A stretch of 64,000 nucleotides of DNA from Chloroflexota bacterium. GTDB lineage: Bacteria > Chloroflexota > Anaerolineae > B4-G1 > DUEL01. The notes beneath the pieces were generated by a model. The model was given only the letters and a program-made list of their open reading frames with translations, searched no databases and had not been told where the DNA came from. Shown in pieces: positions 1-64,000 of this stretch (positions are counted from its first letter, which is position 1; each line of letters starts with the position of its first letter). The DNA is taken from positions 124,001 to 188,000 of the forward strand of contig JADBJJ010000032.1 of NCBI GenBank assembly GCA_014874475.1, given 5' to 3'. The position numbers and the translations under genes were made by a program.

Positions 1-275
1 TCGGTCAGGTCCAGAGGAGCCTCCTCCCAGGCCGGAAACCCCCGAGGGTCCGGAAGATCGGGCACAAATAGCGAAGGAAGAGAGGCCCATATCTTGACAA
101 AAGGCGGATGCTCCTCCACCAGCCGATAATCGCCGGTCCGGAGGATACTGTAGCCGCTGGCCAGGTGCAGTCCTTCGTCAACCACCATAGAGGTAGACCG
201 GGCTGCATAAAGGGCCAGCGTCCACAACACCAGAAGTAGAAAAACGACCAACCAGTAGAACCGGGGAGATTTCAT
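1..275 (-). CDS. GT39-like membrane glycosyltransferase, N-terminal part (cut by window edge)
   Basis: An ATG on the minus strand at 275 opens a frame that stays open to the window edge (about 91 residues seen). One hydrophobic segment (residues about 6-24) is followed by a first extracytoplasmic loop with DEGLHLASGY and a GDYRLVEEHPP motif. This D-E...H/HPP pattern is typical of lipid-carrier dependent GT-C glycosyltransferases (ArnT/PMT-like, PF13231 group), which move sugars from polyprenyl phosphate outside the membrane. It starts 18 nt after the stop of the membrane glycosyltransferase upstream, so the two are likely cotranscribed. The C-terminal remainder is outside the window. Acceptor and sugar cannot be told from sequence. 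Confidence 0.75.
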   Translation of the reverse strand, partial: MKSPRFYWLVVFLLLVLWTLALYAARSTSMVVDEGLHLASGYSILRTGDYRLVEEHPPFVKIWASLPSLFVPDLPDPRGFPAWEEAPLDLT

Positions 276-293
276 AAAGTCCGAGTTCCGATT

Positions 294-2513
294 TTATGGC
301 CGCTCCGGCCAGATCGGGATTGCGGCATCCGGTATCCCGTTGCCCCCGATGGTCACCGGCAGACGGACACCGTCCTCCAGCCGGTAGAATCCTACTGCAA
401 TGCGTTTTCCCTCTACCAATCGGGGCAGGCGATGAACATCCAGAATCAAGTCTCCTGGCTTCCAGAGGGAGGTAGGGAACGCCCCACCCATTGGCGGCCC
501 ATCACCCGCTGCCAGCAGCGCACCAGAGGCATCATAGAGATGGACAAAAACGTGGTAATCTTCGGCCAGTGGAGCCAGGCTTTGCCAACACAGGGCAACC
601 TGTATACCGGTCTCATCGGTTACCACATTGGCATGGGTCAGCGCTACGTTCTCGCTCAGGCGGACCTCCGCAGTCAGACGGCCAGATTCGGGGCAAAGCG
701 GACTCTTCCCTGAAAGGCGAAGACGGTCTAATATCAGCCGATCGTCCGCGGGTACGCCGTTCAGGTATACCGGCAATCGCTGCGTACTATTGCCCTCGTA
801 GATGACCAGTTGCAGGTTCCAGCCCTGAGTGGGGAAGTCCATCGGTGGCAGGCGGAACCGGTAGCGGTCCCGGATGACCTCACCGGTCCGCCAGGCAGAG
901 GTGGGATAGTTCCCGCGGCCAGGCCAGGAGTCGTAGGTCCAGCGCAGGGTATCGTCGCCGGGGACCGGAGAGACCAGTTGAAGAGCCACGATGTAATCGT
1001 CCGTTATCGGCGCCGTGGCCTGCCAGTAGAGGGTAACATCCAGAAGATACTTCTCCGGTCGGGAGTTCAGGTCGTAACCCAGAAAACGGATGGCATTGCC
1101 GAAGCGCGCCTGAACGGAATGCTGGGGGTGCACGGCATCGGGATCCGCGTATCGGGACGGTGGAGCATAAAAAGCGGGAAAGATGTCGGCAACCGTCCAG
1201 AGGGCCAGAAGAGCCAGGGGAATAATCAATAACCGAATGACAAATGATGGAACGCGCAATGACTGATTCAGCAGAAAGGAAATCCCCAGAGCGAGGAGAG
1301 TGGCCACAGCCGGCAAGGCGGGGAAAAGGAGACGGCCACCAGGCGCCGGGGTCATCATATTCCAGCGGATCCAACCGACCAGGACCAGAAGGAACCAAGC
1401 CGCGAGGAAAACAGTTGGCCAGCGCTCCGCAGAGCGAAGTTTTCGCCAGTTCCAAAGCAGACCACCGATGCCGGCCAGAGTCAGGAAGGCGTAGAGGACG
1501 TAGAAGCCAGCAGGATAGAACGAACAGGGAATCTGTCCCCAGAACGAACGAAACACCAGTCCGGCCTCGTTCCACGGGTAAATCGGATTCTGGCGCAGGC
1601 CAACCAGTTCCAGCATAGGCGCCAGTGCGGTGGGATCGCCATAGAGGCGCCAGTTCCGCCAGAACCACCAACCGGAGAGAACAGCGGGCATGAGAATGAC
1701 CAGGGCCCAATGACCAGCGAGCGAAGCCCATGCTCGGAGACCAGCGCCCTGCCTGAAACGGTAAAAGTTGAACAGAACGACCAGCAGGGAAATGGGCAGC
1801 AGCAGCCAACCGCTCAGTTTGGAAAGCCCTGCCAACCCGATCAGGGAGCCCAGTAAGAGGGTACGCTGGACCGAGAGATTTTCCTGCCCGATTCGGACCA
1901 GCAGGTAGAGGCTCCAGGTCGCCAGAGGAGTTATCAGGTTGTCATTGTTCACGCCGCTGGCGACGAAGAGAAACTGGGGATTAAAGGCCACGATGGCGGT
2001 GGCAAGTGGCGCAATTCCCGGATAGGCGGGAAAGACTCGTCTTGCCAGTGCCCAGGTACCGAGAACAGTGAAGACCTGCAGGAGGGTAGACTCGATGCGC
2101 AGGATGTGAAGCATCAGGAGGGTACCCTGCCAGGGAAAATGCTCCCGATGGGGATTATGGTAAAAAATAGCCCGATTATCGTACAGGGAAGGGGCATTAG
2201 GCCCGCAGGCCACGCGAGGGTTGAACCGGACGTACATTTCCATATCCTCGGCCTGGAGCCCCAGAAGACGCACCAGCCCAGCGGATAGAAGATAGTACAG
2301 AGGGGGCTGAGATGCCTCCTGCCGATAGTGGTACACCTCAGCCTCAGAAGTCCCATGAACAGGGAGGTGACCCGTCTCGGCCACATAGCGGACAACACCA
2401 AAATGTTCTATTTCATCCAGATTTTCAAAAGGAGGAACGATGATCCCGTAAGCCAGGCTAAGTCCGATAAATGCGATCACCAGCGGGAGAACTTTCAAAA
2501 AAGAACGTTTCAT
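294..2513 (-). CDS. Large polytopic GT-C/DUF2142-like membrane glycosyltransferase
   Basis: 739 residues. A first TM helix (about 8-24) is followed by a loop with PPFENLDEIEHFGVVRY, an acidic D-E-x-x-H loop found in GT-C and DUF2142-like proteins. About ten further hydrophobic helices run to about residue 430. The last 300 residues are soluble and probably extracytoplasmic, with a beta-rich composition. The ATG is preceded by GGAGG five bases upstream, and a promoter (2546-2573) sits just upstream. It heads a minus-strand pair with the truncated GT39-like gene. Role inferred: transfer of a sugar from a polyprenyl-linked donor onto a cell-surface acceptor. A pure structural DUF2142 role without catalysis is the alternative. 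Confidence 0.7.
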   Translation of the reverse strand: MKRSFLKVLPLVIAFIGLSLAYGIIVPPFENLDEIEHFGVVRYVAETGHLPVHGTSEAEVYHYRQEASQPPLYYLLSAGLVRLLGLQAEDMEMYVRFNPRVACGPNAPSLYDNRAIFYHNPHREHFPWQGTLLMLHILRIESTLLQVFTVLGTWALARRVFPAYPGIAPLATAIVAFNPQFLFVASGVNNDNLITPLATWSLYLLVRIGQENLSVQRTLLLGSLIGLAGLSKLSGWLLLPISLLVVLFNFYRFRQGAGLRAWASLAGHWALVILMPAVLSGWWFWRNWRLYGDPTALAPMLELVGLRQNPIYPWNEAGLVFRSFWGQIPCSFYPAGFYVLYAFLTLAGIGGLLWNWRKLRSAERWPTVFLAAWFLLVLVGWIRWNMMTPAPGGRLLFPALPAVATLLALGISFLLNQSLRVPSFVIRLLIIPLALLALWTVADIFPAFYAPPSRYADPDAVHPQHSVQARFGNAIRFLGYDLNSRPEKYLLDVTLYWQATAPITDDYIVALQLVSPVPGDDTLRWTYDSWPGRGNYPTSAWRTGEVIRDRYRFRLPPMDFPTQGWNLQLVIYEGNSTQRLPVYLNGVPADDRLILDRLRLSGKSPLCPESGRLTAEVRLSENVALTHANVVTDETGIQVALCWQSLAPLAEDYHVFVHLYDASGALLAAGDGPPMGGAFPTSLWKPGDLILDVHRLPRLVEGKRIAVGFYRLEDGVRLPVTIGGNGIPDAAIPIWPERP

Positions 2514-2545
2514 TTATCCTCCGGGACAATGGACTGCGGAGAAAT

Positions 2546-2573
2546 ATTCTATCCCAGTTCTCTAAGATGACAA
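2546..2573 (-). promoter_or_regulatory. Sigma70-type promoter for the GT-C gene
   Basis: On the minus strand TTGTCA (2573-2568) and TAGAAT (2551-2546) are separated by 16 bases, about 30 bases upstream of the ATG at 2513. It lies back to back with the birA promoter, the two -35 boxes being only 4 bases apart. Confidence 0.55.
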
Positions 2574-2577
2574 GCCC

Positions 2578-2606
2578 TTGACGGAATTAATACGGCAGTG
2601 TAATAT
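2578..2606 (+). promoter_or_regulatory. Sigma70-type promoter for birA
   Basis: TTGACG (2578-2583) and TAATAT (2601-2606) with 17-base spacing. Transcription would begin near 2613, so an open frame beginning at 2578 cannot be the true gene start. This supports the ATG at 2644. Confidence 0.6.
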
Positions 2607-2643
2607 TAGCCAGAAAGTCCTCGCTGCAACCTGGTGTCGTGGA

Positions 2644-3405
2644 ATGAATCGCTTCTCATTTATCCGCATCCATCTGCCTTCCACCACATCCACCAACGAC
2701 GTGGCCCGAGACCTGGCCGCGCAGGGGGCACCGGAAGGGACGGTGGTCACCGCCGATTATCAGACCGCCGGACGGGGCCGCCTGGGCAGGCGCTGGCTTT
2801 CACCACCGAGCACCTGCCTGCTTTGCTCCCTCCTTTTTCGGCCCGCGTCCGATGCGGGGCTCCTCGCCCCGGCCACCGACCTGACCATGCTCTGTGCGTT
2901 GGCTGCCGCAGACTCCGTAGAGGCCACCGCCAGCCTCCCCGTCTCCCTGAAGTGGCCCAACGACCTCATCATCGTCCGGGGAGAATCCTGGCGGAAACTG
3001 GGGGGCATCCTGGCCGAAACCGGTTTCTCCGGCGACCGGTTGGAGTTCGTGGTCGTCGGAGTGGGGATCAACGTGAACGTCCCGGCGGAGGCTCTGCCTG
3101 ACCTGGCCCCCGACGCCACCAGTATTCTGGCCGAAACAGGCCGAATGACCGACCGGGATGCTCTGCTGGATTGGTTCCTGAACGAGGTAAAAGGCCGCTA
3201 CGAGCGGTGGAGGGCCGGAGAACGCCCTCGAACCGAATGGGCCGCCCGTCTGGCCACTCTGGGCCGGCCCGTGCGAGTGATCACGGCAGAAGGGGAACAG
3301 CACGGAATAGCCGAAGGAGTGGACGAGGAAGGCGCGCTTCTGTTACGCATCACCGACGGAAGCCTGCATCGGATTCGGGTCGGGGATGTCCTGCTAGCCC
3401 ATTAA
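2644..3405 (+). CDS. birA: Biotin--[acetyl-CoA-carboxylase] ligase
   Basis: 253 residues from the ATG downstream of the promoter. It activates biotin to biotinyl-AMP and transfers it to the lysine of biotin carboxyl carrier proteins in the cytoplasm. The N-terminus has the STNDVA motif (about 16-21), the biotin/ATP loop GRGRLGRRW (43-51) and KWPNDL (about 103-108). A small C-terminal SH3-like domain ends with HRIRVGDVLL. There is no N-terminal DNA-binding HTH, so it is a class I ligase without the repressor function of E. coli BirA. A candidate hairpin follows it. Confidence 0.93.
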   Translation: MNRFSFIRIHLPSTTSTNDVARDLAAQGAPEGTVVTADYQTAGRGRLGRRWLSPPSTCLLCSLLFRPASDAGLLAPATDLTMLCALAAADSVEATASLPVSLKWPNDLIIVRGESWRKLGGILAETGFSGDRLEFVVVGVGINVNVPAEALPDLAPDATSILAETGRMTDRDALLDWFLNEVKGRYERWRAGERPRTEWAARLATLGRPVRVITAEGEQHGIAEGVDEEGALLLRITDGSLHRIRVGDVLLAH

Positions 3406-3413
3406 TCTGTAGC

Positions 3414-3431
3414 ACAGGCCGCCAGGCCTGT
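3414..3431 (+). other. Short perfect hairpin after birA
   Basis: ACAGGCC, a four-base loop and GGCCTGT form a 7-bp stem just after the birA stop. There is no T-run, so it is not a classical terminator. It may be a weak terminator or an interspersed palindromic repeat unit. Confidence 0.35.
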
Positions 3432-3491
3432 CCTATTCCAGGTTAACAGCCGTCTCCTGGGGATGTGGCATTCCGAGAACCGGAGGTTATT

Positions 3492-3914
3492 ATGCGCGTG
3501 CGGCATGTGGACGGACAGTTTCTCATCCGACTGGAGGCCGAGGAAGAGGCGATAGCCACCTTGCGAGCATGGGCAACAGAACAAAGGGTAGGCTTTGCCG
3601 TGTTCTGGGCCATTGGCGCTATGCGTCGGGCCACACTGGGATACTTTGACACCACCGCCGCCCTCTACCGGCAGATTCCAGTGGAGGAACAGGTGGAAGT
3701 CCTGAGCATAACCGGCAACGTGGCTCTCGGAGAAGACGGTGCCCCCATCGTCCACGCCCATGCCATCCTGGGACGGGCCGACGGGAGCCTCGTGGGTGGA
3801 CACCTGATAGAGGGTTGGGTTTTCCCCATGTTAGAGGTAGTGGTTCGGGTGTTTCCGGAACCCGTATACCGCCGGGCCGATCCCACCACCGGCCTGACCC
3901 TCTGGGACCTGTAG
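3492..3914 (+). CDS. PPC (DUF296) domain protein
   Basis: 140 residues. The sequence follows the PPC/DUF296 fold: a first strand MRVRHVDGQFLIRLEAEEE, then GFAVFWAIGAMRRATLGYFD, and the HAHAILGRADGSLVGGHLIE segment. Bacterial DUF296 proteins are small trimeric proteins of uncertain function, and plant homologues bind AT-rich DNA. The start at 3492 is chosen because GGAGG lies five bases upstream (3482-3486). The upstream ATG at 3465 has no such site. It follows birA on the same strand by about 90 bases. Confidence 0.85.
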   Translation: MRVRHVDGQFLIRLEAEEEAIATLRAWATEQRVGFAVFWAIGAMRRATLGYFDTTAALYRQIPVEEQVEVLSITGNVALGEDGAPIVHAHAILGRADGSLVGGHLIEGWVFPMLEVVVRVFPEPVYRRADPTTGLTLWDL

Positions 3915-3935
3915 AAGCGACTCCCGTAAATTGCC

Positions 3936-4928
3936 TTATCGCTTCGGCACCACCTTCAGAATCGCACCGGGGTGAATGGTGAAATCCGGCCCGAGGTTGT
4001 TCAGAGCCGCCAGTTCCTCCACCGTCATCCCGAAGCGATGAGCGATGGAGTAGGCCGTATCGCCGGGCCGGACATAGTAGCCGTATCCTCCGCCAGGAGC
4101 CGGCACCGGGACCAGCACCATCGTCCCCGCCTGGACCTGCCGGGGGTCGGCGATGTTGCTGGCCGCGGCGATCGCCTGAGCCGTCGTGCCAAACTTCAGC
4201 CCGATCCGGAAGAGATTCTCTCCCCGCCCCACAACGTAGTAAATGCCTCCTGTCCCCGACGCTACAGGGGTCATCGCCGGCGCCGGCTGAGGGGTCGCCG
4301 GAGGTGGAGTTTCCTCCGTTGGCAACGGCGCCGCACCACTGATAGTGATAGACCCGTCCGCCAGGGGGACCACCGAAACCGGGTTGCCGTCCCCGTCCTG
4401 AGCCACCGCCGACTCAATTCTGAGCGCGGTGGTCCCCGGCGCAATAGCCTGCAACGACAAAGAGACCAGGATGCCCACATCCTTTGCTTCTGCATCGGGT
4501 ATGACCGCCGCGTGGTAAATCAGGCGATTCCCCTCCACCCTGTTCTCAAGAACCAGGCCCATCAGATCGCCTGGAGTGGCCTGAATCCCCTCCGCCGCCG
4601 GGTCTGCGTCCACCATCTGGACCAGCAGCGGATCAAAACTCACCTCCAGAGAGAGCAAACCCACTCCTCCCACCCCATCCGCCCAGACCTGGATAGTGGC
4701 CATCTCCCCGACCTCCAGCGAAACACTGGCCGGATTCAGGTATAAACTGGGGGAACGCTCCGCTGTCGGTACTTCTTCAGAGAAGATGTCAAGAGGGACG
4801 GAGATGGTGACGGGGGGCGGCAGTTCCTCCTCCGGAATAGCAGTAGGGGCAGGGGGCGATCCGGCACAACCGGTCAGAATGAGGAGCCCCAGCCCTCCAA
4901 TCATCCAGCGAACGATGACGCGAGACAC
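3936..4928 (-). CDS. Lipoprotein with cohesin-like domain and two LysM domains
   Basis: 330 residues. The signal sequence ends in the lipobox LTGC with Cys21, so the protein should be lipid-anchored outside the membrane. Residues about 63-195 look like a cohesin/carbohydrate-binding type beta-sandwich (SVSLEVGEMATIQVWADG, LSLEVSFDP). A Pro/Thr linker follows, then LysM 1 (about 229-273, YYVVGRGENLFRIGLKFGTT) and LysM 2 (about 283-327, YYVRPGDTAYSIAHRFGMT). LysM binds peptidoglycan or related glycans, so a cell-wall tethering role is inferred. It starts one base after the rsmA stop and is probably cotranscribed with it. Confidence 0.85.
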   Translation of the reverse strand: MSRVIVRWMIGGLGLLILTGCAGSPPAPTAIPEEELPPPVTISVPLDIFSEEVPTAERSPSLYLNPASVSLEVGEMATIQVWADGVGGVGLLSLEVSFDPLLVQMVDADPAAEGIQATPGDLMGLVLENRVEGNRLIYHAAVIPDAEAKDVGILVSLSLQAIAPGTTALRIESAVAQDGDGNPVSVVPLADGSITISGAAPLPTEETPPPATPQPAPAMTPVASGTGGIYYVVGRGENLFRIGLKFGTTAQAIAAASNIADPRQVQAGTMVLVPVPAPGGGYGYYVRPGDTAYSIAHRFGMTVEELAALNNLGPDFTIHPGAILKVVPKR

Positions 4929-4929
4929 G

Positions 4930-5766
4930 TTATCCCTCCTGTAACTCGTTGCGGGTCAACACGCGGGACAGTCGGGCCCAGTCCTCCAGCGAAAGCCGTT
5001 CCGCCCGGGTGCGCGGGTCTATGCCTGCCCTCCGAAGCCCGTCGGCCGCTTTCTCGGAGGGGATACCCAGTCCACCTGCCAGACTGTTGATCAGTTGCTT
5101 GCGAGGTTGAGAAAAGCCAGCCCGGACCACCTGAAAGAACCAGGCCACATCTGCCACATCCTTTGGTGGCTGAGGATGACGGTCTATCCTCACCACCGCC
5201 GACTCTACCTCCGGCGGGGGGTAGAAGGCGCCGGGCCGGAGTCGGAACAACAGTTGTGGGCGACCGTAAAACTGGACACTGACCGCCAGCAGACTCATCC
5301 GTCTGCCCCGGGCCACGATCCGCTCCGCCACTTCCCGCTGGACGGTCACAACCATCCGCCGGGGGGGTGTTTGCGCCTCTAAAAGGTGCCGGAGCACCGC
5401 TGACGTAATGGCGTAGGGCAGATTGGCCACGACTTTGTACGGCTCCTCCCCCATCAATTCGGATGGGTTCAGGGCCAGGATGTCCCCTGAGACCAGACGG
5501 ATGTTCGGTAGATCGGCCAGTTCAACCTCCAGAACGGGGAGAAACCGTCGGTCAATCTCCACCGCGACGATCCGTCTGGCTTCTATGGCCAGAAGCCGGG
5601 TCAGATTCCCTACTCCCGCCCCAATCTCCAGGACGGTATCCTCCGCCGTCAACTCTGCAGCGGCCACGATGCGGGCCAGGGCCCGCGCGTCCACCAGAAA
5701 ATGCTGGCCCAGTTCCCGACGGGGCTCCAAATTGTAGCGGCGGAGGATCTCCCGGACGTCACTCAT
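4930..5766 (-). CDS. rsmA: 16S rRNA (adenine1518-N6/adenine1519-N6)-dimethyltransferase
   Basis: 278 residues from the ATG reading MSDVREILRR. KsgA/RsmA dimethylates two adjacent adenines in the 3'-terminal hairpin of 16S rRNA late in 30S assembly. Visible motifs: ELGQHFLVD near the N-terminus, the SAM-binding VLEIGAGVGNLT, an acidic VAVEIDRRF, and the catalytic NLPYAIT. The C-terminus has the usual small helical domain (RAGFSQPRKQLINSL). The frame remains open upstream to 5847, but those residues are not family-like. An alternative ATG two codons upstream (5772) is possible. Confidence 0.95.
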   Translation of the reverse strand: MSDVREILRRYNLEPRRELGQHFLVDARALARIVAAAELTAEDTVLEIGAGVGNLTRLLAIEARRIVAVEIDRRFLPVLEVELADLPNIRLVSGDILALNPSELMGEEPYKVVANLPYAITSAVLRHLLEAQTPPRRMVVTVQREVAERIVARGRRMSLLAVSVQFYGRPQLLFRLRPGAFYPPPEVESAVVRIDRHPQPPKDVADVAWFFQVVRAGFSQPRKQLINSLAGGLGIPSEKAADGLRRAGIDPRTRAERLSLEDWARLSRVLTRNELQEG

Positions 5767-5858
5767 AGGCATTACCCGCTGCCGCTTGGAGTTTTCAATG
5801 CCGCTTCGCTTCGCTCCGGAATACGGCACGAAACGAAGGGCTACCATTATAAACCGTA

Positions 5859-7250
5859 TCAGTTCAGGATGTACGGAATCTGATCGGGGGGCGGTACAGG
5901 AGTAAGGATATAGACGTCTACCCAGCGATACCAGAGGATCAGGTCGTCATCGTTGTATCCCAGGTCAATCCGCCGCCCCTTGATGGCACCACCGGTATCC
6001 GCCGCAAACCCGATGCCGTAGCCAGGGACGTAGACGCGGGAGCGGAGCGGAATCACGCGCGGGTCCACAGCGACGATGCCCCGCCGCATAGGCAAGCCCA
6101 AACGGGTATAGCCGTAGTAGGGACTGGTCTTGGGCACCCCCGCCGTGGACGCACTGTAGGAGGTCGCTAGCATCCGGATGACTCGCCAGTACTCCACCGT
6201 GCCTTCAGGGGTATCCAGTTGTCGGACGACGATCTTTGTCCCGTAGCCGATGATTTTATCTGCCGGCGGCACGGCGACGTACTGATCTTCCAGAGAGCGA
6301 GCGACCTCTACGCCGTTCTCGTAGCGCACCCGCCAGCGCCGTTGGAGAATGCCCGCTGCGCCCTCCTGGATCAGCCGCCGATGGTCTATCTCCAGTTCGG
6401 GGTCTGGCTGCCAGCGCACCGAATAAGGGATCGGTTCCTGCTGGACCAGGAACGCTTCTGCCACCCGAACCACCTGGACGACGGTCTCTTCGCCCAGGGG
6501 AGTCTCCGGTGACGGGTTGGTGTAGTCCTGACCGACCAGGACGATGCCCAGGTCGGCCAGCACCTCCCCTACCCCGCTGCGGTGAGTCCGGGTGCGAATG
6601 GTCTTTCCGTCTACCAGTACCGTAACCGGTCGGGAGCGCTCCAGGTAGATATGCATCCCGGCGGAGACCGGCTGTCCCAGATCGGGCCGGACGCTGTCGG
6701 CCCGATAGAGGGCCAGTCCGAGTTCTTCCAGCGCCTGTCCGACCGTCGGCGCGGCTGTGAAAAAGGAGATAGCCCGACCGCCCTCGTGAAGGGTCACCGG
6801 CACCGCGCGGGCGACCTGGATCAGCCGATCACCCACGCAGTCCGGTATGGCTGTTGATTCGCAGGAGGCGACGGTGACCCGGTCAACAGGTTGGAGAGAG
6901 ATGCCGGCCTCGGTCAAAATCTGGTCGGTAGTGGTGGCATGCATCCAGATCGTCCAGGTCTGCCCATCAGCCTGGATGGTCACCGGGCGGGCCCGGGAGA
7001 CGGTCACAGACATCCCCGGCTGCAGGATCGTCTCGGGGGCCGGCTCCACAATGTCCTCGGGACGGAGGCTCAGGCCAACGTCCAGCAGCAACGCGCCGAC
7101 TGTCTGCTGATGGGTACGGACTGGGCGGGCCTCTCCGTCCACGACCAAGGTGACCCGAATCGCATCAGCCTGGTAGGTCGCGGCCAACCCACCCACTAAT
7201 AGCAAAACCGCCAGGGCCACCGCGCCCTGAATCATCCAGTTCCAGTTCAT
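5859..7250 (-). CDS. DUF348/G5/3D-domain cell-wall protein (YabE/YuiC-like)
   Basis: 463 residues from the ATG reading MNWNWMIQ. An N-terminal TM segment (about 6-26) is followed by three DUF348-type repeats (each with RPVRTHQQTVGALL-like sequence) and a G5-like stretch. The C-terminal 3D domain has VDPRVIPLRSRVYVPGYG and DTGGAIKGRRIDLG; the Asp residues (three Ds) are thought to form the active centre of MltA-like and Rpf-like glycan-cleaving enzymes. A peptidoglycan-remodelling role is inferred. The longer frame to 7349 is rejected because it runs into the SRP RNA gene. Confidence 0.85.
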   Translation of the reverse strand: MNWNWMIQGAVALAVLLLVGGLAATYQADAIRVTLVVDGEARPVRTHQQTVGALLLDVGLSLRPEDIVEPAPETILQPGMSVTVSRARPVTIQADGQTWTIWMHATTTDQILTEAGISLQPVDRVTVASCESTAIPDCVGDRLIQVARAVPVTLHEGGRAISFFTAAPTVGQALEELGLALYRADSVRPDLGQPVSAGMHIYLERSRPVTVLVDGKTIRTRTHRSGVGEVLADLGIVLVGQDYTNPSPETPLGEETVVQVVRVAEAFLVQQEPIPYSVRWQPDPELEIDHRRLIQEGAAGILQRRWRVRYENGVEVARSLEDQYVAVPPADKIIGYGTKIVVRQLDTPEGTVEYWRVIRMLATSYSASTAGVPKTSPYYGYTRLGLPMRRGIVAVDPRVIPLRSRVYVPGYGIGFAADTGGAIKGRRIDLGYNDDDLILWYRWVDVYILTPVPPPDQIPYILN

Positions 7251-7282
7251 ACTGCGTGGTCTGTCGTCCGTGGTAACAAAAA

Positions 7283-7551
7283 TGGCCGTGCACCTTCTGT
7301 CGAGCCTGGCCGCCGGGCCGCCTTCGGCCATTCGGCTCCGGGCAGGCACTCCTGCGGCACCCAGGAGGGACTCCGTACCGTTGCTTCCTCCCAGACCTGG
7401 CGGGGTTTGGAGGCTCCTGCCGCGCAGGACCCACCGTTCAGCACCTCTGACCGAAGGGGTTTCCGACGACGTGAGCCCTCGAGAAGGAATTCAACCCCGC
7501 TATGGCGGATTGCGGGTACAGGGCACCGCCAGCTCCCCGTCTAGCACGGCC
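7283..7551 (-). ncRNA. ffs: Signal recognition particle RNA, long bacterial (Alu-containing) type
   Basis: About 269 nt. The conserved apical SRP54-binding domain is at 7378-7399, minus strand: CAGGTCTGGGAGGAAGCAAC. Flanking arms include GGTGGGTCCTGCGCGGCAGG and GGGTGCCGCAGGAGTGCCTG. The 5' end (GGCCGTGCTAGACGGGG) pairs with the 3' end (GGTGCACGGCC), and the 5' region TGGCGGTGCCCTGTACCCGC matches the Alu-type 5' domain known from Bacillus scRNA. A consensus promoter places the transcript start at 7551. The RNA forms the SRP with Ffh for membrane-protein targeting. Ends are accurate to a few bases. Confidence 0.93.
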
Positions 7552-7557
7552 GTTTTC

Positions 7558-7585
7558 ATGTTACCGCAGGATGGGGGATTGTCAA
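7558..7585 (-). promoter_or_regulatory. Promoter of the SRP RNA gene
   Basis: On the minus strand TTGACA (7585-7580) and TAACAT (7563-7558) with a 16-base spacer. The expected start, 6-7 bases downstream, coincides with the 5' end of the SRP RNA helix. Confidence 0.75.
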
Positions 7586-7615
7586 GCGCGACCCCCCTCT
7601 TCTGCCGCCGCTCGT

Positions 7616-8752
7616 TCACGGCAAATCTGACAGGTTGACCATACTCCGATACACATCCAGGGTTATGGCGGCTGTCTGCTCCCAGGAGAAGCGCGCGGCC
7701 TGCCGCAGTCCTTTTTCCCTCATCCCCTCCCATCTCGCCTTGTCCTCCAGCAGGTCTGCCATTGCCGTCGCCAGGGCTTGGATGTCGGTGGGGTCCACCA
7801 GGAGCGCCGCGTCTCCGGCCACTTCGGGCAGGCTGGAGGTATTGGAGCAGATCACTGGCACGCCGCAAGCCATTGCTTCCAGCACCGGTAGGCCAAAGCC
7901 TTCATACAGGCTGGGGAAAACGAAGAGCGTCGCCGCGCTGTAGAGGGCGGGGAGGTCGGCCTCGGGCACAGGCCCAAGCCAGATGACGTTATCAAGGCCG
8001 AGCGCCTCGGCGCGCCGGCGGGGTTCGGGATAGCGGTGCTCCCAGGCACCAGCAACTACCAGCGTAAAGCGTAACGCGCAATGTGTAATGCGCGACCAGG
8101 CCTCAACCAGGTTGACCAGGTTCTTGTGGGGTTTGTTGCTGCCCAGATAGAGGACATACTGGTCTGGGAGACCGTAGCAGGCGCGGACGGTGGCGATAGT
8201 TTCTGGCGGTTGGGGACAAAAGGCAGGGTCTGCTGACAACGGCACCACGAGGACTCTATCGGATGAGATTGCAAAGTGGCGCAGAAGGTCATAGCGGGTC
8301 GCTTCCGAGATGGCAATCACACAGCGTGCGGTCTGTAGAGCCAGCATCAGAGCCCAGCGGAACAGCAGGCGAGCCCGGGCTGTACTGTACTGCGGGAACA
8401 GCAAAGGGATCAGATCGTACACAGTGAGCACGGTGGGGACGCCGAGACGGTAGGGCATCAGGTAGTACGGGCTATGGTAGAGGTCGGCTCGCAGGCGAGC
8501 CAGGAGGCGGGGGAGTGCCCACTGCTGGCGGAAGGAGAAAGGAGAAAGGGGCACATCCACCACCTGCACCCGCTCCCCGGCCAGGGCGGAGAAGTCCCAA
8601 GGGGACGGTTGGGTAGGGTCGCGCAGGAGGGTCAGCCGCTCATCCCGGCCCAGGAGCGGGCGCAGCGCCCGGGCCAGATTGACCCCGTACCGGCCAATGC
8701 CGGGGAAGTGAGCGGTCACAGTGCGGGCATCCAGGACGTAGTGGGGGCTCAT
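7616..8752 (-). CDS. GT4 family glycosyltransferase
   Basis: 378 residues, GT-B fold. The N-terminal half has the glycine-rich loop GIGRYGVNLARAL and VLTVYDLIPLLFP. The C-terminal half has the nucleotide-sugar domain with YVLYLGSNKPHKNLVNLVEAW and the EX7E-type signature [20 protein letters not shown]. It transfers a sugar from an NDP- or GDP-activated donor in the cytoplasm, probably mannose or a similar sugar, during surface glycan assembly. Its start overlaps the stop of the DUF2723 gene (ATGA). A short tandem-like stretch rich in ATTACGC-type words encodes ITHCALRFTL at about 8060-8095, the same place where a paralogue carries another insert. Confidence 0.9.
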   Translation of the reverse strand: MSPHYVLDARTVTAHFPGIGRYGVNLARALRPLLGRDERLTLLRDPTQPSPWDFSALAGERVQVVDVPLSPFSFRQQWALPRLLARLRADLYHSPYYLMPYRLGVPTVLTVYDLIPLLFPQYSTARARLLFRWALMLALQTARCVIAISEATRYDLLRHFAISSDRVLVVPLSADPAFCPQPPETIATVRACYGLPDQYVLYLGSNKPHKNLVNLVEAWSRITHCALRFTLVVAGAWEHRYPEPRRRAEALGLDNVIWLGPVPEADLPALYSAATLFVFPSLYEGFGLPVLEAMACGVPVICSNTSSLPEVAGDAALLVDPTDIQALATAMADLLEDKARWEGMREKGLRQAARFSWEQTAAITLDVYRSMVNLSDLP

Positions 8753-10260
8753 GGGCCTTTCCCGATCAGACGGTAGATCGGGCCGAAAGGCTGAATCTCA
8801 AAATACTGGCGGATGCCGTCCAGGTCGTAGTACCGGTAAACGTCGGCCAGGAAGAGATGGGAGCGGTCCCGATACTGCCGGATCAGAGAGACCTGGTCGC
8901 CAGCCAACTGGACCAGTTCCACATCTGGACGGGCACCCTCCACGACCTGGAGGTAGCGGACGACGGCCCAGATGCTGTAGTCGGCGAAGAGGACGCTGTT
9001 CGGGGGCAGGACAGCCAGAATAGATTCGCCGAACTCCCGCGCGCCGGTCTCCCGGTGCTTCCAGGGAGAAAGCACATAGGTCAGGTTGTCCCGACCAGGC
9101 AGCGGGCGAAATCCTGGCAGGTTGGAGACGAAGGGGCGAGCCACCACCGGAGCCAGGGCGTAGAGCACGATAGGGAGAACAACAGTCAGCAGAATGGCGG
9201 CTATGATAGCCCCCCTTCGGCTGGTCAGTCGGGGCCAGAGGGCCGAAAAACCGATGGCGACCCAGAGGGAAAAAATGACGTACACTTGCAGATAATAGTG
9301 GAGGTTCCACAAGTATTCTCCACCGGTTCGGGGATCAGCAGCAGCCAGGAGGAACAGAACGGTCCCTAACGCAGCCAAGCCCAGCATCCAGGCTTCGGGG
9401 CTGGCCTGCTGGCCCAGGCGTCGCAACCCTAGCAGGCCGGGAATGAAGGCCATGGGAAACTGGTAGATGAGCAGAGCCAGGCCGACGCCGACGCCCAGGA
9501 GGAGAGCCGACGGTCGGATCGCCACGTATCCCAATCCCCGCAGGAAACTAAGAACGGTGCCCAAAACGCTGCCGGTGGTCCCTGTCTGAGCCAGCAGGAA
9601 GAGGTAATGGGCAACCCCTACCCCCCAGGCCAGGGCGGCCAGGATCAACTCTTTCCTCAGGCCCGGCTCCCTCCAGCGGCGCCAGACCATTATGCCGATG
9701 TACACTAAAAATCCCGCTGCCGCTGTCCCCATCACCAGGTGGTTGAGCAGGCTGAGACCGTAAAGGAAAGCAAATCCCCAGAGATAGCCGCCCCGTCTCT
9801 TCTCCCCCCACAGGAGGAGCAGGTAGATGCAAGCGATGAGGAGGAGGGCATTGAGGGAATAAACTTTGGCCATCACTGCGTAGGTCCAAAAGGTATGGGA
9901 GACCGCCAGCGCGGCAGTTGCCAGGAGGGATGCGGGAGTGGACCGGGTGAGGCGGCGGGCAGTGAAGAAAACCAGCACCAGCGCCCCAGCCGCAAAGACG
10001 GCCGAAGCCAGATTGGCCCGCCAGGCCGGGTTGTGAATCGGTAGTCGGGTAAAGGGATGGGCCAGGACCACCCACAAAGCGTGACCAAAGATCCCTCCTT
10101 CTAACCGGCATAGGTGGGCATCCATCTGAAAACGGGCAAAGTCACCGCCGCCCCAAAGCACATCGGGCGCCAGGGTCGCAATGTAGAGGCCCAATCCGAG
10201 CACAAACACAATTAGGGAGATCAGCGAGTGTAAGCGGACATTGCAACGTATATGACTCAT
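8749..10260 (-). CDS. DUF2723-like membrane protein (putative GT-C glycosyltransferase)
   Basis: 503 residues with about ten TM helices. The N-terminal TM (about 13-30) is followed by an extracytoplasmic loop with LWGGGDFARFQMDAHLCRLEG and a HALWVVLAHPFTRLP segment, comparable to the acidic loop of DUF2723 proteins. AWRANLASAVFAAGALVLVF follows. The C-terminal soluble part has a predicted alpha/beta domain (ARPDVELVQLAG). DUF2723 members include protein O-mannosyltransferase-like enzymes, but this one lacks the usual HPPGYPL loop, so function is inferred only. It is translationally coupled to the GT4 gene downstream and follows another membrane GT by one base. Confidence 0.7.
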   Translation of the reverse strand: MSHIRCNVRLHSLISLIVFVLGLGLYIATLAPDVLWGGGDFARFQMDAHLCRLEGGIFGHALWVVLAHPFTRLPIHNPAWRANLASAVFAAGALVLVFFTARRLTRSTPASLLATAALAVSHTFWTYAVMAKVYSLNALLLIACIYLLLLWGEKRRGGYLWGFAFLYGLSLLNHLVMGTAAAGFLVYIGIMVWRRWREPGLRKELILAALAWGVGVAHYLFLLAQTGTTGSVLGTVLSFLRGLGYVAIRPSALLLGVGVGLALLIYQFPMAFIPGLLGLRRLGQQASPEAWMLGLAALGTVLFLLAAADPRTGGEYLWNLHYYLQVYVIFSLWVAIGFSALWPRLTSRRGAIIAAILLTVVLPIVLYALAPVVARPFVSNLPGFRPLPGRDNLTYVLSPWKHRETGAREFGESILAVLPPNSVLFADYSIWAVVRYLQVVEGARPDVELVQLAGDQVSLIRQYRDRSHLFLADVYRYYDLDGIRQYFEIQPFGPIYRLIGKGP

Positions 10261-10261
10261 T

Positions 10262-11752
10262 CTACTTCCTTTTAATAAAAAGTCCTGAAATCCCCGATGT
10301 TTCCACCGGTTGGTATATCTCTCGGAAACGAAAGTCGTTGACCAGTAAGGTCGTCCCAGTAAAGTTAGTCAGCAATTTGCCATCCCGGCTCACTCCGACA
10401 ATGTTGACTTGAACAAAACGAGGTTGCTGAGCGAGTACGTAATCAACATCCCATTTGCCAAAGGCGTCTCCCCTTCCCCAAAGACCTCCGGGCAGTTGGA
10501 CGGGCTGGTGGGCAATATGGGCATCAGTCAGGCCGACCATATCAACAACCCGTACGTCTAAAGGAAGACGATAGGCGATGAAACCGGCATCCGTCAGAGC
10601 GATCACGTCTCCAGGTCGGGTGTGTTCCAGCAGATACGTGATGAGAGGGGTGTCTTTGGGAATCAGTGACCCTTCTCCTATCCCTTTTAGAAAGCGCTGC
10701 TCCAAGGAGTATCCCAGGAGATACCCGACTTGTCCTACGATCAGAAGGGTTAACCAAACTCTCCGTCCGCGTAGCGGCCAAAGCGCGTTGAGCCGACTTA
10801 ATCCTGCCTGAACAAGCAGGGCGAGGGGGGGAAGTATATGGACAGCAAACCTTTGCATTGGCATCCAATCCCCACCACCGATCACGATGAACAACGCATA
10901 TACGCCTATGTTGAGGGACCAGTAAAGCACCGATGCTGACGGGTTGGGGGCAGACAAAGCAGAAAAAAGGGGAAGCCCCATAAAGAAAAAGCCGCCGAGC
11001 GCTGTCAGGCTCTGGTATATGTAAAAGATGCCCTCCAGAAAAGCCCGAGGGTGCAACCCCAGCGACTTGGCATAGATGGTATTGGGCAGTATCTGGCCGT
11101 AGTACGTCAGACGCCATAAGTGGTACGGAAAGATGACTGCCCCTAATAAGAGCAAACGTGCGAAATCATGGCGTCCAGGACGGGCCTTGATGTGAAATAA
11201 GCGCATAGCGCGAAAGATGATGGCCACCAGAGCGAACAGCAAACCCTCCGGGCGGGTCAGAGAGAGAAGGCCAAATAAGAGGCCGGAAAGGCATCCGCGC
11301 CCCCGGGTTTCCTCCTGGAGGAAGAAATATCCACTGCATAGGAGCAGGAAGGTAAAGAGAGGGGTTTCCAATCCGCCCATTGCCCAAGCCGCAAAGGGTG
11401 CAGAACAGACCAGAAACAGAGGGGCCAGAACAGGCCCTTCAACCTGATGAGACGCCCGCCAAGTCAGAACAAGAGTGAGAAGACTGAACAATATCCCCAA
11501 TCCCTTCGCCGCATAGGTCAAATCCACTCCCAGGCGGGCAAAAGGGGTCAACAAGAGAAGCCAAAGGAAATTGGAATAGCCTTCCACTCGTTCGCCTTGA
11601 TTGTATACGATGCCGTGACCGTGAACTGTCTGTTGAACGTAGCGGAAGGTGATGAAGGCATCGTCCACGATGAAGCCCTTAAAGAGGCTAATATGGAGGA
11701 GTAGGGAACCCAACAATATGCCGACGAGAATCAGGTTGATCTTTCGTGACAT
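10262..11752 (-). CDS. GT-C membrane glycosyltransferase (AftB/GT39-like)
   Basis: 496 residues from the ATG reading MSRKINLIL (an alternative ATG lies six codons upstream). About ten TM helices. The first extracytoplasmic loop carries [19 protein letters not shown] and [15 protein letters not shown], a strongly conserved pattern in arabinofuranosyl- and other lipid-linked sugar transferases (D-D-x-F-I plus EGYSNFLW). The donor is expected to be a polyprenyl-phospho-sugar and the reaction outside the membrane. The stop lies one base from the start of the DUF2723 gene, suggesting one operon. Confidence 0.75.
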
Positions 11753-11784
11753 GTCCGAATCTCTCTGCAACTTTGGGGAACCAT

Positions 11785-11895
11785 CACCGCGACATCCCTG
11801 ACGACTTCCGGTAAACTGGAAGTGCGGGAGCAGATCATCGGCACCCCGCAGGCCATCGCCTCCAGCACCGGCAGGCCGAAACCATCGCCGCTCAT
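11785..11895 (-). pseudogene. Remnant of a GT4 glycosyltransferase gene
   Basis: The minus strand encodes only the C-terminal signature [20 protein letters not shown] followed by [16 protein letters not shown]. This corresponds to about 36 residues of the donor-binding domain found whole in the GT4 genes at 7616 and 12667. Sequence on both sides is unrelated. The DNA is close to that of the gene at 12667, so the fragment looks like debris of a duplicated GT4 gene removed by deletion, perhaps when the toxin-antitoxin pair arrived. Confidence 0.7.
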
Positions 11896-11905
11896 TTGAA
11901 GGGGC

Positions 11906-12319
11906 CTATACCGGCGGCAGAACCTCAAAGCCTTGTTCGGCGAAATGCCAGTCAAAGGAGAAAGCAGTACGAAGCCCCAGGCGGCGCATCAACTCAAAAC
12001 TGGTGCAATCCACAAGGCTCAAGTCCTGCCGGCGAGCGGCCAGCAACGCGGCGACAGCACTGCGATGGATGTCCGGAACGACCCACTCTACTTGAATCAC
12101 GGGCAAGATATCCTCATAGAACAGGGCAACCGCCTCCATCCCTATCCGTCGCTGAAGCAGGGCAGTGGTCTCCAGTATCACGTAGTTGCTGCTCACCAGC
12201 ACAACATCCTCTGTGAGCCACTGTTTCCAACCCTCCAGCGCCTTTGGATGAAAGAAATCACCGCCATCCATCACCGCAAGCAGTGCAGAGGTATCCACGA
12301 AAAGCCTTTTGCGTCTCAT
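11906..12319 (-). CDS. vapC: PIN-domain toxin (VapC family RNase)
   Basis: 137 residues. PIN-domain features: [14 protein letters not shown] at the N-terminus (first acidic residue of the metal site), [17 protein letters not shown] (second acidic residue), and a C-terminal [17 protein letters not shown] plus [16 protein letters not shown]. Such proteins are Mg-dependent RNases that cleave tRNA or rRNA when released from the antitoxin. The ATG overlaps the antitoxin stop (ATGA, 12316-12319), so translation is coupled. The family assignment is firm; the RNA target is unknown. Confidence 0.88.
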
Positions 12320-12564
12320 TCCCCGTAAGCCTCTGCCAGATATTCGTCGTGCTTTTCAGCGAGGTCGCCCAACCCACTACGAAAGCGGCCGGCTGCTGCG
12401 ATTGCCCGTCGGCGCCGCTCCTCCTCTGAAACGGCCACGGATGTTTCCAGCAGCCGATCGACCGCCTGGCGGATCAGATCCGCCACAGAGGTGCGCTGAC
12501 GTGCCGCTAACTCCTTCAGAGCGCGATGCTGTGCCTCTTCTAATTGTATCTGCGTACGAATCAT
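12316..12564 (-). CDS. vapB: Ribbon-helix-helix antitoxin of the PIN toxin
   Basis: 82 residues from the ATG preceded by GGAGG (a TTG five codons upstream is less likely). The N-terminus MIRTQIQLEEAQHRALKEL followed by RTSVADLIRQAVDRLL is a typical RHH DNA-binding fold. The C-terminal tail ([19 protein letters not shown]) is acidic and disordered-looking, as expected for the part that blocks the PIN active site. Upstream operators suggest autoregulation. Confidence 0.85.
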   Translation of the reverse strand: MIRTQIQLEEAQHRALKELAARQRTSVADLIRQAVDRLLETSVAVSEEERRRRAIAAAGRFRSGLGDLAEKHDEYLAEAYGE

Positions 12565-12580
12565 CACACCCTCCGCCAAG

Positions 12581-12617
12581 GTTGTAATGATTACAACTTT
12601 GATGTAATGATAACAAA
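12581..12617 (-). promoter_or_regulatory. Twin operator of the toxin-antitoxin operon
   Basis: A perfect inverted repeat GTTGTAAT-G-ATTACAAC (12581-12597) is followed 20 bases on by an imperfect copy (TGTAATGATAACA, 12603-12615; first-copy core TGTAATGATTACA, 12583-12595). Two palindromes two helical turns apart immediately upstream of an RHH antitoxin start are the usual autoregulatory binding arrangement. Confidence 0.7.
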
Positions 12618-12666
12618 AATCATCCGGGTCGTCAAGCGCACCTCGCCCAGGTCGATCCAGACGAAT

Positions 12667-13839
12667 TCACGGGATGTCCAATCCGCGGTACACCGCTAAC
12701 GTCCTCCGGGCCGCCTCCTCCCAGGTAAAGCATCGGGCCCGCGCCAGCCCTCGGGCCCGCAGGGTCGCCCGGAGGGTCTGGTCGGCCAGTATCCGCTCCA
12801 TCGCCGCCGCCAGAGCCCGGATGTCGGTGGGGTCCACCAACAGCGCAGCATCTCCGGCCACTTCGGGGAGGCTGGAAGTGCGGGAGCAGACCACCGGCAC
12901 CCCGCAGGCCATCGCCTCCAGCACCGGCAGGCCGAAACCCTCGTAGAGGGAGGGAAAGACGAAAAGGTCAGCCGCGCTGTAGAGAGCGGGGAGGTCCTCG
13001 TCGGGGACGTAGCCGGTGAAGAGGACCCGCTCCTCCAGGCCCAGTTCCCGCAGGCGGCGAAAAAAGCCCTCGTAGAGCCAGCCCTTTTTGCCCACGACAA
13101 CCAGGCGCAAATCGCAGGTCGCAGGTTGCAGGTCGTCACAAATCGCAGGCTGCAGGGCACAAGTCGCAAGGAGGTGATGGAGGGCTTCCAGAAGGACAGT
13201 GAGGTTTTTGCGCGGTTCGATGGTGCCCAGGTATAGGATGAAGCGCTCCGGCAAGCCGTACTTGGCCCGGATCGCCTGTACCGTCTCCGGATCGACGGGA
13301 CGGAAGCGAGAACTGACCCCTTCGTAAATGACGGTGATTTTCTCCTCGGGGATCCCGTAGAATCTCACTGCATCCCGTTTCGTGCATTCGGAGACGGCAA
13401 TAATCGCATCCGCTGCCCTCAGGAAGCGAGGCATCATCAAGGTGAGAAACCAGCGGTTCAGGGGTTTGTGGGTTTCGGGGTGGAAGAGAAAAATCAGGTC
13501 ATGAAGGGTGAAGACGGTCCGGACAGTGGAAAGGCGCGGGAGCAAATGCTCAGTAGCGTGAAACAACACCACTCCCGCAAAAAATCCGTCCATATTCAGG
13601 CCTAATAGATGGCGAAGCGCAGTGGTCAACCGCCAGCGGTATGCTCCCCAGGGGACGACACGGCGAGGGAGGGCGTCCAGCGGGGGAGGAAGAGGCACAG
13701 GGGGACAACAGTTGTAATGAAACCCACTCCATAAGACGTCCGTATCCAGTTCCATTAACTGGAACATTAATTCCCGGGCATACGATGCCAGCCCTGCTTT
13801 CTGGTGAACGATCGGAGAGAGGTCCAGGCAAATGTTCAT
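12667..13839 (-). CDS. GT4 family glycosyltransferase with a low-complexity insert
   Basis: 390 residues, GT-B fold, paralogue of the gene at 7616. Motifs: KAGLASYARELMF near the N-terminus, VFTLHDLIFLFHP, the donor domain FILYLGTIEPRKNLTVLLEA and [20 protein letters not shown]. Between KNLTVLLEALHHLL and LRLVVVGKKGW lies an unusual stretch (LQPAICDDLQPATCDLR) encoded by near-tandem GCAGGTCGCAGGTTGCAGGT-like DNA at about 13105-13170, which lengthens the protein by roughly 13-15 residues compared with the family norm. It belongs to the surface-glycan cluster. Confidence 0.9.
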   Translation of the reverse strand: MNICLDLSPIVHQKAGLASYARELMFQLMELDTDVLWSGFHYNCCPPVPLPPPLDALPRRVVPWGAYRWRLTTALRHLLGLNMDGFFAGVVLFHATEHLLPRLSTVRTVFTLHDLIFLFHPETHKPLNRWFLTLMMPRFLRAADAIIAVSECTKRDAVRFYGIPEEKITVIYEGVSSRFRPVDPETVQAIRAKYGLPERFILYLGTIEPRKNLTVLLEALHHLLATCALQPAICDDLQPATCDLRLVVVGKKGWLYEGFFRRLRELGLEERVLFTGYVPDEDLPALYSAADLFVFPSLYEGFGLPVLEAMACGVPVVCSRTSSLPEVAGDAALLVDPTDIRALAAAMERILADQTLRATLRARGLARARCFTWEEAARRTLAVYRGLDIP

Positions 13840-13859
13840 TGCGCTTGCCCACCTTACTG

Positions 13860-14669
13860 TTATCTCCGCAGCAGGCGATATAGAGTCAGAAAAACCCGAA
13901 GTGCACCGGTGGCAAATGGTCCATAATGCTTGGCGTAAAATAGAACAAGGCTCCGATAATAGACCTCGCGGGCAAGATTTCGTTGGGGAAGAGAGACCCC
14001 ACCCAGATGGATAACCTCAAAACGAGGATTGTAGACAACACGCCATCCGGCTTTCCGCATTCGCAGACACCAGTCATTGTCTTCAAAGTACAGAAAAAAA
14101 CGTTCGTCCAGCAAGCCAACTTGTTCAACGGCCTCTCGGCGGACCAGCATGCAGGCCCCGGAGACCCAATCCACGTCTATAGGGTGATTCACGTCCCATC
14201 GGTGCATCGGTCCAAGGCCCGTGAGAAACTTCAGACCGCGCCGGATCAGATACCATAACGTCGGATCACCCCCGAACGCAAAGGCCTGAGGACTCCCTTC
14301 GGGCATCAGCAATCTCGGGGAAAGTACCCCCACATCTGGTTGCGTCAACAGGGCCTCCGTCGCGGCTTCTATGGTTTCCGCTGAGGCAATAACATCGCTG
14401 TTCATCAGTACAATCACCTGTCCCGCACCGTGACGCAGACCCAAATTGTTTCCAGCCGCGAATCCCAGATTCCGTTCACTGCGAATCAGTTCCACCCCAG
14501 GAAACTGCTCAGCGATGGCATCGGCCGTACCGTCGGTAGAACCGTTGTCCACGACGATGATCTGCCAACCGAGATCCAGAGCACGCCCGCCAAATGCCGA
14601 GATACACCGGAGCACCAGGTCGCGAGTATTGTAGGTCAGAATGATTATGGAAATAAGCGGCGTCCACAT
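13860..14669 (-). CDS. GT2 family glycosyltransferase (rhamnosyltransferase-like)
   Basis: 269 residues, GT-A fold. ISIIILTYNTRDLVLRCI and IIVVDNGSTDGTADAI form the nucleotide-binding part. SERNLGFAAGNNLGLRHG is typical of the WbbL/rhamnosyltransferase-like branch, and VLMNSDV supplies the metal-binding D-x-D equivalent. FFLYFEDNDWCLRMRKAGW holds the catalytic E-D-x-D-W region. A cytoplasmic enzyme adding a sugar to a lipid-linked glycan. Part of the minus-strand glycan cluster; about 20 bases separate it from the GT4 gene downstream. Confidence 0.9.
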   Translation of the reverse strand: MWTPLISIIILTYNTRDLVLRCISAFGGRALDLGWQIIVVDNGSTDGTADAIAEQFPGVELIRSERNLGFAAGNNLGLRHGAGQVIVLMNSDVIASAETIEAATEALLTQPDVGVLSPRLLMPEGSPQAFAFGGDPTLWYLIRRGLKFLTGLGPMHRWDVNHPIDVDWVSGACMLVRREAVEQVGLLDERFFLYFEDNDWCLRMRKAGWRVVYNPRFEVIHLGGVSLPQRNLAREVYYRSLVLFYAKHYGPFATGALRVFLTLYRLLRR

Positions 14670-14736
14670 TTCTGATCCAAGGGAGTGAACAATGACATGC
14701 CCCCTTAGATAAAGAGGCTCAAACTTTGTAGACGAA

Positions 14737-15864
14737 TCAATTGTCTACCCGCTCCAGGCGCCGATAAAAACCTACTGTCTGCTCAGCAACTCGCTCTTGG
14801 GCATAGAGCGCAGTGGCTCGCTTATGCCCTGCTTCCGTCAGTTGCTCTCGCAGTTCCGGGGAATGAATCAACCTTTGCAGACAGGTGGCCAGCGCCTCCG
14901 CATCCCCCTCCGGGAAAATCAGCCCCGCATCCTCAATGACCTCCGGAATCGCCCCGGAATCCGAACCCACCACCGGCACTTTGCAGGCCATGGCCTCCAC
15001 CACCACCCGCCCGAACTGTTCTTTCCAGACGCGAGTTGTGCGGGAAGGAAGCACGACCACGTCTACCTGCATCAGGACTTCCGGCATCCGTTCGGCCGGT
15101 TGGGGAGGTATCCACCGAACACGCCCTTCCAGTCCCAGTTCCTGGGATCTCCTTTCCAGTGCGGGCCGATGGGGGCCGTCACCAATCAGCCACAGTTCCA
15201 CCTCAGAATCCACGCGGCTCACCGCTTCCAGCAGGGTCTCCAGCCCCTTTTCCGGCACAAAGCGCCCCGCATAGGCGACCCGGAAGCCCGAATGGGAGAG
15301 GTCACGCTCCACAGGCCTGAAGATACGGGTATCCACGCCGATGGGCGGGATGACCTCAGCCAGGCCGCGATATCCCATCGCTTGCAACACCTGGACGGCT
15401 TCCCGATTGGCACAGAGAATTGCGTCGGCTTGGCGCAGAGAGATTTGAGTAGCCAGCCGGACATACCAGCGCTTGGGGCGGTCAACGTTTTGCCAGGTGT
15501 GCAGAACCAGTTTCGCCCGCGGGGCCAACAGCCGTCGGGCCAGGGCCAGTTGCAGCGCGGCCAGGCTATCCGGCTCTTCTTCGGCGTGGATGATGTGGGG
15601 CCGGATGGCCAGGAGGCCAAAGGTCAGGGTGCGATAAAGGGCCCGGTGGGGGTCGTTGGGGCTCCCAATCATCGGGATTCGGAGCACCCGACAGCCCGGC
15701 ACGACCGGATTCACGGCCACCTTCCCATACTCGTCCTGCCAGAAGGCCGGACGGATCAGCCAGAGGGCCAGGTCGGGATGGGTGGCCATCTGTTCCAGTT
15801 TGCGCTCCATCGCCGGAGCGCGGTAGCGGGCGACGTGCAAAACCCGAATCACGCCGGACGACAA
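14737..15864 (-). CDS. GT4 family glycosyltransferase
   Basis: 375 residues, GT-B fold. N-terminal half includes IRPHIIHAEEEPDSLAALQ (early acidic stretch) and KLVLHTWQNVDRP. The donor domain carries VAYAGRFVPEKGLETLLEAV, LIGDGPHRPALE and the signature EQFGRVVVEAMACKVPVVGS. It overlaps the 3' end of the methyltransferase gene by 16 bases, so the two are cotranscribed. Sugar specificity unknown. Confidence 0.9.
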   Translation of the reverse strand: MSSGVIRVLHVARYRAPAMERKLEQMATHPDLALWLIRPAFWQDEYGKVAVNPVVPGCRVLRIPMIGSPNDPHRALYRTLTFGLLAIRPHIIHAEEEPDSLAALQLALARRLLAPRAKLVLHTWQNVDRPKRWYVRLATQISLRQADAILCANREAVQVLQAMGYRGLAEVIPPIGVDTRIFRPVERDLSHSGFRVAYAGRFVPEKGLETLLEAVSRVDSEVELWLIGDGPHRPALERRSQELGLEGRVRWIPPQPAERMPEVLMQVDVVVLPSRTTRVWKEQFGRVVVEAMACKVPVVGSDSGAIPEVIEDAGLIFPEGDAEALATCLQRLIHSPELREQLTEAGHKRATALYAQERVAEQTVGFYRRLERVDN

Positions 15865-16751
15865 GCGATAACCTCCAGGGTGGCAAAGATGTCATCCTGC
15901 GGATAGGCGACTTTCTGCCATGCCCAACCGAAGAGACGGATGGCTCGCCAGAGGGCCAGAGCGACCGGCCACGGACGGGCGCTGCCATCGGCCAGACTCC
16001 GCTCCAAGGGAGCACTGGCCCTCTGTACCCAACGCGGGAGGGGAGGCAATGGAGCCGTCTTCCGGATGTCCACGTCGGCGAAGCCGGCATCTTCTAAGGC
16101 CCGACGCAGCGAGCCGGCAATGAAGAGAACCAGATGAAACGGTGGACGGTAACCAGCCCAACGTTCTGGCATCCGGGTGGCTTGCCAGTGACCGGCATTG
16201 GGAGTGGAAAGCATCAGGATGCCTCCTGGACAAAGTCGTTCCCTGAGCCGCCTGAGTTCAGCGACAGGTTGGGGGAGATGTTCCACGACCTCCCACATTG
16301 TAACCGCATCAAACAGCACAGGCGGTAGGGTATCCAGAGAAGTAGATACCGGCACACTCATCCGCCGGGCGACCTCTGCTGCCTGGCTTTCCGAGACCTC
16401 CACTCCGGCGATTTTCCACCCATCATCACGGGCCAGTTCCAGGAAATATCCATCGGCACAGCCAAAGTCCAACAACCTTCCTCGCTTGGGTAACCGCTCC
16501 GCCAGAGTGCGCAGCCGTCTCCGAAAATGGGGGGCCAGGGCCTTGTGCATCGCGGCGTAATCCCGGTAGCCACCCTCCCCATTTCCGGCAAAGTAGGTGG
16601 GGTCCTGGTAACGGGCCAATATCTCCTCCGCTGCCGGCATCGGATTCAGGTACACGGTCCGACATCCCTGGCAGCGGACATACGTATAGCCCCGTTGGGT
16701 CAACACGGAGACACAGCCGGATGCACCGCATATCGGACAGGTGCTCTTCAC
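15849..16751 (-). CDS. Zn-ribbon class I SAM-dependent methyltransferase
   Basis: 300 residues. The N-terminus has a zinc ribbon: CPICGASGC followed by [16 protein letters not shown] Rossmann methyltransferase domain follows, with motif [16 protein letters not shown], a post-I acidic [11 protein letters not shown] and [13 protein letters not shown]. This architecture (Methyltransf_23 with N-terminal CxxC pairs) is common in polysaccharide clusters, where members methylate sugars or end-cap chains; the substrate here is not known. The start overlaps the stop of the frameshifted glycosyltransferase by four bases. Confidence 0.88.
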
Positions 16752-17817
16752 AGAAGCAACCTCCGGATCAGGCAGGGGAACGCGGCCCAGGCCCGCTGTA
16801 AAGGGTCAAGCCCTTGGGCTTTTGCCTCATCCAGCAGTATATCCAGCATGTGCAGGTGAATGTAGATTTTCCGCCGGGCAGACCAACGTTCCTCGGGAGC
16901 GGCCGTGCGCATCGGCGCCCGTTGCCGGAAGTTTGGCGCCGTCACAATTTCCAGAAGGCGCGCCATCCGGTGGGGATAAGTATGCTCGGCAAGGGTGCGA
17001 CGTTGTCCGGCCCGGGCAATGGCTTCGCGCTCCTCGCCGTGGGCCAGGTAGTAAGCGATCTTGTCCAGCAGGTCGGCATCGTCCATATACGTGACGATCT
17101 CACGGCCAATGTCAAAGAGTTCGTCCAGGCCGTTCGCTATAGAGTCCGTCAGTACCATTGCCCCGCAGGCTGTCCCTTCAAAGATGCGCATCGTCACATC
17201 GCCAGCGATGCTACAGTTGAAGACAATGCGGGACTGGCTGTAGACTTGCCCAACTTCCTCCGGCATATAGACCCGGTAAAAATCGTTGGTGCGAAAGCGG
17301 TTGGCGATCAACTTGAGCCTACGAGCACGCGCAGTTTTCCGATGGGCCAGAGCGATATTACCCACGAAGCCGACGTCGTAGATACGAGAGAGATGATGGT
17401 CATGGTGGACATCAGGAGCAGCGCCCAGGGGCAGCCAGTAGACCTGGTCGTGGCCCACGGCACGACGGAATTTGTCCAGATAGTCTTTCTGTGCAATAAA
17501 GACGGCGTCAAGAAGCGGGCAGCCTGCAGACGCCAGTGGCCCAGATGAACATCAATGAGATAGCAGGCTGTAGGGATAGGTAGGTTCTCTATGCCGGGCG
17601 GAAAGTAGCGGCCGGCCGGGTCAATCCAGAGATAGAGGTCGGGTTTTTCCGGCAGGGTCGCGAAGAGTTCACCGATAGACACAGTGCCATCGTAGCCAGG
17701 TCGCCCGGCATAGGGAAGGCCAACATAGGTGACTGTGTGTCCCAGACTGCGCAGGGCCCGTTCTAGGTGATAGCCGGCGGCAGTGGGAAACCAGCGATAG
17801 CCCAGGGCGACGTGCAT
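16748..17817 (-). pseudogene. CgeB-like glycosyltransferase broken by a one-base frameshift
   Basis: Two frames make one protein. The N-terminal part (from 17817, [20 protein letters not shown]) reads normally to HWRLQAARF. The continuation [20 protein letters not shown] and the donor domain ([41 protein letters not shown]) lie in another frame down to 16748. The frames change at about 17509-17515, where one base appears to be missing; total length 1,070 bases is one short of a multiple of three. It resembles the CgeB/Glyco_trans_1_2 group. It may be a real mutation or a sequence error. Confidence 0.8.
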
Positions 17818-17819
17818 AT

Positions 17820-18710
17820 TTAGGCCCTCTGGCGGTAACGACGGATCGCATTTATGATCCCTTGTCGGATCACTTTTAAACCATAAGGCAACTGAGTCGG
17901 ATCAGTAGCCACTGCACACAAAAAATAGCGGAAAGCAACGGCTTTTGGTTCGACACGCCAGGCAGTCGCAAATCGGTAAAAAAGGAGCCGGGCCCGAAAA
18001 TGAGAGGGATAAAGGCAGAAACGCTCCCATTCTACTGCGCGTCTACAAGCGATCCGATTTCCAGCATTGATAGACTCCATAAACCTGGTCAAGTTCTTCT
18101 CGTGTACCCGGTAGTAGATGGTGGGTTTATGAACATAAACCATGCGGCATACCAGGCTCAGCCGAACCCATGCCAGCCAATCTTCTCCTGCCGGTTCGGT
18201 CGATTCATCAAAGCCCCCAATTTCTTCTAGGCAGGCACGACGCACCATTACCGTACTGGTCGTAGGACAATAACTTACAGTCTCCCAGCGGAAGTCTTCC
18301 GGGTGGCTTGGCACACCCGATGTGGTAGACTTGACCCCCAGAACCTGGCCAGACCGGTCAATTATGTAGGCATCTGTTGCAACCAGACCCACTTCAGGAC
18401 GGCTATCTAATATGGACGCCTGAAGGCTCAAACGACCAGGCAGAGATACATCATCGGCATCAAGAAAAGCAATGTATTCTCCATTGGCCACTTTAAGTCC
18501 GGCATTCCGGGCAGAAGCAGGGCCGCCGTTCGGTTGTTTTATATAACGAATACGATTTGCAAATAGCGCCGCTACTTCGTCAGTATGATCCGGCGAGCCA
18601 TCGTTAATGACAATAATCTCTTTGGCGGGATAATCTTGTTCTAGCACACTCTGGATTGCTTCGGCCAGAAACTCTGCCTGTTTATAGCATGGAATGATAA
18701 CGCTGATCAT
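17820..18710 (-). CDS. GT2 family glycosyltransferase
   Basis: 296 residues, GT-A fold. [56 protein letters not shown] and [16 protein letters not shown] (D-x-D metal site) are the standard GT2 motifs; [20 protein letters not shown] contains the catalytic ED-W region. It lies two bases upstream of the frameshifted CgeB-like gene and about 20 bases after the FkbM methyltransferase, in the same operon. Confidence 0.92.
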
Positions 18711-18728
18711 AGCATTCGGCTCCTTACT

Positions 18729-19559
18729 TTATGGCACAGCAAGGATATATCGCGCAGTCTCCGATTCTACTGATATTTCATAAAGATGATATCCCAATCC
18801 CTGCAGAAACATTCTGACTTCAGACACGGAATAGCCAAATTCCTGTTGGGCTTCCTCAACTTCTTCGTAAATAATAACCGGGTGATCCCGGCAAAGTGTT
18901 TCCTTTCCCCCTTTAAAAGCCAGAAGCTCGGCGCCCTCAACATCCACTTTCATCAGTCCGATACCGCTTTCCGGATACTGGGCCATAAATTCATCCAGAG
19001 TAATCACTGAAACTTCGCATGATTCGGTAAGGTGAGATGAGTATGGAAGAAGGGAGCCAAGGGTAATTCCCTGAGGGCTCAGGTAAAGTTTCACCTGGCC
19101 ACTCTGGTCTGCTACAGCGCTCTGAAGCGCGACCAGGTTATTCAAGGCGTTCAGTGCAGCGTTTCGCTGAAGATATTGGAAAGCCACGGGGTTGGGCTCA
19201 AAAGCGAAAACCTTTCCACTGCCTACCCGAGATCGTTGGTAGGCAGCCATCACTGCGTAGTAGCCCACATTGGCACCAATATCCAGTACACATCTCTCCG
19301 GCGGAAGGGCGCGCAAGTAATGCAGGAAAACCTGCGTGACCCGGCGCTCGTATTTCCCAATCAGGTACGGTAGCAGCATATGACCCGCATTGTCGTTGCC
19401 CACCCACATTCGGCCACCGTTTGGAAGCCTCATCGTAGGCTGGTGATAAAGTCCGCATATTCGCACAATCCAGAGAGCCAGGAGCCCTTTCCCTTTGAAG
19501 TACGGTAAAAAAGATAGTCCATCCAATAACCTTGAAGCCGTCCATGCAATAAGGTCCAT
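18729..19559 (-). CDS. FkbM family methyltransferase
   Basis: 276 residues from the ATG reading MDLIAWT, which has GGAGG five bases upstream; the longer frame to 19622 would overlap the flippase. Methyltransf_21 (FkbM) features: CVLDIGANVGYYAVMAA (motif I), VFAFEPNPVAFQYLQRN (post-I), VSVITLDEF and IGLMKVDVEGAELLAFKGG. FkbM enzymes O-methylate sugars, polyketides or glycolipids. Here a sugar hydroxyl of the surface glycan is the likely substrate (inference from context). Confidence 0.9.
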   Translation of the reverse strand: MDLIAWTASRLLDGLSFLPYFKGKGLLALWIVRICGLYHQPTMRLPNGGRMWVGNDNAGHMLLPYLIGKYERRVTQVFLHYLRALPPERCVLDIGANVGYYAVMAAYQRSRVGSGKVFAFEPNPVAFQYLQRNAALNALNNLVALQSAVADQSGQVKLYLSPQGITLGSLLPYSSHLTESCEVSVITLDEFMAQYPESGIGLMKVDVEGAELLAFKGGKETLCRDHPVIIYEEVEEAQQEFGYSVSEVRMFLQGLGYHLYEISVESETARYILAVP

Positions 19560-19584
19560 TCCATCCTCCCAGGTTTCGCGGCTT

Positions 19585-21081
19585 TCATGCTTCGCTCTCT
19601 TGCCTCGCCAATCTCCAAACATACCTTACCCGCTCCCACGTCCCTCGCGGTTGCAGGAGGAAGACCAGCGCGTAGAAGGCGGAGAAAGCATATCCGGCCT
19701 TGAGCGCCAGCCGCAGGAGCGCACTCAGATTATCCAGCGGGAAAAGCGGAAGGGCCACGAAATAGAGCGCCAGCACCACTCCGCCGGCCAGCAGGGGAAG
19801 CCCCAGCACTGAACTCAAGCGCAATTTCACTTCCTGAGAGACGTACCGGTAGGCCAGCGCCACCCCCACAGCCAGAGCCAGTCCCACCGCTCCGCAGGTG
19901 CCCAGAGCGCCCCACTTCAATGTCAACGGCAATCCCGCCACCCCGACCACACCGACCTCCGCCCACACCAGGGTTGCTGCCCGCGTCGGTTTACCGATCG
20001 CGCCGAACAACATCCCGGCGTTCTCTATCAGAGGCCGAATCACGAAAAAGGCGATCAGGATTTGCAGAAAAACCACACTGGGCAACCACCGCTGGCCGTA
20101 AAGCAGGACGACCAGGTCCGCAGCGGCGATGAAAACCGCCAGGGCCAGCGGGATCGCCGCCATCGTGATAGCCCACGTGACCATAGAGGCCGTCTTCTCC
20201 AGCCGCGGTTGATCTCCCTGCAGGCGAGCGTAGGTGTAGAAGGCCGAACGGGAGAGTATACTGGTGAACAGCAGTCCCGGCCACTGGGCCATCCGGTAGG
20301 CCCGATCGTAGTACCCCAGCATAGTTACGCCCACAAAAGTCCCGATGAAAAAGTTATCCAGTTGAGAAAAAAGCATCCCCGCCATAAACCACAGGCCAAT
20401 AGTTGCCCCAAAGCGCAGGAAGTGGCGGGCCAGGTCGCGGCGAAACCGCCACTTCATTTGCCACACATGGGGCAGATTCCGTCGCGCCACCCACCAGAGG
20501 CCAAGGAATAATACGCTATATGTAGTGGTTTGAGCGACCAGGCTCCATACCCCGCCACCGTGAGTCGCCAGCCAGAAGGCCGGAATATACGATAGGGGGA
20601 AGATGATGCCCTGGTACAGACTGGTCGGCCCAAAACGCAACTCCCGCTCCAGCAGGGTACCGGCAATGCTGCTGACTCCTTCTGCCAAGGCGGCGAAGGC
20701 CAGGACGATTGCCGCCTGCACGACCAGAATATCGTATCCCAACCGTCGGAGGATGGGTGCCGCCAGCACCATCAACACGAGACCGCCCACGGCTGCGACC
20801 CCATCCAGCACGGCATACGTCCCCACCGCTTCCCCGCTGGTCTCCCGGTATTGCCCAAAAGCGTACCCCAACCCCAGTTTGGTCTGCAACCGCAACAGTT
20901 GGGCGAAGAACGTCGCCAGGGCAAAAGTGCCGAAGGCCTCCGGGGCCAGCAAGCGGGTCAGCAGGATGTTGGCAACAAATCCGAATCCGATGGTCCAGTA
21001 CGAACTCAGCGCCACCCACAACCCACCGCGCACGGCGCGGTAGGCCAGGGGAGTCTCCGCCTCGGAAGGCACCGTCGTCAC
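19585..21081 (-). CDS. Wzx-like polysaccharide flippase
   Basis: 498 residues, about 12-14 TM helices. The N-terminus GGLWVALSSYWTIGFGFVANILLTRLLAPEAFGTFALATF is split here as LLTRLLAPEAFGTFALATF, the signature of the MVF/MATE-type Polysacc_synt family. It would flip undecaprenyl-linked oligosaccharide units across the membrane for Wzy-type polymerisation. It stands at the head of the glycan gene run, transcribed towards the FkbM gene 26 bases downstream. SbcC lies just upstream on the same strand. Confidence 0.9.
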   Translation of the reverse strand: MTTVPSEAETPLAYRAVRGGLWVALSSYWTIGFGFVANILLTRLLAPEAFGTFALATFFAQLLRLQTKLGLGYAFGQYRETSGEAVGTYAVLDGVAAVGGLVLMVLAAPILRRLGYDILVVQAAIVLAFAALAEGVSSIAGTLLERELRFGPTSLYQGIIFPLSYIPAFWLATHGGGVWSLVAQTTTYSVLFLGLWWVARRNLPHVWQMKWRFRRDLARHFLRFGATIGLWFMAGMLFSQLDNFFIGTFVGVTMLGYYDRAYRMAQWPGLLFTSILSRSAFYTYARLQGDQPRLEKTASMVTWAITMAAIPLALAVFIAAADLVVLLYGQRWLPSVVFLQILIAFFVIRPLIENAGMLFGAIGKPTRAATLVWAEVGVVGVAGLPLTLKWGALGTCGAVGLALAVGVALAYRYVSQEVKLRLSSVLGLPLLAGGVVLALYFVALPLFPLDNLSALLRLALKAGYAFSAFYALVFLLQPRGTWERVRYVWRLARQESEA

Positions 21082-21089
21082 CTTGCCCC

Positions 21090-23633
21090 CTAAACGATGG
21101 CCAAAACAGACCCCTGCGGGGTCTTGGTTACCTCAATCCGGGTGGGGAAGGCGTCCCGCAGTTCCTCCAGATGGGTGATCACCAGGATGCAGGCGAATTC
21201 GTCCTGAATGGCGTGGATGGCCTCCACCAGCCGCTCCCTGCCCTGAGCGTCCTGGGAGCCGAAGCCCTCATCTATAAAAAGGGTCTGGAGTTGGGCGCCG
21301 GCCCGGCGGGCCAGCAGGCGGGAGAGGGCTATGCGCAGGGCGAAATTGATCCGGAATTGCTCCCCGCCAGAGTAGTTCTCGTAGGGCCGCTCGCCCAGTT
21401 CGTCCACAATACGGATGTCCAGAGTCTCGCGGGTTTCGCCTGAGAGAATTTCCTTCTGGGTCTCCAGCCGGATGTGCATCCGCCCACCGGTCATCCGGGC
21501 CAGCAAGCCGTTGGCCTCTGCCTCTATCTCCGGCACAACAGCCTCTATAATCATCGCCGGGATGCCCTGGATGCCGAAGGCGGTGCGGAGTTCGGCGTAG
21601 AGGGATTCCCGATGGGCCAGTTCGGCCCGCTGCCGGAGACGTTTTTCTTTCTGACGGGCCAGTTCATCGCAGGCGGCCAGGCGCTGCTGCGCCGCACCCA
21701 GACGCTGACGGGCCAGCGCCTCCGCCTCCTCCACCCGCCGCAGTTCCTGCTCCAGCACAGGAGCCTCCCTGAGCCGCCCCTCCAGCGTGCGCGCCGTCTG
21801 CTCCAGTTCGGCCTGGCGGGCCCGATCGGCGGCCATCTGTTCCTGCTGACGGCGCCGAGCCTCGGCCACCCGGGCCAGTTCCCGCTCCTCCCGCTCCAGG
21901 CCCGTGCGGGCCTCCAGTAACCGCTCCCGCCGCTCCCCATAGACCTGGAGTTCCCGAATAGCCCGGCGGGCCTCTTCGTGGGCCTGGGCGTCGTAGCCCA
22001 GGGCGGCCTCCTGAGCCCGAACCTCAACCAGCGCCGCGCGCGCCTCGTGGGCGTAGTCCTCCGCCTCCAGAGTGGCCCGGAGACGGTTATGCTCGGCCTG
22101 CGCCCTTTCCAGTTCCCGCTCCGCCTCCTGTCCTGCGCGGATGCGCTCCGCCAGCACCGCCATCTCCTGTTCCTGACGGGAGAGTGCCTCCAGCCGGGCC
22201 TCGGCAACCCGAATCTCCTCCTCCAACTGCTTGGCCTCGGCCATCATTTCTTTGATTTTATCGGCGTTGGCCCGGTACATATCGCCCTTCTCCCGCCCCT
22301 CTCGCCGCATCTCTTCCAGCAACCGCAGGCGGTCCGGCTCCGTCAGCGGACGGCGACAGAGCGGGCAGAGAGCCTCCGCCTGTTCCAGCATGGCAATCCG
22401 CTCCTTCAGGACATCCATTTCTCCCTTCAAGGACTGATTGGCAGCCCGGAGTTCCGCCATCTCCATGGTCAGGCGGGAGAGTTGCTCTTTCGCGGCTTTG
22501 TTTTGTTGACGGAGTTCATCTAGGGCAGCCGTCTGGGTCCGCAGATTGTCGTACCGGCGCAGGTCGTCGGGGGTCACCCGACGGGACTGGAGCGTCTGCA
22601 CTTGCTGAGCGGCCCGTTCCAGAAGGATTTCCAGTTCGTGGCGGGCCTGGCGGATCTGGTTCTCCAGCGCGCTGCGCCGCTCCAGGAGTTCAGCCAGAGC
22701 AGAGAGTTTTTCGCTGTAGCGCCGCTCCCGCTCCAGCGCGTCCTGATACGCCGCAAACCCGCTCTCTATCTCCTCCGCCTGGTCCAGAAGGGCGCGGTAC
22801 TCCGCCCGGCGCGCTTCCCGCTCCCGTCGCTCCCGCTCTAGGGCGTCCAGTTCCTGCTGGGCCTGAGCCAGGCGCGCCGTCAACTCCTGCCGCTGCTCCT
22901 GAACGCGGCGATAGTCGGCGCGAATCCGCTCCATCTCCCCCCAGGCCTCGCGCAGGCGGCGGAGTTCGGCCCCCCACTTCTCCGCCTCCCGCTGGGCCGC
23001 CTCCATCTGGGCTTCATACTCCGGACGGCGGGCCAGTTCCTCATCAATCTCCGCCAGGCGCATATCGTTCAAGCGGGCCTCAGCCTGAACCCTCGCCAGG
23101 AGCCCTTTGGCCCGCTCTTCATACTCCTGCCAGATATCCAACCCCAGGATATCGCTGAGGATCCGTTTCCGTTCGGCAGGGGTTTTGATGGTGAACTCGT
23201 CGGCGCGGCCCTGGCGGAGAAAGGCGGAGTTGACGAAGGTGTCGTAGTCCAGATGGAGAATCCGGGCGATCTTTTTCTCAGTGGCTAGAATGGAACTTTC
23301 GGCCAGGGAACGCCAGCGGCCGCCATCCTGAACCTGAAAGTCCAGCATAGAGGAGCCACGCTTGCCGCCGCGCCGTCGGCGGATGACCTGGTAGAGATGG
23401 TCGCTCAGGCGGAAAGTGAAGGCCACCTCCATTTCGTCGGCGCCCTGACGGATGAGGTCATCGTCCCGACGGGCGCGAGCCTTGCCCCAGAGGGACCAGG
23501 TGATCGCATCCAGAAGTGCCGACTTGCCGGCTCCGTTCTCACCGCTCAGGCAGGCAACATGGATGCCGGAGAAATCCAATTCGGCCTGGCGGTAGGGCAT
23601 GAAGTGCGTCAGACGGAGCTTGTACGGGATCAT
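21090..23633 (-). CDS. sbcC: SbcC/Rad50-type exonuclease ATPase subunit
   Basis: 847 residues. The N-terminal ATPase half has Walker A GENGAGKSALLDAITW and the Q-loop region FVNSAFLRQGRADEF. Two long heptad-rich coiled coils meet at a zinc hook CPLC near residue 424. The C-terminal half has the ABC signature YSGGEQFRINFALR, Walker B TLFIDEGFGSQD and the H-loop VITHLEEL. It holds DNA ends for the SbcD/Mre11 nuclease. No sbcD gene is adjacent, which is less usual. The last ATPase residues are intact. Confidence 0.93.
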   Translation of the reverse strand: MIPYKLRLTHFMPYRQAELDFSGIHVACLSGENGAGKSALLDAITWSLWGKARARRDDDLIRQGADEMEVAFTFRLSDHLYQVIRRRRGGKRGSSMLDFQVQDGGRWRSLAESSILATEKKIARILHLDYDTFVNSAFLRQGRADEFTIKTPAERKRILSDILGLDIWQEYEERAKGLLARVQAEARLNDMRLAEIDEELARRPEYEAQMEAAQREAEKWGAELRRLREAWGEMERIRADYRRVQEQRQELTARLAQAQQELDALERERREREARRAEYRALLDQAEEIESGFAAYQDALERERRYSEKLSALAELLERRSALENQIRQARHELEILLERAAQQVQTLQSRRVTPDDLRRYDNLRTQTAALDELRQQNKAAKEQLSRLTMEMAELRAANQSLKGEMDVLKERIAMLEQAEALCPLCRRPLTEPDRLRLLEEMRREGREKGDMYRANADKIKEMMAEAKQLEEEIRVAEARLEALSRQEQEMAVLAERIRAGQEAERELERAQAEHNRLRATLEAEDYAHEARAALVEVRAQEAALGYDAQAHEEARRAIRELQVYGERRERLLEARTGLEREERELARVAEARRRQQEQMAADRARQAELEQTARTLEGRLREAPVLEQELRRVEEAEALARQRLGAAQQRLAACDELARQKEKRLRQRAELAHRESLYAELRTAFGIQGIPAMIIEAVVPEIEAEANGLLARMTGGRMHIRLETQKEILSGETRETLDIRIVDELGERPYENYSGGEQFRINFALRIALSRLLARRAGAQLQTLFIDEGFGSQDAQGRERLVEAIHAIQDEFACILVITHLEELRDAFPTRIEVTKTPQGSVLAIV

Positions 23634-23681
23634 AACCAGTCACCCACTACCGGACCTCGCAACGTTGCACCGGCCTAAAAA

Positions 23682-23966
23682 TTATAACAGTTCTATCTTC
23701 CAATCCGTCACTTGCAGGTCGGGGCGGTTGGCTTCTATCCAATGGACGGCCCGCTCCAGAAGAGCGTGGATGTATCCGGCATCGTTGGCAACAGTGACGA
23801 TAGCGATGACAGCCGATTGCCAAATGTCGTTATTATCCACTTCGGCCACAGCCAGGTTGAACTCTTTGCGCAACCCATTCAGCAGAGGCTTCAGACGGGC
23901 GCGCTTTTCCTTCAGGGAGCCGTTACCCGGCAAATAGAGTTGGATACGGCAGAGACCGATGACCAT
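23682..23966 (-). CDS. DUF503 family protein
   Basis: 94 residues, full length for DUF503 (YlxP-like). The family pattern is clear: MVIGLCRIQLYLPGNGSLKE, KRARLKPLLNGLRKEFNLAVAEVD (read as two parts), DIWQSAVIAIVTVAND and the C-terminal strand DLQVTDWKIELL. In other bacteria ylxP sits near rbfA and infB and the protein has been linked to ribosome maturation, but its function is not settled. Here it sits alone between a metallohydrolase and SbcC. Confidence 0.85.
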   Translation of the reverse strand: MVIGLCRIQLYLPGNGSLKEKRARLKPLLNGLRKEFNLAVAEVDNNDIWQSAVIAIVTVANDAGYIHALLERAVHWIEANRPDLQVTDWKIELL

Positions 23967-23999
23967 AGGTCGCTGGTAGATCCGTAGACGGACAACGGG

Positions 24000-25472
24000 T
24001 CATTGAAGGTACACCGGGTTGCCCATTGCGCGCATCATCAGCGCGGCCGGCTCTTCTTCCAGAGGCGCTTCCGGCGGGTCTATCACCTCCGGACGGAAGT
24101 AACGGGCGCCTTCTGGGAGAATCTCCCAGGTGTAGGTGAAATCGTCGGCGGTGATTTCGGTCTGCAGGACATGCCGGGCGGAGACCAGCCGCAACAGGCA
24201 CCCCGCCGCCCCCCGGACCCGACAAGTCAGGCGGAGCGGCGCGCCCGGCGGAAGGGGGAGTTCATCGCCCATAATGGCTCGCCGTCCGGCGGCCTCGGCG
24301 GTCAGTTCCACGATGGGGCCCGCCGGCCCCTCGGAGAGAAAGACGTGGCCGGCCCGCAGACCGTCCATAATCGCAGGTACGGAGAGTTCCTCCGCCCAGA
24401 CCCAGGTGGTGGGGTTGCCCAATTCATACCAGCCCAGTTCGCCGGTGAAGGAACCCTGGTGCTTATCGGACCCGCCAACGGCGGTGATGCGATAGCCCGC
24501 TCGCAGCAGGGAATCCCAGACCGCCAGCGCCTGGTAATTGGAGATAAACCAGGGCGCGCACCAGACCTCCATACAGTCCGGCTGGAAGAAATCGCCGAAG
24601 GTCCAGGGCGGGCCACCGTCTTTGGGATGGTTGACGGAAAACAGCGCACCCCGCTGACGGGCCATCTCCCGGATGCGGCGCATCTGTTCGTCCTGCCGAC
24701 AGCGGAAATCCACCCAATCCTCCACCGGCCAGAGATTGACGTGACCGTGATAGGTAGAAATCTCCACGCCGGGGATGAGAAGCAGAGGCGGACCGGGCAG
24801 TTCTCCCCTGCGGAGCGCCTGGTCCCAACGACGCAGTTCGGGCAGATGGCTGACGGTGTTATGTTCAGTGATGGCCAGGAAATCCAGGCTCTGAGCCCGC
24901 GCGGCGGCGAGGAGGTCCTGCAGCGGGGCGGAGCCGTCGGAGTGGTGGCTGTGGGCGTGAAGGTCGCCGCGAAACCAGCGCGGGCCAGCAGAGACCGGCG
25001 CGGAGTCGTAAGGGCAGGGCAGGGGGAACGGCGCATCATCCCCCTCTCCCGGTTCCATCCGGACGACGATGCGATAGTCGCAGCCGTCAGAGGCCAACTG
25101 GTAGAGGCCCAGCAGGATGTGCCAGGTGCCGGGAAGGATGGGGCCGGGGATGTAGCCCGGGGTGGCGTCGGTGGCGGAGAGGGTGAACTCCCGGCGAGCG
25201 GTGCCGCTCCAGCCGCGAAAGCCACGCCCATCCGGGAATCCCGCCCCGCGCGGGTCAAAGAGACCAATATCCAGAATATTCCCCTCCTCCCAACCCGCCT
25301 TATCGGCGCTGAGCGCGCGGCTGAACTCGTAGGCGACGGAGAGACGCGCCACGCCTGGCGGCACCTCAAAAGGGATGAGGGAAAACTCATCCCGATCCCG
25401 GTCTTCGGGGGAGAGGTTGCCTTGGAGAATCAAATCGGAGAACGGAGAACCAGAGAATTGGGGAAGGTGCAT
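24000..25472 (-). CDS. CehA/McbA-type PHP metallohydrolase
   Basis: 490 residues from the ATG reading MHLPQFSG. The first 170 residues are a beta-rich domain. The PHP domain begins at FRGDLHAHSHHSDGSAPLQD with the metal-binding H-x-H, followed by LDFLAITEHNTVSH, PGVEISTYHGHVN and VNHPKDGG, and later AVGGSDKH. CehA/McbA members hydrolyse phosphoesters or carbamates; the substrate here is unknown. The start overlaps the stop of the acetyltransferase upstream (TGATG), so they are coupled. The 62 additional residues of the longer frame fall inside that gene. Confidence 0.85.
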   Translation of the reverse strand: MHLPQFSGSPFSDLILQGNLSPEDRDRDEFSLIPFEVPPGVARLSVAYEFSRALSADKAGWEEGNILDIGLFDPRGAGFPDGRGFRGWSGTARREFTLSATDATPGYIPGPILPGTWHILLGLYQLASDGCDYRIVVRMEPGEGDDAPFPLPCPYDSAPVSAGPRWFRGDLHAHSHHSDGSAPLQDLLAAARAQSLDFLAITEHNTVSHLPELRRWDQALRRGELPGPPLLLIPGVEISTYHGHVNLWPVEDWVDFRCRQDEQMRRIREMARQRGALFSVNHPKDGGPPWTFGDFFQPDCMEVWCAPWFISNYQALAVWDSLLRAGYRITAVGGSDKHQGSFTGELGWYELGNPTTWVWAEELSVPAIMDGLRAGHVFLSEGPAGPIVELTAEAAGRRAIMGDELPLPPGAPLRLTCRVRGAAGCLLRLVSARHVLQTEITADDFTYTWEILPEGARYFRPEVIDPPEAPLEEEPAALMMRAMGNPVYLQ

Positions 25473-26497
25473 CAGGCCTCCGGCAATGAAAGATGGACGA
25501 GTACCCGGTACACCGGCAGATCCTTCCCGCCCAGGCGGTATTTGTAGTCCTCGCTCCCGCGCAGGAAGTCGTAGACCTCCCGACCTTCCGCGATAGCATG
25601 CCGGATGAGGAAGGCCGAAAGGACGATGCCCGCGCTCAGACCGGGGTCGGCCCGCCAATCCAGACCGGAGTTGTAGACCATCACCCGGTTACGGTAGACA
25701 AAGTTGAGGTATGCGGCGAGTTTTCGTCCGTCCCGCTCCAGGAACGCCAGTTGCAGCCAACCTTCGGCGAAGGCAGCGTGGGCCAGTTCCCGAAAGAAAG
25801 CCCTCATCGGCGGAGTGAGGAAAGCCTCTTTGGCGCGGGTACTTTTGGCCATCAAGTCCAGAAAGTCCTCTATTTCAGCCTCCAAATGGTGCTCATGCCC
25901 GACGATATACCAGCGCAGCCCTTCCAGCGCTTCCGCCCGGCGCAGTTTGCGGCGCAGTTCGTGCCGGTCCTTCCGGTCCAGAGACGCCAGATACTCCTCC
26001 CACGTAGACGGTAGGGAGACGACGGGGCAGACCTCCTGGACCTCCGTCTCCACGAGCCAGCCGCATTGCTGGGCCAGGGCGGGGAGAATCTGGAGGGTCG
26101 GAGAGGCTGCCGGGACGCTGCAGAGGTCCATCTGGGCCCACCGGGGCGCGGAGGGGCCCGTCAATGTCCTCAGCGCCGTCTCCCAGACCTCCATCTCCTG
26201 CCCAGCCGCGATGACGGCATCCAGATAGTCCGAGACCTCCACGCAGCCGACCCATTGGAGTGTGGGGCCGTCCGGCGGGTGGGACAGGAACAGGGGAATG
26301 AGCCCGACCAGTTCGGTGCCGTCCCGGACCGTCATCAAACACAGGTCTCCTCCGCCCAGATGGCGCCACCAGGCCCGCTGGTAGGAAGGGGTGAGAAAGG
26401 GCACATCGGTGGACGATCGGCGCAGGAGCGCCGTCCACTCCTCTGCCAGTATGTCAAAGACCGAGGGATGAGAGTGAATTTCGGCGTGGAGAGGCAT
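25472..26497 (-). CDS. GNAT/FemAB-like acetyltransferase (CelD/BcsL type)
   Basis: 341 residues. Two GNAT-like halves: an N-terminal part LAEEWTALLRRSSTDVPFLT with ELVGLIPLFLSH, and a C-terminal part FFRELAHAAFAEGWLQLAFL, GRKLAAYLNFVYRNRVMVYN and a closing DFLRGSEDYKYRLGG typical of the Acetyltransf_6 (CelD/BcsL) family. Homologues act in cellulose or exopolysaccharide formation, so it may modify the surface glycan made by the cluster at 8-21 kb, though direct evidence is lacking. Cotranscribed with the metallohydrolase. Confidence 0.82.
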   Translation of the reverse strand: MPLHAEIHSHPSVFDILAEEWTALLRRSSTDVPFLTPSYQRAWWRHLGGGDLCLMTVRDGTELVGLIPLFLSHPPDGPTLQWVGCVEVSDYLDAVIAAGQEMEVWETALRTLTGPSAPRWAQMDLCSVPAASPTLQILPALAQQCGWLVETEVQEVCPVVSLPSTWEEYLASLDRKDRHELRRKLRRAEALEGLRWYIVGHEHHLEAEIEDFLDLMAKSTRAKEAFLTPPMRAFFRELAHAAFAEGWLQLAFLERDGRKLAAYLNFVYRNRVMVYNSGLDWRADPGLSAGIVLSAFLIRHAIAEGREVYDFLRGSEDYKYRLGGKDLPVYRVLVHLSLPEA

Positions 26498-26526
26498 CGC
26501 TGTATATTATCTCCATCCTGGCGAGG

Positions 26527-26554
26527 TTGTCAAATCCGCCATTTGTGGTAAAAT
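26527..26554 (+). promoter_or_regulatory. Promoter of the tRNA pair
   Basis: TTGTCA (26527-26532) and TAAAAT (26549-26554) with a 16-base spacer. The expected start (about 26561) is just upstream of tRNA-His. Confidence 0.6.
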
Positions 26555-26564
26555 AGTAACACAC

Positions 26565-26640
26565 GGTGGGTGTGGCCCAAGGGTTAGGGCACCTGGTTGT
26601 GGCCCAGGAGATTGTGGGTTCGAGTCCCACCATCCACCCA
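26565..26640 (+). tRNA. tRNA-His (GTG)
   Basis: Full cloverleaf. The acceptor stem GTGGGTG pairs with CATCCAC, with one G-U pair. The anticodon stem CCTGG/CCAGG encloses TTGTGGC (anticodon GTG), and the T arm contains GTTCGAGTC. G at 26565 can be the extra G-1 pairing with discriminator C at 26638, the identity element of tRNA-His. A full CCA is not encoded. Confidence 0.95.
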
Positions 26641-26645
26641 CGAGA

Positions 26646-26670
26646 GGCACGGCGGCGCCGTGCCATTTTT
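26646..26670 (+). terminator. Intrinsic terminator between the two tRNAs
   Basis: GGCACGGC, loop GGC and GCCGTGCC form a perfect 8-bp stem, followed by ATTTTT. It would end transcripts after tRNA-His, or allow partial read-through into tRNA-Arg. Confidence 0.75.
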
Positions 26671-26674
26671 GTAT

Positions 26675-26748
26675 GCCCCCGTAGCTCAATTGGATAGAGC
26701 AACGGACTTCGGATCCGTTGGCTGCGCGTTCGAGTCGCGCCGGGGGCG
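26675..26748 (+). tRNA. tRNA-Arg (TCG)
   Basis: Acceptor stem GCCCCCG pairs with CGGGGGC. D arm TAGCTCAATTGGATAGAGCA. Anticodon stem ACGGA/TCCGT with loop CTTCGGA (anticodon TCG). T arm GCGCGTTCGAGTCGCGC. Discriminator G; CCA not encoded. Only 22 bases further on begins the 155-bp element that recurs at 39536. Confidence 0.95.
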
Positions 26749-26770
26749 CTCCAGCGGCAATACTGCCGGG

Positions 26771-26925
26771 TGTGCCGGGTTCGGCATCGCCGCGCCCGAG
26801 AGGTAGAGCCGTCGTCTCTCCCAGAAGGAAACATCCCGGCAGAAGCAGACCGTCCAGCGATACGGACGGAATAGAACGGGCCGGGGTGGGCTCAATCAAG
26901 CCCGCTCCGGCCCGTTTTTTGGGGG
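26771..26925 (+). repeat. 155-bp duplicated element, copy 1 (structured, ends in terminator)
   Basis: Identical base for base to 39536-39690, and weaker similarity continues for about 90 bases past the end of each copy. It can fold: TGCCGGG (26773-26779) with CCCGGCA (26835-26841), GAGAG with CTCTC inside, a CCGTCC/GGACGG hairpin (26850-26869), then a terminator. It may be a small RNA gene or an interspersed repeat. I do not recognise a known RNA family, and no protein is convincing on either strand. Confidence 0.85.
26876..26920 (+). terminator. Strong intrinsic terminator in the duplicated element, copy 1
   Basis: ACGGGCCGG pairs with CCGGCCCGT around an inner GGGCT/AGCCC stem, followed by TTTTTT. 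It would terminate plus-strand transcripts coming from the tRNA pair. Confidence 0.85.
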
Positions 26926-27063
26926 ACTGGGGGCCCAGCGCCCCGTCAGAGAAGCCCGCTCCCCCGAACCATCTCCGCTTTATCCCTCTCCTCCCTCCTC
27001 TTATCCGGCTGCAGAATCTCCCCCATTTTACCATACTTGAAACAATCACTTCTTTAACCCCAC

Positions 27064-27092
27064 TTGACAGATCATCCGTCCAGGTGTATAAT
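27064..27092 (+). promoter_or_regulatory. Perfect consensus sigma70 promoter of the MBL gene
   Basis: TTGACA (27064-27069) and TATAAT (27087-27092), 17-base spacer, both boxes identical to consensus. It starts the plus-strand sugar-acid region and shows that an open frame from 27064 is not the coding start. Confidence 0.85.
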
Positions 27093-27120
27093 CTTACTTA
27101 GTGAGAGTCTATACCAAAAA

Positions 27121-27915
27121 ATGGGACTACCGATGCGCCTCACACTGATCGGCCATATGACGGTCCACATTCTCCTTGACGGGATGGCCCTTCTGACCGA
27201 CCCCTGGTTCGGGCCGCACGGATGGTTGGAACGCCACCTCGCCCCCCGCATCCTGCCCCCAGCCCTCCCTCCAGACCAGATCACCCCGCTGAACGCTCTG
27301 ATCGTCTCCCACAACCATCTGGACCACGTAGACGACCGCAGCCTGGCGCTGGCCCGGCAGTCCGGCTGTGTGGTTATCGGCTCTGAGAACGTCGCCCGAC
27401 GGGCCCGCCGGGCCAGTGTGCACCAGATAGTCCCTCTGCGGCCCGGTGAGCGAACAACCCTCGGGCCGCTCACCATTCACGCGGTTCCCGCCGACCACCC
27501 CCTGGCTCCAGACGCGGTGGGGTTCGTCATCGTCGGCAGTCAGGCCATCTATTTCAGTGGCGATACGCGCCGGACGGACGCGCTGGTGGCTGCCCTGACC
27601 CCCTTTGACCTGGACGTCGCGCTGGTCCAGGCAGCGTGTGCTCATTACCCCTTCTTCGGTGATGACGGGATGTCCCTCTCCGAAGCCACTGAGCTGGTCC
27701 GCGCCGTCCGACCCCGATGGACTGTCCCCCTCCACCTCCACTGCGCCGACAAGTGGCTGGACCGGGCCGCCGGAATCCGGCTCCGGCTGGACAACGCCGA
27801 CCGTGTGCGGGAGGTGCTGACCGAATGGGCCGCCAGGCTCCAGGCAGAGGGCCTGGGCGTTCAACTGCTGGAACCGGGCCGGCCGTGGGATGCGGAAAAC
27901 GTACCCGGCGGCTGA
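27121..27915 (+). CDS. MBL-fold metal-dependent hydrolase (UlaG-like)
   Basis: 264 residues from the ATG at 27121 (27133 is an alternative). The metallo-beta-lactamase fold is shown by VSHNHLDHVDDRS (HxHxDH metal site), VPADHPLAPDAVGFVI and IYFSGDTRRTDAL; a later PLHLHCADKW supplies the last histidine. It is close to the UlaG/YtnP-like group that hydrolyses lactones or phosphodiesters. It precedes the sugar-acid genes, so a sugar-lactone hydrolase is an attractive but unproven guess. Expressed from the consensus promoter with a leader of about 20 bases. Confidence 0.85.
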   Translation: MGLPMRLTLIGHMTVHILLDGMALLTDPWFGPHGWLERHLAPRILPPALPPDQITPLNALIVSHNHLDHVDDRSLALARQSGCVVIGSENVARRARRASVHQIVPLRPGERTTLGPLTIHAVPADHPLAPDAVGFVIVGSQAIYFSGDTRRTDALVAALTPFDLDVALVQAACAHYPFFGDDGMSLSEATELVRAVRPRWTVPLHLHCADKWLDRAAGIRLRLDNADRVREVLTEWAARLQAEGLGVQLLEPGRPWDAENVPGG

Positions 27916-28017
27916 GAAAAAAACCTGTCCCCGCCGGGAAACAGCCGGCATAGAAGCGCGCGTTCTGTGCGCCTTTGATTTGAAAGTGCAATCAGCAATC
28001 CGCATAAGGAGGCACAA

Positions 28018-28686
28018 ATGGGAGCAAGCATCATTCCTCTGGAAGAGATGATCACGCGCTATAAGCAAGTGCGCACCCCAGCCATCGCCGACATCCTGGA
28101 CCAGAAAGGGCTCTTCCATCAAATCTTACCACCCCAAATCCAGGCCATCGCGCCGGGGATGCGCCTGGCCGGACCGGCGTTGACGGTCAAAGGAACCCCC
28201 ACCATCATCCACAAGGATGAGTACCTCCAGATCGCGGTGGAGGCATACGCGGCCCTTCAGCCCGGCCAGGTGGTGGTCTACGACACCTCCGGCGACCCCG
28301 GAACGGCCCACTGGGGGGAGATGATCAGCACGACGACAAAGGCCAAGGGCTGCGGCGGGGTGGTCATTGACGGCGGCGTACGGGATGTGGAGGCGATTTT
28401 GGAACTGGAGTTCCCTGTCTTCGCCCGATATAAGACCCCCGCCGACATCCGCGGTCGCTGGCGCTATGTGGAAATCAACATCCCCATTCGCATCGGCGAC
28501 GTCACCATCCACCCCGGCAATTGGGTCATCGGCGACGCCAACGGCGTGGTCGTCGTCCCGCAAGACATAGCCGTGGAGGTCCTCCTGGAGGCCGAGAAGG
28601 TGATGGAGGTGGAACGGAAGATTTGGGAGGAACTGCGCGCCGGCGAAAATCCGCTCAACGTCTTCCTCAAGTATGGCCGCTTCTGA
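28018..28686 (+). CDS. RraA family protein (putative oxo-acid aldolase/decarboxylase)
   Basis: 222 residues; AAGGAGG six bases before the ATG. RraA-fold features: RTPAIADILDQKG near the N-terminus, PGMRLAGPALTVKG, the Mg and substrate-binding WGEMISTTTKAKGCGGVVI and DGGVRDVEAI, and GDVTIHPGNWVIGDANGVVV. Family members are HMG/CHA-type pyruvate aldolases or oxaloacetate decarboxylases, and others inhibit RNase E. Among enzymes for sugar-acid breakdown an aldolase or decarboxylase role is more likely. Confidence 0.88.
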   Translation: MGASIIPLEEMITRYKQVRTPAIADILDQKGLFHQILPPQIQAIAPGMRLAGPALTVKGTPTIIHKDEYLQIAVEAYAALQPGQVVVYDTSGDPGTAHWGEMISTTTKAKGCGGVVIDGGVRDVEAILELEFPVFARYKTPADIRGRWRYVEINIPIRIGDVTIHPGNWVIGDANGVVVVPQDIAVEVLLEAEKVMEVERKIWEELRAGENPLNVFLKYGRF

Positions 28687-28697
28687 GAGGGGGGACG

Positions 28698-29906
28698 ATG
28701 AAAATTACCGATCTGATTGTCACCCCCGTCGCCATTCCCTTGGAGGTCCCCCTGGCCCATGCCTGGGGCGTCCACCCCGGCTTCGGGCGGGTCATTATCC
28801 AGGTCGTCACCGACGAGGGGCTAGTGGGGTTGGGCGAGACGACGCTCACCCCCAGCGGCCGCCAGATGGAGGAGGTCATCCGCTCCTGCAAACCGCTCAT
28901 CGTCGGCGAGGACCCCTTCAACCTGGAGCCGCTCCGCTGGAAGGTCTCCAACCCCTTCTACGTTCGGATGTTCGGCCCCAATCTGACCAACGCCTACGCC
29001 GCCATTGAGTTCGCCTGTCTGGACATTCAGGGGCAGGCCATCGGGCGGCCGGTCTGCGACCTGCTCGGCGGGCAGATGCGGCATCGGGTCCCGGTCTCCG
29101 CCTACATTTTCTACGAGACCCCCGATGGCGCGCGAAATCTCCCCCCGTGGGAAGAGGCCGACACCCGCATCGTGGAGAAGTGCGCCGAACTGGTGGAGGG
29201 AAAAGGCTGTCGGGCGATTAAGTTCAAGGGCGGCGTCTACCCTCCCCATCTGGAAGCACAGACTGTCCGCCACCTTCGGGAGCGCTTCCCTGACGTCCCC
29301 GTCCGGCTGGACCCCAACAGTTCCTGGGCGCTGACGACGGCGGTGCGCATCGCTCGCGAACTGGTCGACTGCGGCCTGGAGTACCTGGAGGACCCAGTGT
29401 GGGGGCTTTCGGGGATGGCCAAACTGAAGCGGATGGCCCCGTGGATGCCGCTGGCCTCCAATATGGCCTGCTTCGGCTACGAAGACATCGCTCCGGCGAC
29501 GTTGCTGGACGCGGTAGACGTGGTCCTGGCCGACCCCCACTGGTACGGCGGACTGCATGCCACAAAGGCGCTGGCCCGGCTCTGTGAGACTTTCGGGCTG
29601 GATATGGGGATGCATTCGGGGACCGAGTTCGGCGTCTCCCTGGCCGCGGTGCTCCACCTGGCTGCTGCCCTTCCCACCATCCACCACGCCCCCGACGTCC
29701 ACTACCACTATCTGAAGGATGACATCATCCAGGGTGGGCCGCTTCCCTACGAGGACGGCGCCATCCGCGTTCCGGAGGGGCCAGGGCTGGGTGTGAAACT
29801 GGACCTGGACAAACTGGCCCAGTACAACCAGGTGTACGAATGGTACATCACCTCGGTGGCCCCACAGCCCCGACATGAGCCCCTCTACCTCAAGGCGAGG
29901 TGGTGA
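28698..29906 (+). CDS. Glucarate-dehydratase-like enolase superfamily enzyme
   Basis: 402 residues; ATG preceded by GAGGGGGG. Mandelate-racemase/muconate-lactonising N-domain (MKITDLIVTPVAIPLEVPL) and TIM-barrel. Catalytic region: the KxK-type AIKFKGG, metal ligands in RLDPNSSWAL and EYLEDPVWG, and MGMHSGTEFGVSLAAVLHL at the histidine position of glucarate/galactarate dehydratases. It should dehydrate an aldarate or aldonate to a keto-deoxy acid, feeding the kinase and aldolase encoded at 33.3-35 kb. Start follows the RraA gene by 11 bases. Confidence 0.88.
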   Translation: MKITDLIVTPVAIPLEVPLAHAWGVHPGFGRVIIQVVTDEGLVGLGETTLTPSGRQMEEVIRSCKPLIVGEDPFNLEPLRWKVSNPFYVRMFGPNLTNAYAAIEFACLDIQGQAIGRPVCDLLGGQMRHRVPVSAYIFYETPDGARNLPPWEEADTRIVEKCAELVEGKGCRAIKFKGGVYPPHLEAQTVRHLRERFPDVPVRLDPNSSWALTTAVRIARELVDCGLEYLEDPVWGLSGMAKLKRMAPWMPLASNMACFGYEDIAPATLLDAVDVVLADPHWYGGLHATKALARLCETFGLDMGMHSGTEFGVSLAAVLHLAAALPTIHHAPDVHYHYLKDDIIQGGPLPYEDGAIRVPEGPGLGVKLDLDKLAQYNQVYEWYITSVAPQPRHEPLYLKARW

Positions 29907-30089
29907 TGCGCCGACCAAAGATGCCCGCCGGAGGCGCTCGTCCGACGGTCGGGGTTCGCCGACCGATTTCTGCGTCAGCGCAGGTTGACGGGTGGCGCCG
30001 CGGTCGCCAGCAAAAGGCCGATCGTCAATCCGCGCGGCTATTGTCGGATTGGCTTGTCGGCCTGCAGGGATCGTAACGAGGAGCGAACG

Positions 30090-31442
30090 ATGGACGGTGA
30101 CCCTGGAGAAGCAGGCGTGGTACAGGAAGCGCCGCGAGGCTGGAGACGGTTAGTTGCGTTGGGGCCGGGCATTATCTGGGCGGCCAGCGCTGTGGGCGTG
30201 TCCGAACTGGTCTTCGCCACGCGCGCGGGTACGCTGTACGGTATGGCCCTCCTGTGGGCTCCGTTGCTCTCGCTGTTCATCAAGTACTTCATGACGGAGA
30301 TCGTGGGTGCCTATACCATAGCCACTGGTGAAAACGTGGTCACGGCCTTCTCACGGGTGGAGGTCAAGGCAGGAAAACTGAGGCTCCTGCCTCGCGGCTG
30401 GATACTCTGGCTGTTGTGGGTATTGTTTGTCTTCAGCATTGCAGGCATGGCTGGCTGCGCGCTGGCAGTGGGGTCTGCACTCTACGCGCTCGTTCCTGCC
30501 CTCCCGTTCGCCATCTGGTCGCTGCTGGCCCTGGCACTCGTTGGCATCATCCTCTTCTGGGGGAGCTATGACGCGCTGACCAAGATTTCACGCGTGCTGG
30601 TGGCGGTTATGGTCTTCTTCGTTTTCTATGCGATCGCGCAGGCCCCGCCGCCGGTCGGAGATGTCCTGGGCGGGTTGGTCCCCAGAGTGCCAGCAGGCTC
30701 ACCACCCGAGCTCATCCCCCTGCTGGGCTGGGTGGGCGCCGGTGCCGTGGGTACGGTGTGGTTCTCCATGTGGGCGCAGGCCAGCAATCGCGGTATGGCA
30801 GGCAAGAAAGGAGAACTCGCTGCCGCTGATGTGCCGCGCATCAGAAACTGGATTCGGCTCAACCGCATAGACCTGATTATCAGCACAGTGATCACGGCCA
30901 TCCTGACCACCGGTTTCCTCATCGCAGGCGCTGTGATACTCAGGCCGCTGGGTACCGTGCCGGAGGGCGATGCTCTGGGTATCGTGCTCTCACACATCGC
31001 CGGGCAGCACTGGGGCAGAGCGGGCGAGGCGGTTTTTTTGCTGGGAATACTGGGCACGCTCTTCAGCACGCTGCTGGCCAACATAGACGGCATCTGCCGT
31101 GTGGCTGCCAGCGCAGTCGGCTTCTACCAGGGCAAGAAGGAGCCGCCGAAGACATGGTACAACATCTTCCTGCTCATCTATCTACTGACTTCGGCTCTCC
31201 TGGCCTTCGTCGTCCGCGCGCCGGTCTTTATGCTGCAGATTACGGCCGCGGTGGATACGATGCTCATCCCCATCATCGCGGTGATGGCCATCCACATTTG
31301 CCGCAAACACCTACCGATTGATTTCCGTCCCGGCCGCTTCACCCTCGTCATGACGTATGTGTGCGCGGCATTCTTCACCTTCTTCATCATCCTGTTGGTG
31401 GTTGCCATAGCCAGCGGTGTGAAGTTCGCCTCGGCGGGGTGA
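30090..31442 (+). CDS. Nramp-fold transporter lacking the classic metal-site motifs
   Basis: 450 residues from the ATG after GAGGAG. About 11 TM helices in an Nramp/LeuT-like order. Helix 1 reads GPGIIWAASAVGVSELVF instead of the canonical DPGN metal motif, and helix 6 has VWFSMWAQASNRGMAGK instead of the MPH motif. It belongs to a divergent Nramp branch whose substrate need not be a divalent metal. The gene lies inside a sugar-acid cassette, so an organic substrate is possible (inference). The upstream 183 bases hold no recognisable gene. Confidence 0.78.
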   Translation: MDGDPGEAGVVQEAPRGWRRLVALGPGIIWAASAVGVSELVFATRAGTLYGMALLWAPLLSLFIKYFMTEIVGAYTIATGENVVTAFSRVEVKAGKLRLLPRGWILWLLWVLFVFSIAGMAGCALAVGSALYALVPALPFAIWSLLALALVGIILFWGSYDALTKISRVLVAVMVFFVFYAIAQAPPPVGDVLGGLVPRVPAGSPPELIPLLGWVGAGAVGTVWFSMWAQASNRGMAGKKGELAAADVPRIRNWIRLNRIDLIISTVITAILTTGFLIAGAVILRPLGTVPEGDALGIVLSHIAGQHWGRAGEAVFLLGILGTLFSTLLANIDGICRVAASAVGFYQGKKEPPKTWYNIFLLIYLLTSALLAFVVRAPVFMLQITAAVDTMLIPIIAVMAIHICRKHLPIDFRPGRFTLVMTYVCAAFFTFFIILLVVAIASGVKFASAG

Positions 31443-31499
31443 TAACACGAATACCCCGTCGTCACCCTGCGCTGCGTAGGTTCCGATAAGGAGGTGAGG

Positions 31500-32471
31500 A
31501 TGACATTCCATCTGGTGACTGGTGCCGCCGGTTTTCTGGGTCAATACCTGGTGCGCGGCCTGCGGGCTCGGGGTGACCGCGTGCGCGCGCTGGACCTGCA
31601 CCGCCCAGACGAGACCGACCCCCGGGTTGAGTGGATTGTGGCCGACATCCGCGATGCCGAGGCCGTACGGCGCGCCTGCGCGGGCGTGGACGTTGTCCAT
31701 CACCTGGCGGCGCTCATCCCCCAGCGCCGGGCGTCGGCCGAGACGATGCAGGCGGTCAACGTGGGCGGGACGAAGAACGTGCTGGAGGGAGCCCGCGCCG
31801 CCGGAGTCCGTCGGATCGTCTTCCTTTCCAGTGTGGAGGTCTTCGGCGTACCAGCCGTCGTCCCCTGCCCGGAGGATGGCCCGCTGGCACCGTTGGGCGA
31901 GTACGGGCGGAACAAAATCGCCGCCGAGGCCCTCTGCCGCGAGGCCGTAGCCCAGGGGCTGGAGGTGGTCATCCTGCGGCCGCCGACCATCGTCGGGCCG
32001 GGGCTGGAGGAGCCGTTCCTGGTGGGGCTGATGGCCGCTATCCGCGACGGGAAGCCGGTGACCCTTCTGGGGGACGGCCGGAACCGCTTCCAGTTCGTCC
32101 ACGCCGAAGACGTGGTCTCCGCCTGCCTTCTGACGGCTGACCACCCTGCGGCCGTTGGGGAGACCTTCAACATCGGCAGCGCCGACGTCCCTCCTATCCG
32201 CGAAATGGTGGAGGCGGTCATCGCGCAGGTTGGTTCTGCCTCCCGGATACAGCCTATCCCGGTGTGGCTGGCGCGGCTGGCCGTGGCGTTGCTCCATCCC
32301 TTCGGTAAAGCCCCCCTGGAGCCGGAGCACCTGGCCATCGCCATCGCCGACTATGTGTTTGATATCGGTAAGGCCCGCCGCATGCTGGGATGGGAGCCCC
32401 GCTGGGGAAACGTGGAAGCCGTCCTGGATACCTACCGGGCCGGTTTTGCCGCGACGGTTTCGCCGACGTAG
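31500..32471 (+). CDS. NAD-dependent epimerase/dehydratase (extended SDR)
   Basis: 323 residues; AAGGAGGTG before the ATG (a GTG two codons earlier is less likely). Rossmann motif LVTGAAGFLGQYLVRGL, ADIRDAEAVRRAC, VHHLAALIPQRR, the catalytic tyrosine of the Y-x3-K motif in LGEYGRNKIAAEALC, and RPPTIVGPGLE. It could oxidise a uronic acid (uronate dehydrogenase-like) or epimerise a sugar nucleotide. Context with dehydratase, kinase and aldolase favours the first. Substrate remains unproven. Confidence 0.85.
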   Translation: MTFHLVTGAAGFLGQYLVRGLRARGDRVRALDLHRPDETDPRVEWIVADIRDAEAVRRACAGVDVVHHLAALIPQRRASAETMQAVNVGGTKNVLEGARAAGVRRIVFLSSVEVFGVPAVVPCPEDGPLAPLGEYGRNKIAAEALCREAVAQGLEVVILRPPTIVGPGLEEPFLVGLMAAIRDGKPVTLLGDGRNRFQFVHAEDVVSACLLTADHPAAVGETFNIGSADVPPIREMVEAVIAQVGSASRIQPIPVWLARLAVALLHPFGKAPLEPEHLAIAIADYVFDIGKARRMLGWEPRWGNVEAVLDTYRAGFAATVSPT

Positions 32472-32519
32472 CGCATACTCCCAAATCACCGTGCGGTTGC
32501 GCCTGAAAATGAGCTTCCT

Positions 32520-33296
32520 ATGAGCAAAACACGTCCTTCAAAAGGCACTGCTCAGACCATCCTGCGGGCACTGGCATTGCTGGAGGCGGTGGCGGAGGGA
32601 ATCTACGACCTGGACGGCCTGAGCGCCCATGTCGGCCTGAGCCGCAGCACCGCTCACCGTCTCCTGACCACCCTGGTCCGCACCGGATACCTGCGCCACG
32701 CGCCGCGGGCCGGCTACAGCCTGGGCCCGAAACTGATAGAACTGGGGTTCCGGGCCCATGCCGGATTGCATCTGCCCTCACTGGCCCGCTCACATCTGGA
32801 GCGGTTATCCGATCTGACCCACGAGACGGTCCACCTGGGCGTCCTTGACGGGACCGAAGTGGTCTACATTGACAAGGTGCCGGGGCATCGCGGGTTGCAG
32901 ATGGCCTCCTACATCGGTGCCCGAGTCCCGGCTCAGTCCACCGCTCTGGGCAAAGCGTTGGTCTCCACCCTGCCGCGGGAAGAGTGGCTGAAATATTTCG
33001 TGTCGGGCCTCAGACGGACTCCGCACACCATCAGTGACCCTGACCGGTTCATGGACGAGATTGCCCGGGTGGCCCGGCAGGGGTACGCTCTGGACCTAGA
33101 GGAGAACGAGACCGGGATTCGCTGCGTCGCCGCGCCGATCCGGGACGCGACCGGGAGGGGCGTGGCGGCTGTGAGTATCTCCAGCGCCGTCATCTACCTG
33201 AGCGAGGAGCGGATGGAGGAACTGGCCCCGCTGGTTCGGGAGACGGCCCGGCAAATCTCCCAGCAACTGGGATGGACAGGAGATGAAACAACCTGA
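32520..33296 (+). CDS. IclR family transcriptional regulator
   Basis: 258 residues. N-terminal winged HTH: ILRALALLEAVAEGIYDLDG, LSAHVGLSRSTAHRLLTTL. C-terminal ligand-binding domain: THETVHLGVLDGTEVVYIDK, SYIGARVPAQSTALGKAL, YALDLEENETGIRCVAAPI and AVSISSAVIYLSEE. IclR proteins of this sort (KdgR-like) usually repress sugar-acid genes and are released by a pathway intermediate such as keto-deoxygluconate. The overlapping PfkB kinase gene downstream (14 bases) suggests it controls this cassette. Confidence 0.9.
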   Translation: MSKTRPSKGTAQTILRALALLEAVAEGIYDLDGLSAHVGLSRSTAHRLLTTLVRTGYLRHAPRAGYSLGPKLIELGFRAHAGLHLPSLARSHLERLSDLTHETVHLGVLDGTEVVYIDKVPGHRGLQMASYIGARVPAQSTALGKALVSTLPREEWLKYFVSGLRRTPHTISDPDRFMDEIARVARQGYALDLEENETGIRCVAAPIRDATGRGVAAVSISSAVIYLSEERMEELAPLVRETARQISQQLGWTGDETT

Positions 33297-34311
33297 CCGC
33301 TCATGCAACGGTAAGGTAGTGACCTTCGGCGAGGTGATGATGCGGCTCTCCCCGCCGGGCCGTCTGCGCCTCTCGCAGGCCAGTGCGCTGGAGGTGACCT
33401 ACGGGGGGAGCGAGGCCAACGTCGCCGTGGCACTGGCCCTGTGGGGGGTGCCGGTGGAGCATGTCACCGCCCTGCCCGAAAACGACCTCGGCCGGGGCTG
33501 TGCCCGTTTCCTGCGGCAGTTCGGGGTCGGGCTGGACCACGTGGTCTGGGGCGGCGAGCGGCTGGGCCTCTACTTCTACGAGCGCGGCGCCGCCCAACGC
33601 CCGGACACCGTCCTCTACGACCGAAGTCGCTCTGCTTTCGCCGCGCTGGATCCGGGGATGATTCCCTGGCAGGAGGTCTTTGCAGGCACCGACTGGTTTC
33701 ACTGGAGCGGCATCTCCCCGGCCGTCTCCGCCTCCGCCGCTATGGCCTGCCTGGAGGCGGCACAGACGGCCCGCACGATGGAGATGACCGTCTCCTGCGA
33801 CCTGAACTACCGGGAGGCGCTATGGGAATGGGGCCGTTCTCCCGAGGAGGTCATGGCTCAACTGATCCCGTTCTGCGACGTGCTCATCGGCAACGTCGGG
33901 AGTCTGGCCGCCATGTTCGGGTTGCAGGTGGCAGACGACGAGGAGGGATACCGGACGGCGAGCCGGGAACTGGTCCGTCGCTTCCCATCCCTCCGCCTTA
34001 TCGCCATCACCCGGCGGGTCGTCCGCTCCGCCCGGCACCACTTCTGGTCGGCGGCGCTCTGGGAGGGGGATGCCCTCTACACCGGCCCCGTCTGCGAGAT
34101 TCTGCCGGTCGTGGACCGGATGGGAGCAGGGGATGCCTTCACCGCCGGGCTGATCTACGGCCTGCGGGCCTTCGGGACAGACCGGCAGCGGGCGCTGGAC
34201 TTCGCCGTTGCCGCCTCAAGCCTCAAGTATTCGGTCTGGGGCGACTGCAACCTCTGCTCCATCGCGGAGGTGGAGTGGGCGATGCGGCATCTCCAGGCGG
34301 GAGGGGGATAA
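33283..34311 (+). CDS. kdgK: PfkB family sugar kinase (2-keto-3-deoxygluconate kinase-like)
   Basis: 342 residues. FGEVMMRLSPPGRLRLSQA at the N-terminus and YGGSEANVAVALALWG are typical of KDG kinases. The C-terminal ATP site and catalytic base lie in VDRMGAGDAFTAGLIYGL. It phosphorylates 2-keto-3-deoxygluconate to KDPG with ATP. The stop overlaps the aldolase start (TAATG), so the two are made together. Specificity is inferred from family and neighbours. Confidence 0.88.
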   Translation: MKQPDRSCNGKVVTFGEVMMRLSPPGRLRLSQASALEVTYGGSEANVAVALALWGVPVEHVTALPENDLGRGCARFLRQFGVGLDHVVWGGERLGLYFYERGAAQRPDTVLYDRSRSAFAALDPGMIPWQEVFAGTDWFHWSGISPAVSASAAMACLEAAQTARTMEMTVSCDLNYREALWEWGRSPEEVMAQLIPFCDVLIGNVGSLAAMFGLQVADDEEGYRTASRELVRRFPSLRLIAITRRVVRSARHHFWSAALWEGDALYTGPVCEILPVVDRMGAGDAFTAGLIYGLRAFGTDRQRALDFAVAASSLKYSVWGDCNLCSIAEVEWAMRHLQAGGG

Positions 34312-34988
34312 TGGGACGCTTTCGCAGACTGGAGGTTTTGGAGACGGTTCTTCGGATCGGCCTGGTGCCGCTCTTCTACCATCCGGATGCGGAGACGGCG
34401 CGGGAGATCGTGCGGGCCTGCGCGGAAGGTGGCGCGCAAGTGGTGGAGTTCACCCACCGCGGCGACTTTGCCCCCGATGTTTTCCGACACCTCTCCCAGT
34501 GGCTTGCGCAGGAGGACATCGGTGTAGTGCTGGGAGTGGGCTCGGTGCTGGATGCGCCGACAGCCGCCCTCTATCTCTCCCTGGGCGCCGACTTCGTGGT
34601 GAGTCCGGCCCTTGCGCCGGAGGTCGCCCGGCTGTGTAACCGCCGCCAGGTCGCTTATCTCCCCGGTTGCGGGACCCTGGGGGAGATTCTTCGCGCCTGC
34701 GAGTTGGGCGCGGAGATTATCAAACTATTCCCCGCTCAAGTGCTGGGGCCAGCCTTTCTGCGCGCCGTGCGCGGCCCCTGCCCCTGGGTCCAGTTGATGC
34801 CCACCGGCGGGGTTCGGGTCGACGAATCTGAAATCCGGGCCTGGTTTGAGGCTGGAGCGGCCTGCATCGGGCTCAGTTCCGAACTGATTCGCAGGGAGTG
34901 GGTAGAGGCCTGTGATTGGGTCTCCATTGCCGGGGCAGTGCGGCGGGTTCTGGCGTGGATTGAGGCCGTCAGAAGCGCCGGGGGCTGA
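34311..34988 (+). CDS. eda: KDPG/KHG-type aldolase
   Basis: 225 residues. Class I aldolase of the KDPG family: EGGAQVVEFTHRGDFAPDVF (catalytic Glu region), LGVGSVLDAPTAALYLSLGA, FVVSPALAPEVARLC, the Schiff-base lysine in GAEIIKLFPAQVLGP, and LMPTGGVRVD. It splits keto-deoxy-phosphogluconate to pyruvate and glyceraldehyde-3-phosphate. Translationally coupled to the kinase. The 263 bases that follow contain no gene I can recognise. Confidence 0.9.
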   Translation: MGRFRRLEVLETVLRIGLVPLFYHPDAETAREIVRACAEGGAQVVEFTHRGDFAPDVFRHLSQWLAQEDIGVVLGVGSVLDAPTAALYLSLGADFVVSPALAPEVARLCNRRQVAYLPGCGTLGEILRACELGAEIIKLFPAQVLGPAFLRAVRGPCPWVQLMPTGGVRVDESEIRAWFEAGAACIGLSSELIRREWVEACDWVSIAGAVRRVLAWIEAVRSAGG

Positions 34989-35251
34989 GTCGCTGTGCGG
35001 CCAGGGGCGCACAACCCGCGGCTATTGTCATTTCAAACACTGGGTTTGCCCTTTGCACCGACCTGGAAGAATCGGTGCTGGCGAGGTTACCTCGCGGGAA
35101 CAAGCATTCCCAGCGCCGGTTGGGGTGCAACACGCTGCGCTCTTACCGGTGGCGCGGTCAGCAGCCCGAGCCATAGGGCAGTGGAAGGCAAATTTAACAT
35201 TGTAGAGATAGTTACTAATCCGTGGCTAATCCTGAAAGAGGAGAACCCCCA

Positions 35252-36493
35252 ATGACCGAACCACAGGCAGAAAGCAAACTTCCCCTCTCCACGATGTTGC
35301 TATACAGTGTAGCCAGCATGGGAACGGGTTTCTTCTACGCGTTCGGTAACTTCACCCTGCCTCTCTTCCTGCGGGGCTACACTGCCAACGACGCGCTGAT
35401 CGGCGTCCTGGCCAACACTCGTTCTTTCGCCGGCGCGATCATCCAGCCTCTGGTCGGGATGTGGAGCGACCGCACCTGGACGCCGCTGGGGAGGCGACGG
35501 CCCTTCTTCGCCGTCGCTATGCCCCTGACGGCTCTCCTCATCCTCTTCTGCGCGCTGCATCCCCCCTTCCTGCCGCTCATCGGCGCGGTGTTGCTCCTCA
35601 CGATGCTCTTCAACGTTGGAGTTGATCCTTACATAGCGCTTCTGGCCGACATCACCCCCGCTCATCAGCGGAGCACCCTCAACAGCCTGGCCACGCTTCT
35701 GGGGGCAGTGGGCCAACTCACCTTCGCCCTGACCAGTGGTCTGGTCCTGTGGAACCTCAACCCGGCCTACAGTTTCCTCTTCGTGGCCGTGGGCCTGGTG
35801 GTCACCTTCGGTGTGACCACCATCGGCGTGCGGGAGAAACAGAAAACGGTGGAGGAGCGAAAGCCGCTGCGTTTCCGGGAGCATCTGAGTACCCTTCTCC
35901 GCTACCGGGAGGCGCTGAAGTTCTACATCGTTCAGTTCTTCCTGTGGTTCGGCATCAACGCCGCCACGCCTTTCCTCACCCTCTTTGCCAGCCGGGAGGT
36001 GGCCGGGGTGGACGAAGGGATGGCCCAGATGCTGGCCGGGCTTCTCCTGGCCATGACCGCCCTGTGTGCTGTCCCGGTGGGGTTGCTGGGCGACCGCTAC
36101 AACCGCAAGCGCCTCCTGAGCTTCGGCCTGGGTCTATTCGGCATCAGCGCGCTGGGGGCCGCTCTCTTCGCCCGCAGTCTCCCCGACTTCATCATTGCCC
36201 TGCTCTTCATCGGCATCAGCAACGCAGCCCACACGGTGCTCTCCTACCCGCTGCTCACTGAACTGGTACCCCTGACCCGAATCGGGGAGTTCTGGGGGTT
36301 CAACACTCTCTTCGCTTCGGTCGCTGCGCTGTTCTCCGCCGCCCTGGCCGGGTGGCTAGCCGACCTCTTCGGCACCTACCGCGCCGTCTTCGTGCTAACT
36401 GGGGCCTGTATGCTGGTCGCACTGGTCATCCTCCAGTTCGTCTACCCTCGGCGGGCCCGGGAGCAGGTGGAGGGAGCACATGAACATGTTTGA
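35252..36493 (+). CDS. MFS sugar transporter (GPH/sucrose-transporter-like)
   Basis: 413 residues from the ATG with GAGGAG upstream. Twelve TM helices. The loop between helices 2 and 3, GMWSDRTWTPLGRRRPFFA, is the motif A variant of GPH-type and SUC-type sugar:cation symporters. The second-half counterpart is GLLGDRYNRKRLLSFGLG. Likely takes up the glycoside or sugar acid degraded by the cassette. The GH38-like gene starts 14 bases before its stop, so uptake and cleavage are coupled. Confidence 0.87.
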   Translation: MTEPQAESKLPLSTMLLYSVASMGTGFFYAFGNFTLPLFLRGYTANDALIGVLANTRSFAGAIIQPLVGMWSDRTWTPLGRRRPFFAVAMPLTALLILFCALHPPFLPLIGAVLLLTMLFNVGVDPYIALLADITPAHQRSTLNSLATLLGAVGQLTFALTSGLVLWNLNPAYSFLFVAVGLVVTFGVTTIGVREKQKTVEERKPLRFREHLSTLLRYREALKFYIVQFFLWFGINAATPFLTLFASREVAGVDEGMAQMLAGLLLAMTALCAVPVGLLGDRYNRKRLLSFGLGLFGISALGAALFARSLPDFIIALLFIGISNAAHTVLSYPLLTELVPLTRIGEFWGFNTLFASVAALFSAALAGWLADLFGTYRAVFVLTGACMLVALVILQFVYPRRAREQVEGAHEHV

Positions 36494-39086
36494 TTTCGCT
36501 ATCTCGCTTCTGACCTCCCGGTACGTGCCCTCGGCTCTCCTGCGGACCATTGTCCATCTGGCGGTGGCGATTCTGCGCCGACGGCAGGAACAGGAGGACC
36601 GCCGTCAGGCCGCCGCTCCCGCTGTCCACCCTGCACCGGCCGGGCCGCTTTATCTAGTGGATGGCTACCACGGCGGCGTGGTCTTCTGGGACTGGCTGGC
36701 CCTGCCCGCGGGTGGCCTGTGGTATCTCTACAACTGGCCGCTCTGCCTGGAACCGGCGGTGAGGCGCGCCCTGGCCGACGGACGGTTCCGGGTTGTGCTG
36801 GACCTGGACGGCTACACCTACGAGGAGATGGCCCGACGGGCACCAGAGGCCATCCGGCAAATGCGAGAGGCCTGCCAGATGGGCCGTCTGGAAGTGGTAA
36901 ACGGCACCTACGGCCAGCCACTGGCCCAATCCACCAGCGGGGAGTCCTTCCTGCGACAACTCTTCTACGGCCTGGAGGTGATACGCCGGGCGCTGGGCAC
37001 CGAGGTGACCGTCTTCTACTCCCAGGAACCGGCCTACTTCCCCCAATTGCCCCAAGTCCTGCGGGGATTCGGCTTCCAGGGGGCGATTTTCCGCACCCAG
37101 TGGGCGGCCTTCGGCACCGACCCGGCCTGCGACGCGTCGGTGGTGTGCTGGCAGGGGCCGGACGGGAGCGCCATCCCAACGGCCCCCCGCTACACCTTTC
37201 AGCGCTACGACCGCCTGCGGGCCGACCATCCGGGGCTGCCGAACATGTCCCTGGCCGCCGGGGAGCGGGCGGACTGGGAGCCCGATAGTCTGGCCCCCTT
37301 TGAGCGGGTTGCTCGGGAACGGGGCATCCCCCACCCTCTGGTCACCGACCTAAAGGACGTCAATCTGCCCGATGCTCCGCTGCCGCACGCCCTGGAAATC
37401 GCCGCGATGGAGAACGTCCGCTTCGTCACACCCACAGAGTACCTTTGCCTGGTGGGCAACGAGGGGCCCACGGTGAGGTACGGGCCGGACGACATCCCCA
37501 GCACCCTGCCGTGGGGATTGCAAGGGGAGGTACTGATGCGGGCAAGAGTGACGGCAGAGAGCGCGCTACTGGTCGCCGAACGGCTGGACGCGGTGACTTA
37601 CCTTATGGGACGGGAGAGTGCGGAGCAGAGACTGGCGGAAGCATGGAAGAGTTTCTGTCTGGCCCAGCACCATGACCTGCATGTCTGCGGGCCATGGCAT
37701 TCCCGACAGCACGGCTGCTCTATGGCCGACGTGGGGGTGGAGTACGCCGTCCGGGCCCGGCAGGCGGCAGAGGAAGTGGAAAGAGACGCCCTCGCCTGGC
37801 TGGCCGGGCAGACGGACGGCGACCTCCTCGCTTTCAATCCCTCTCCCTGGCCCCGGCGGGAGTACGTGGAGGTCGCACTCGCCGGAACCCTCCCCGCCGA
37901 CGGGCTGGCGCTGACCGACGGAAAGGAGATCATCCCCTGCCAGGCAGTCCCGGTCGGAGAGGTCGGGCAGACTGTCGGTTTCGTCCTTGACCTGCCCGCG
38001 CTGGGGTATCGCTCTCTCCGATGGACCGCACACCAGCCGGTGCCGGAGGGGGACCCTTTCCACAACCCCTGGTACGAGGCGCAGGTCCACCCCGATGGCA
38101 GCCTGATGGTGGAGGTGGACGGGCGGCCGCTGGTCATTATGGGCAGTTATCTGACCGCGTGGCGGGATGGGGCCTGGTACGATTCCCGTCAGGGGATGCG
38201 GCAGGTGGCGCGGGTGGAGGATGGCCCGGTATACCGTCGCTACCGGATTGAGGGGGAGATTGCCGGGGTGTCGTTTGTCCAGACCCTCACCTTCTACCGG
38301 AGGCTGGCTCGGATAGACGGGTGGGTGGAACTGGACTTTGGCGCGGAGGGGGTGTATCTGGGCCCACAGATGGAAGACGATCGGCCCGACCGGGCGATGT
38401 CCATCCAAGATGAAAAGAAGTTATGCCTGGCCTTCTGCTCACCGCTGGGCCGGGCGTGGTGCGATTCGCCGTTCCTGCTGGCCGAGGCGCGTACAGACCG
38501 AATTGTCGGACTGCGCTGGGTCGGGCTGGAGAACGGGGAAGGAAAAGGGATTGCCTTCCTGAACTTGGGGACGCCCGGCTACCACATGGAGCGCGGAGCG
38601 GGCGAGCCGTCGCTGCTGCGCAACGTATTGGCTTGGGGGCCGCGGGAGTGGATTTACGCCAGCGACAACTCCATCACCCGTGGGCGATCCCGTTACACGC
38701 CGCTGCGGGGGCGGCATAAGTACACGTATGCGCTCCTTCCCTATACCTCGCGGTTGGCCGCCGAGCGGGCGGCGCAGGATTTCTACCTCCCCTGCCTGTC
38801 CTGGCCTCTATCCGGGGCATCGGGCGGGGTGGCGCAGGCCCGCTCCTTCCTGACCGTTGAGCCCGCATCGGTCCTGGCGACGGCCTTCTTTGTTCACGAC
38901 CGCCGTGTCTACCTGCGGCTGTGGAACCCCTCATCTCAGGAGGCCATCGCTTCCGTTCACGTGGGAGAAGGGAGCCGGGTCGCAGCAGTGGACCTAGACC
39001 TGCAGAGCAATTACCGGCTACTATCCGGGGAGGAGGTAAGTCTTCGTCCCTGGGGGATTCAAACTCTGATCATCCAAATACCCTGA
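36480..39086 (+). CDS. GH38-like glycoside hydrolase
   Basis: 868 residues. The N-terminal 400 residues resemble a GH38-type seven-stranded barrel: LYLVDGYHGGVVFWDWLAL, RFRVVLDLDGYTYEEMARR, GRLEVVNGTYGQPLAQS, SGESFLRQLFYGLEVIRR and a VFYSQEPAYFPQLPQVL substrate-site segment. The second half is beta-rich, as in the GH38 C-terminal domains. GH38 enzymes are retaining alpha-mannosidases, but the catalytic Asp is not certain from sequence alone. No signal peptide, so probably a cytoplasmic enzyme acting on an imported glycoside. Confidence 0.75.
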   Translation: MNMFDFAISLLTSRYVPSALLRTIVHLAVAILRRRQEQEDRRQAAAPAVHPAPAGPLYLVDGYHGGVVFWDWLALPAGGLWYLYNWPLCLEPAVRRALADGRFRVVLDLDGYTYEEMARRAPEAIRQMREACQMGRLEVVNGTYGQPLAQSTSGESFLRQLFYGLEVIRRALGTEVTVFYSQEPAYFPQLPQVLRGFGFQGAIFRTQWAAFGTDPACDASVVCWQGPDGSAIPTAPRYTFQRYDRLRADHPGLPNMSLAAGERADWEPDSLAPFERVARERGIPHPLVTDLKDVNLPDAPLPHALEIAAMENVRFVTPTEYLCLVGNEGPTVRYGPDDIPSTLPWGLQGEVLMRARVTAESALLVAERLDAVTYLMGRESAEQRLAEAWKSFCLAQHHDLHVCGPWHSRQHGCSMADVGVEYAVRARQAAEEVERDALAWLAGQTDGDLLAFNPSPWPRREYVEVALAGTLPADGLALTDGKEIIPCQAVPVGEVGQTVGFVLDLPALGYRSLRWTAHQPVPEGDPFHNPWYEAQVHPDGSLMVEVDGRPLVIMGSYLTAWRDGAWYDSRQGMRQVARVEDGPVYRRYRIEGEIAGVSFVQTLTFYRRLARIDGWVELDFGAEGVYLGPQMEDDRPDRAMSIQDEKKLCLAFCSPLGRAWCDSPFLLAEARTDRIVGLRWVGLENGEGKGIAFLNLGTPGYHMERGAGEPSLLRNVLAWGPREWIYASDNSITRGRSRYTPLRGRHKYTYALLPYTSRLAAERAAQDFYLPCLSWPLSGASGGVAQARSFLTVEPASVLATAFFVHDRRVYLRLWNPSSQEAIASVHVGEGSRVAAVDLDLQSNYRLLSGEEVSLRPWGIQTLIIQIP

Positions 39087-39194
39087 TACTTGACCACAGA
39101 TTGCTGATGGCATTCTTTCCCGCAGGCCTGAAGACAAGCCCTGCCCTGGCTATCTTTTAGGGGGCAATTCTGGAAGCCTTGTCAAAAATCGGGG

Positions 39195-39525
39195 TTCCGC
39201 CGGTCGGCCAAGAAGGCCTGAGGGCTATCCAGATGATGTTCGCTGCCAGGGAAGGGTCAACTTCGGGCAGAGAAACCAGGTCCACCCGCGCAACGCCCCG
39301 CAGGTCTTCCAGGGCCACCGCCGGGCGAACTTTCTCATCCACGGAGAACCGGCTCCTGGGTATGGGTCTCACGCCGACATCCACATCGGCCGGGCCGGGC
39401 AGAAGAGCGGGGAGTTCCCCTCGCATCCAGGCCCACACCTGGCCAGCCCGACTCCCGAAGACGTAGAGGATGTCCATCCGGAATGCTTCGCATAAGGGCC
39501 AGCGCGTTGGCCTGATGAGAGGTCA
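39195..39525 (-). pseudogene. Truncated MNT-type nucleotidyltransferase remnant
   Basis: The minus-strand frame LCEAFRMDILYVFGSRAGQV carries the GS motif, followed by GPADVDVGVRPIPRSRF with the D-x-D, and VARVDLVSLPEVDPSLAANI. This is the N-terminal part of a minimal nucleotidyltransferase (antitoxin-like) domain. After AANII the family's usual RGERLY segment is missing and unrelated sequence follows to a stop. No clear start codon lies in this frame except the internal ATG at 39477. It looks like a broken gene beside the duplicated element. Confidence 0.65.
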
Positions 39526-39535
39526 CCTCGCCGGC

Positions 39536-39690
39536 TGTGCCGGGTTCGGCATCGCCGCGCCCGAGAGGTAGAGCCGTCGTCTCTCCCAGAAGGAAACATC
39601 CCGGCAGAAGCAGACCGTCCAGCGATACGGACGGAATAGAACGGGCCGGGGTGGGCTCAATCAAGCCCGCTCCGGCCCGTTTTTTGGGGG
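39536..39690 (+). repeat. 155-bp duplicated element, copy 2
   Basis: Same sequence as 26771-26925, including the TGCCGGG/CCCGGCA stem and the GGGCC terminator with T6 (T-run 39680-39685). Similarity continues with small changes to about 39786. It sits between the nucleotidyltransferase remnant and the decayed end of the CRISPR array, 12,765 bases from copy 1. No promoter for it is obvious. Confidence 0.85.
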
Positions 39691-39808
39691 CTGGGGGCAC
39701 GGCAGCCCCGTCAGAGAGGCCCGCTCCCCCGAATCATCTCCGCTCTATCCCTCTTTTTCCCTCTCCTCCCTCCTCTTATCCGGCCGCGGAGTCAATGGGA
39801 GGTCAAAG

Positions 39809-40247
39809 GTCTTATGCCCTATCGGGTTGAGTGCTCTTTCAGATATCAGGGGTTCGCTCCAACGCGCTGGTGAACATTGTCGTTATCCAGCGCGTCTACG
39901 AAGCGGTCTTAATATCCTATCGGGCTTCGGGGAGTTCGCTCGTGGTGTTCCTGGACTGGCAGGAAGTCCTTGGGGCGCTTATGTCTTAATGCCCTGTCGG
40001 GCATTGGGAGTTTGCTACCGACCGAGTAAGGTTTGTGCCTATGGTGAGGTAAGTCTTAATGCCCTGTCGGGCATTGGGAGTTTGCTACTAACAATAGATG
40101 TGAAAAACCTTTACGGGGAACAAGCAAAAATAGGTCTTAATGCCCTGTCGGGCATTGGGAGTTTGCTACCCGGGATTGCCGCGGTGGTTCTTGACGAGAG
40201 CGTGGAACCAGTCTTAATGCCCTGTCGGGCATTGGGGAGTTTGCTAC
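39809..40247 (-). CRISPR. Trailer-end part of the CRISPR array (two decayed and four good repeats)
   Basis: Good repeats start at 39983, 40053, 40134 and 40211; the last has one extra G (37 nt). Two decayed copies precede them at 39809 (GTCTTATGCCCTATCGGG) and 39906 (GTCTTAATATCCTATCGGG). Decay at this end, away from the cas genes, marks it as the old, leader-distal end. Confidence 0.9.
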
Positions 40248-40430
40248 GTAGCCGTAGCAGCCGCAACGGTCCGGTATCACACAGACAAATGTGCATCCTT
40301 CCGGACACCCTGACCCTCCTCCGTCGCTTTGCGCTACTGCTACTGCTCCGGGTGACCGCGTCACTGCGAGTGGCAGCACAAGAATCAGGCACAAAGCAGG
40401 CAGAAGCAGAAACCAGAATCCTCTGCGCAT
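40248..40430 (-). pseudogene. Secreted Cys-rich protein gene cut by the CRISPR repeat
   Basis: The ATG at 40430 opens a signal peptide (MRRGFWFLLLPALCLILVLP) followed by a mature part with GSGCPEGCTFVCVIP and CGCYGYV. The frame then runs into the CRISPR repeat at 40247, so the 3' part is lost. About 61 residues remain. Family unknown. It lies 15 bases downstream of the next gene, in the same apparent operon. Confidence 0.6.
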
Positions 40431-40445
40431 ACATACCCTCTACTC

Positions 40446-41237
40446 TTACGGGAGAGATACTCCGTGGACGTACGCCAAGGCGCGGTACTTCGCGCCGTCC
40501 CACTCCAGCATCCACCGCGAGATGCCGCGATCGCCACGGGCAGTTTCCACTTCCTGATTATCCGATAGGCGATGGAATATAGTAGTCACTTGACCACTCT
40601 CGTAGAAAATCCATACATAGACCCCTGCGGGGTCTTGATAGACGGCTTTCACCTTGTCTGGACTGAACCCGGCGGGATCCCAAACAGACCAGACGGATTT
40701 TTCCTCAGCCAATCGGCGGACAATGGTACTCCAAGTCACCTCGGCATACTGCCCTGGGACGAAGTACTCCTCCCGCTCATTGTAGCCGGGCTTGCGCTCG
40801 AATGGGTTACCATCTACATTGGACCAGAAGCGGTAGATTTCGGCGAAGTCCCGCAGGGCAATTTCACGGGTGCATCTGGCCGCCTCAATCTTCCACACCC
40901 CATCACGGCTGGGCAGGGTATCACCCATCGGAGCCGCCTCCGGCGCAGTACACTCCTCCGGCGCGGCCGTGGGAAGTTCCGCCGGCATCGGCGTCGGCGT
41001 GGGCGTGGGCGTGGGAGTGGGCGTGGGCGTGGGCGTCGGTGCTTCGGCGGTTGCCGTCGGGGTCAGGGCCGGGACCAGCGACTGCTCCGGCTCACCTTCC
41101 GGCAACGGAGTGAAGGTCAGCACCAAGACCAGTAGGCCCAGCGCCAAGAGCAGGCTCAGACCCACAAGCCCGGCCCACACTTTCAGCCGCGGACTCTTTG
41201 GTGGTTTCTTCGAGGCTGACGAGTATTCCGTGTACAT
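40446..41237 (-). CDS. Membrane-anchored protein with TP-repeat linker, unknown function
   Basis: 263 residues; the ATG follows AAGGAG. A short cytoplasmic N-terminus, one TM helix (about 22-43, GLVGLSLLLALGLLVLVLTF), a Thr-Pro repeat linker (about 60-85, PTPTPTPTPTP) encoded by GGGCGTGG-type tandem DNA, and an extracytoplasmic domain with two cysteines (EECTAPEAA and AARCTREIAL). The C-terminal domain has GVYVWIFYESGQVTTIFH and SRWMLEWDGAKYRAL. I do not recognise the family. It is intact, between CRISPR repeats on both sides. Confidence 0.75.
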   Translation of the reverse strand: MYTEYSSASKKPPKSPRLKVWAGLVGLSLLLALGLLVLVLTFTPLPEGEPEQSLVPALTPTATAEAPTPTPTPTPTPTPTPTPMPAELPTAAPEECTAPEAAPMGDTLPSRDGVWKIEAARCTREIALRDFAEIYRFWSNVDGNPFERKPGYNEREEYFVPGQYAEVTWSTIVRRLAEEKSVWSVWDPAGFSPDKVKAVYQDPAGVYVWIFYESGQVTTIFHRLSDNQEVETARGDRGISRWMLEWDGAKYRALAYVHGVSLP

Positions 41238-41265
41238 TTCTCCTTGTTCTCCTTGTTCGTTTTTG

Positions 41266-41399
41266 TCAAGGCTGCCGCCTCACCCGCATCTCGCTCGTGC
41301 CAGCGGCGCGGATGACGAGCGGGATGCGGGTCAGGCCGGGGATGAGCGGCCGGACGGTGGCCTGCATCCGTACCTCCACCGTCCGGTTGTTGTTATTGA
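41266..41399 (-). pseudogene. C-terminal gene fragment (TadE-like?) cut by the CRISPR repeat
   Basis: The minus strand encodes about 43 residues to a stop at 41266: NNNNRTVEVRMQATVRPLIP, then GLTRIPLVIRAAGTSEMRVR. The upstream part would lie beyond 41400 but there the repeat begins. The pattern is like the C-terminus of TadE-type pilus proteins, tentatively. Its stop lies 28 bases before the start of the membrane-anchored protein gene. Confidence 0.5.
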
Positions 41400-43503
41400 G
41401 TCTTAATGCCCTGTCGGGCATTGGGAGTTTGCTACGCAACGTAAACTGCATTGTGCCAATCCCATTCAGAATCGTCTTAATGCCCTGTCGGGCATTGGGA
41501 GTTTGCTACGTATATCAACAGCAGGTTGATAGCCGCGGCGGAAGATCGGCTCGGTCTTAATGCCCTGTCGGGCATTGGGAGTTTGCTACAAAGCCTCCCG
41601 AGCTACTTAGACCTCCCCGAAGAGTTGTGGGCCTTAATGCCCTGTCGGGCATTGGGAGTTTGCTACTCTGGTTGTCAGTCCGCGGGATACCAGTGGCCGT
41701 CCATTGCGCCTTAATGCCCTGTCGGGCATTGGGAGTTTGCTACCGGCGCGACAGATCGCCGAAGAACGCGGCACAAAATGGTACGTCTTAATGCCCTGTC
41801 GGGCATTGGGAGTTTGCTACCGAAGGAAAGGGCCAGGATGCTTTTGCCCCCATTGCAGTTAGTCTTAATGCCCTGTCGGGCATTGGGAGTTTGCTACTTC
41901 TGCTCTTGCTGGGATCTGACACTACAGGAGGCCAGTGAGAGTCTTAATGCCCTGTCGGGCATTGGGAGTTTGCTACCCAGAAAGTGTTCGGGCGGAGGAC
42001 GGGACGAAACCTCCAAGTCTTAATGCCCTGTCGGGCATTGGGAGTTTGCTACGGAGGATGCGTACCTCTGTGCCCAGTGCTCCCAAGAAATTGATGTCTT
42101 AATGCCCTGTCGGGCATTGGGAGTTTGCTACGGGCAAGGGCAAGAGCGCACATGCGGAGCCCCACTGTTTCGTCTTAATGCCCTGTCGGGCATTGGGAGT
42201 TTGCTACGTATGATATACTTGTCAGCGTGAGCGATATTCATTATATGTCTTAATGCCCTGTCGGGCATTGGGAGTTTGCTACCCAATCCCGATTCCGATG
42301 CTGGCACTCCCCGGGGTGATGGGACTCTTAATGCCCTGTCGGGCATTGGGAGTTTGCTACCCACCCTCAGTCACTACTGGGATACCCTCATCCGGGATAA
42401 CGTCTTAATGCCCTGTCGGGCATTGGGAGTTTGCTACGATCCCCCTTAAGAGGGGGACCTTCTACCGCAACGTGGGGGTCTTAATGCCCTGTCGGGCATT
42501 GGGAGTTTGCTACCCCTGGATCCTCCCCTGTGTTAGGTGTGGGGAACCCGTCGATAGGTCTTAATGCCCTGTCGGGCATTGGGAGTTTGCTACCGGACAA
42601 TTAAACTACTGACCGAGGATGGCAGGAAAGTCCGGAAGGTCTTAATGCCCTGTCGGGCATTGGGAGTTTGCTACCGAACGAATTGACAGCAGGACCTTTC
42701 GTATCAGAAATGGGTCTTAATGCCCTGTCGGGCATTGGGAGTTTGCTACCGGCCTCGCTGGAAGGGCCCGTCATCTACAGTCCCCGTGAGTCTTAATGCC
42801 CTGTCGGGCATTGGGAGTTTGCTACCCATTTTCAAGTCCCTGGCAGACCTCGGAATAGCTTTACGTCTTAATGCCCTGTCGGGCATTGGGAGTTTGCTAC
42901 GATCGTCGCGATCGTTGCATTCGCGACGATCATCTGGGTCTTAATGCCCTGTCGGGCATTGGGAGTTTGCTACCTAGGGAAGCAAGCTGGGGGCTCCTCG
43001 CCCCCTCAGAAGTCTTAATGCCCTGTCGGGCATTGGGAGTTTGCTACCCATTGTCTGGCGGGATCAGGCATTGCAAAAGGCAAGGTCCGTCTTAATGCCC
43101 TGTCGGGCATTGGGAGTTTGCTACCGTAATGTGGAGGTTCGCTTCAGGTCTTCGGGGGCAGGCACGTCTTAATGCCCTGTCGGGCATTGGGAGTTTGCTA
43201 CATTCTTCGCCCAACGAAAGGAGGAACAATGTTCGCTGCTTTACGTCTTAATGCCCTGTCGGGCATTGGGAGTTTGCTACGCTAGACGCTGCCGAATTGC
43301 ACAACTGGTTCACCCTGAGCGTCTTAATGCCCTGTCGGGCATTGGGAGTTTGCTACCTAGCTGTTACTGTTGGTGCTAGCGCTGGCGATATGACTAAGTC
43401 TTAATGCCCTGTCGGGCATTGGGAGTTTGCTACGGAGAGCCCGTTGACAGGCGGATCTCCGCAATAGGTCTTAATGCCCTGTCGGGCATTGGGAGTTTGC
43501 TAC

Positions 43504-45071
43504 GTACCACCTGCGTGGCGTCGCAGGCTTGCTGGTGAAAGCAAGTCTTAATGCCCTGTCGGGCATTGGGAGTTTGCTACAATACATAGAAGCCGCCCGA
43601 AAAATGGCTGGGCAGGAGAGTCTTAATGCCCTGTCGGGCATTGGGAGTTTGCTACGTACTTGTCCCGATTTCAGGGAGCGGGGGGGGCCCTGCAAGTCTT
43701 AATGCCCTGTCGGGCATTGGGAGTTTGCTACTCACGTCAGTGATCTCCCTGATAATGAAGTAACTGGAATAGGTCTTAATGCCCTGTCGGGCATTGGGAG
43801 TTTGCTACTTATAGCAAGGGGGTCAGAAATGACACAGGAGAACTATTAGTCTTAATGCCCTGTCGGGCATTGGGAGTTTGCTACCCATAGTGCCGGCTGA
43901 GTTTGCTGTACAAATAGACGATAGGTCTTAATGCCCTGTCGGGCATTGGGAGTTTGCTACGTCCGCGACCGCGTGCGTCCGCGTCCGCGACCACGTGCGG
44001 GTCTTAATGCCCTGTCGGGCATTGGGAGTTTGCTACCGCACGTCGATTTGGGTCCAGTTTGAGGCCTGGGTAACGTCTTAATGCCCTGTCGGGCATTGGG
44101 AGTTTGCTACGAACGACGACTGGCCTCTTTCTGATGCCGTGAGCGAAACGTCTTAATGCCCTGTCGGGCATTGGGAGTTTGCTACTCATCGGTGAGACGT
44201 CCAACAACGGGTATCGGGAACAGTTTGCGTCTTAATGCCCTGTCGGGCATTGGGAGTTTGCTACTGAAATGTTGCGGGTGTGGCGAACCGCCGGTGACGA
44301 AAAGGTCTTAATGCCCTGTCGGGCATTGGGAGTTTGCTACTGATAAAGATGTTTTAGGAGAGCCGGTAATCATTGTGTTGCCGGGTCTTAATGCCCTGTC
44401 GGGCATTGGGAGTTTGCTACTCAAACGCCCCTCAAACGCGAAGTAGAGACAGTAATAGTCTTAATGCCCTGTCGGGCATTGGGAGTTTGCTACTTTACAA
44501 ACTGGAAGTGGGAAGAGGTTGTGTTAAGCGGAATAGGTCTTAATGCCCTGTCGGGCATTGGGAGTTTGCTACCGCATTACTACCTGTTGCCCAAGCAACC
44601 TTGCCCATTCAGTCTTAATGCCCTGTCGGGCATTGGGAGTTTGCTACCCGCACTGGTGAGCGGATGACCGAGCGGGACGTGCAGCGGGTGGTCTTAATGC
44701 CCTGTCGGGCATTGGGAGTTTGCTACGTACCACCTGCGTGGCGTCGCAGGCTTGCTGGTGAAAGCAAGTCTTAATGCCCTGTCGGGCATTGGGAGTTTGC
44801 TACAATACATAGAAGCCGCCCGAAAAATGGCTGGGCAGGAGAGTCTTAATGCCCTGTCGGGCATTGGGAGTTTGCTACGTACTTGTCCCGATTTCAGGGA
44901 GCGGGGGGGGCCCTGCAAGTCTTAATGCCCTGTCGGGCATTGGGAGTTTGCTACTCACGTCAGTGATCTCCCTGATAATGAAGTAACTGGAATAGGTCTT
45001 AATGCCCTGTCGGGCATTGGGAGTTTGCTACTTATAGCAAGGGGGTCAGAAATGACACAGGAGAACTATTA
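43504..45071. repeat. Duplicated block of five spacers
   Basis: Spacers at 43504-43848 (first one beginning GTACCACCTGCGTGGCG) recur in the same order at 44727-45071, 1,223 bases away, with the repeats between them. About 11 other spacers lie between the two copies. Confidence 0.9.
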
Positions 45072-45570
45072 GTCTTAATGCCCTGTCGGGCATTGGGAGT
45101 TTGCTACCTCACTTCCGGGCGAGAAGAGGGCAAGGCAGGGACAAGTTGCGTCTTAATGCCCTGTCGGGCATTGGGAGTTTGCTACCTCTGACAAAACCGG
45201 CAACCGGCGGAAAGGGGAGAAGTCCGTCTTAATGCCCTGTCGGGCATTGGGAGTTTGCTACGCACTTCCGCCACGCTCGCATTACTGAAGACCCCATTTT
45301 TGGTCTTAATGCCCTGTCGGGCATTGGGAGTTTGCTACTTGCCCCCTGCGCGCTATGTGGGGAGACGGAGGATGCGTACGTCTTAATGCCCTGTCGGACA
45401 TTGGGAGTTTGCTACTTCAGACTGCCAGGGCGTCAACGCAGGGAATGGCTGCTGCAGTCTTAATGCCCTGTCGGGCATTGGGAGTTTGCTACGAACCAGG
45501 CAACGCCCTTTATGGGTGGCGGTCGGGAGGGAAAAGCTTAATGCCCTGTCGGGCATTGGGAGTTTGCTAC

Positions 45571-46612
45571 CCGCGACATACGTCCCAGGTTGGTTGGAGT
45601 ACTAAGTAAGTCTTAATGCCCTGTCGGGCATTGGGAGTTTGCTACCGACCTCCTCGCACCTAACTCGAGCGAGTATGCCATAGGATGGGTCTTAATGCCC
45701 TGTCGGGCATTGGGAGTTTGCTACTTACTGGTTTTACCTCCGCGCTGTTGTCCCGGCGCTCGAAGTCTTAATGCCCTGTCGGGCATTGGGAGTTTGCTAC
45801 CAAAGGGTTACGTGTGGCATTCGCCACGCGGAACCATGGGTCTTAATGCCCTGTCGGGCATTGGGAGTTTGCTACGTATGTTATATACCTGAGAGTGGTG
45901 ATACCGAGCCTGAGAAGTCTTAATGCCCTGTCGGGCATTGGGAGTTTGCTACGGGTCCCACCGTGTGCGCTCTTTGCGGCGGGGCTGGAGAGTCTTAATG
46001 CCCTGTCGGGCATTGGGAGTTTGCTACCCAATTGTTGAAGAGGCCGTAGAGGGAGTTGACAAGGGCGTTTTAAGTCTTAATGCCCTGTCGGGCATTGGGA
46101 GTTTGCTACCCGCGACATACGTCCCAGGTTGGTTGGAGTACTAAGTAAGTCTTAATGCCCTGTCGGGCATTGGGAGTTTGCTACCGACCTCCTCGCACCT
46201 AACTCGAGCGAGTATGCCATAGGATGGGTCTTAATGCCCTGTCGGGCATTGGGAGTTTGCTACTTACTGGTTTTACCTCCGCGCTGTTGTCCCGGCGCTC
46301 GAAGTCTTAATGCCCTGTCGGGCATTGGGAGTTTGCTACCAAAGGGTTACGTGTGGCATTCGCCACGCGGAACCATGGGTCTTAATGCCCTGTCGGGCAT
46401 TGGGAGTTTGCTACGTATGTTATATACCTGAGAGTGGTGATACCGAGCCTGAGAAGTCTTAATGCCCTGTCGGGCATTGGGAGTTTGCTACGGGTCCCAC
46501 CGTGTGCGCTCTTTGCGGCGGGGCTGGAGAGTCTTAATGCCCTGTCGGGCATTGGGAGTTTGCTACCCAATTGTTGAAGAGGCCGTAGAGGGAGTTGACA
46601 AGGGCGTTTTAA
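45571..46612. repeat. Tandem duplication of seven spacers
   Basis: The block 45571-46073 (starting CCGCGACATACGTCCC) is repeated at 46110-46612, a tandem unit of 539 bases including repeats. Confidence 0.9.
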
Positions 46613-47409
46613 GTCTTAATGCCCTGTCGGGCATTGGGAGTTTGCTACTCTAAGTGGCGCTGCTTGATCTGCGGTGCCACTTCAGCATGGGTCTTAATGC
46701 CCTGTCGGGCATTGGGAGTTTGCTACCTTAAATTGACGCCACAGGAGTGGCAGACCGCGGCCATTCTGTCTTAATGCCCTGTCGGGCATTGGGAGTTTGC
46801 TACTAACCGGCCCAGGGCCGGTGTGGTTGTACCTCGCGGTAGGTCTTAATGCCCTGTCGGGCATTGGGAGTTTGCTACTCACGCGTGGGACTACGCGAAT
46901 GAGCAGTGGCGCTGTCTATTCGGTCTTAATGCCCTGTCGGGCATTGGGAGTTTGCTACCGGACCACAGGGCGGTGGCGATTGCTGCATCCAGGTACGTCT
47001 TAATGCCCTGTCGGGCATTGGGAGTTTGCTACCGAGAGAGATTTGGAGTGGACCCCAACTACTGCTTGTACCCGTTGAAGGTCTTAATGCCCTGTCGGGC
47101 ATTGGGAGTTTGCTACCCACTGTGCACTGCCTGTGTCTTAGGCCTGGGGGGTCCGTCTTAATGCCCTGTCGGGCATTGGGAGTTTGCTACATATATTATG
47201 AGGGCCTGTCAGGAGGATGATGAGAAAGTCTTAATGCCCTGTCGGGCATTGGGAGTTTGCTACCCCCCACAATCGCAGGAAGCCCGCAGATGTCCGTAGG
47301 GTCTTAATGCCCTGTCGGGCATTGGGAGTTTGCTACTGGCTGCACGTCATATCCCAGTCCCCGTCTCTGTTGCGTCTTAATGCCCTGTCGGGCATTGGGA
47401 GTTTGCTAC

Positions 47410-47598
47410 CTGCCGCGTTCTCACCATTACTGTCCATGAACAGGACCCGTCTTAATGCCCTGTCGGGCATTGGGAGTTTGCTACCTGCCGCGTTCTCACC
47501 ATTACTGTCCATGAACAGGACCCGTCTTAATGCCCTGTCGGGCATTGGGAGTTTGCTACCTGCCGCGTTCTCACCATTACTGTCCATGAACAGGACCC
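47410..47598. repeat. Spacer present three times in tandem
   Basis: The 39-nt spacer starting CTGCCGCGTTCTCACC occurs at 47410, 47485 and 47560, a 75-base unit. Confidence 0.95.
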
Positions 47599-48011
47599 GT
47601 CTTAATGCCCTGTCGGGCATTGGGAGTTTGCTACCCTTCTGTGACGAACTGGCCATTGCTGCCAACAGCAAACGTCTTAATGCCCTGTCGGGCATTGGGA
47701 GTTTGCTACGCAAGTCTCCCAAGTTACCTGGACCTCCCCGAGGAGTTGGTCTTAATGCCCTGTCGGGCATTGGGAGTTTGCTACCTGCGACTGTCAGGGT
47801 TGGGCGCGGCACTGGAACGGTGGTAAGGTCTTAATGCCCTGTCGGGCATTGGGAGTTTGCTACGCCCCTCATTAGAGGGGCCGAAGAGCATGTACAAAAA
47901 AGGTCTTAATGCCCTGTCGGGCATTGGGAGTTTGCTACGGAGAACCTTGTTTTCCACCATATCACGCAAGAAAGGGTCTTAATGCCCTGTCGGGCATTGG
48001 GAGTTTGCTAC

Positions 48012-48281
48012 TTCTTAAGAAAGGTGGAAGCAGTAGAGGGAGAAGACCCTGTGCGTCTTAATGCCCTGTCGGGCATTGGGAGTTTGCTACCCCAGCCTGC
48101 GCGTATGTGGTAGTCTGGGCCGACTAAGGTCTTAATGCCCTGTCGGGCATTGGGAGTTTGCTACTTCTTAAGAAAGGTGGAAGCAGTAGAGGGAGAAGAC
48201 CCTGTGCGTCTTAATGCCCTGTCGGGCATTGGGAGTTTGCTACCCCAGCCTGCGCGTATGTGGTAGTCTGGGCCGACTAAG
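48012..48281. repeat. Tandem duplication of two spacers
   Basis: Spacers starting TTCTTAAGAAAGG and CCCAGCCTGCGCG at 48012-48128 recur at 48165-48281, a 153-base unit. Confidence 0.95.
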
Positions 48282-49916
48282 GTCTTAATGCCCTGTCGGG
48301 CATTGGGAGTTTGCTACTTCTCGGTTGAGTTTGGTGGCGATCTTCGGATCGTCATTTACGTCTTAATGCCCTGTCGGGCATTGGGAGTTTGCTACATGGC
48401 CTGTGGCCTATGGTCTGGCCTGTGGCCTATGGCCTGGGTCTTAATGCCCTGTCGGGCATTGGGAGTTTGCTACTTAGCACGGCACGGCACGGCACGGCAT
48501 TGGCATTAGCACGTCTTAATGCCCTGTCGGGCATTGGGAGTTTGCTACCACTTGAGAGTGTCCTCCGTCGAGAAAACAGGCGTAGGAAGGTCTTAATGCC
48601 CTGTCGGGCATTGGGAGTTTGCTACCATTAGCACGGCACGGCACGGCACGGCACGGCATTGGCATTAGGGTCTTAATGCCCTGTCGGGCATTGGGAGTTT
48701 GCTACCTAAGTATCGCCGCAGCTCTCGTAGCCGCGGAGATTTATGTCTTAATGCCCTGTCGGGCATTGGGAGTTTGCTACCCCCATATTGGGGATAATCC
48801 ACGACTATGCCGGTCACGTTGAGTCTTAATGCCCTGTCGGGCATTGGGAGTTTGCTACCAGATTAGGAGGGAACAGCGAAGACGGTAACAATTACTGAGT
48901 CTTAATGCCCTGTCGGGCATTGGGAGTTTGCTACTGACGCAGAGCCGCTTTATTCAGCGACGGGAAGACCGGGTCTTAATGCCCTGTCGGGCATTGGGAG
49001 TTTGCTACGAAGAGTCCCTCAAGGCGGAGGCGTTCCGGATTGTACAGTCTTAATGCCCTGTCGGGCATTGGGAGTTTGCTACGTGCCGGCGATGCGGGAG
49101 GTCGGGGGACGCGATTGACTACGTCTTAATGCCCTGTCGGGCATTGGGAGTTTGCTACCAAAACTGTTCCGTATGGCTATAAGGGCCCCTATAGGGACCG
49201 TCTTAATGCCCTGTCGGGCATTGGGAGTTTGCTACAATTTGTGGAGAAAATCCGGGGCGTCGTCCGGCAGGGCATACATGTCTTAATGCCCTGTCGGGCA
49301 TTGGGAGTTTGCTACCCACCAGGGGGAAGAGCAGGCCGGGAAGGGCGATGCTGAGTCTTAATGCCCTGTCGGGCATTGGGAGTTTGCTACATCATCACCG
49401 TATTAGCGAAGGAAATATGCGAAGATAAAGGGTCTTAATGCCCTGTCGGGCATTGGGAGTTTGCTACGAATGATGCCATTGGTGGGCACCGCGATAGATG
49501 AAGGTCTTAATGCCCTGTCGGGCATTGGGAGTTTGCTACGAAATGAAAAACTTTGGAGAGGTCGTAAGGGATATCTACGTCTTAATGCCCTGTCGGGCAT
49601 TGGGAGTTTGCTACGCTTTCCGTGATTGGCGTAGTACTGACAGCGGAAATATTGTCTTAATGCCCTGTCGGGCATTGGGAGTTTGCTACGATGTTTTGAG
49701 GGATGTAGAGAGCGATCCGCAAGTGTTCGTCTTAATGCCCTGTCGGGCATTGGGAGTTTGCTACAAACGGTACCGGGTGTGAAGCGGGCAAAGCGGGGGC
49801 AAAGTCTTAATGCCCTGTCGGGCATTGGGAGTTTGCTACTTTAGGGTGCGGGGAAAATGTGCTGTCGGGGTATATCAATAGTCTTAATGCCCTGTCGGGC
49901 ATTGGGAGTTTGCTAC

Positions 49917-49977
49917 CCTGCAAATCCCTCTGGAATCTGAGCGCTGTAAAGGTGCTCCCACCCCAACTTTCCTCCCT
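49917..49977 (-). promoter_or_regulatory. CRISPR leader (transcribed part)
   Basis: About 60 bases between the array promoter and the first repeat. It reads GGAGGAAAGTTGGGGTGGG then GAGCACCTTTACAGCGCTC on the minus strand. New spacers should be added at 49916. Confidence 0.6.
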
Positions 49978-50006
49978 ATCATACACCATTACCCCCATTC
50001 TGTCAA
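49978..50006 (-). promoter_or_regulatory. Consensus promoter of the CRISPR array
   Basis: On the minus strand TTGACA (50006-50001), 17-base spacer, TATGAT (49983-49978). Transcription would start near 49971 and run into the array. Confidence 0.8.
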
Positions 50007-50041
50007 GGCTGTCATGGGATTAGCCCTCCACTCGGTGAGAC

Positions 50042-50104
50042 GTTGCGAACACCCCCCTCCTGACCCCCTCCTGACGAAGCCCGCCAAAGGGGGGTGTTCG
50101 CAAC
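50042..50104. other. Perfect 16-bp inverted repeat between cas2 and the leader
   Basis: GTTGCGAACACCCCCC (50042-50057) and GGGGGGTGTTCGCAAC (50089-50104) are exact inverse copies around a 31-base loop that has two CTCCTGAC copies. There is no T-run. It may terminate the cas transcript or be a protein site near the leader. The remaining gene-free DNA up to 50232 shows nothing else I can recognise. Confidence 0.7.
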
Positions 50105-50232
50105 CAGCAGCCCCTCCAGAACCCGGCATAGCGCCCCCAGGCCCGGAGATCAGGAGCAACAAGGCCAGCCCGCAGCGGAAATCCAGTGCCCGCCCGCACC
50201 ACCAGCAGCCAGCGCCCCAGCCTGCCCTCCAA

Positions 50233-50550
50233 CTACACAATGTAGACCTCCGGCACCTCCACCAGCGGCGCAGTCTGCCCCAACATCTGTATCTCCCGGG
50301 CACAGAGGGAACAGAGCCGGTAAATCCGTACCCGATCCTCCCCTCCCATCCGCCGGGCCAGCCCCCGGCGCATTTTCTCCGCCTGAGAAGCCGTCAGCAC
50401 GCATTCCCAGACGCTGTATTGAACCCGCTCCCCGTACCCGCTCAGGAAACGGGCCACCCTGTTGCGACGCCGGTCGTCCGAAATGTCGTACGTCACCACA
50501 TACCGGCGCCGCTCCTCTTTCCGTTCCCTCTCCGCAAAATCTCCCTCCAT
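50233..50550 (-). CDS. cas2: CRISPR adaptation protein Cas2
   Basis: 105 residues from the ATG reading MEGDFAER; the longer frame runs back into cas1. Ferredoxin-like Cas2: RRYVVTYDISDDRRRNRVAR with the conserved Asp after the first strand, GYGERVQYSVWECVL, and RVRIYRLCSLCAREIQMLG. Cas2 forms the core of the Cas1-Cas2 integrase that inserts new spacers at the leader-proximal repeat. It starts eight bases after the cas1 stop and is the last gene of the operon before the array. Confidence 0.95.
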   Translation of the reverse strand: MEGDFAERERKEERRRYVVTYDISDDRRRNRVARFLSGYGERVQYSVWECVLTASQAEKMRRGLARRMGGEDRVRIYRLCSLCAREIQMLGQTAPLVEVPEVYIV

Positions 50551-50558
50551 CGTCCACC

Positions 50559-51575
50559 CTACCGAACCTGAAAGGGGCGAAAGGTCTCGCCCGTCTGAAC
50601 GGCGTGGGCCAACTGCCGGACCTCCACCTCCAGGCAGCGACGGTAATTCATCCGCTCCCCCGTCTGGGGATGGGTCAACTCCAGATTCAGCCGTCCCTCC
50701 CATTCCCGAATGAAACGAGTCCTCCCCTCCTCGCCCAGACGTATCGGGTACGGCCCCTCAGGGCTTTCCTCAAAGTGATCCGGACGGAGAATGCCGTTAT
50801 TCAGGCAGCGCAGGACCATACTATCCACCAGAATGGGGCGGAAGGGCTCTATCAGGTCCAGGGCCAGGCTGGGGCGACGGTATTCGGCCCGATGGAGGAA
50901 TCCCAGATACGGGTCCAGCCCCACTGTCCACACAGCCCACTCCATCTGATGGGTCAGAAGGGTGTAGCCGAAACTCAGAAGCGCGTTGACGGGGTCCGGA
51001 GGCGGGCGGCGGGCCCGCTTCTCAAAGCGCCAGCCGGGAACGGTGATGAGATGGCGGAAGACGGAGAAGTAAACGGCGGAGCCCCGTCCCTCCAGACCGT
51101 TGAGGGAGTTCAAAGTGCGGGCTCGCCCCACTTGAGCGATGAGGTCGGAGAGACGGTCGGCAGCGGCCGAGAGGGCCGCCGCGGTTTGCGGCGCGTCGGT
51201 GCGGCGGGCGTAGCGCCGCAGAAGGGTACGCAGGTTGTGCAGTTTGGCCGTCCCCAGAGCCCGCGCCACCCCCAGGGCCCAGTCCGGGTCGTTGACCCGG
51301 GCGTACTGGCGGAGCCGGAGGAGGCCGTTGCCCCGCTCCGGCCCCACCAGCCGCCCCTTGTACCGCCCCTCCACCGTCAGAAAGACCACCTCTATCCCCT
51401 GCGCTAGCAGGTAGGAAAGGGCGGGCGGAGTGAGGGAAACGTTGCCCAGAAGGACAACCTGGGAGATATGCGCCGTCGGGACGCTGGCGAGAATCTGGTC
51501 GTCCTTCTCCACGACCAGGCGACGGGCCCGGCAGGCCAGCCGGGCTCCTTGGGTAGAGACGTACAGCGCTGTCAT
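50559..51575 (-). CDS. cas1: CRISPR integrase Cas1
   Basis: 338 residues from the ATG reading MTALYVSTQ. N-terminal beta domain (ASVPTAHISQVVLLGNVSLT) and the helical catalytic domain. The metal-binding residues are recognisable as the Glu of LNGLEGRGSAVYF, the His of YLGFLHRAEYRRPSLALDL and the Asp of ALDLIEPFRPILVD. No reverse transcriptase fusion is present. It integrates prespacers at the leader end. It belongs to the cas operon and is separated from csx15 by about 100 bases. Confidence 0.96.
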   Translation of the reverse strand: MTALYVSTQGARLACRARRLVVEKDDQILASVPTAHISQVVLLGNVSLTPPALSYLLAQGIEVVFLTVEGRYKGRLVGPERGNGLLRLRQYARVNDPDWALGVARALGTAKLHNLRTLLRRYARRTDAPQTAAALSAAADRLSDLIAQVGRARTLNSLNGLEGRGSAVYFSVFRHLITVPGWRFEKRARRPPPDPVNALLSFGYTLLTHQMEWAVWTVGLDPYLGFLHRAEYRRPSLALDLIEPFRPILVDSMVLRCLNNGILRPDHFEESPEGPYPIRLGEEGRTRFIREWEGRLNLELTHPQTGERMNYRRCLEVEVRQLAHAVQTGETFRPFQVR

Positions 51576-51676
51576 ACACCCCCCCGGATATTCGGTTGTT
51601 AAGGTGCGATGGCGGATTCGGCCCCGGGGAACGCGGAAGAATCGGCGATCCCCTGGCGTTCTCCGCCCCCCGGCGG

Positions 51677-52060
51677 TCAAACCGACCGGCGGACACGGGC
51701 GGAATCCCGCTGCGCTTGCAGGTTCATCACTTCAGCAATCTCATAGCGCGGCGGGATGCCCTCCACAGGCCGAAGACGGACACATGGGGGGAAGTAGCCC
51801 ATGCGTCCATGCAGTTCGGCTATTAGAAGGGCAGCGGCAAAACTGAGCGACGGCGGCACGACCACCAGCGGCAGAGTCTGCCACTCGGCAGGAGATAGCC
51901 CGGCCCGGTCGGCCAGTTCCACCACCTGGGGGCCGAATGGCTTGCCGGTGTCCAGGTGGGTGGGGATTTCCACCACCCGCTCCACCGACTGGCCAGTCAG
52001 CGCATGTAGTTGGGCTATGTGGTCGGGAGTGAGCGGATGAGAGAAGTTCAGGACGATCAT
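51677..52060 (-). CDS. csx15: CRISPR-associated protein Csx15
   Basis: 127 residues. MIVLNFSHPLTPDHIAQLHA, then LTGQSVERVVEIPTHLD, AEWQTLPLVVVPPSLSFAAA, LIAELHGRMGYFPPCVRLRP: the Csx15 family pattern, found only beside type III CRISPR loci. Csx15 has been proposed to bind or remove cyclic oligoadenylate; I am not certain how well this is established. Its ATG overlaps the stop of the CARF-HEPN gene (ATGA), so effector and Csx15 are made together, which fits a dampening role. Confidence 0.85.
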   Translation of the reverse strand: MIVLNFSHPLTPDHIAQLHALTGQSVERVVEIPTHLDTGKPFGPQVVELADRAGLSPAEWQTLPLVVVPPSLSFAAALLIAELHGRMGYFPPCVRLRPVEGIPPRYEIAEVMNLQAQRDSARVRRSV

Positions 52061-53283
52061 CGGGCCTCTTCCAGTCCCCACCTCCGGGCCAGTTCCTTCA
52101 GGGCGGGGAGAATCTCCGTCTGCGTCTTCTGGCTCAACTTACGGGCATCCATCGGATCAGACCTCATCCCGGCGTGGTCCAAGTCGTTGCGGACCGCGGT
52201 CAAATGGTTCCACAGGTCGCTGAGGCACTCCGCCTCTGGCCGCTCCATCAGTTCCCGGCCCACTTCGTTCAATTCACTGGGAGAAGGGCGTCTCCGTTTG
52301 ACCCAGCAGAGGCCCGAAAGCCCCTGTTCTATCCTCTCCCGTTCTTTCTTTTTCAGGACAAAGGCTCCCATCTGCTGCCAGCCGACGGCAGTGACCACCC
52401 ATTCCCGGGCCAGGGTGACGGCCTGGATAATCCGATCGCGTTCGGCGTACCAGCAGATCAGGCCCAGTTGGCGCTGCAGGCTCTCCCGGACGTTCTGGAG
52501 GGGCTCGGTGAGGGCGTGGCGGCCGTATTCCTTTTCTATTCGCCCGATCATCACTTCAAAGGGACGGGCCCAGTAGGGGATGTCCTGGCTGGCTTTTTTG
52601 AGGACGTTGCTCAATCGGCCTGCTTTCTCCATGACCTCCAGGGGGCGACAAAGCATAATGGCGCGGGAGAAGTCCTCCAGGTCTCCTCCGGCGTTCTTCA
52701 GCGCGCCGGAGCCCCGGGCCTCTCCTTGCTGGGCCAGGAGGCGGGCCAGATACCGGGCGTCGCCGGTGTAGATGAACTGATTGGTCGCTGCCAGCCAGTC
52801 CAGCAGAGAGACGAAAGGGGTCAGGTCAAAGACGGGGCGAGGGTCCGGGTCTGTCCGGGGCCGGGCCTCGTATGCGCCGTAGACGACGGCATGGATGTGG
52901 ACCCGGCGAGCAGCCCGCAGGTATGCCGCCGCCAGAAAGACCAGGAAGGGGATAGACCGGAAGGAGTGGGTGATATCAAAGATGACCTGCTCCCCTTCCT
53001 CCACCTTCTCCGTCAGCACGGAGAAGATTTGCCAGAGTTCCTCCTCGGACTGGCCGTCCGGTATGGGGACGACCTGGAGCCGCTCCGACGGTATCCGTTC
53101 CTTCAACCGCTGGAGGTTAGGATGAGACTGAACGGCCGCCGTGGCGAAGAGGTAGAGAGTCTCCAGGTCCGGGAAAAAGCAAAACAGCGCCTGGGGGAAC
53201 AGGTTGGTCGTGCACTTCTGTCCCTTATAGACATAGGTGACGGTCTGGTAGTCACTTGTCCCCAGAAAAGAGAGCCCTTTCAT
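52057..53283 (-). CDS. csx2: CARF-HEPN ribonuclease of the Csx1/Csx2 (TM1812) family
   Basis: 408 residues. The N-terminal CARF domain: KGLSFLGTSDYQTVTYVYKG, then FPQALFCFFPDLETLYLFAT, IPDGQSEEELWQIFSVLTEK and VIFDITHSFRSIPFLVFLAA, which form the family's cyclic oligoadenylate pocket. The helical C-terminus has the HEPN RNase motif R-x4-H in TAVRNDLDHAG (about residue 365). Activated by cOA from Cas10, it would cut RNA non-specifically. No Csm6 is present, so this is the likely main effector. Confidence 0.88.
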   Translation of the reverse strand: MKGLSFLGTSDYQTVTYVYKGQKCTTNLFPQALFCFFPDLETLYLFATAAVQSHPNLQRLKERIPSERLQVVPIPDGQSEEELWQIFSVLTEKVEEGEQVIFDITHSFRSIPFLVFLAAAYLRAARRVHIHAVVYGAYEARPRTDPDPRPVFDLTPFVSLLDWLAATNQFIYTGDARYLARLLAQQGEARGSGALKNAGGDLEDFSRAIMLCRPLEVMEKAGRLSNVLKKASQDIPYWARPFEVMIGRIEKEYGRHALTEPLQNVRESLQRQLGLICWYAERDRIIQAVTLAREWVVTAVGWQQMGAFVLKKKERERIEQGLSGLCWVKRRRPSPSELNEVGRELMERPEAECLSDLWNHLTAVRNDLDHAGMRSDPMDARKLSQKTQTEILPALKELARRWGLEEAR

Positions 53284-53295
53284 CGCTGCTCACCC

Positions 53296-54396
53296 CTAAC
53301 GGCCTTCTCCCTCCAGTTCTACTAGAACCCATCCCAGGGGATACTCGGGGAGGACCTGATTCTGGGAGCGGCGGGCGGAGAGGCGGCGGCTGCGCGGGAA
53401 GGGACGGGCCAGATTGGGCTGCCAGACCCGACCGGCCCTGGGGGGCTTTCCCAGTTGGTAGCGGCGGCGGAGCGTATCCTGCTCTTGTTGGGAAAGCCAG
53501 AAGCCGACGCTCTTCGCCGTCCAGCCAGCGCCCCAGCCGATCTGGAGAAGAAAGGCGCGCGGGCCCAGAGGGGTTCGAGCCAACGGGCTATAGAGAGATA
53601 CGACTTTCTGAAAGGACTGATGGCGCTTATACCATTCCATCTCCCGTTCAATCCGGGCCCGGCTGATCTTGTTGGCGATCTGGGCCAGATCGGTCAGCCA
53701 CTGGCGCCGGTCGGTGAAGCGGAGGGTGCTGGCGGCCTCGGAGAAGAGATACTCGTCCAGAGACAGGGTGGTGTGGAAGACAGTATCCGGCTTCACCGCT
53801 TCCAGAACGATGGGAGCGCCGGGTTTGCTATCCGCCGTAAAGACCTGGGCGTTCACCAGCATCAGCGGCAAGGGGGAAAGCGGCAGAGGGTCACTATCGG
53901 CAATTCGCAGCGCCCGCATCAGGTCCTGGTTGGGGTTTGGGCCGAAGACGGCGCGCTCCCAGGGCTCTCCGGCCCGCTCCCGCCGCTCCCCCAGCGCCTT
54001 CAGGTCGGGCTTCCAGTAGCCAGAGCGCAGGGCATGGATCATCAGGACAGTGCGCAGCGCGCCCTTGAGGGAGGATCCGGGCAGGTAAGGGCGGCCGTAC
54101 GGGTCCTTCAACTGCTCCCGCACCTGGCTCTCGGTCACTTCACCCTTCAGGACATACCGAACGAAAGGGGACTCTTCACTCAGTTCGTGATCCTGAACCA
54201 GTTGGCCAGGGGGAACCATCAGGAATTCCCAGGGCTCTCCTGGGCGGGCGCGGTCGTAGGCGTCAACCAGGATGGCATCCTGATTCAGGACCCAGGTCCG
54301 GCCCTGGCTGGTCTTGAAGTCGTAATCTCGCAAGAGCACCCGACCGGTCCCGATATGGAGCGGCGAAATCAGAGAGACTTTCAGCCGGTATATCAT
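53296..54396 (-). CDS. csm5: Type III-A effector subunit Csm5
   Basis: 366 residues from the ATG reading MIYRLKVSL. RAMP fold: SLISPLHIGTGRVLLRDYDF, the PYGRPYLPGSSLKGALRTVL glycine-rich loop, and a C-terminal LPEYPLGWVLVELE. Csm5 caps the 3' side of the crRNA in the Csm complex and helps recruit maturation nucleases. It overlaps csm4 by four bases. Longer than many Csm5 proteins only if the 42 upstream residues were counted; they are not family-like. Confidence 0.9.
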   Translation of the reverse strand: MIYRLKVSLISPLHIGTGRVLLRDYDFKTSQGRTWVLNQDAILVDAYDRARPGEPWEFLMVPPGQLVQDHELSEESPFVRYVLKGEVTESQVREQLKDPYGRPYLPGSSLKGALRTVLMIHALRSGYWKPDLKALGERRERAGEPWERAVFGPNPNQDLMRALRIADSDPLPLSPLPLMLVNAQVFTADSKPGAPIVLEAVKPDTVFHTTLSLDEYLFSEAASTLRFTDRRQWLTDLAQIANKISRARIEREMEWYKRHQSFQKVVSLYSPLARTPLGPRAFLLQIGWGAGWTAKSVGFWLSQQEQDTLRRRYQLGKPPRAGRVWQPNLARPFPRSRRLSARRSQNQVLPEYPLGWVLVELEGEGR

Positions 54397-55409
54397 AGCA
54401 GCGCCTCCTGGGCAACGGGCACTGGAAAAGCCAGGCCGTACCGTAGCACGGGGCGGTCGCCGAACACCCCTACGCCCTCCGGCTTCAGGTCGGCAACGGT
54501 TCCCAGCGAAGAGCCGTCCCATCGCAAGACGCTCCCCTCACAGACCATCCGCACCTGTTTGCGTCGCCAGGCGTGGCCGGCGTCGTCCTGACACCACCCC
54601 CCTATCCAGACCAGTTTATAGGCGGCATGCTCGGATTGAAGGGCAGCGGCGACCTCGGCCTGGCTGGCCGGAAGGTAGCGGGAAAGGGTCACAGCGTAGC
54701 CGGAGGGGGCGGGCCAGGCCGGCAGGGCGGTCTCCCCGATGGTGAACGTGAACGCGCCGTGTCCGATGGAGCGCAGGCCGCCCAACCCAGCGTCGGCCAG
54801 ATAGTTGAGCGCGCGTTCCAGGCGGGCGAAAGCGCCCGAAGCGACGGGCTCCACCACGAACCACAGGCCGCAACCGGGCCCGAAGGTCAACCGTCCGCTG
54901 AAGAAGAGGTTAGACGCATTGCTGGCGCGGTCAAGCGCCACACGAGGCACCGGCGGATACGTAGACCAGAACTGGGTCCACTCTGCAAGCCCTTTGGGCG
55001 GAGGGGGGAGAAGGGGCATGTCCTCCGGGTGGAACCAGATATCGCCGATAAAGTGCTCCAGTCGGGCCAGGGAGGTGATGTCATCCCCCTGGAGCAGGCG
55101 GACAAAGATGCGCTCAGAGCACCAGGCGAACCGGGAGAGTTTCTTGCCCAACTCTTCCCGCTGTTTCTGACCGACGCGGATCCGCACGAAGGGGCGCGGG
55201 TAAAGGCGAAGACTTCCCACGCGCGGAAAGGCCGAGGTCAGGCGCAGGGGCGGAGGGACGAAAGGGCCGGGCTCCCCCGCGACGCTCCAGGCGTAGACGA
55301 AGGCGGCGTAAAGGGTATCGCTGGGGATATAGGGCAACGTCTCCTCCCGGCCCACGCCCAGTTCCCCCACATGAAACGAGCCGCGCGGATACAGGTCCAC
55401 CGCAATCAT
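54393..55409 (-). CDS. csm4: Type III-A effector subunit Csm4
   Basis: 338 residues from the ATG with AGGAGG upstream. Cas5-like RAMP: MIAVDLYPRGSFHVGELG, YIPSDTLYAAFVYAW, the SNLFFSGRLTFGPGCGLWFV segment and the Gly-rich GGLRSIGHGAFTFTIGE. Csm4 binds the 5' repeat tag of the crRNA and contacts Cas10. Order csm2-csm3-csm4-csm5 is the standard type III-A order. Confidence 0.92.
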   Translation of the reverse strand: MIAVDLYPRGSFHVGELGVGREETLPYIPSDTLYAAFVYAWSVAGEPGPFVPPPLRLTSAFPRVGSLRLYPRPFVRIRVGQKQREELGKKLSRFAWCSERIFVRLLQGDDITSLARLEHFIGDIWFHPEDMPLLPPPPKGLAEWTQFWSTYPPVPRVALDRASNASNLFFSGRLTFGPGCGLWFVVEPVASGAFARLERALNYLADAGLGGLRSIGHGAFTFTIGETALPAWPAPSGYAVTLSRYLPASQAEVAAALQSEHAAYKLVWIGGWCQDDAGHAWRRKQVRMVCEGSVLRWDGSSLGTVADLKPEGVGVFGDRPVLRYGLAFPVPVAQEALL

Positions 55410-55425
55410 CGGCGGCCTCCTTAAT

Positions 55426-56244
55426 TTATTTTTCGACGTCAAGGGAGTCCTGGACCCATCTCAGTATCTCATCTTTTGCTCCTATGAGATCCGCCAAAGT
55501 GGAGTATGGCCCCATCTCTCCCAGCACCTCGTACACCTTGACCCGCTTGATGGTCAGCCTCAGTTCCTCAAAGCGGACTTTGCCGGAGCCCCGGCTCCCC
55601 TGCCCGCCCAGGTAGTCATCCTCCAGCAACTGCATCGCGGTGAAGAGATGGCCCAGGAGGACCACATCGTTGCCCAGGTAGAGGTTCAAGACCAGTTCCA
55701 TCGGCGCAAAGACCGTATCAGCCGGGACGCGCTCCAACGGGCGGGGGACGGCCGCGCTGGTCACCCGGTCAATCGCGGCCTCCCATTTGACCTCGGTGTA
55801 GGGCATATCGGTGCGGACGGATAAGAGCCTCCGGGCACTGCTCTGTTCACCCTTCCGCTCATCGTCTTCCAGCGGCACGTCGCGGACGATCAATCGGGTG
55901 GGCGCCGGGACGTTAAATTTGACCTCGCCGGGGACGCCGAAGAGAGGGTTGACCCAGTATTCCTCATACTGCTTCTCGTCCTCGGCGACATGGATGTTTA
56001 CATTGCCGATGGAGCGGTTTTGCGGTGCGCCGGTCACCCTTTCGGCCAGGGAGCGCATCTTCCCCTTGAGGGAGGAGCCGGGGATGTAGGGCCGTCCGGT
56101 CACCGGATCACGGATGACGGGATTGTCCACGTTGCCAATGGCCAGAGCGCCGGGCGAGCCGCCGATATGCAGTCCCGTCACAGTGCGGATCTGTCCGGTG
56201 ATGAAAACTCGTCCGATCAGAGTCAGAGTCTTCTCCTGGTTCAT
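55426..56244 (-). CDS. csm3: Type III-A backbone subunit and target-RNA nuclease Csm3
   Basis: 272 residues; AGGAGG precedes the ATG. RAMP fold with TGLHIGGSPGALAIGNVDNP, the PYIPGSSLKGKMRSLAERV loop, YTEVKWEAAIDRVTSAAVPR and DYLGGQGSRGSGKVRFEEL. The catalytic Asp of Csm3 (Asp33 in S. thermophilus) corresponds to Asp40 in GNVDNP and is kept, so 6-nt interval cleavage of target RNA is expected. Multiple copies form the backbone along the crRNA. Confidence 0.96.
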   Translation of the reverse strand: MNQEKTLTLIGRVFITGQIRTVTGLHIGGSPGALAIGNVDNPVIRDPVTGRPYIPGSSLKGKMRSLAERVTGAPQNRSIGNVNIHVAEDEKQYEEYWVNPLFGVPGEVKFNVPAPTRLIVRDVPLEDDERKGEQSSARRLLSVRTDMPYTEVKWEAAIDRVTSAAVPRPLERVPADTVFAPMELVLNLYLGNDVVLLGHLFTAMQLLEDDYLGGQGSRGSGKVRFEELRLTIKRVKVYEVLGEMGPYSTLADLIGAKDEILRWVQDSLDVEK

Positions 56245-56254
56245 GACTTGCCTC

Positions 56255-56698
56255 CTAATTTCCGCCGTATGCCTTGTGGAAGGCCACGATGGCCTCAAAG
56301 AAGTCCATGAATCGGTTGAAGCGGGCCTCTCGCTCCTTCTCATCTTTGGCCTCGCTGACCATCGCTAGGGCAGGGTCAAGCACCTCACGCAGGTCTTCCA
56401 TACCCCTCCCTTCCCGTTCCCGTCTGGCGAAGTAACTCAGCTTGGGGCGCAGGAGGACGGCCTCCCGGTAGGCGCTTTCCGGGTCGATGGGCCAGCGCAG
56501 TTGAATCTGGCGCGCCGTGCCGAAGACGTTGCGAATCTGGCTGGTGGTCACCCGTTTTTGGGCAATGTCTGCGCCAATTTCTTGGGCATATTTCACCAGC
56601 GTCTCCGGGTCGCCCTCAACAATGATGCGCCTGATCGTCTTATCCCGCTCGGATGTGGGAGCCATTTGTTGTTTTTCTGAAGAACTCTGGCTGCGCAT
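56255..56698 (-). CDS. csm2: Type III-A small subunit Csm2 (Cas11)
   Basis: 147 residues; the ATG follows GAGGAGG. Helical Csm2 with VKYAQEIGADIAQKRVTTSQ, IRNVFGTARQIQLRWPIDPE and RPKLSYFARRERE, then a helix LDPALAMVSEAKDEKE and RFNRFMDFFEAIVAFHKAYG. Csm2 copies stack along the target strand opposite Csm3. About 150 bases lie between it and cas10 upstream; I see no gene there. Confidence 0.92.
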   Translation of the reverse strand: MRSQSSSEKQQMAPTSERDKTIRRIIVEGDPETLVKYAQEIGADIAQKRVTTSQIRNVFGTARQIQLRWPIDPESAYREAVLLRPKLSYFARREREGRGMEDLREVLDPALAMVSEAKDEKEREARFNRFMDFFEAIVAFHKAYGGN

Positions 56699-56847
56699 TT
56701 GGACCTCCTCTTGACACGAAACTCTAAGGATATTGTACCAGTGAATGAGCAATCCGGCTTCGGGTATCTCTTCGTGGTCCCCTCAGTTCCTCCTTGTGGC
56801 TGTGATCTCACCGGCTTCGGGCGGAACGGTCTTCCGACCGGATGGGG

Positions 56848-59307
56848 CTACTCACCTTTTCGTTCACTGCTGGCCTCTCCCTTGCGGATCAGGAACTCAG
56901 CCCAGCGGGCGGCCAGGCCGATAATCTGGATCAGGTCCGCCGAATGGAGCAGTTGGTCCCGGAGGGCGATGATGCCCTCTTTGACCTCACTATCTTTGAC
57001 CCGGGCCGCTGCGCGGGTCAACTGGTAGAAGGAGACCCACATCCACCGGCCAAAGTGAAGCCGGCGCCGCTGGTTCCGTTTTTGGGTGCGCTCAAATTCG
57101 GCCGCGATTTCCAGGAGGTTCTGGAGCAGAGCCTTGGGCGTGCTCCGGTTCTCGCACCAGTCGGCCAGTTCCTCGGCGCGCCGTCGGGCCTCAGCGAACT
57201 GGTCCCAGGATAACACCTGGCCCAAGAAGGTGACGGCGTTTTTGCCCGGCAAGCCTTTGGCCAACTTTTCGGCATCCCGGGCCTCGCGGGCGGCCTGATA
57301 AAGGGGATACTTGAGGTGGGCCAGGCTGATGCCGCCGGAAAGGGTGATCCCCGGATTCTGGGCCACGTAGTCAGCAAAGGAACGTCGCACCCGCTGGGCG
57401 AACTGAGGCAGGGCATCCCACGCGCCCACGATAAACAGGTCATCGCCCCCGGCATACTGGAGGTAGAGCCGCTGGCGCATATCTTCAGAGTCCTCCTCCT
57501 GCGGACCGGCCAGGTAGGGCAGCCAGCCCTCAAAAAAGAAGCGCAGGCTGGAGGAGAGGGTCGCCAGGCGGGAGAGAGTCAGATTCCGCTGGAAGAGTTG
57601 CCCCAGGTCGTCCACGTCCATCCGCAACACCCCCCAGCGCGGGATGCCCCGGGAGCGCTGGCCCAATTGTTCAAAGGTCGGGTAGTCGTCCGGTACCAGT
57701 TGGGCCAGAGGACGCACCGTCCACACCACCGGGATCGGGTCCAGCGCGGCGAGAAGCGACTCTTCTTTCTCCCTTTCCGGCACCGGGAATGGGCTGATCC
57801 GGGCCAGGGTCACCCCCTCCAGAGGGGGGAGGGCGTTGCGCTTCTGCAGGGGCTGGCGGACATCAACCAGGGCCACCCGGACTCCGAAGGCCTCCAATCC
57901 CTCGTTCCAGGTACGGACGGAGGATCCCTGGGAGAGGTTGGGAATCGGGGCCTGAAGCCAGAGGAGATGAGTGGCGTGAGTCAAAGCACGGCCCAGGTCC
58001 TCAAAACTGGCGCAGCGCTCACATTTGCGGATGGGCTCGGCGCCAGGCTCTCCCTCTGTATAGAAGCGTTCGTCCTCCTGCTGCTCGGCCCCGCAGATGC
58101 TGCAACTCTTATCCCGATCTCCCCCGACGCCCAGCGGCTGGCCGACGAGGGCGAAGAGTTCCTGCTCGGGGAGGGAAGCCAGCGGGCGGTACTTGGCCGG
58201 AAGGAGACAGTCCTCGTGGAGCCGCCGCCAGGCTTCAGGGAAGCGCTCGCGATCAAACTCTCCCTTCTTCAGAGAAGTCCAGGCCAGGGACAGGTGGACT
58301 GTCCCTCCATGGGCGATGACCAGCCGCCGGGTCACCTCGCGGTGGATGTCCTTCAGGGCCTCCCGCTGGCGGACGCCAGCCAGCAGGTAGAAATTGCCCC
58401 CGCCGGCGTAAATCAGATTGGTCGGCGGGAGGCCCAACTGGCGCAGGATGAAATCGGCCACCGCCTCGGTCAGCAACTGGACATAGAATGAGCGGCCGCG
58501 CAGGGTCCGGGCCGCGCCTGCGGAGGAGAGGCTGTAAATGAAGTCCTGAACGCCGGCCATATCTCCGGCGACCAGGATAGCCACTTCTTCGTCGTCCCCG
58601 GCGGTCCGGCACCATTCCCCGCTGCGGCCGTCCACGGCCAGGCAGACCGCCAGCGCGGCCGTCATCCGGCTATGGTCGTACAGGCTGACATCGGGCACAG
58701 CGTTGAAGTAGGCGGAGGGGATACACCAGGTGAACTCCAGCATCCGCTGCAGGAGGACCTCCAGAAAAAGGGCCGGGTCTGAAATCTCTTTCAGCGGCTG
58801 GCAGGCGCGCGTAAAATCCTCCCATAGCCCGAAGTATTCATCCCGATGCTCTTTCTTCCACTCCGTTGTCCCTTCCGGTTTGGGGAAAATGACCTGGCGC
58901 TGAAATGCCAGACGCCTGAGGGGGAGATACCAGGGCTTATCGCCTTCCTGCAGTCGGCTGAAGATGGAGCGCAGGTAGGGGACGCTCCGGTCATCCTGTT
59001 CCCCATCCAGTTCCGCCCGCTCTCCAGCGGAGAGGCCGTCGGCCAGGCGAACCCGTTCGTCGCCCTCGCTGCGCGGAGCGTGATGGTAAACCACTCCGCT
59101 CAGTTCCTTCCGGGCTTCTGGGGGAAGGGCGACGGCAAAATCCTGGACGAAGGAGTACCCAGCCAGAGCATGGGCGTATTTGACGTCTCTCAGAGCCTCG
59201 GCGTCGGGTATCTCTCGCAGAGGAGCATCGGCCCGCTGGGCAAACTTGCCAATGTCGTGGAGCAATCCGGCCAGGGCAATCCGATAGATGGCTTCTCTTT
59301 CTTCCAT
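56848..59307 (-). CDS. cas10: Type III-A Cas10 (Csm1), HD nuclease and cOA synthetase
   Basis: 819 residues; GGAGG lies upstream of the ATG. The N-terminal HD domain has AGLLHDIGKFAQRADAP (His17-Asp18) and VVYHHAPRSEGDERVRLADG, which should cut single-stranded DNA. A zinc-binding stretch CSICGAEQQED...KCERC lies in the middle. The second palm domain has QYAGGDDLFIVGAWDAL (GGDD at about residue 619), which makes cyclic oligoadenylate from ATP when target RNA binds. All three active elements look intact, so DNase and signalling should both work. Confidence 0.96.
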   Translation of the reverse strand: MEEREAIYRIALAGLLHDIGKFAQRADAPLREIPDAEALRDVKYAHALAGYSFVQDFAVALPPEARKELSGVVYHHAPRSEGDERVRLADGLSAGERAELDGEQDDRSVPYLRSIFSRLQEGDKPWYLPLRRLAFQRQVIFPKPEGTTEWKKEHRDEYFGLWEDFTRACQPLKEISDPALFLEVLLQRMLEFTWCIPSAYFNAVPDVSLYDHSRMTAALAVCLAVDGRSGEWCRTAGDDEEVAILVAGDMAGVQDFIYSLSSAGAARTLRGRSFYVQLLTEAVADFILRQLGLPPTNLIYAGGGNFYLLAGVRQREALKDIHREVTRRLVIAHGGTVHLSLAWTSLKKGEFDRERFPEAWRRLHEDCLLPAKYRPLASLPEQELFALVGQPLGVGGDRDKSCSICGAEQQEDERFYTEGEPGAEPIRKCERCASFEDLGRALTHATHLLWLQAPIPNLSQGSSVRTWNEGLEAFGVRVALVDVRQPLQKRNALPPLEGVTLARISPFPVPEREKEESLLAALDPIPVVWTVRPLAQLVPDDYPTFEQLGQRSRGIPRWGVLRMDVDDLGQLFQRNLTLSRLATLSSSLRFFFEGWLPYLAGPQEEDSEDMRQRLYLQYAGGDDLFIVGAWDALPQFAQRVRRSFADYVAQNPGITLSGGISLAHLKYPLYQAAREARDAEKLAKGLPGKNAVTFLGQVLSWDQFAEARRRAEELADWCENRSTPKALLQNLLEIAAEFERTQKRNQRRRLHFGRWMWVSFYQLTRAAARVKDSEVKEGIIALRDQLLHSADLIQIIGLAARWAEFLIRKGEASSERKGE

Positions 59308-59447
59308 CACAACCTCCGGGTGGTTGAGTCGCGGGTCGCAAAGTGCAAGGGATTGGGCACTACCATCGCAACCCGGGCCTGAATCATGGGCCTGCACCGT
59401 GCAGAAACAGGCGTCCTTCGGTCAGAGAGCGCTTTTTCTCCGGTATC

Positions 59448-60278
59448 TCAATCCGTCCCCCCCACCCTCCTCCTCACCTGCCCCATTCCAGTCGTCGTCT
59501 GATATCCCACTCCGGCGTAGAAGGCGTAGTCCGTCAGCGCCCTCAGGATGCCCACCCAGTAGGGGTCAGCCCGGAGGACGGTATAGCGGCAATAGCCCAC
59601 AAAACCGATCTGCATCCCGCCCCCCTTCCCCGGCACCGAGCGGGTGGAGAGTTCGTACCGGCTGATGGCCAGGCACTCTTGAGCGAACCGCCGGACCTCC
59701 GGAGAGACCGTCGCCGGCGCAAACTCGTTCCACTTTTCCAGCAGGCTCCCGTAGACCAGGTCCGGCAGCGGCAGGGGGACGTTGCGCCCGCCGGAGTGAA
59801 AGGCGGTGGGGGAGAAGAACTCCAGTTCCAGGTGACGGGGCAACGGCTCCTCCGTCGGCAAGGTTTTCCTCAGCAGCGCCTGATACGTCGTCTGGCCCGC
59901 CCAGGGATGGACAGAAGGGTCCAGCGTCGCCCCCTGGAGGGCCAGCCAGGCCCCCTCTATCTCCACCACTCGGGGCGGCGCCTCGGCCCAGCGAATCAGA
60001 TGCTCCGAAATCTCCGCAGTCAGCCCGGTGTAGCGCAGAAAGAGGGGACGGCCCGGGACGACCACGGCCTTCAATTCCCCGTTCACCCGCTCCATACGCA
60101 CCCCCACCAGCGACGAGCAGGTGAAGGGGCGGCGTTCATCCGCGGCGTGCAACCGTTCGGCCAGGGCGGGGTCCCGTTCGGCCACCCCTTTCAGGAACAG
60201 AGCATGGCTGGCCCGTCCCAAATGCGGCGGCAAGACCGCCTCCTCCCCCTGAAACATCAGGACGAGACTGGTCAGCAT
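59448..60278 (-). CDS. cas6: crRNA-processing endoribonuclease Cas6
   Basis: 276 residues. Two ferredoxin-like halves; the C-terminal glycine-rich RNA-binding loop reads AGVGYQTTTGMGQVRRR. Earlier segments are LELEFFSPTAFHSGGRNVPL and KGGGMQIGFVGYCRYTVL. The early RASHALFLKGVAE could hold a catalytic His. It would cut the repeat at the base of the AATGCCC/GGGCATT hairpin, leaving the 8-nt ATTAAGAC tag. First gene of the minus-strand operon, with a candidate promoter at 60373-60400. Confidence 0.93.
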   Translation of the reverse strand: MLTSLVLMFQGEEAVLPPHLGRASHALFLKGVAERDPALAERLHAADERRPFTCSSLVGVRMERVNGELKAVVVPGRPLFLRYTGLTAEISEHLIRWAEAPPRVVEIEGAWLALQGATLDPSVHPWAGQTTYQALLRKTLPTEEPLPRHLELEFFSPTAFHSGGRNVPLPLPDLVYGSLLEKWNEFAPATVSPEVRRFAQECLAISRYELSTRSVPGKGGGMQIGFVGYCRYTVLRADPYWVGILRALTDYAFYAGVGYQTTTGMGQVRRRVGGTD

Positions 60279-60372
60279 ATCACCTCCATTTTACTTACGC
60301 CATGCGCCAGGTCAACAGAGAAATCTCCGATTTTGCTCAGAGTTTTCTCGGATGCCAGGATGGGCAAACCAG

Positions 60373-60400
60373 TGTATACTGGACAATGGACGAGAGACAA
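60373..60400 (-). promoter_or_regulatory. Candidate promoter of the cas operon
   Basis: On the minus strand TTGTCT (60400-60395), 16-base spacer, TATACA (60378-60373). Start would be near 60366, leaving a leader of about 90 bases to cas6. Confidence 0.5.
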
Positions 60401-60415
60401 CCTACCGATGGCTGG

Positions 60416-61285
60416 CTATCGGCTGATCGCCAACCAGGGGCTGAACTTTTCCCGAAGGAAATGGTACGTGAGGTGAGTGCCATCCGGCATCCCCCAGGCG
60501 ACGCGGCATTCGGCGAGAATCTGGCTCTTGTGGCTATCCAGCGTCTTCAGCGTCATGCCCAGTTGCTCGGCTGCGTCCTGAAGGGAGGGGGCGAAGACCA
60601 GTACCCGCAGGACCTCCCGCTGCCGCTCTGTGAGCCGATCCCAGACGGCAGCACAGCAAGCGGCGTCCCCGGGAGTCAGGGTGGGCGCAGCAGGGGGACG
60701 GGCCAAAACCCGCAGGGCCGGGAAGTAGACGCCCCAGGGGGCGAAGGGGATGGGGATGAGGCGGACACCCGCCTCCGGGGGGGCGTGGAGAATGGTTCCT
60801 TCGCGCGCCCGTTCCAGGAACTCCGGGGGCGTGTAGAGATGCCAGCAGCGATCCTGATGGTCGCAGTGGAGCATAGCCGCGGTGACCAGCATCAGCGCCA
60901 GAAGGCGCGGGCCGCCCGCGATGCAGAGGTGCAGCGCCTGGCCTTCTGCCTTCAACTCCGCCAGCAGGTCGCGCGCCAGCGACCAGACCGCCTCCGCTTC
61001 CGCGCCGTTGGTAATCGCCGTCAGCGGTCGTCCCTGGGCGTGCAGGGGAACGCGGCGAAATTCCAGGGGGCGGCCTCCGTACTGCCCACCCGCAAATTCG
61101 GCACTCAACTGGGCCAGCGCCCGACGCACCCGGAGATCTTCGGGGGAAAGATGGAGGACCAACACTTGGGAAAGCAGTTCACCCATCGCCAGCAACCCGT
61201 CCACAGCAAAGGTGACGACCTGAGCCTGTCCGCCCATCGTCACCAGGGCAACCTTCCCGTCCGGCAAATAGGCAACCGTCCGCAT
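60416..61285 (-). CDS. CARF (NE0113-like) protein fused to a LuxR-type HTH
   Basis: 289 residues from the ATG reading MRTVAYLPDG. Residues 1-190 match the Cas_NE0113-type CARF domain: LVTMGGQAQVVTFAVDGLL, VLVLHLSPEDLRVRRALAQL, the conserved LCIAGGPRLLALM (120-132) and CWHLYTPPEFL. Residues about 217-262 are a LuxR/GerE-type HTH: LTERQREVLRVLVFAPSLQD, AAEQLGMTLKTLDSHKSQIL. It has no HEPN or nuclease domain. It should be a cyclic-oligoadenylate-responsive transcription factor, perhaps also a ring nuclease. It is divergent from the P-loop/Csx3 gene with only 37 bases between. Confidence 0.8.
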   Translation of the reverse strand: MRTVAYLPDGKVALVTMGGQAQVVTFAVDGLLAMGELLSQVLVLHLSPEDLRVRRALAQLSAEFAGGQYGGRPLEFRRVPLHAQGRPLTAITNGAEAEAVWSLARDLLAELKAEGQALHLCIAGGPRLLALMLVTAAMLHCDHQDRCWHLYTPPEFLERAREGTILHAPPEAGVRLIPIPFAPWGVYFPALRVLARPPAAPTLTPGDAACCAAVWDRLTERQREVLRVLVFAPSLQDAAEQLGMTLKTLDSHKSQILAECRVAWGMPDGTHLTYHFLREKFSPWLAISR

Positions 61286-61294
61286 ACAATGAGA

Positions 61295-61300
61295 ATTATA
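61295..61300 (-). promoter_or_regulatory. Candidate -10 box of the CARF-HTH gene
   Basis: TATAAT on the minus strand (61300-61295) lies 9 bases before the ATG at 61285, which would give a nearly leaderless transcript. The -35 (TTTGCG) is weak and overlaps the start of the neighbouring gene; the intergenic region is a natural operator position. Confidence 0.45.
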
Positions 61301-61322
61301 GGCCAGAACGTAGAGAACGCAA

Positions 61323-62489
61323 ATGGACTGGTATAACCCGCTGCCCGCCGTTGTCATTGGAGGGCCGCCCCACAGCGGCAAATCGGTTCTGGCGTACACC
61401 CTGACCCGCGCTCTGCGCGCCCGAGATATCCCCCACTACCTCCTGCGAGCCTACCCGCCCGATGGTGAAGGGGACTGGTTCCTGGAAGGGGAGCCGGATA
61501 TCGTCCGCCATCTGCGGGTCAAAGGCGCGATAAGCCAGCGGTGGCTCCCCCTGATCCGGCAGGACATCGCGCGCCGCCATCTCCCCCTCATCGTGGACAT
61601 GGGCGGCCTCCCCACGCCGGAACAGGAGTCCATCCTGGACGAGTGCACCCATGGGATTCTGCTGACCCCCTCCGACGAGGCCCATCGGGAATGGAGCGAC
61701 CGTTTCTCCGCCCACGGCTTAGTCCTCCTGGCCGACCTGCGCTCCGACCTGAGCGGGGTCAACCAGATAGAGGCGGTGGAGCCCGTCGTGCGGGGCGTCT
61801 TGGCCGGGCTGGAGCGGGGAAGAACGGCCTCCGGCCCCGCCTTTGACGCGCTGGTGGAGCGACTGGCCGCTCTCTTCATACCCTTCGCCGTCAACCTCTA
61901 CCGCCGCCACATCGCAGCCGCGCCCACAGAACTGGTGGTGGACCTGGAGCGACTGGCCCAGAGGCTGGGCTGTAAACCCACAGATTGGTGCCCGAATGAC
62001 CTTCCGGCTGTGCTGGACTATCTGCCGGCAGGGGAACCGCTGGCCCTCTACGGCCGGGGGCCGAACTGGCTCTATGCGGCCATCGCTGTCCACGCACTCC
62101 CGGCCCCTTTCTACCTCTTTGATGCCCGTCTGGGGTGGACGGCGCCCCCGACCCTTCACATCGGGGCCCCTTCGGTCGGCCCTCTACAGGTGAAAGAACG
62201 CCGGGAAAAGGAATCTCCAGTCACCTACATGGAGTTCTCCATCCCCGAGGGCTACCTGGATATCACCGAAGTGGAGGGGCTGGCCATTCCACCTCCCCCA
62301 GCGGATGGATTGGTTCTCAGCGGCAAAATCCCCCTATGGCTCTGGACTGCTCTATCCCGCCTCTACGCGCCCCTGACCTCCTGGCTGGCGGTGGTCCAGC
62401 CGCAACTGACGGCGCAAGGGGTCGGCTGGGCTGTCGTGGTCCACAGCCGGACCGCTTTCCCCATCGGCTCCTGCATCGGTATGGGATGA
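61323..62489 (+). CDS. csx3: P-loop ATPase fused to two Csx3-like domains
   Basis: 388 residues. The N-terminal P-loop (GGPPHSGKSVLAYTLTRAL, Walker A at 14-21) with WFLEGEPDIVRHL, LPLIVDMGGLPTPEQ and ECTHGILLTPSDEA matches the ATPase of known Csx3-AAA proteins. C-terminal to it are two Csx3-like units. Unit 1 (about 226-280) has YGRGPNWLYAAIAVHAL and LFDARLG with His257 and Asp267. Unit 2 (about 302-385) has LSGKIPLWLWTALSRLY and QPQL, lacking the His and Asp. Csx3 degrades or sequesters cyclic tetra-adenylate. The domain order is opposite to the cyanobacterial Csx3-AAA. Confidence 0.82.
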   Translation: MDWYNPLPAVVIGGPPHSGKSVLAYTLTRALRARDIPHYLLRAYPPDGEGDWFLEGEPDIVRHLRVKGAISQRWLPLIRQDIARRHLPLIVDMGGLPTPEQESILDECTHGILLTPSDEAHREWSDRFSAHGLVLLADLRSDLSGVNQIEAVEPVVRGVLAGLERGRTASGPAFDALVERLAALFIPFAVNLYRRHIAAAPTELVVDLERLAQRLGCKPTDWCPNDLPAVLDYLPAGEPLALYGRGPNWLYAAIAVHALPAPFYLFDARLGWTAPPTLHIGAPSVGPLQVKERREKESPVTYMEFSIPEGYLDITEVEGLAIPPPPADGLVLSGKIPLWLWTALSRLYAPLTSWLAVVQPQLTAQGVGWAVVVHSRTAFPIGSCIGMG

Positions 62490-62533
62490 GAAGAGTTCTT
62501 ACAGACCCAACCACAGAGATAGGAGGCTACCAT

Positions 62534-63742
62534 ATGAACCGACAACCATTTGCCGATTGGAAATTGGAAACGTGCGCGGTCCACGCCGGGCGCACAGCAG
62601 GGCTTGCCCTTATCCCAGGGCTGGTCCCCATCCCCACCATCCCCCCGATTCACCCCTCCGTTACCTATGCCTACGAGCGGATAGAGGACTTGGATGAAGC
62701 CTTCGCCAAGGAGGGCTATGTCTACGCCCGACACGGCAATCCCACCGTCGCCGCACTGGAGATGGCGGTGGCCGCACTGGAGGGCGGGGAGACAGCGGTC
62801 GCCTTCGCTTCCGGCATGGCGGCCATCCACGTCGCCCTTCTGGCCGCAGGCGCGCGGGCTGGGGCGGCCGTGGTGGCCGCCCGGGACCTCTACGGCGCCA
62901 CCTATCTCCTGCTGGACCGCCTCCTCCGCTCCCAGGGGGTGACGATCCGCTTTGTGGACGTGACCGACCTGGCCGAAGTGGAGACGGCCTGCGCGGAGGT
63001 CCGGCCTATTGCCCTGCTGGTGGAGACCATCTCCAATCCCTTGCTGAAGGTCGCTGACATCCCCGCGCTGGCAGAAATAGCCCACCGGTACGGCGCTGCA
63101 CTTCTGGTGGATAACACCTTCGCCACGCCGTACCTGGTCCGCCCGCTGGCCCTGGGCGCCGACGCCGTCATCCACAGTGCCACCAAGTACCTGGGCGGCC
63201 ACGGGGACGTCCTGGCCGGCGTTGTGGTCACATCGGCAGCGCAACGGGAGGGACTGCTGGAAGTCCTGAAGACGACCGGGGCCAACCTGGGGCCCCTGGA
63301 GGCCTGGCTCCTGCTGCGGGGCCTGCGGACGCTCGTCCTGCGGGTGGAGCGGCAATGCGCCAGTGCCCTGGCCCTGGCCCGCTGGCTGGAGAATCATCCC
63401 CACATCCGTCGGGTCTTCTACCCCGGCCTCCCCTCCCACCCCCAGCACGAACTGGCCGCGCGCCTCTTCGGCGGACAGGGCTTCGGCGGCATTGTCACCT
63501 TTGAACTGAAAGACGCCGGGCAGGAAGAGGTGTTCCAGTTTATGGACCGTCTCCGCCTCTGCATCCCCGCCACCTCCCTGGGGGACATCCAGACGCTGGT
63601 GCTCTACCCCGCCCACTCCTCCCATCGGGGCCTCAGCCCGGAAGAGCGCGCGGCCCTGGGCATCACCGCCGGAATGGTGCGCCTCTCGGTGGGGATTGAG
63701 GCCATAGAGGACATCCGGGCCGACCTGGAACAGGCTCTTTGA
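62534..63742 (+). CDS. Cystathionine gamma-synthase/gamma-lyase family PLP enzyme
   Basis: 402 residues; AGGAGG eight bases before the ATG. Cys/Met metabolism fold type I: PIHPSVTYAYERIEDLDEAF, YARHGNPTVAALEMAVAALE, FASGMAAIHVALLAAG (phosphate-binding), LLVDNTFATPYLVRPLALGA with the Asp for the pyridine nitrogen, and the PLP lysine in SATKYLGGHGDVLAG. The family includes cystathionine gamma-synthase, gamma-lyase and methionine gamma-lyase; which one cannot be told. It is unrelated to the CRISPR genes and marks the end of the island. Confidence 0.93.
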   Translation: MNRQPFADWKLETCAVHAGRTAGLALIPGLVPIPTIPPIHPSVTYAYERIEDLDEAFAKEGYVYARHGNPTVAALEMAVAALEGGETAVAFASGMAAIHVALLAAGARAGAAVVAARDLYGATYLLLDRLLRSQGVTIRFVDVTDLAEVETACAEVRPIALLVETISNPLLKVADIPALAEIAHRYGAALLVDNTFATPYLVRPLALGADAVIHSATKYLGGHGDVLAGVVVTSAAQREGLLEVLKTTGANLGPLEAWLLLRGLRTLVLRVERQCASALALARWLENHPHIRRVFYPGLPSHPQHELAARLFGGQGFGGIVTFELKDAGQEEVFQFMDRLRLCIPATSLGDIQTLVLYPAHSSHRGLSPEERAALGITAGMVRLSVGIEAIEDIRADLEQAL

Positions 63743-63971
63743 GCATCCGTCTGTGGACGATGAGCTGAAAAAGACCGGCGCCGCACTCCCGCGGTCCTTT
63801 CACAGGCCGGTTATCTCCGGTAGGCCCCCCCTCCTGAGTGTGCTGAAAATATTCCCCGCCGACTCAAGGACGAAGTCGGTGCCGGCAAAGACGGGGGGCC
63901 CCTATCGCCCCTCCCATCCCCTGGGCCCCCTTATCCCCTCACCCCGCGAAACCCTGAAGGGCCAGATCGGC

Positions 63972-63999
63972 TTGACTTTCTCCTATTGTGGACTACAAT
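63972..63999 (+). promoter_or_regulatory. Promoter at the right edge
   Basis: TTGACT (63972-63977), 16-base spacer, TACAAT (63994-63999). It would drive a gene outside the window. The 230 bases before it (from 63743) hold no gene I can see. Confidence 0.6.
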
Positions 64000-64000
64000 A

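Follow-up and report, generated by a model that had tools for sequence, protein, structure and literature searches.

A putative kilobase pseudo-spacer from a Tad-type pilus cluster in the type III-A CRISPR array of a Chloroflexota bacterium

The geometry of Cas1-Cas2 is generally taken to determine how long a spacer is. The complex has been described as a ruler fixing both the length of the spacer and the leader-distal site (PMC13034035). The closest described counterpart of the locus reported here is SiL-E1 of Sulfolobus islandicus LAL14/1, a stretch of about 1.9 kb with five ORFs that lies precisely between two complete repeats (PMC3718332). In the published account, SiL-E1 is similar to pING1-like conjugative plasmids, with 82% identity overall, and its authors offered either faulty protospacer processing or homologous recombination as its origin, remarking that to their knowledge spacers so large had not been described before (PMC3718332). 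SiL-E1 was the one precedent found in the open-access literature searched, which yielded no kilobase pseudo-spacer from a bacterium. Here, a window of 64,000 nucleotides from a Chloroflexota bacterium (assembly GCA_014874475.1, contig JADBJJ010000032.1, positions 124,001 to 188,000) was analyzed, and all coordinates below without a locus prefix refer to this window. Its CRISPR array contains a 1152-nt segment that we tentatively interpret as a kilobase pseudo-spacer, stored where a spacer of about 40 nt would be normal.

The array extends from 39983 to 49916 on the minus strand and is read from the right, which is taken to be its leader side. A script that admits indels delimited 116 copies of a 36-nt repeat and 115 spacers, and 98 of the 114 spacers of normal length were unique. 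Two degenerate repeats stand at the left end, at 39825 and 39906, matching at 22 and 24 of 36 positions, respectively. To the right of the array, and all on the minus strand, are cas2 (50233-50571; Pfam PF09827, E 2.7e-22) and cas1 (50559-51680; Pfam PF01867, E 4.6e-97), followed by csx1/csm6 (CARF-HEPN; 52057-53283). The remaining genes are csm5 (53296-54522), csm4 (54393-55442), csm3 (55426-56343), csm2 (56255-56752), cas10/csm1 (56848-59397) and cas6 (59448-60278). A gene for a further CARF protein also lies on this side. With cas10/csm1, csm2-5 and cas6 present, the locus beside the array is of type III-A by its predicted gene content.

Several stretches of the array are duplicated (43467-45108, 45537-46650, 47373-47634 and 47975-48321; exact over up to 573 nt). 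The duplicated blocks comprise 5, 6 and 2 spacers, and a single spacer occurs in three copies. Within the array, the assembly resolves identical stretches of 573 nt (45537/46076) and 419 nt (43467/44690) as separate; their resolution would be hard with short reads and suggests that long reads were used. The IS copies checked for the same purpose were 95.5-97.9% identical rather than exact, and only one 23S gene was present. A 226-nt dispersed repeat with 96% identity was observed at 26765-26989 and at 39530-39754, the latter copy just beyond the old end of the array. Two spacers (48474-48512 and 48626-48669) consist mostly of GGCAC repeats and are of unusually low complexity.

The 1152-nt segment occupies 40248-41399 and lies without a gap between two repeats of the same direction, a trailer-side copy at 40211-40247 and a leader-side copy at 41400-41435. 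An earlier note on this DNA had described same-orientation repeats abutting both sides of a gene-bearing segment, and its coordinates proved to be exact. The leader-side repeat is canonical at 36 nt, and the trailer-side repeat measures 37 nt, with one extra G (GGGG for GGG) that is unique among the 116 repeats. The segment is the single outlier in spacer length as given by the script, with the other 114 of the 115 spacers falling at 34-48 nt. With the leader taken to be on the right, the 1152-nt unit would be one of the oldest in the array, as 111 spacers separate it from the leader side and three from the last good repeat. In comparisons of the first and last 60 nt of the segment, the longest exact direct match was only 7 nt, and no inverted repeats were found, the longest inverted match being 6 nt. 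A hidden degenerate repeat within the segment was also considered and rejected: the best match to the repeat covered 19 of 36 positions, a value that shuffles of the segment also attain (mean 18.2, maximum 22 of 36 positions in 200 shuffles).

Three genes, all on the minus strand, are carried by the segment. At its left edge is the 5' part of a gene for a Cys-rich secreted protein (40248-40430; 60 codons, start at 40430), cut at the repeat. A complete gene in the middle (40446-41237) encodes 263 amino acids with an N-terminal membrane segment, a TP-rich linker and a C-terminal domain. The right edge consists of the 3' end of a TadE/G-like minor pilin gene (41266-41399; 44 codons, stop at 41266), again cut at the repeat. 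For the C-terminal domain of the middle protein, no Pfam family was matched, a sequence search of the PDB returned chance-level matches only, and the predicted fold had a mean pLDDT of 36.

The earlier note had proposed a search of related genomes for an intact three-gene operon, and such an operon was found on an 18,429-nt contig (hereafter L048) from Candidatus Thermoflexus tengchongensis QQ.bin.20, where all three genes are complete and their order is conserved. In L048 they stand behind a Tad-type pilus cluster with genes for RcpC/CpaB, a ParA/MinD-type ATPase, a T2SSE-type ATPase, a T2SSF-type protein, TadE and TadE/G-like proteins. The best NCBIfam match of the T2SSE-type ATPase was the TadA family TIGR03819, with a score below the TIGR03819 cut-off. 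A further ATPase of 1,195 amino acids in the cluster belongs to NCBIfam NF033849, and its relative in another locus, L064, is weakly similar to HerA/CedD. A SWIM zinc-finger protein is encoded near the Tad cluster at L048:17310-18170, and no relaxase or integrase was identified among the proteins scanned from this 18.4-kb contig. The segment is collinear with L048 from about 14.4 to 15.39 kb, and tblastx blocks span the segment from nt 15 to nt 1152. The Cys-rich stub is identical at 24 of 35 residues to the product of L048:15233-16327, and the minor pilin stub at 29 of 44 residues to that of L048:14093-14524, a protein that matches Pfam Tad PF13400. The C-terminal domain of the middle protein is 54% identical to its L048 counterpart. 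The blastp match of the minor pilin stub starts with the first complete codon inside the right edge of the segment. Because homology in tblastx and blastp reaches both edges, no extra bases would be present at either junction, and because the homologous L048 cluster is intact, the two outer genes are seen to be cut exactly at the repeats. The earlier note's description of a whole middle gene between two outer genes cut at the repeat edge was thus borne out. By homology, the segment derives without interruption from one such Tad-type pilus cluster and ends within a gene at each repeat.

Neither the segment's own genome (3.0 Mb in 32 contigs) nor six congeners contained a second copy, and all other DNA matches in these genomes fell within the TP-linker stretch. 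A search of 60 relatives with the whole middle protein gave matches in 55, and those listed lay mostly in the low-complexity N-terminal and linker part; the search was therefore repeated with the C-terminal domain alone. The domain was then found in two of 396 genomes of the class, its own genome and the one that holds L048, and within the family of the latter it occurred in that one genome of nine. A two-row profile of the domain likewise retrieved two of 400 genomes of the phylum, its own and another with a weak match of 49 positions (G578). In searches for the source, genome contigs yielded one candidate, the Thermoflexus contig, while nothing was found in viral contigs or in phages and plasmids. 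The NF033849 ATPase is distributed patchily, in 39 of 396 class genomes, and the genome with the array has no copy. The cluster looks foreign and is probably of conjugation-like origin, and L048 would then represent a mobile element.

One ordinary spacer, at 47337-47373 (plus strand), has a match in the gene for the HerA-like ATPase (NF033849) of such Tad clusters. It shares 29 of 37 nt with the ATPase locus L063, against a maximum of 0.667 among 98 reversed control spacers, and its peptide WLHVISQSPSLL aligns with WLHIITQSPSLI of L064 at a score of 57 (control maximum, 51). The spacer at 43656-43695, also present at 44879, encodes TCPDFRERGGPC, which resembles TCPDFRQRGLGT of the L048 SWIM protein; this match was within the control range and was not counted. 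No further clear matches to the cluster loci were found among the spacers beyond that at 47337-47373. From this match, the array itself appears to point to the Tad cluster family as a target.

The ends of the 98 unique normal spacers were compared with those of the segment. At both ends, the first three bases inward favor 5'-(C/G/T)(T/C)A; the third base is A in 50 of the 98 spacers at each end, and no such bias was present in the interior columns printed. The preference is weak: the three positions used carry 0.08-0.56 bits each. This symmetric motif inside the spacers is a possible fingerprint of the Cas1-Cas2 of this locus. The segment begins with GTA and, read from its other end on the reverse strand, with TCA. 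Its summed end score lies at the 88th percentile when real spacers (98 unique) are scored leave-one-out. Random cut pairs within the segment reach the same score in 1.0% of cases. These scores suggest that the ends of the segment were probably chosen by the same machinery as those of ordinary spacers. Spacer-like ends would be expected alike from direct capture of the segment and from a segment bounded by two older spacers.

Of 96 scored unique spacers, 68 were purine-rich on the plus strand (two ties left out; binomial p 5e-5), which suggests that plus is usually the sense strand. The sense strand is on plus for the ATPase-matching spacer at 47337-47373, and also for a pair of spacers at 41590-41630 and 47710-47748 that differ at six positions in 37 nt and leave the peptide SLPSYLDLPEEL unchanged. 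The two spacers of this pair are of different age and derive from variants of one gene, as if an evolving element had been met repeatedly. Type III systems need a crRNA that is antisense to mRNA. With plus as the sense strand, crRNAs from the minus strand would be antisense to mRNA. The genes of the pseudo-spacer lie on the minus strand, in the direction of the crRNA, so its guide would be sense to the target mRNA. From this orientation, the pseudo-spacer is probably inert in immunity.

The likeliest route, to which we assign a probability of about 0.45 and which is favored over recombination and assembly artefact, is that a long fragment was captured by Cas1-Cas2. The complex would have taken a long linear fragment of the element, and each fragment end would have been joined to one side of the repeat that was then leader-proximal, probably through two distinct joining reactions (a complex at each end, or a half-site event completed by repair). 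Gap filling would have duplicated the repeat in the same way as with a normal spacer, and later acquisitions would have shifted the kilobase unit toward the old end of the array. A single event of this kind would account for where the segment lies, for its spacer-like ends and for its source. Its support consists of the exact repeat-to-repeat placement, the collinearity to both edges and the spacer-like ends, together with the cas1 and cas2 genes adjoining the array, the spacer at 47337-47373 that matches an ATPase gene of the same cluster family, and the patchy occurrence of that gene in the class. Abnormal integration of a very long fragment had been one of three origins listed in the earlier note, and it is the best supported of them, given a collinear foreign piece with spacer-type ends. 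The length ruler would nevertheless have been broken, as the segment measures 1152 nt and the other 114 spacers 34-48 nt, and the end preference is weak and would be seen equally if the edges of the segment were the far ends of two earlier spacers. The segment is also one case in one assembly, from an element presumed to be mobile, and one spacer only clearly matches the element family. No violation of the ruler would be needed if two adjacent same-strand spacers, S1 and S2, derived from sites 1.15 kb apart in the element, had recombined doubly with it so that element DNA replaced the repeat between them. We consider this unlikely, though with an appreciable chance. The array does recombine, as its duplicated blocks and the spacer present three times indicate, and homologous recombination with pre-existing spacer(s) is among the explanations proposed in the SiL-E1 account (PMC3718332). 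Acceptable inner boundaries for S1 and S2 exist 34-48 nt from the edges, yet they score no better than chance (0.40 and 0.84). Two neighboring spacers from one 1.15-kb stretch and one strand, both in the minority orientation, would be required, as would two crossovers in homologies of about 40 nt. Integration of a circular element by one crossover at a spacer was rejected: the same spacer would then remain at both ends, and the ends share only a 7-nt word.

A false join in assembly, also listed in the earlier note, would have the assembler exit the array at S1, cross a coexisting element and re-enter at S2. Such a mis-path would yield an identical picture, spacer-like outer ends included; the assembly is in 32 contigs, and the extra G of the left flanking repeat is of the type that homopolymer errors produce. 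Against it, the exact duplications of 573 and 419 nt were separated in the array, where mis-path joins would share only about 40 nt, and the assembly contains neither a second copy of the segment nor the ATPase of the cluster. An intact three-gene operon elsewhere in the same assembly, which the earlier note had named as counting against a genuine junction, was not found. The separated duplications and the lack of such an operon lower the case for a false join, which in the form of a mis-path is improbable. Far less probable still is an insertion as a mobile element, or recombination through an ectopic CRISPR repeat on the element or elsewhere in the genome. The cluster from which the segment derives does carry conjugation-like genes, but the segment has no transposase and no end repeats, in agreement with the earlier note's view that this is not a normal mobile element insertion. 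A transposon or IS insertion was rejected, there being no transposase, terminal inverted repeats or target duplication. As for an ectopic repeat, the 115 copies detected in the whole genome at up to three mismatches are on one strand only, and those listed are all in this array. The array repeat was found in none of 47 other genomes of the order and in no IMG/VR contig by exact match, and nothing resembling the repeat at up to 10 substitutions was found in 15 related cluster loci. The earlier note's suggestion that an ectopic repeat recombined with the array is thus left unsupported. Whether by capture through the Cas1-Cas2 integrase or by recombination between array and element, an added route for foreign genes into CRISPR loci would be indicated.

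Under the preferred reading of capture by Cas1-Cas2, bacterial type III-A adaptation may on rare occasions insert linear DNA of kilobase size, choosing both ends correctly and duplicating the repeat, and arrays could in this way gain whole foreign genes; as a general statement this is somewhat doubtful. If true, SiL-E1 and the present segment would both be products of a Cas1-Cas2 mode that is free of the length limit and recurs in cells exposed to conjugation-like elements. A pseudo-spacer located beside cas1 and cas2 makes it testable if the integrase acts on far-apart ends or if arrays undergo recombination with their target elements.

The segment can be set against three known kinds of array content. 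It is like an ordinary Cas1-Cas2 spacer in its repeat-spacer-repeat placement, in its end preference and in having a foreign source that is also targeted by the array, and unlike one in being about 28 times too long and in holding a whole gene. With the "long spacers" that arise from degenerate repeats, as described for CRISPRDetect (PMC4869251), it shares an unusual length and a position of the kind often seen near the old end of arrays, but it has no hidden repeat and consists of one collinear gene stretch. The closest likeness is to SiL-E1, which, as far as described, is also kilobase DNA exactly between complete repeats and collinear with its source to both edges. SiL-E1, reported as absent from other S. 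islandicus strains (PMC3718332), belongs to an archaeon and to array CRISPR_2 with 24-bp repeats, whereas the present segment belongs to a bacterium and a type III-A array and measures 1152 nt. The reported source of SiL-E1 is plasmids with 82% identity, and the source here is known only through a relative with about 54% identity. It was also possible to compare the 1152-nt segment with the end preference of ordinary spacers, which it fits. The segment joins a very rare kind known from SiL-E1, as a second natural case and from another domain of life.

Follow-up and report, generated by a model that had tools for sequence, protein, structure and literature searches.

Among the closest described systems is Csa3, which consists of a CARF domain and a winged HTH and is thought to pass the type III signal on to transcription (PMC8844856, PMC8699464). 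That CARF proteins can act as regulators is a known idea: NE0113 proteins, which are without effector domains, were predicted to be transcription regulators in 2014 (Makarova; PMC4012209), and a 2022 review listed Csa3, a transcriptional regulator, as the only characterised CARF effector that is not a nuclease (PMC9704534). A census published in 2024 left transcription factors aside (PMC11229360), and the ring-nuclease census of 2025 dropped proteins longer than 250 aa (PMC12409355). Beyond Csa3 and Calp, little is known about the way type III systems are turned on, and about whether their alarm molecule feeds back on their own transcription. A literature search combining CARF, LuxR and type III CRISPR returned only two general phage-defence reviews. 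Four features described below appear to be new, namely the HTH of LuxR type, the AAA-Csx3 partner, the operator with its regulon and the two-way promoter, and the fusion itself may have been mentioned before in a CARF classification or accessory-gene census.

The CARF-LuxR protein, its family and its divergent partner

The window, which is the whole stretch of 64,000 nucleotides analysed here (contig JADBJJ010000032.1 of a Chloroflexota bacterium), contained a type III-A locus with the following genes and domains.

60416-61285, minus strand: gene of the putative CARF-LuxR regulator (289 aa, ATG start)
60701-61255, minus strand: its CARF (NE0113/PF09623) domain, residues 11-195 (Pfam, AlphaFold2 model, nearest solved folds, profile A2)
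60500-60640, minus strand: its LuxR/NarL-type HTH, residues 216-262 (Pfam near-matches and family profile)
61323-62489, plus strand: AAA-Csx3, a MinD/ParA-like P-loop ATPase with a Csx3-like domain (388 aa; PDLC01059, 3.5e-124)
59448-60278, minus strand: cas6, which opens the operon downstream of the predicted operator (profile matches)
53296-59397, minus strand: csm1 (Cas10, GGDD intact) to csm5, type III-A (profile matches)
52057-53283, minus strand: Csx1-type CARF-HEPN effector (profile matches)
51677-52081, minus strand: Csx15, cA4-binding family (profile match; PMC13148439)

From 39982 to about 50000, the window also carried a very long CRISPR array with at least 116 copies of GTCTTAATGCCCTGTCGGGCATTGGGAGTTTGCTAC. 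The array was interrupted for 1.2 kb at 40248-41389 and contained a duplicated spacer block, from 43467 and 44690 onward.

The CARF-LuxR gene was found where the original prediction had placed it, and the NE0113-like CARF part that it described was matched by PF09623 (Cas_NE0113) over residues 22-195 with E = 8.4e-29 and 101.3 bits (cut-off 23). The AlphaFold2 model (pLDDT 82.7) had a Rossmann-like CARF fold, and the nearest solved folds to the CARF part were Cad1-CARF (Z 17.4) and the Crn1 ring nucleases (Z about 17), at 2.4-2.8 A over 152-162 residues, both of which bind cyclic oligoadenylate. A CARF-only profile (A2) matched Sso2081 with an E value of 9e-10 and supplied the residue register. 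In the window protein by itself, the HTH, predicted to be of the LuxR/GerE type, fell slightly short of the Pfam cut-offs, and residues 216-262 gave 19.9 bits for GerE (cut-off 23.5) and 20.9 bits for Sigma70_r4_2 (cut-off 25.7). The GerE cut-off was exceeded in the relatives L097, L101, L102 and L065 (31.5, 30.9, 39.9 and 39.0 bits), and a family profile of 10 sequences matched the HTH domains of LiaR, VraR and NarL with E of about 3e-9. Csa3_N (PF22662) gave no match to the window protein at E <= 1, and the HTH resembled GerE and sigma-4-like models, in agreement with the prediction that it differs from the winged HTH of Csa3. The PADLOC profile PDLC01855 ('CARF3--CARF') spanned the entire protein (3.7e-94); the full-length family is already in PADLOC, under a label that mentions no HTH. 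With a CARF sensor joined to a LuxR/NarL-type HTH in a type III-A locus with a GGDD-intact Cas10, the protein is best read as a transcription regulator.

The PDLC01855 profile was run over 400 genomes of the phylum Chloroflexota and revealed about 50 full-length members spread over the phylum, with named relatives in Thermoflexus, Thermoflexales and other Anaerolineae. The members from the genome search and from further loci were aligned (71 sequences), and the tree showed two groups, one of 56 close members and one of 13 distant members. The distant members often lay immediately before csm1 and were co-directional with it; a plasmid of Rhodothermus marinus (L104) had this layout, with a CARF and HTH protein at 5980-6885 heading the csm operon. 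This protein (WP_041806822) is annotated as 'CRISPR-associated ring nuclease' by NCBI, and TIGR02584 is labelled likewise. Phage or viral relatives were searched for, and none was found.

AAA-Csx3 (PDLC01059) was present in 47 of the 400 genomes. In a tally over the genome searches, all AAA-Csx3 genes not cut by a contig end adjoined CARF-LuxR head to head, and the pair was divergent in all 54 fetched loci that held both genes. The divergent position beside a P-loop/Csx3 gene had been correctly recognised. The spacer between the two genes was mostly 20 to 60 bp (37 bp in the window), and the start codons overlapped in several loci. Among the fetched loci, no AAA-Csx3 was seen beside the distant members. 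Extra truncated copies of CARF-LuxR without AAA-Csx3 were observed in L094 and L063, whose genomes also carry a full copy. In L044 (102-167 and 935-2524), a Csx1-like ORF divergent from CARF-LuxR occupied the usual place of AAA-Csx3, and the antisense-side promoter described below was retained.

Tandem dyads and predicted divergent promoters

The original prediction had proposed the spacer at 61286-61322 as the operator for control of both CARF-LuxR and its neighbour, together with a near-leaderless start. The operator was not borne out there: no palindromes above those of shuffled sequences were found in the CARF-LuxR/AAA-Csx3 spacers of 45 loci, and a matching spacer dyad was present in L101 and L086 only. 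The near-leaderless start remained plausible from a TATAAT just before the ATG; the element was conserved in L095, L096 and L097, with an insertion at this site in L097.

61295-61300, minus strand: putative -10 (TATAAT) for CARF-LuxR, 9 nt ahead of its ATG, a spacing kept in L095 and close to that of L096 (10 nt)
61317-61322, minus strand: weak -35 TTGCGT of CARF-LuxR, 16 nt from the -10 and directly adjoining the start codon of AAA-Csx3

On the 3' side of CARF-LuxR, comparison of close relatives revealed conserved blocks in the stretch that separates its stop codon from the following gene, and these blocks contained palindromes of the form TCAGAG-N4-CTCTGA. The corresponding elements in the window were as follows.

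60337-60352, no strand: dyad 1 of the predicted operator, TCAGAGTTTTCTCGGA on the plus strand, the sole TCNGAGN4CTCNGA in the 3.0-Mb genome
60315-60330, no strand: dyad 2 of the predicted operator, ACAGAGAAATCTCCGA on the plus strand, 22 bp from dyad 1
60310-60315, minus strand: -35 TTGACC of the predicted cas6-csm promoter, overlapping the dyad edge
60288-60293, minus strand: -10 TAAAAT of the predicted cas6-csm promoter, 21 nt after dyad 2
60375-60380, plus strand: -10 TATACT of the predicted opposite promoter, 22 nt after dyad 1, antisense to CARF-LuxR and directed toward AAA-Csx3

In a pattern search, the tandem site was unique in the window's own 3.0-Mb genome even at 3 mismatches. In 35 loci, two 16-bp palindromes of the form TCNNNN-N4-NNNNGA, 22-23 bp apart, lay no more than 230 nt from the stop codon of CARF-LuxR. 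With no fixed sequence assumed, 6-4-6 palindromes at a 22-bp step and a score of at least 10/12 were found in 11 of 44 representatives, against 0.5 expected. The dyad ends (TC...GA) were shared by all of them, and the inner half-site depended on the lineage (TC[AC]GAG, TCAGCA, TCAAGG, TCATGA or TCATAG); the TCAGCA lineage, which we take to be a Roseiflexus/Chloroflexus-like group, had a 23-bp step. A clear tandem dyad was missing in about 20 of the 56 clade members. Through their position and their co-occurrence with the gene, the dyads are a candidate operator of CARF-LuxR.

Two further observations were set aside. At HTH residue 250, D accompanied half-sites with AG and N those with CA in suggestive counts, which amounted to 3 independent pairs (p of about 1) and were not significant once the tree was considered. 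The sequence AGTATACAC, invariant in L095-L097, was tried as an operator; its one-mismatch occurrences in the window did not exceed the chance level, and it proved to be the opposite -10.

The dyads of the 35 loci were picked blind to any -10, and the offsets of TANNNT were then counted. At offset 22, TANNNT was found in 20 of 35 loci on the cas side and 25 of 35 on the antisense side, while any other offset gave 0-4. The opposite -10 was TATACT or TACACT in 23 of 30. The 955 kb searched contained 61 matches to the composite element (dyads and -10), whereas 2.0 would be expected. The predicted starts in the window were near 60281 (minus) and 60387 (plus). Since the -10 offset is fixed at 22 nt on both sides, the proximal dyad is placed at about -42 and the distal dyad at about -64 for each promoter. 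By the position rules of class I and class II activators, a LuxR/NarL class II site (the lux box) lies near -42.5, and the dyads are predicted to occupy activator positions for two divergent promoters.

The dyads were also considered as RNA hairpins that would separate CARF-LuxR from the cas operon as terminators or processing sites. One dyad was terminator-like by score, which is no more than the chance level (0.9 expected), and the terminator reading was dropped. An Rfam search of the dyad element returned no family, and two dyads at a pitch of 22-23 bp, flanked on either side by a -10 at constant distance, are unlike terminators. Hairpins appear very unlikely.

CARF-LuxR could instead be a repressor: it would occupy the dyads as long as the cell is uninfected, and cyclic oligoadenylate (cOA) would release it, so that both the cas operon and the opposite promoter are derepressed. 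Local autoregulators are frequently of this kind, and in the window group the cas6 -35 is reached by the proximal dyad. Speaking against the activator circuit, the cas6 promoter of the window has a good -35 (TTGACC) and may be partly constitutive. However, the distances of the two dyad centres, and the constant 22 nt between dyad and -10, have the geometry of an activator, the dyads never cover the -10 or the start, and many loci have no recognisable -35 beside the dyad. We consider repression unlikely and activation from the dyads the preferred reading.

The genes behind the cas-side promoter were cas6 (the window and L079), csm1 (L087 and L102), cas10/cmr2 (L041, L043, L072, L085 and L086), cmr1 (L074) and a Can2-like CARF-PD(D/E)xK nuclease (L065 and L101). 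In L097, a second tandem-dyad promoter (736-801), which shows a single direction, preceded the cmr1 gene of a type III-B system at the far end of the locus; from this extra operator copy, a single regulator may serve two type III systems in L097.

The opposite promoter faces CARF-LuxR from its 3' side. AAA-Csx3, about 0.95 kb on, is the first gene ahead of it in sense orientation. At the level of sequence, this is the layout of an excludon, with divergent neighbours and a promoter antisense to one and sense to the other. A conserved antisense protein was rejected as the product, as long antisense frames were present in some relatives only. The opposite -10 might be a mere by-product of the symmetric dyads, with the element driving the cas side alone and AAA-Csx3 using its own spacer promoter, and a Shine-Dalgarno-like sequence does precede AAA-Csx3 in many spacers. 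Dyad symmetry, however, creates no -10; TATACT/TACACT lay at exactly 22 nt in 25 of the 35 loci and was better kept than the cas-side -10, and the second operator of L097 showed that the element can be one-directional. The by-product reading is a minor possibility, and the opposite promoter is taken below as a predicted functional element.

In L101 and L086, a spacer dyad with a -10 at 22 nt was aimed at AAA-Csx3 (read by eye in L086). These spacer dyads make AAA-Csx3 a likely direct target in the L101/L086 lineage, which fits the antisense route elsewhere. Control of the Csx3 neighbour, as originally proposed, was not upheld through the spacer promoter of the window and may hold through a long antisense transcript.

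Predicted ligand-contact and ring-nuclease residues

In Sso2081, an Asp/Arg pair (Asp75 and Arg105) reads adenine, and R105A abolishes cA4 binding; S11A severely impairs Sso2081, while Ser11 is not critical in Sis0455 (PMC10018336). The Crn1 motif I (Thr10-Ser11) was Gly19-Gln20 in the window CARF-LuxR, outside the Crn1 motif, and Ser was never found at position 20 in the aligned relatives. Motif II (Arg105-Lys106) was Pro126-Arg127 in the window and Arg-Arg in most relatives, and Asp75 was Ala90 in the window and Asp in most relatives. D90 and R126 were found together in 54 of the 71 aligned rows, with the pair lost in the window lineage, and P126 was accompanied by loss of D90 in 13 of 14 rows. 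On the tree, the co-loss comprised about five changes and 4 independent pairs (p 0.125), a hint only, which suggests that the adenine-reading pair may be gained or lost as a unit. Because Pro126 and Ala90 replace the equivalents of Arg105 and Asp75, the affinity or the ligand may differ in the window protein.

These residues bear on whether CARF-LuxR is a ring nuclease with a vestigial HTH, as the NCBI labels of WP_041806822 and TIGR02584 and the presence of Crn1 among the closest CARF folds would suggest. Against this, Thr10-Ser11 is replaced (a point to be read with the non-critical Ser11 of Sis0455), and a predicted operator accompanies the gene, whose HTH is conserved. A ring nuclease is very unlikely, and a transcription regulator is retained as the reading of CARF-LuxR.

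AfCsx3 requires H60, D69 and R71, and H57 and H80 are conserved (PMC7371418). The corresponding domain in the window was as follows.

62187-62489, plus strand: Csx3-like domain of AAA-Csx3, in which H57, H60, D69 and R71 of AfCsx3 are R, A, Q and Q

The catalytic residues of AfCsx3 were mostly replaced across the AAA-Csx3 family, and the window protein does not have those of the Crn3/Csx3 ring nucleases. The Csx3 fold was kept (Z 13.6 to AfCsx3, 1.5 A over 93 residues). Ahead of it, the N-terminal part resembled MinD/ParA-type ATPases (Z about 12.9). Ring nuclease activity of AAA-Csx3 is doubtful owing to these replacements, although the fold is kept. The Csx15 family is cA4-specific, and some of its proteins are non-enzymatic cA4 binders (PMC13148439); by analogy, AAA-Csx3 could possibly be such a binder, and the neighbouring Csx15 would indirectly favour cA4 as the ligand in the window locus. 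The ring-nuclease sites of CARF-LuxR and AAA-Csx3 both look degenerate, and this suggests that the CARF3-HTH family and AAA-Csx3, though both go by the name 'ring nuclease', may not be ring nucleases.

Proposed circuit and comparison with known systems

The domains and family of CARF-LuxR, the divergent pair, the dyads with two -10s at fixed distance and the kinds of genes downstream could be assembled into the following circuit. CARF-LuxR, presumably a dimer that acts as dedicated activator of the type III CRISPR locus encoding it, would be expressed at a basal level from its own near-leaderless promoter. Cyclic oligoadenylate made by Cas10 would be bound by the CARF domain, and the pair of LuxR-type HTHs would then engage the tandem dyads (60315-60352). 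Since the dyad centres lie at class II and class I activator positions, the cas6-csm effector operon would be induced, giving positive feedback. The opposite -10 (60375-60380) would fire a transcript antisense to CARF-LuxR that runs on into AAA-Csx3, and AAA-Csx3 would be induced while the CARF-LuxR gene is damped.

Taken whole, a second-messenger-sensing activator circuit of its own type III locus is judged reasonably probable. Its full form, a cOA-gated excludon in which a symmetric promoter yields an antisense RNA that silences the sensor and encodes AAA-Csx3, is proposed tentatively, at somewhat less than an even chance; if true, it would be positive feedback with a built-in timer. In bacteria, the CARF-LuxR family would link alarm molecule and transcription through one protein, at an exactly defined DNA site, and its constant, unexplained pairing with AAA-Csx3 becomes testable.

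Csa3, like CARF-LuxR, has a CARF sensor followed by a DNA-binding HTH; it occurs in archaeal type I-A loci and binds cA4, whereas CARF-LuxR is bacterial, occurs in type III loci, has a LuxR/NarL-type HTH and an NE0113/CARF3-type CARF, and is distinguished by its obligate AAA-Csx3 partner and predicted tandem-dyad bidirectional promoter. The CARF family of CARF-LuxR is identical to the NE0113/PF09623 family (PADLOC CARF3--CARF). CalpL/CalpT/CalpS likewise gives a cOA-driven transcriptional response, in which cA4 triggers sigma factor release; it differs in acting through proteolysis of an anti-sigma factor, with no direct fusion of sensor and HTH. The CARF domains of Crn1 (Sso2081 and Sis0455) and Cad1 are the nearest folds, and the Thr/Ser motif of Crn1 is not kept in CARF-LuxR.

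The partner shares the Csx3 fold with AAA-Csx3/C3a67 and Crn3/Csx3, and the window protein differs from Crn3/Csx3 in the four replaced AfCsx3 residues and in its N-terminal MinD/ParA-like P-loop domain. The HTH type and the dyad-to--10 geometry are those of LuxR/NarL activators; in CARF-LuxR, a CARF replaces the receiver or autoinducer domain, and a symmetric double dyad would serve two promoters. In excludons such as those of Listeria, the long antisense RNA is the mRNA of the divergent neighbour. The predicted layout here, read from DNA, is alike, with the difference that the switch of the antisense promoter would be the product of the overlapped gene itself.
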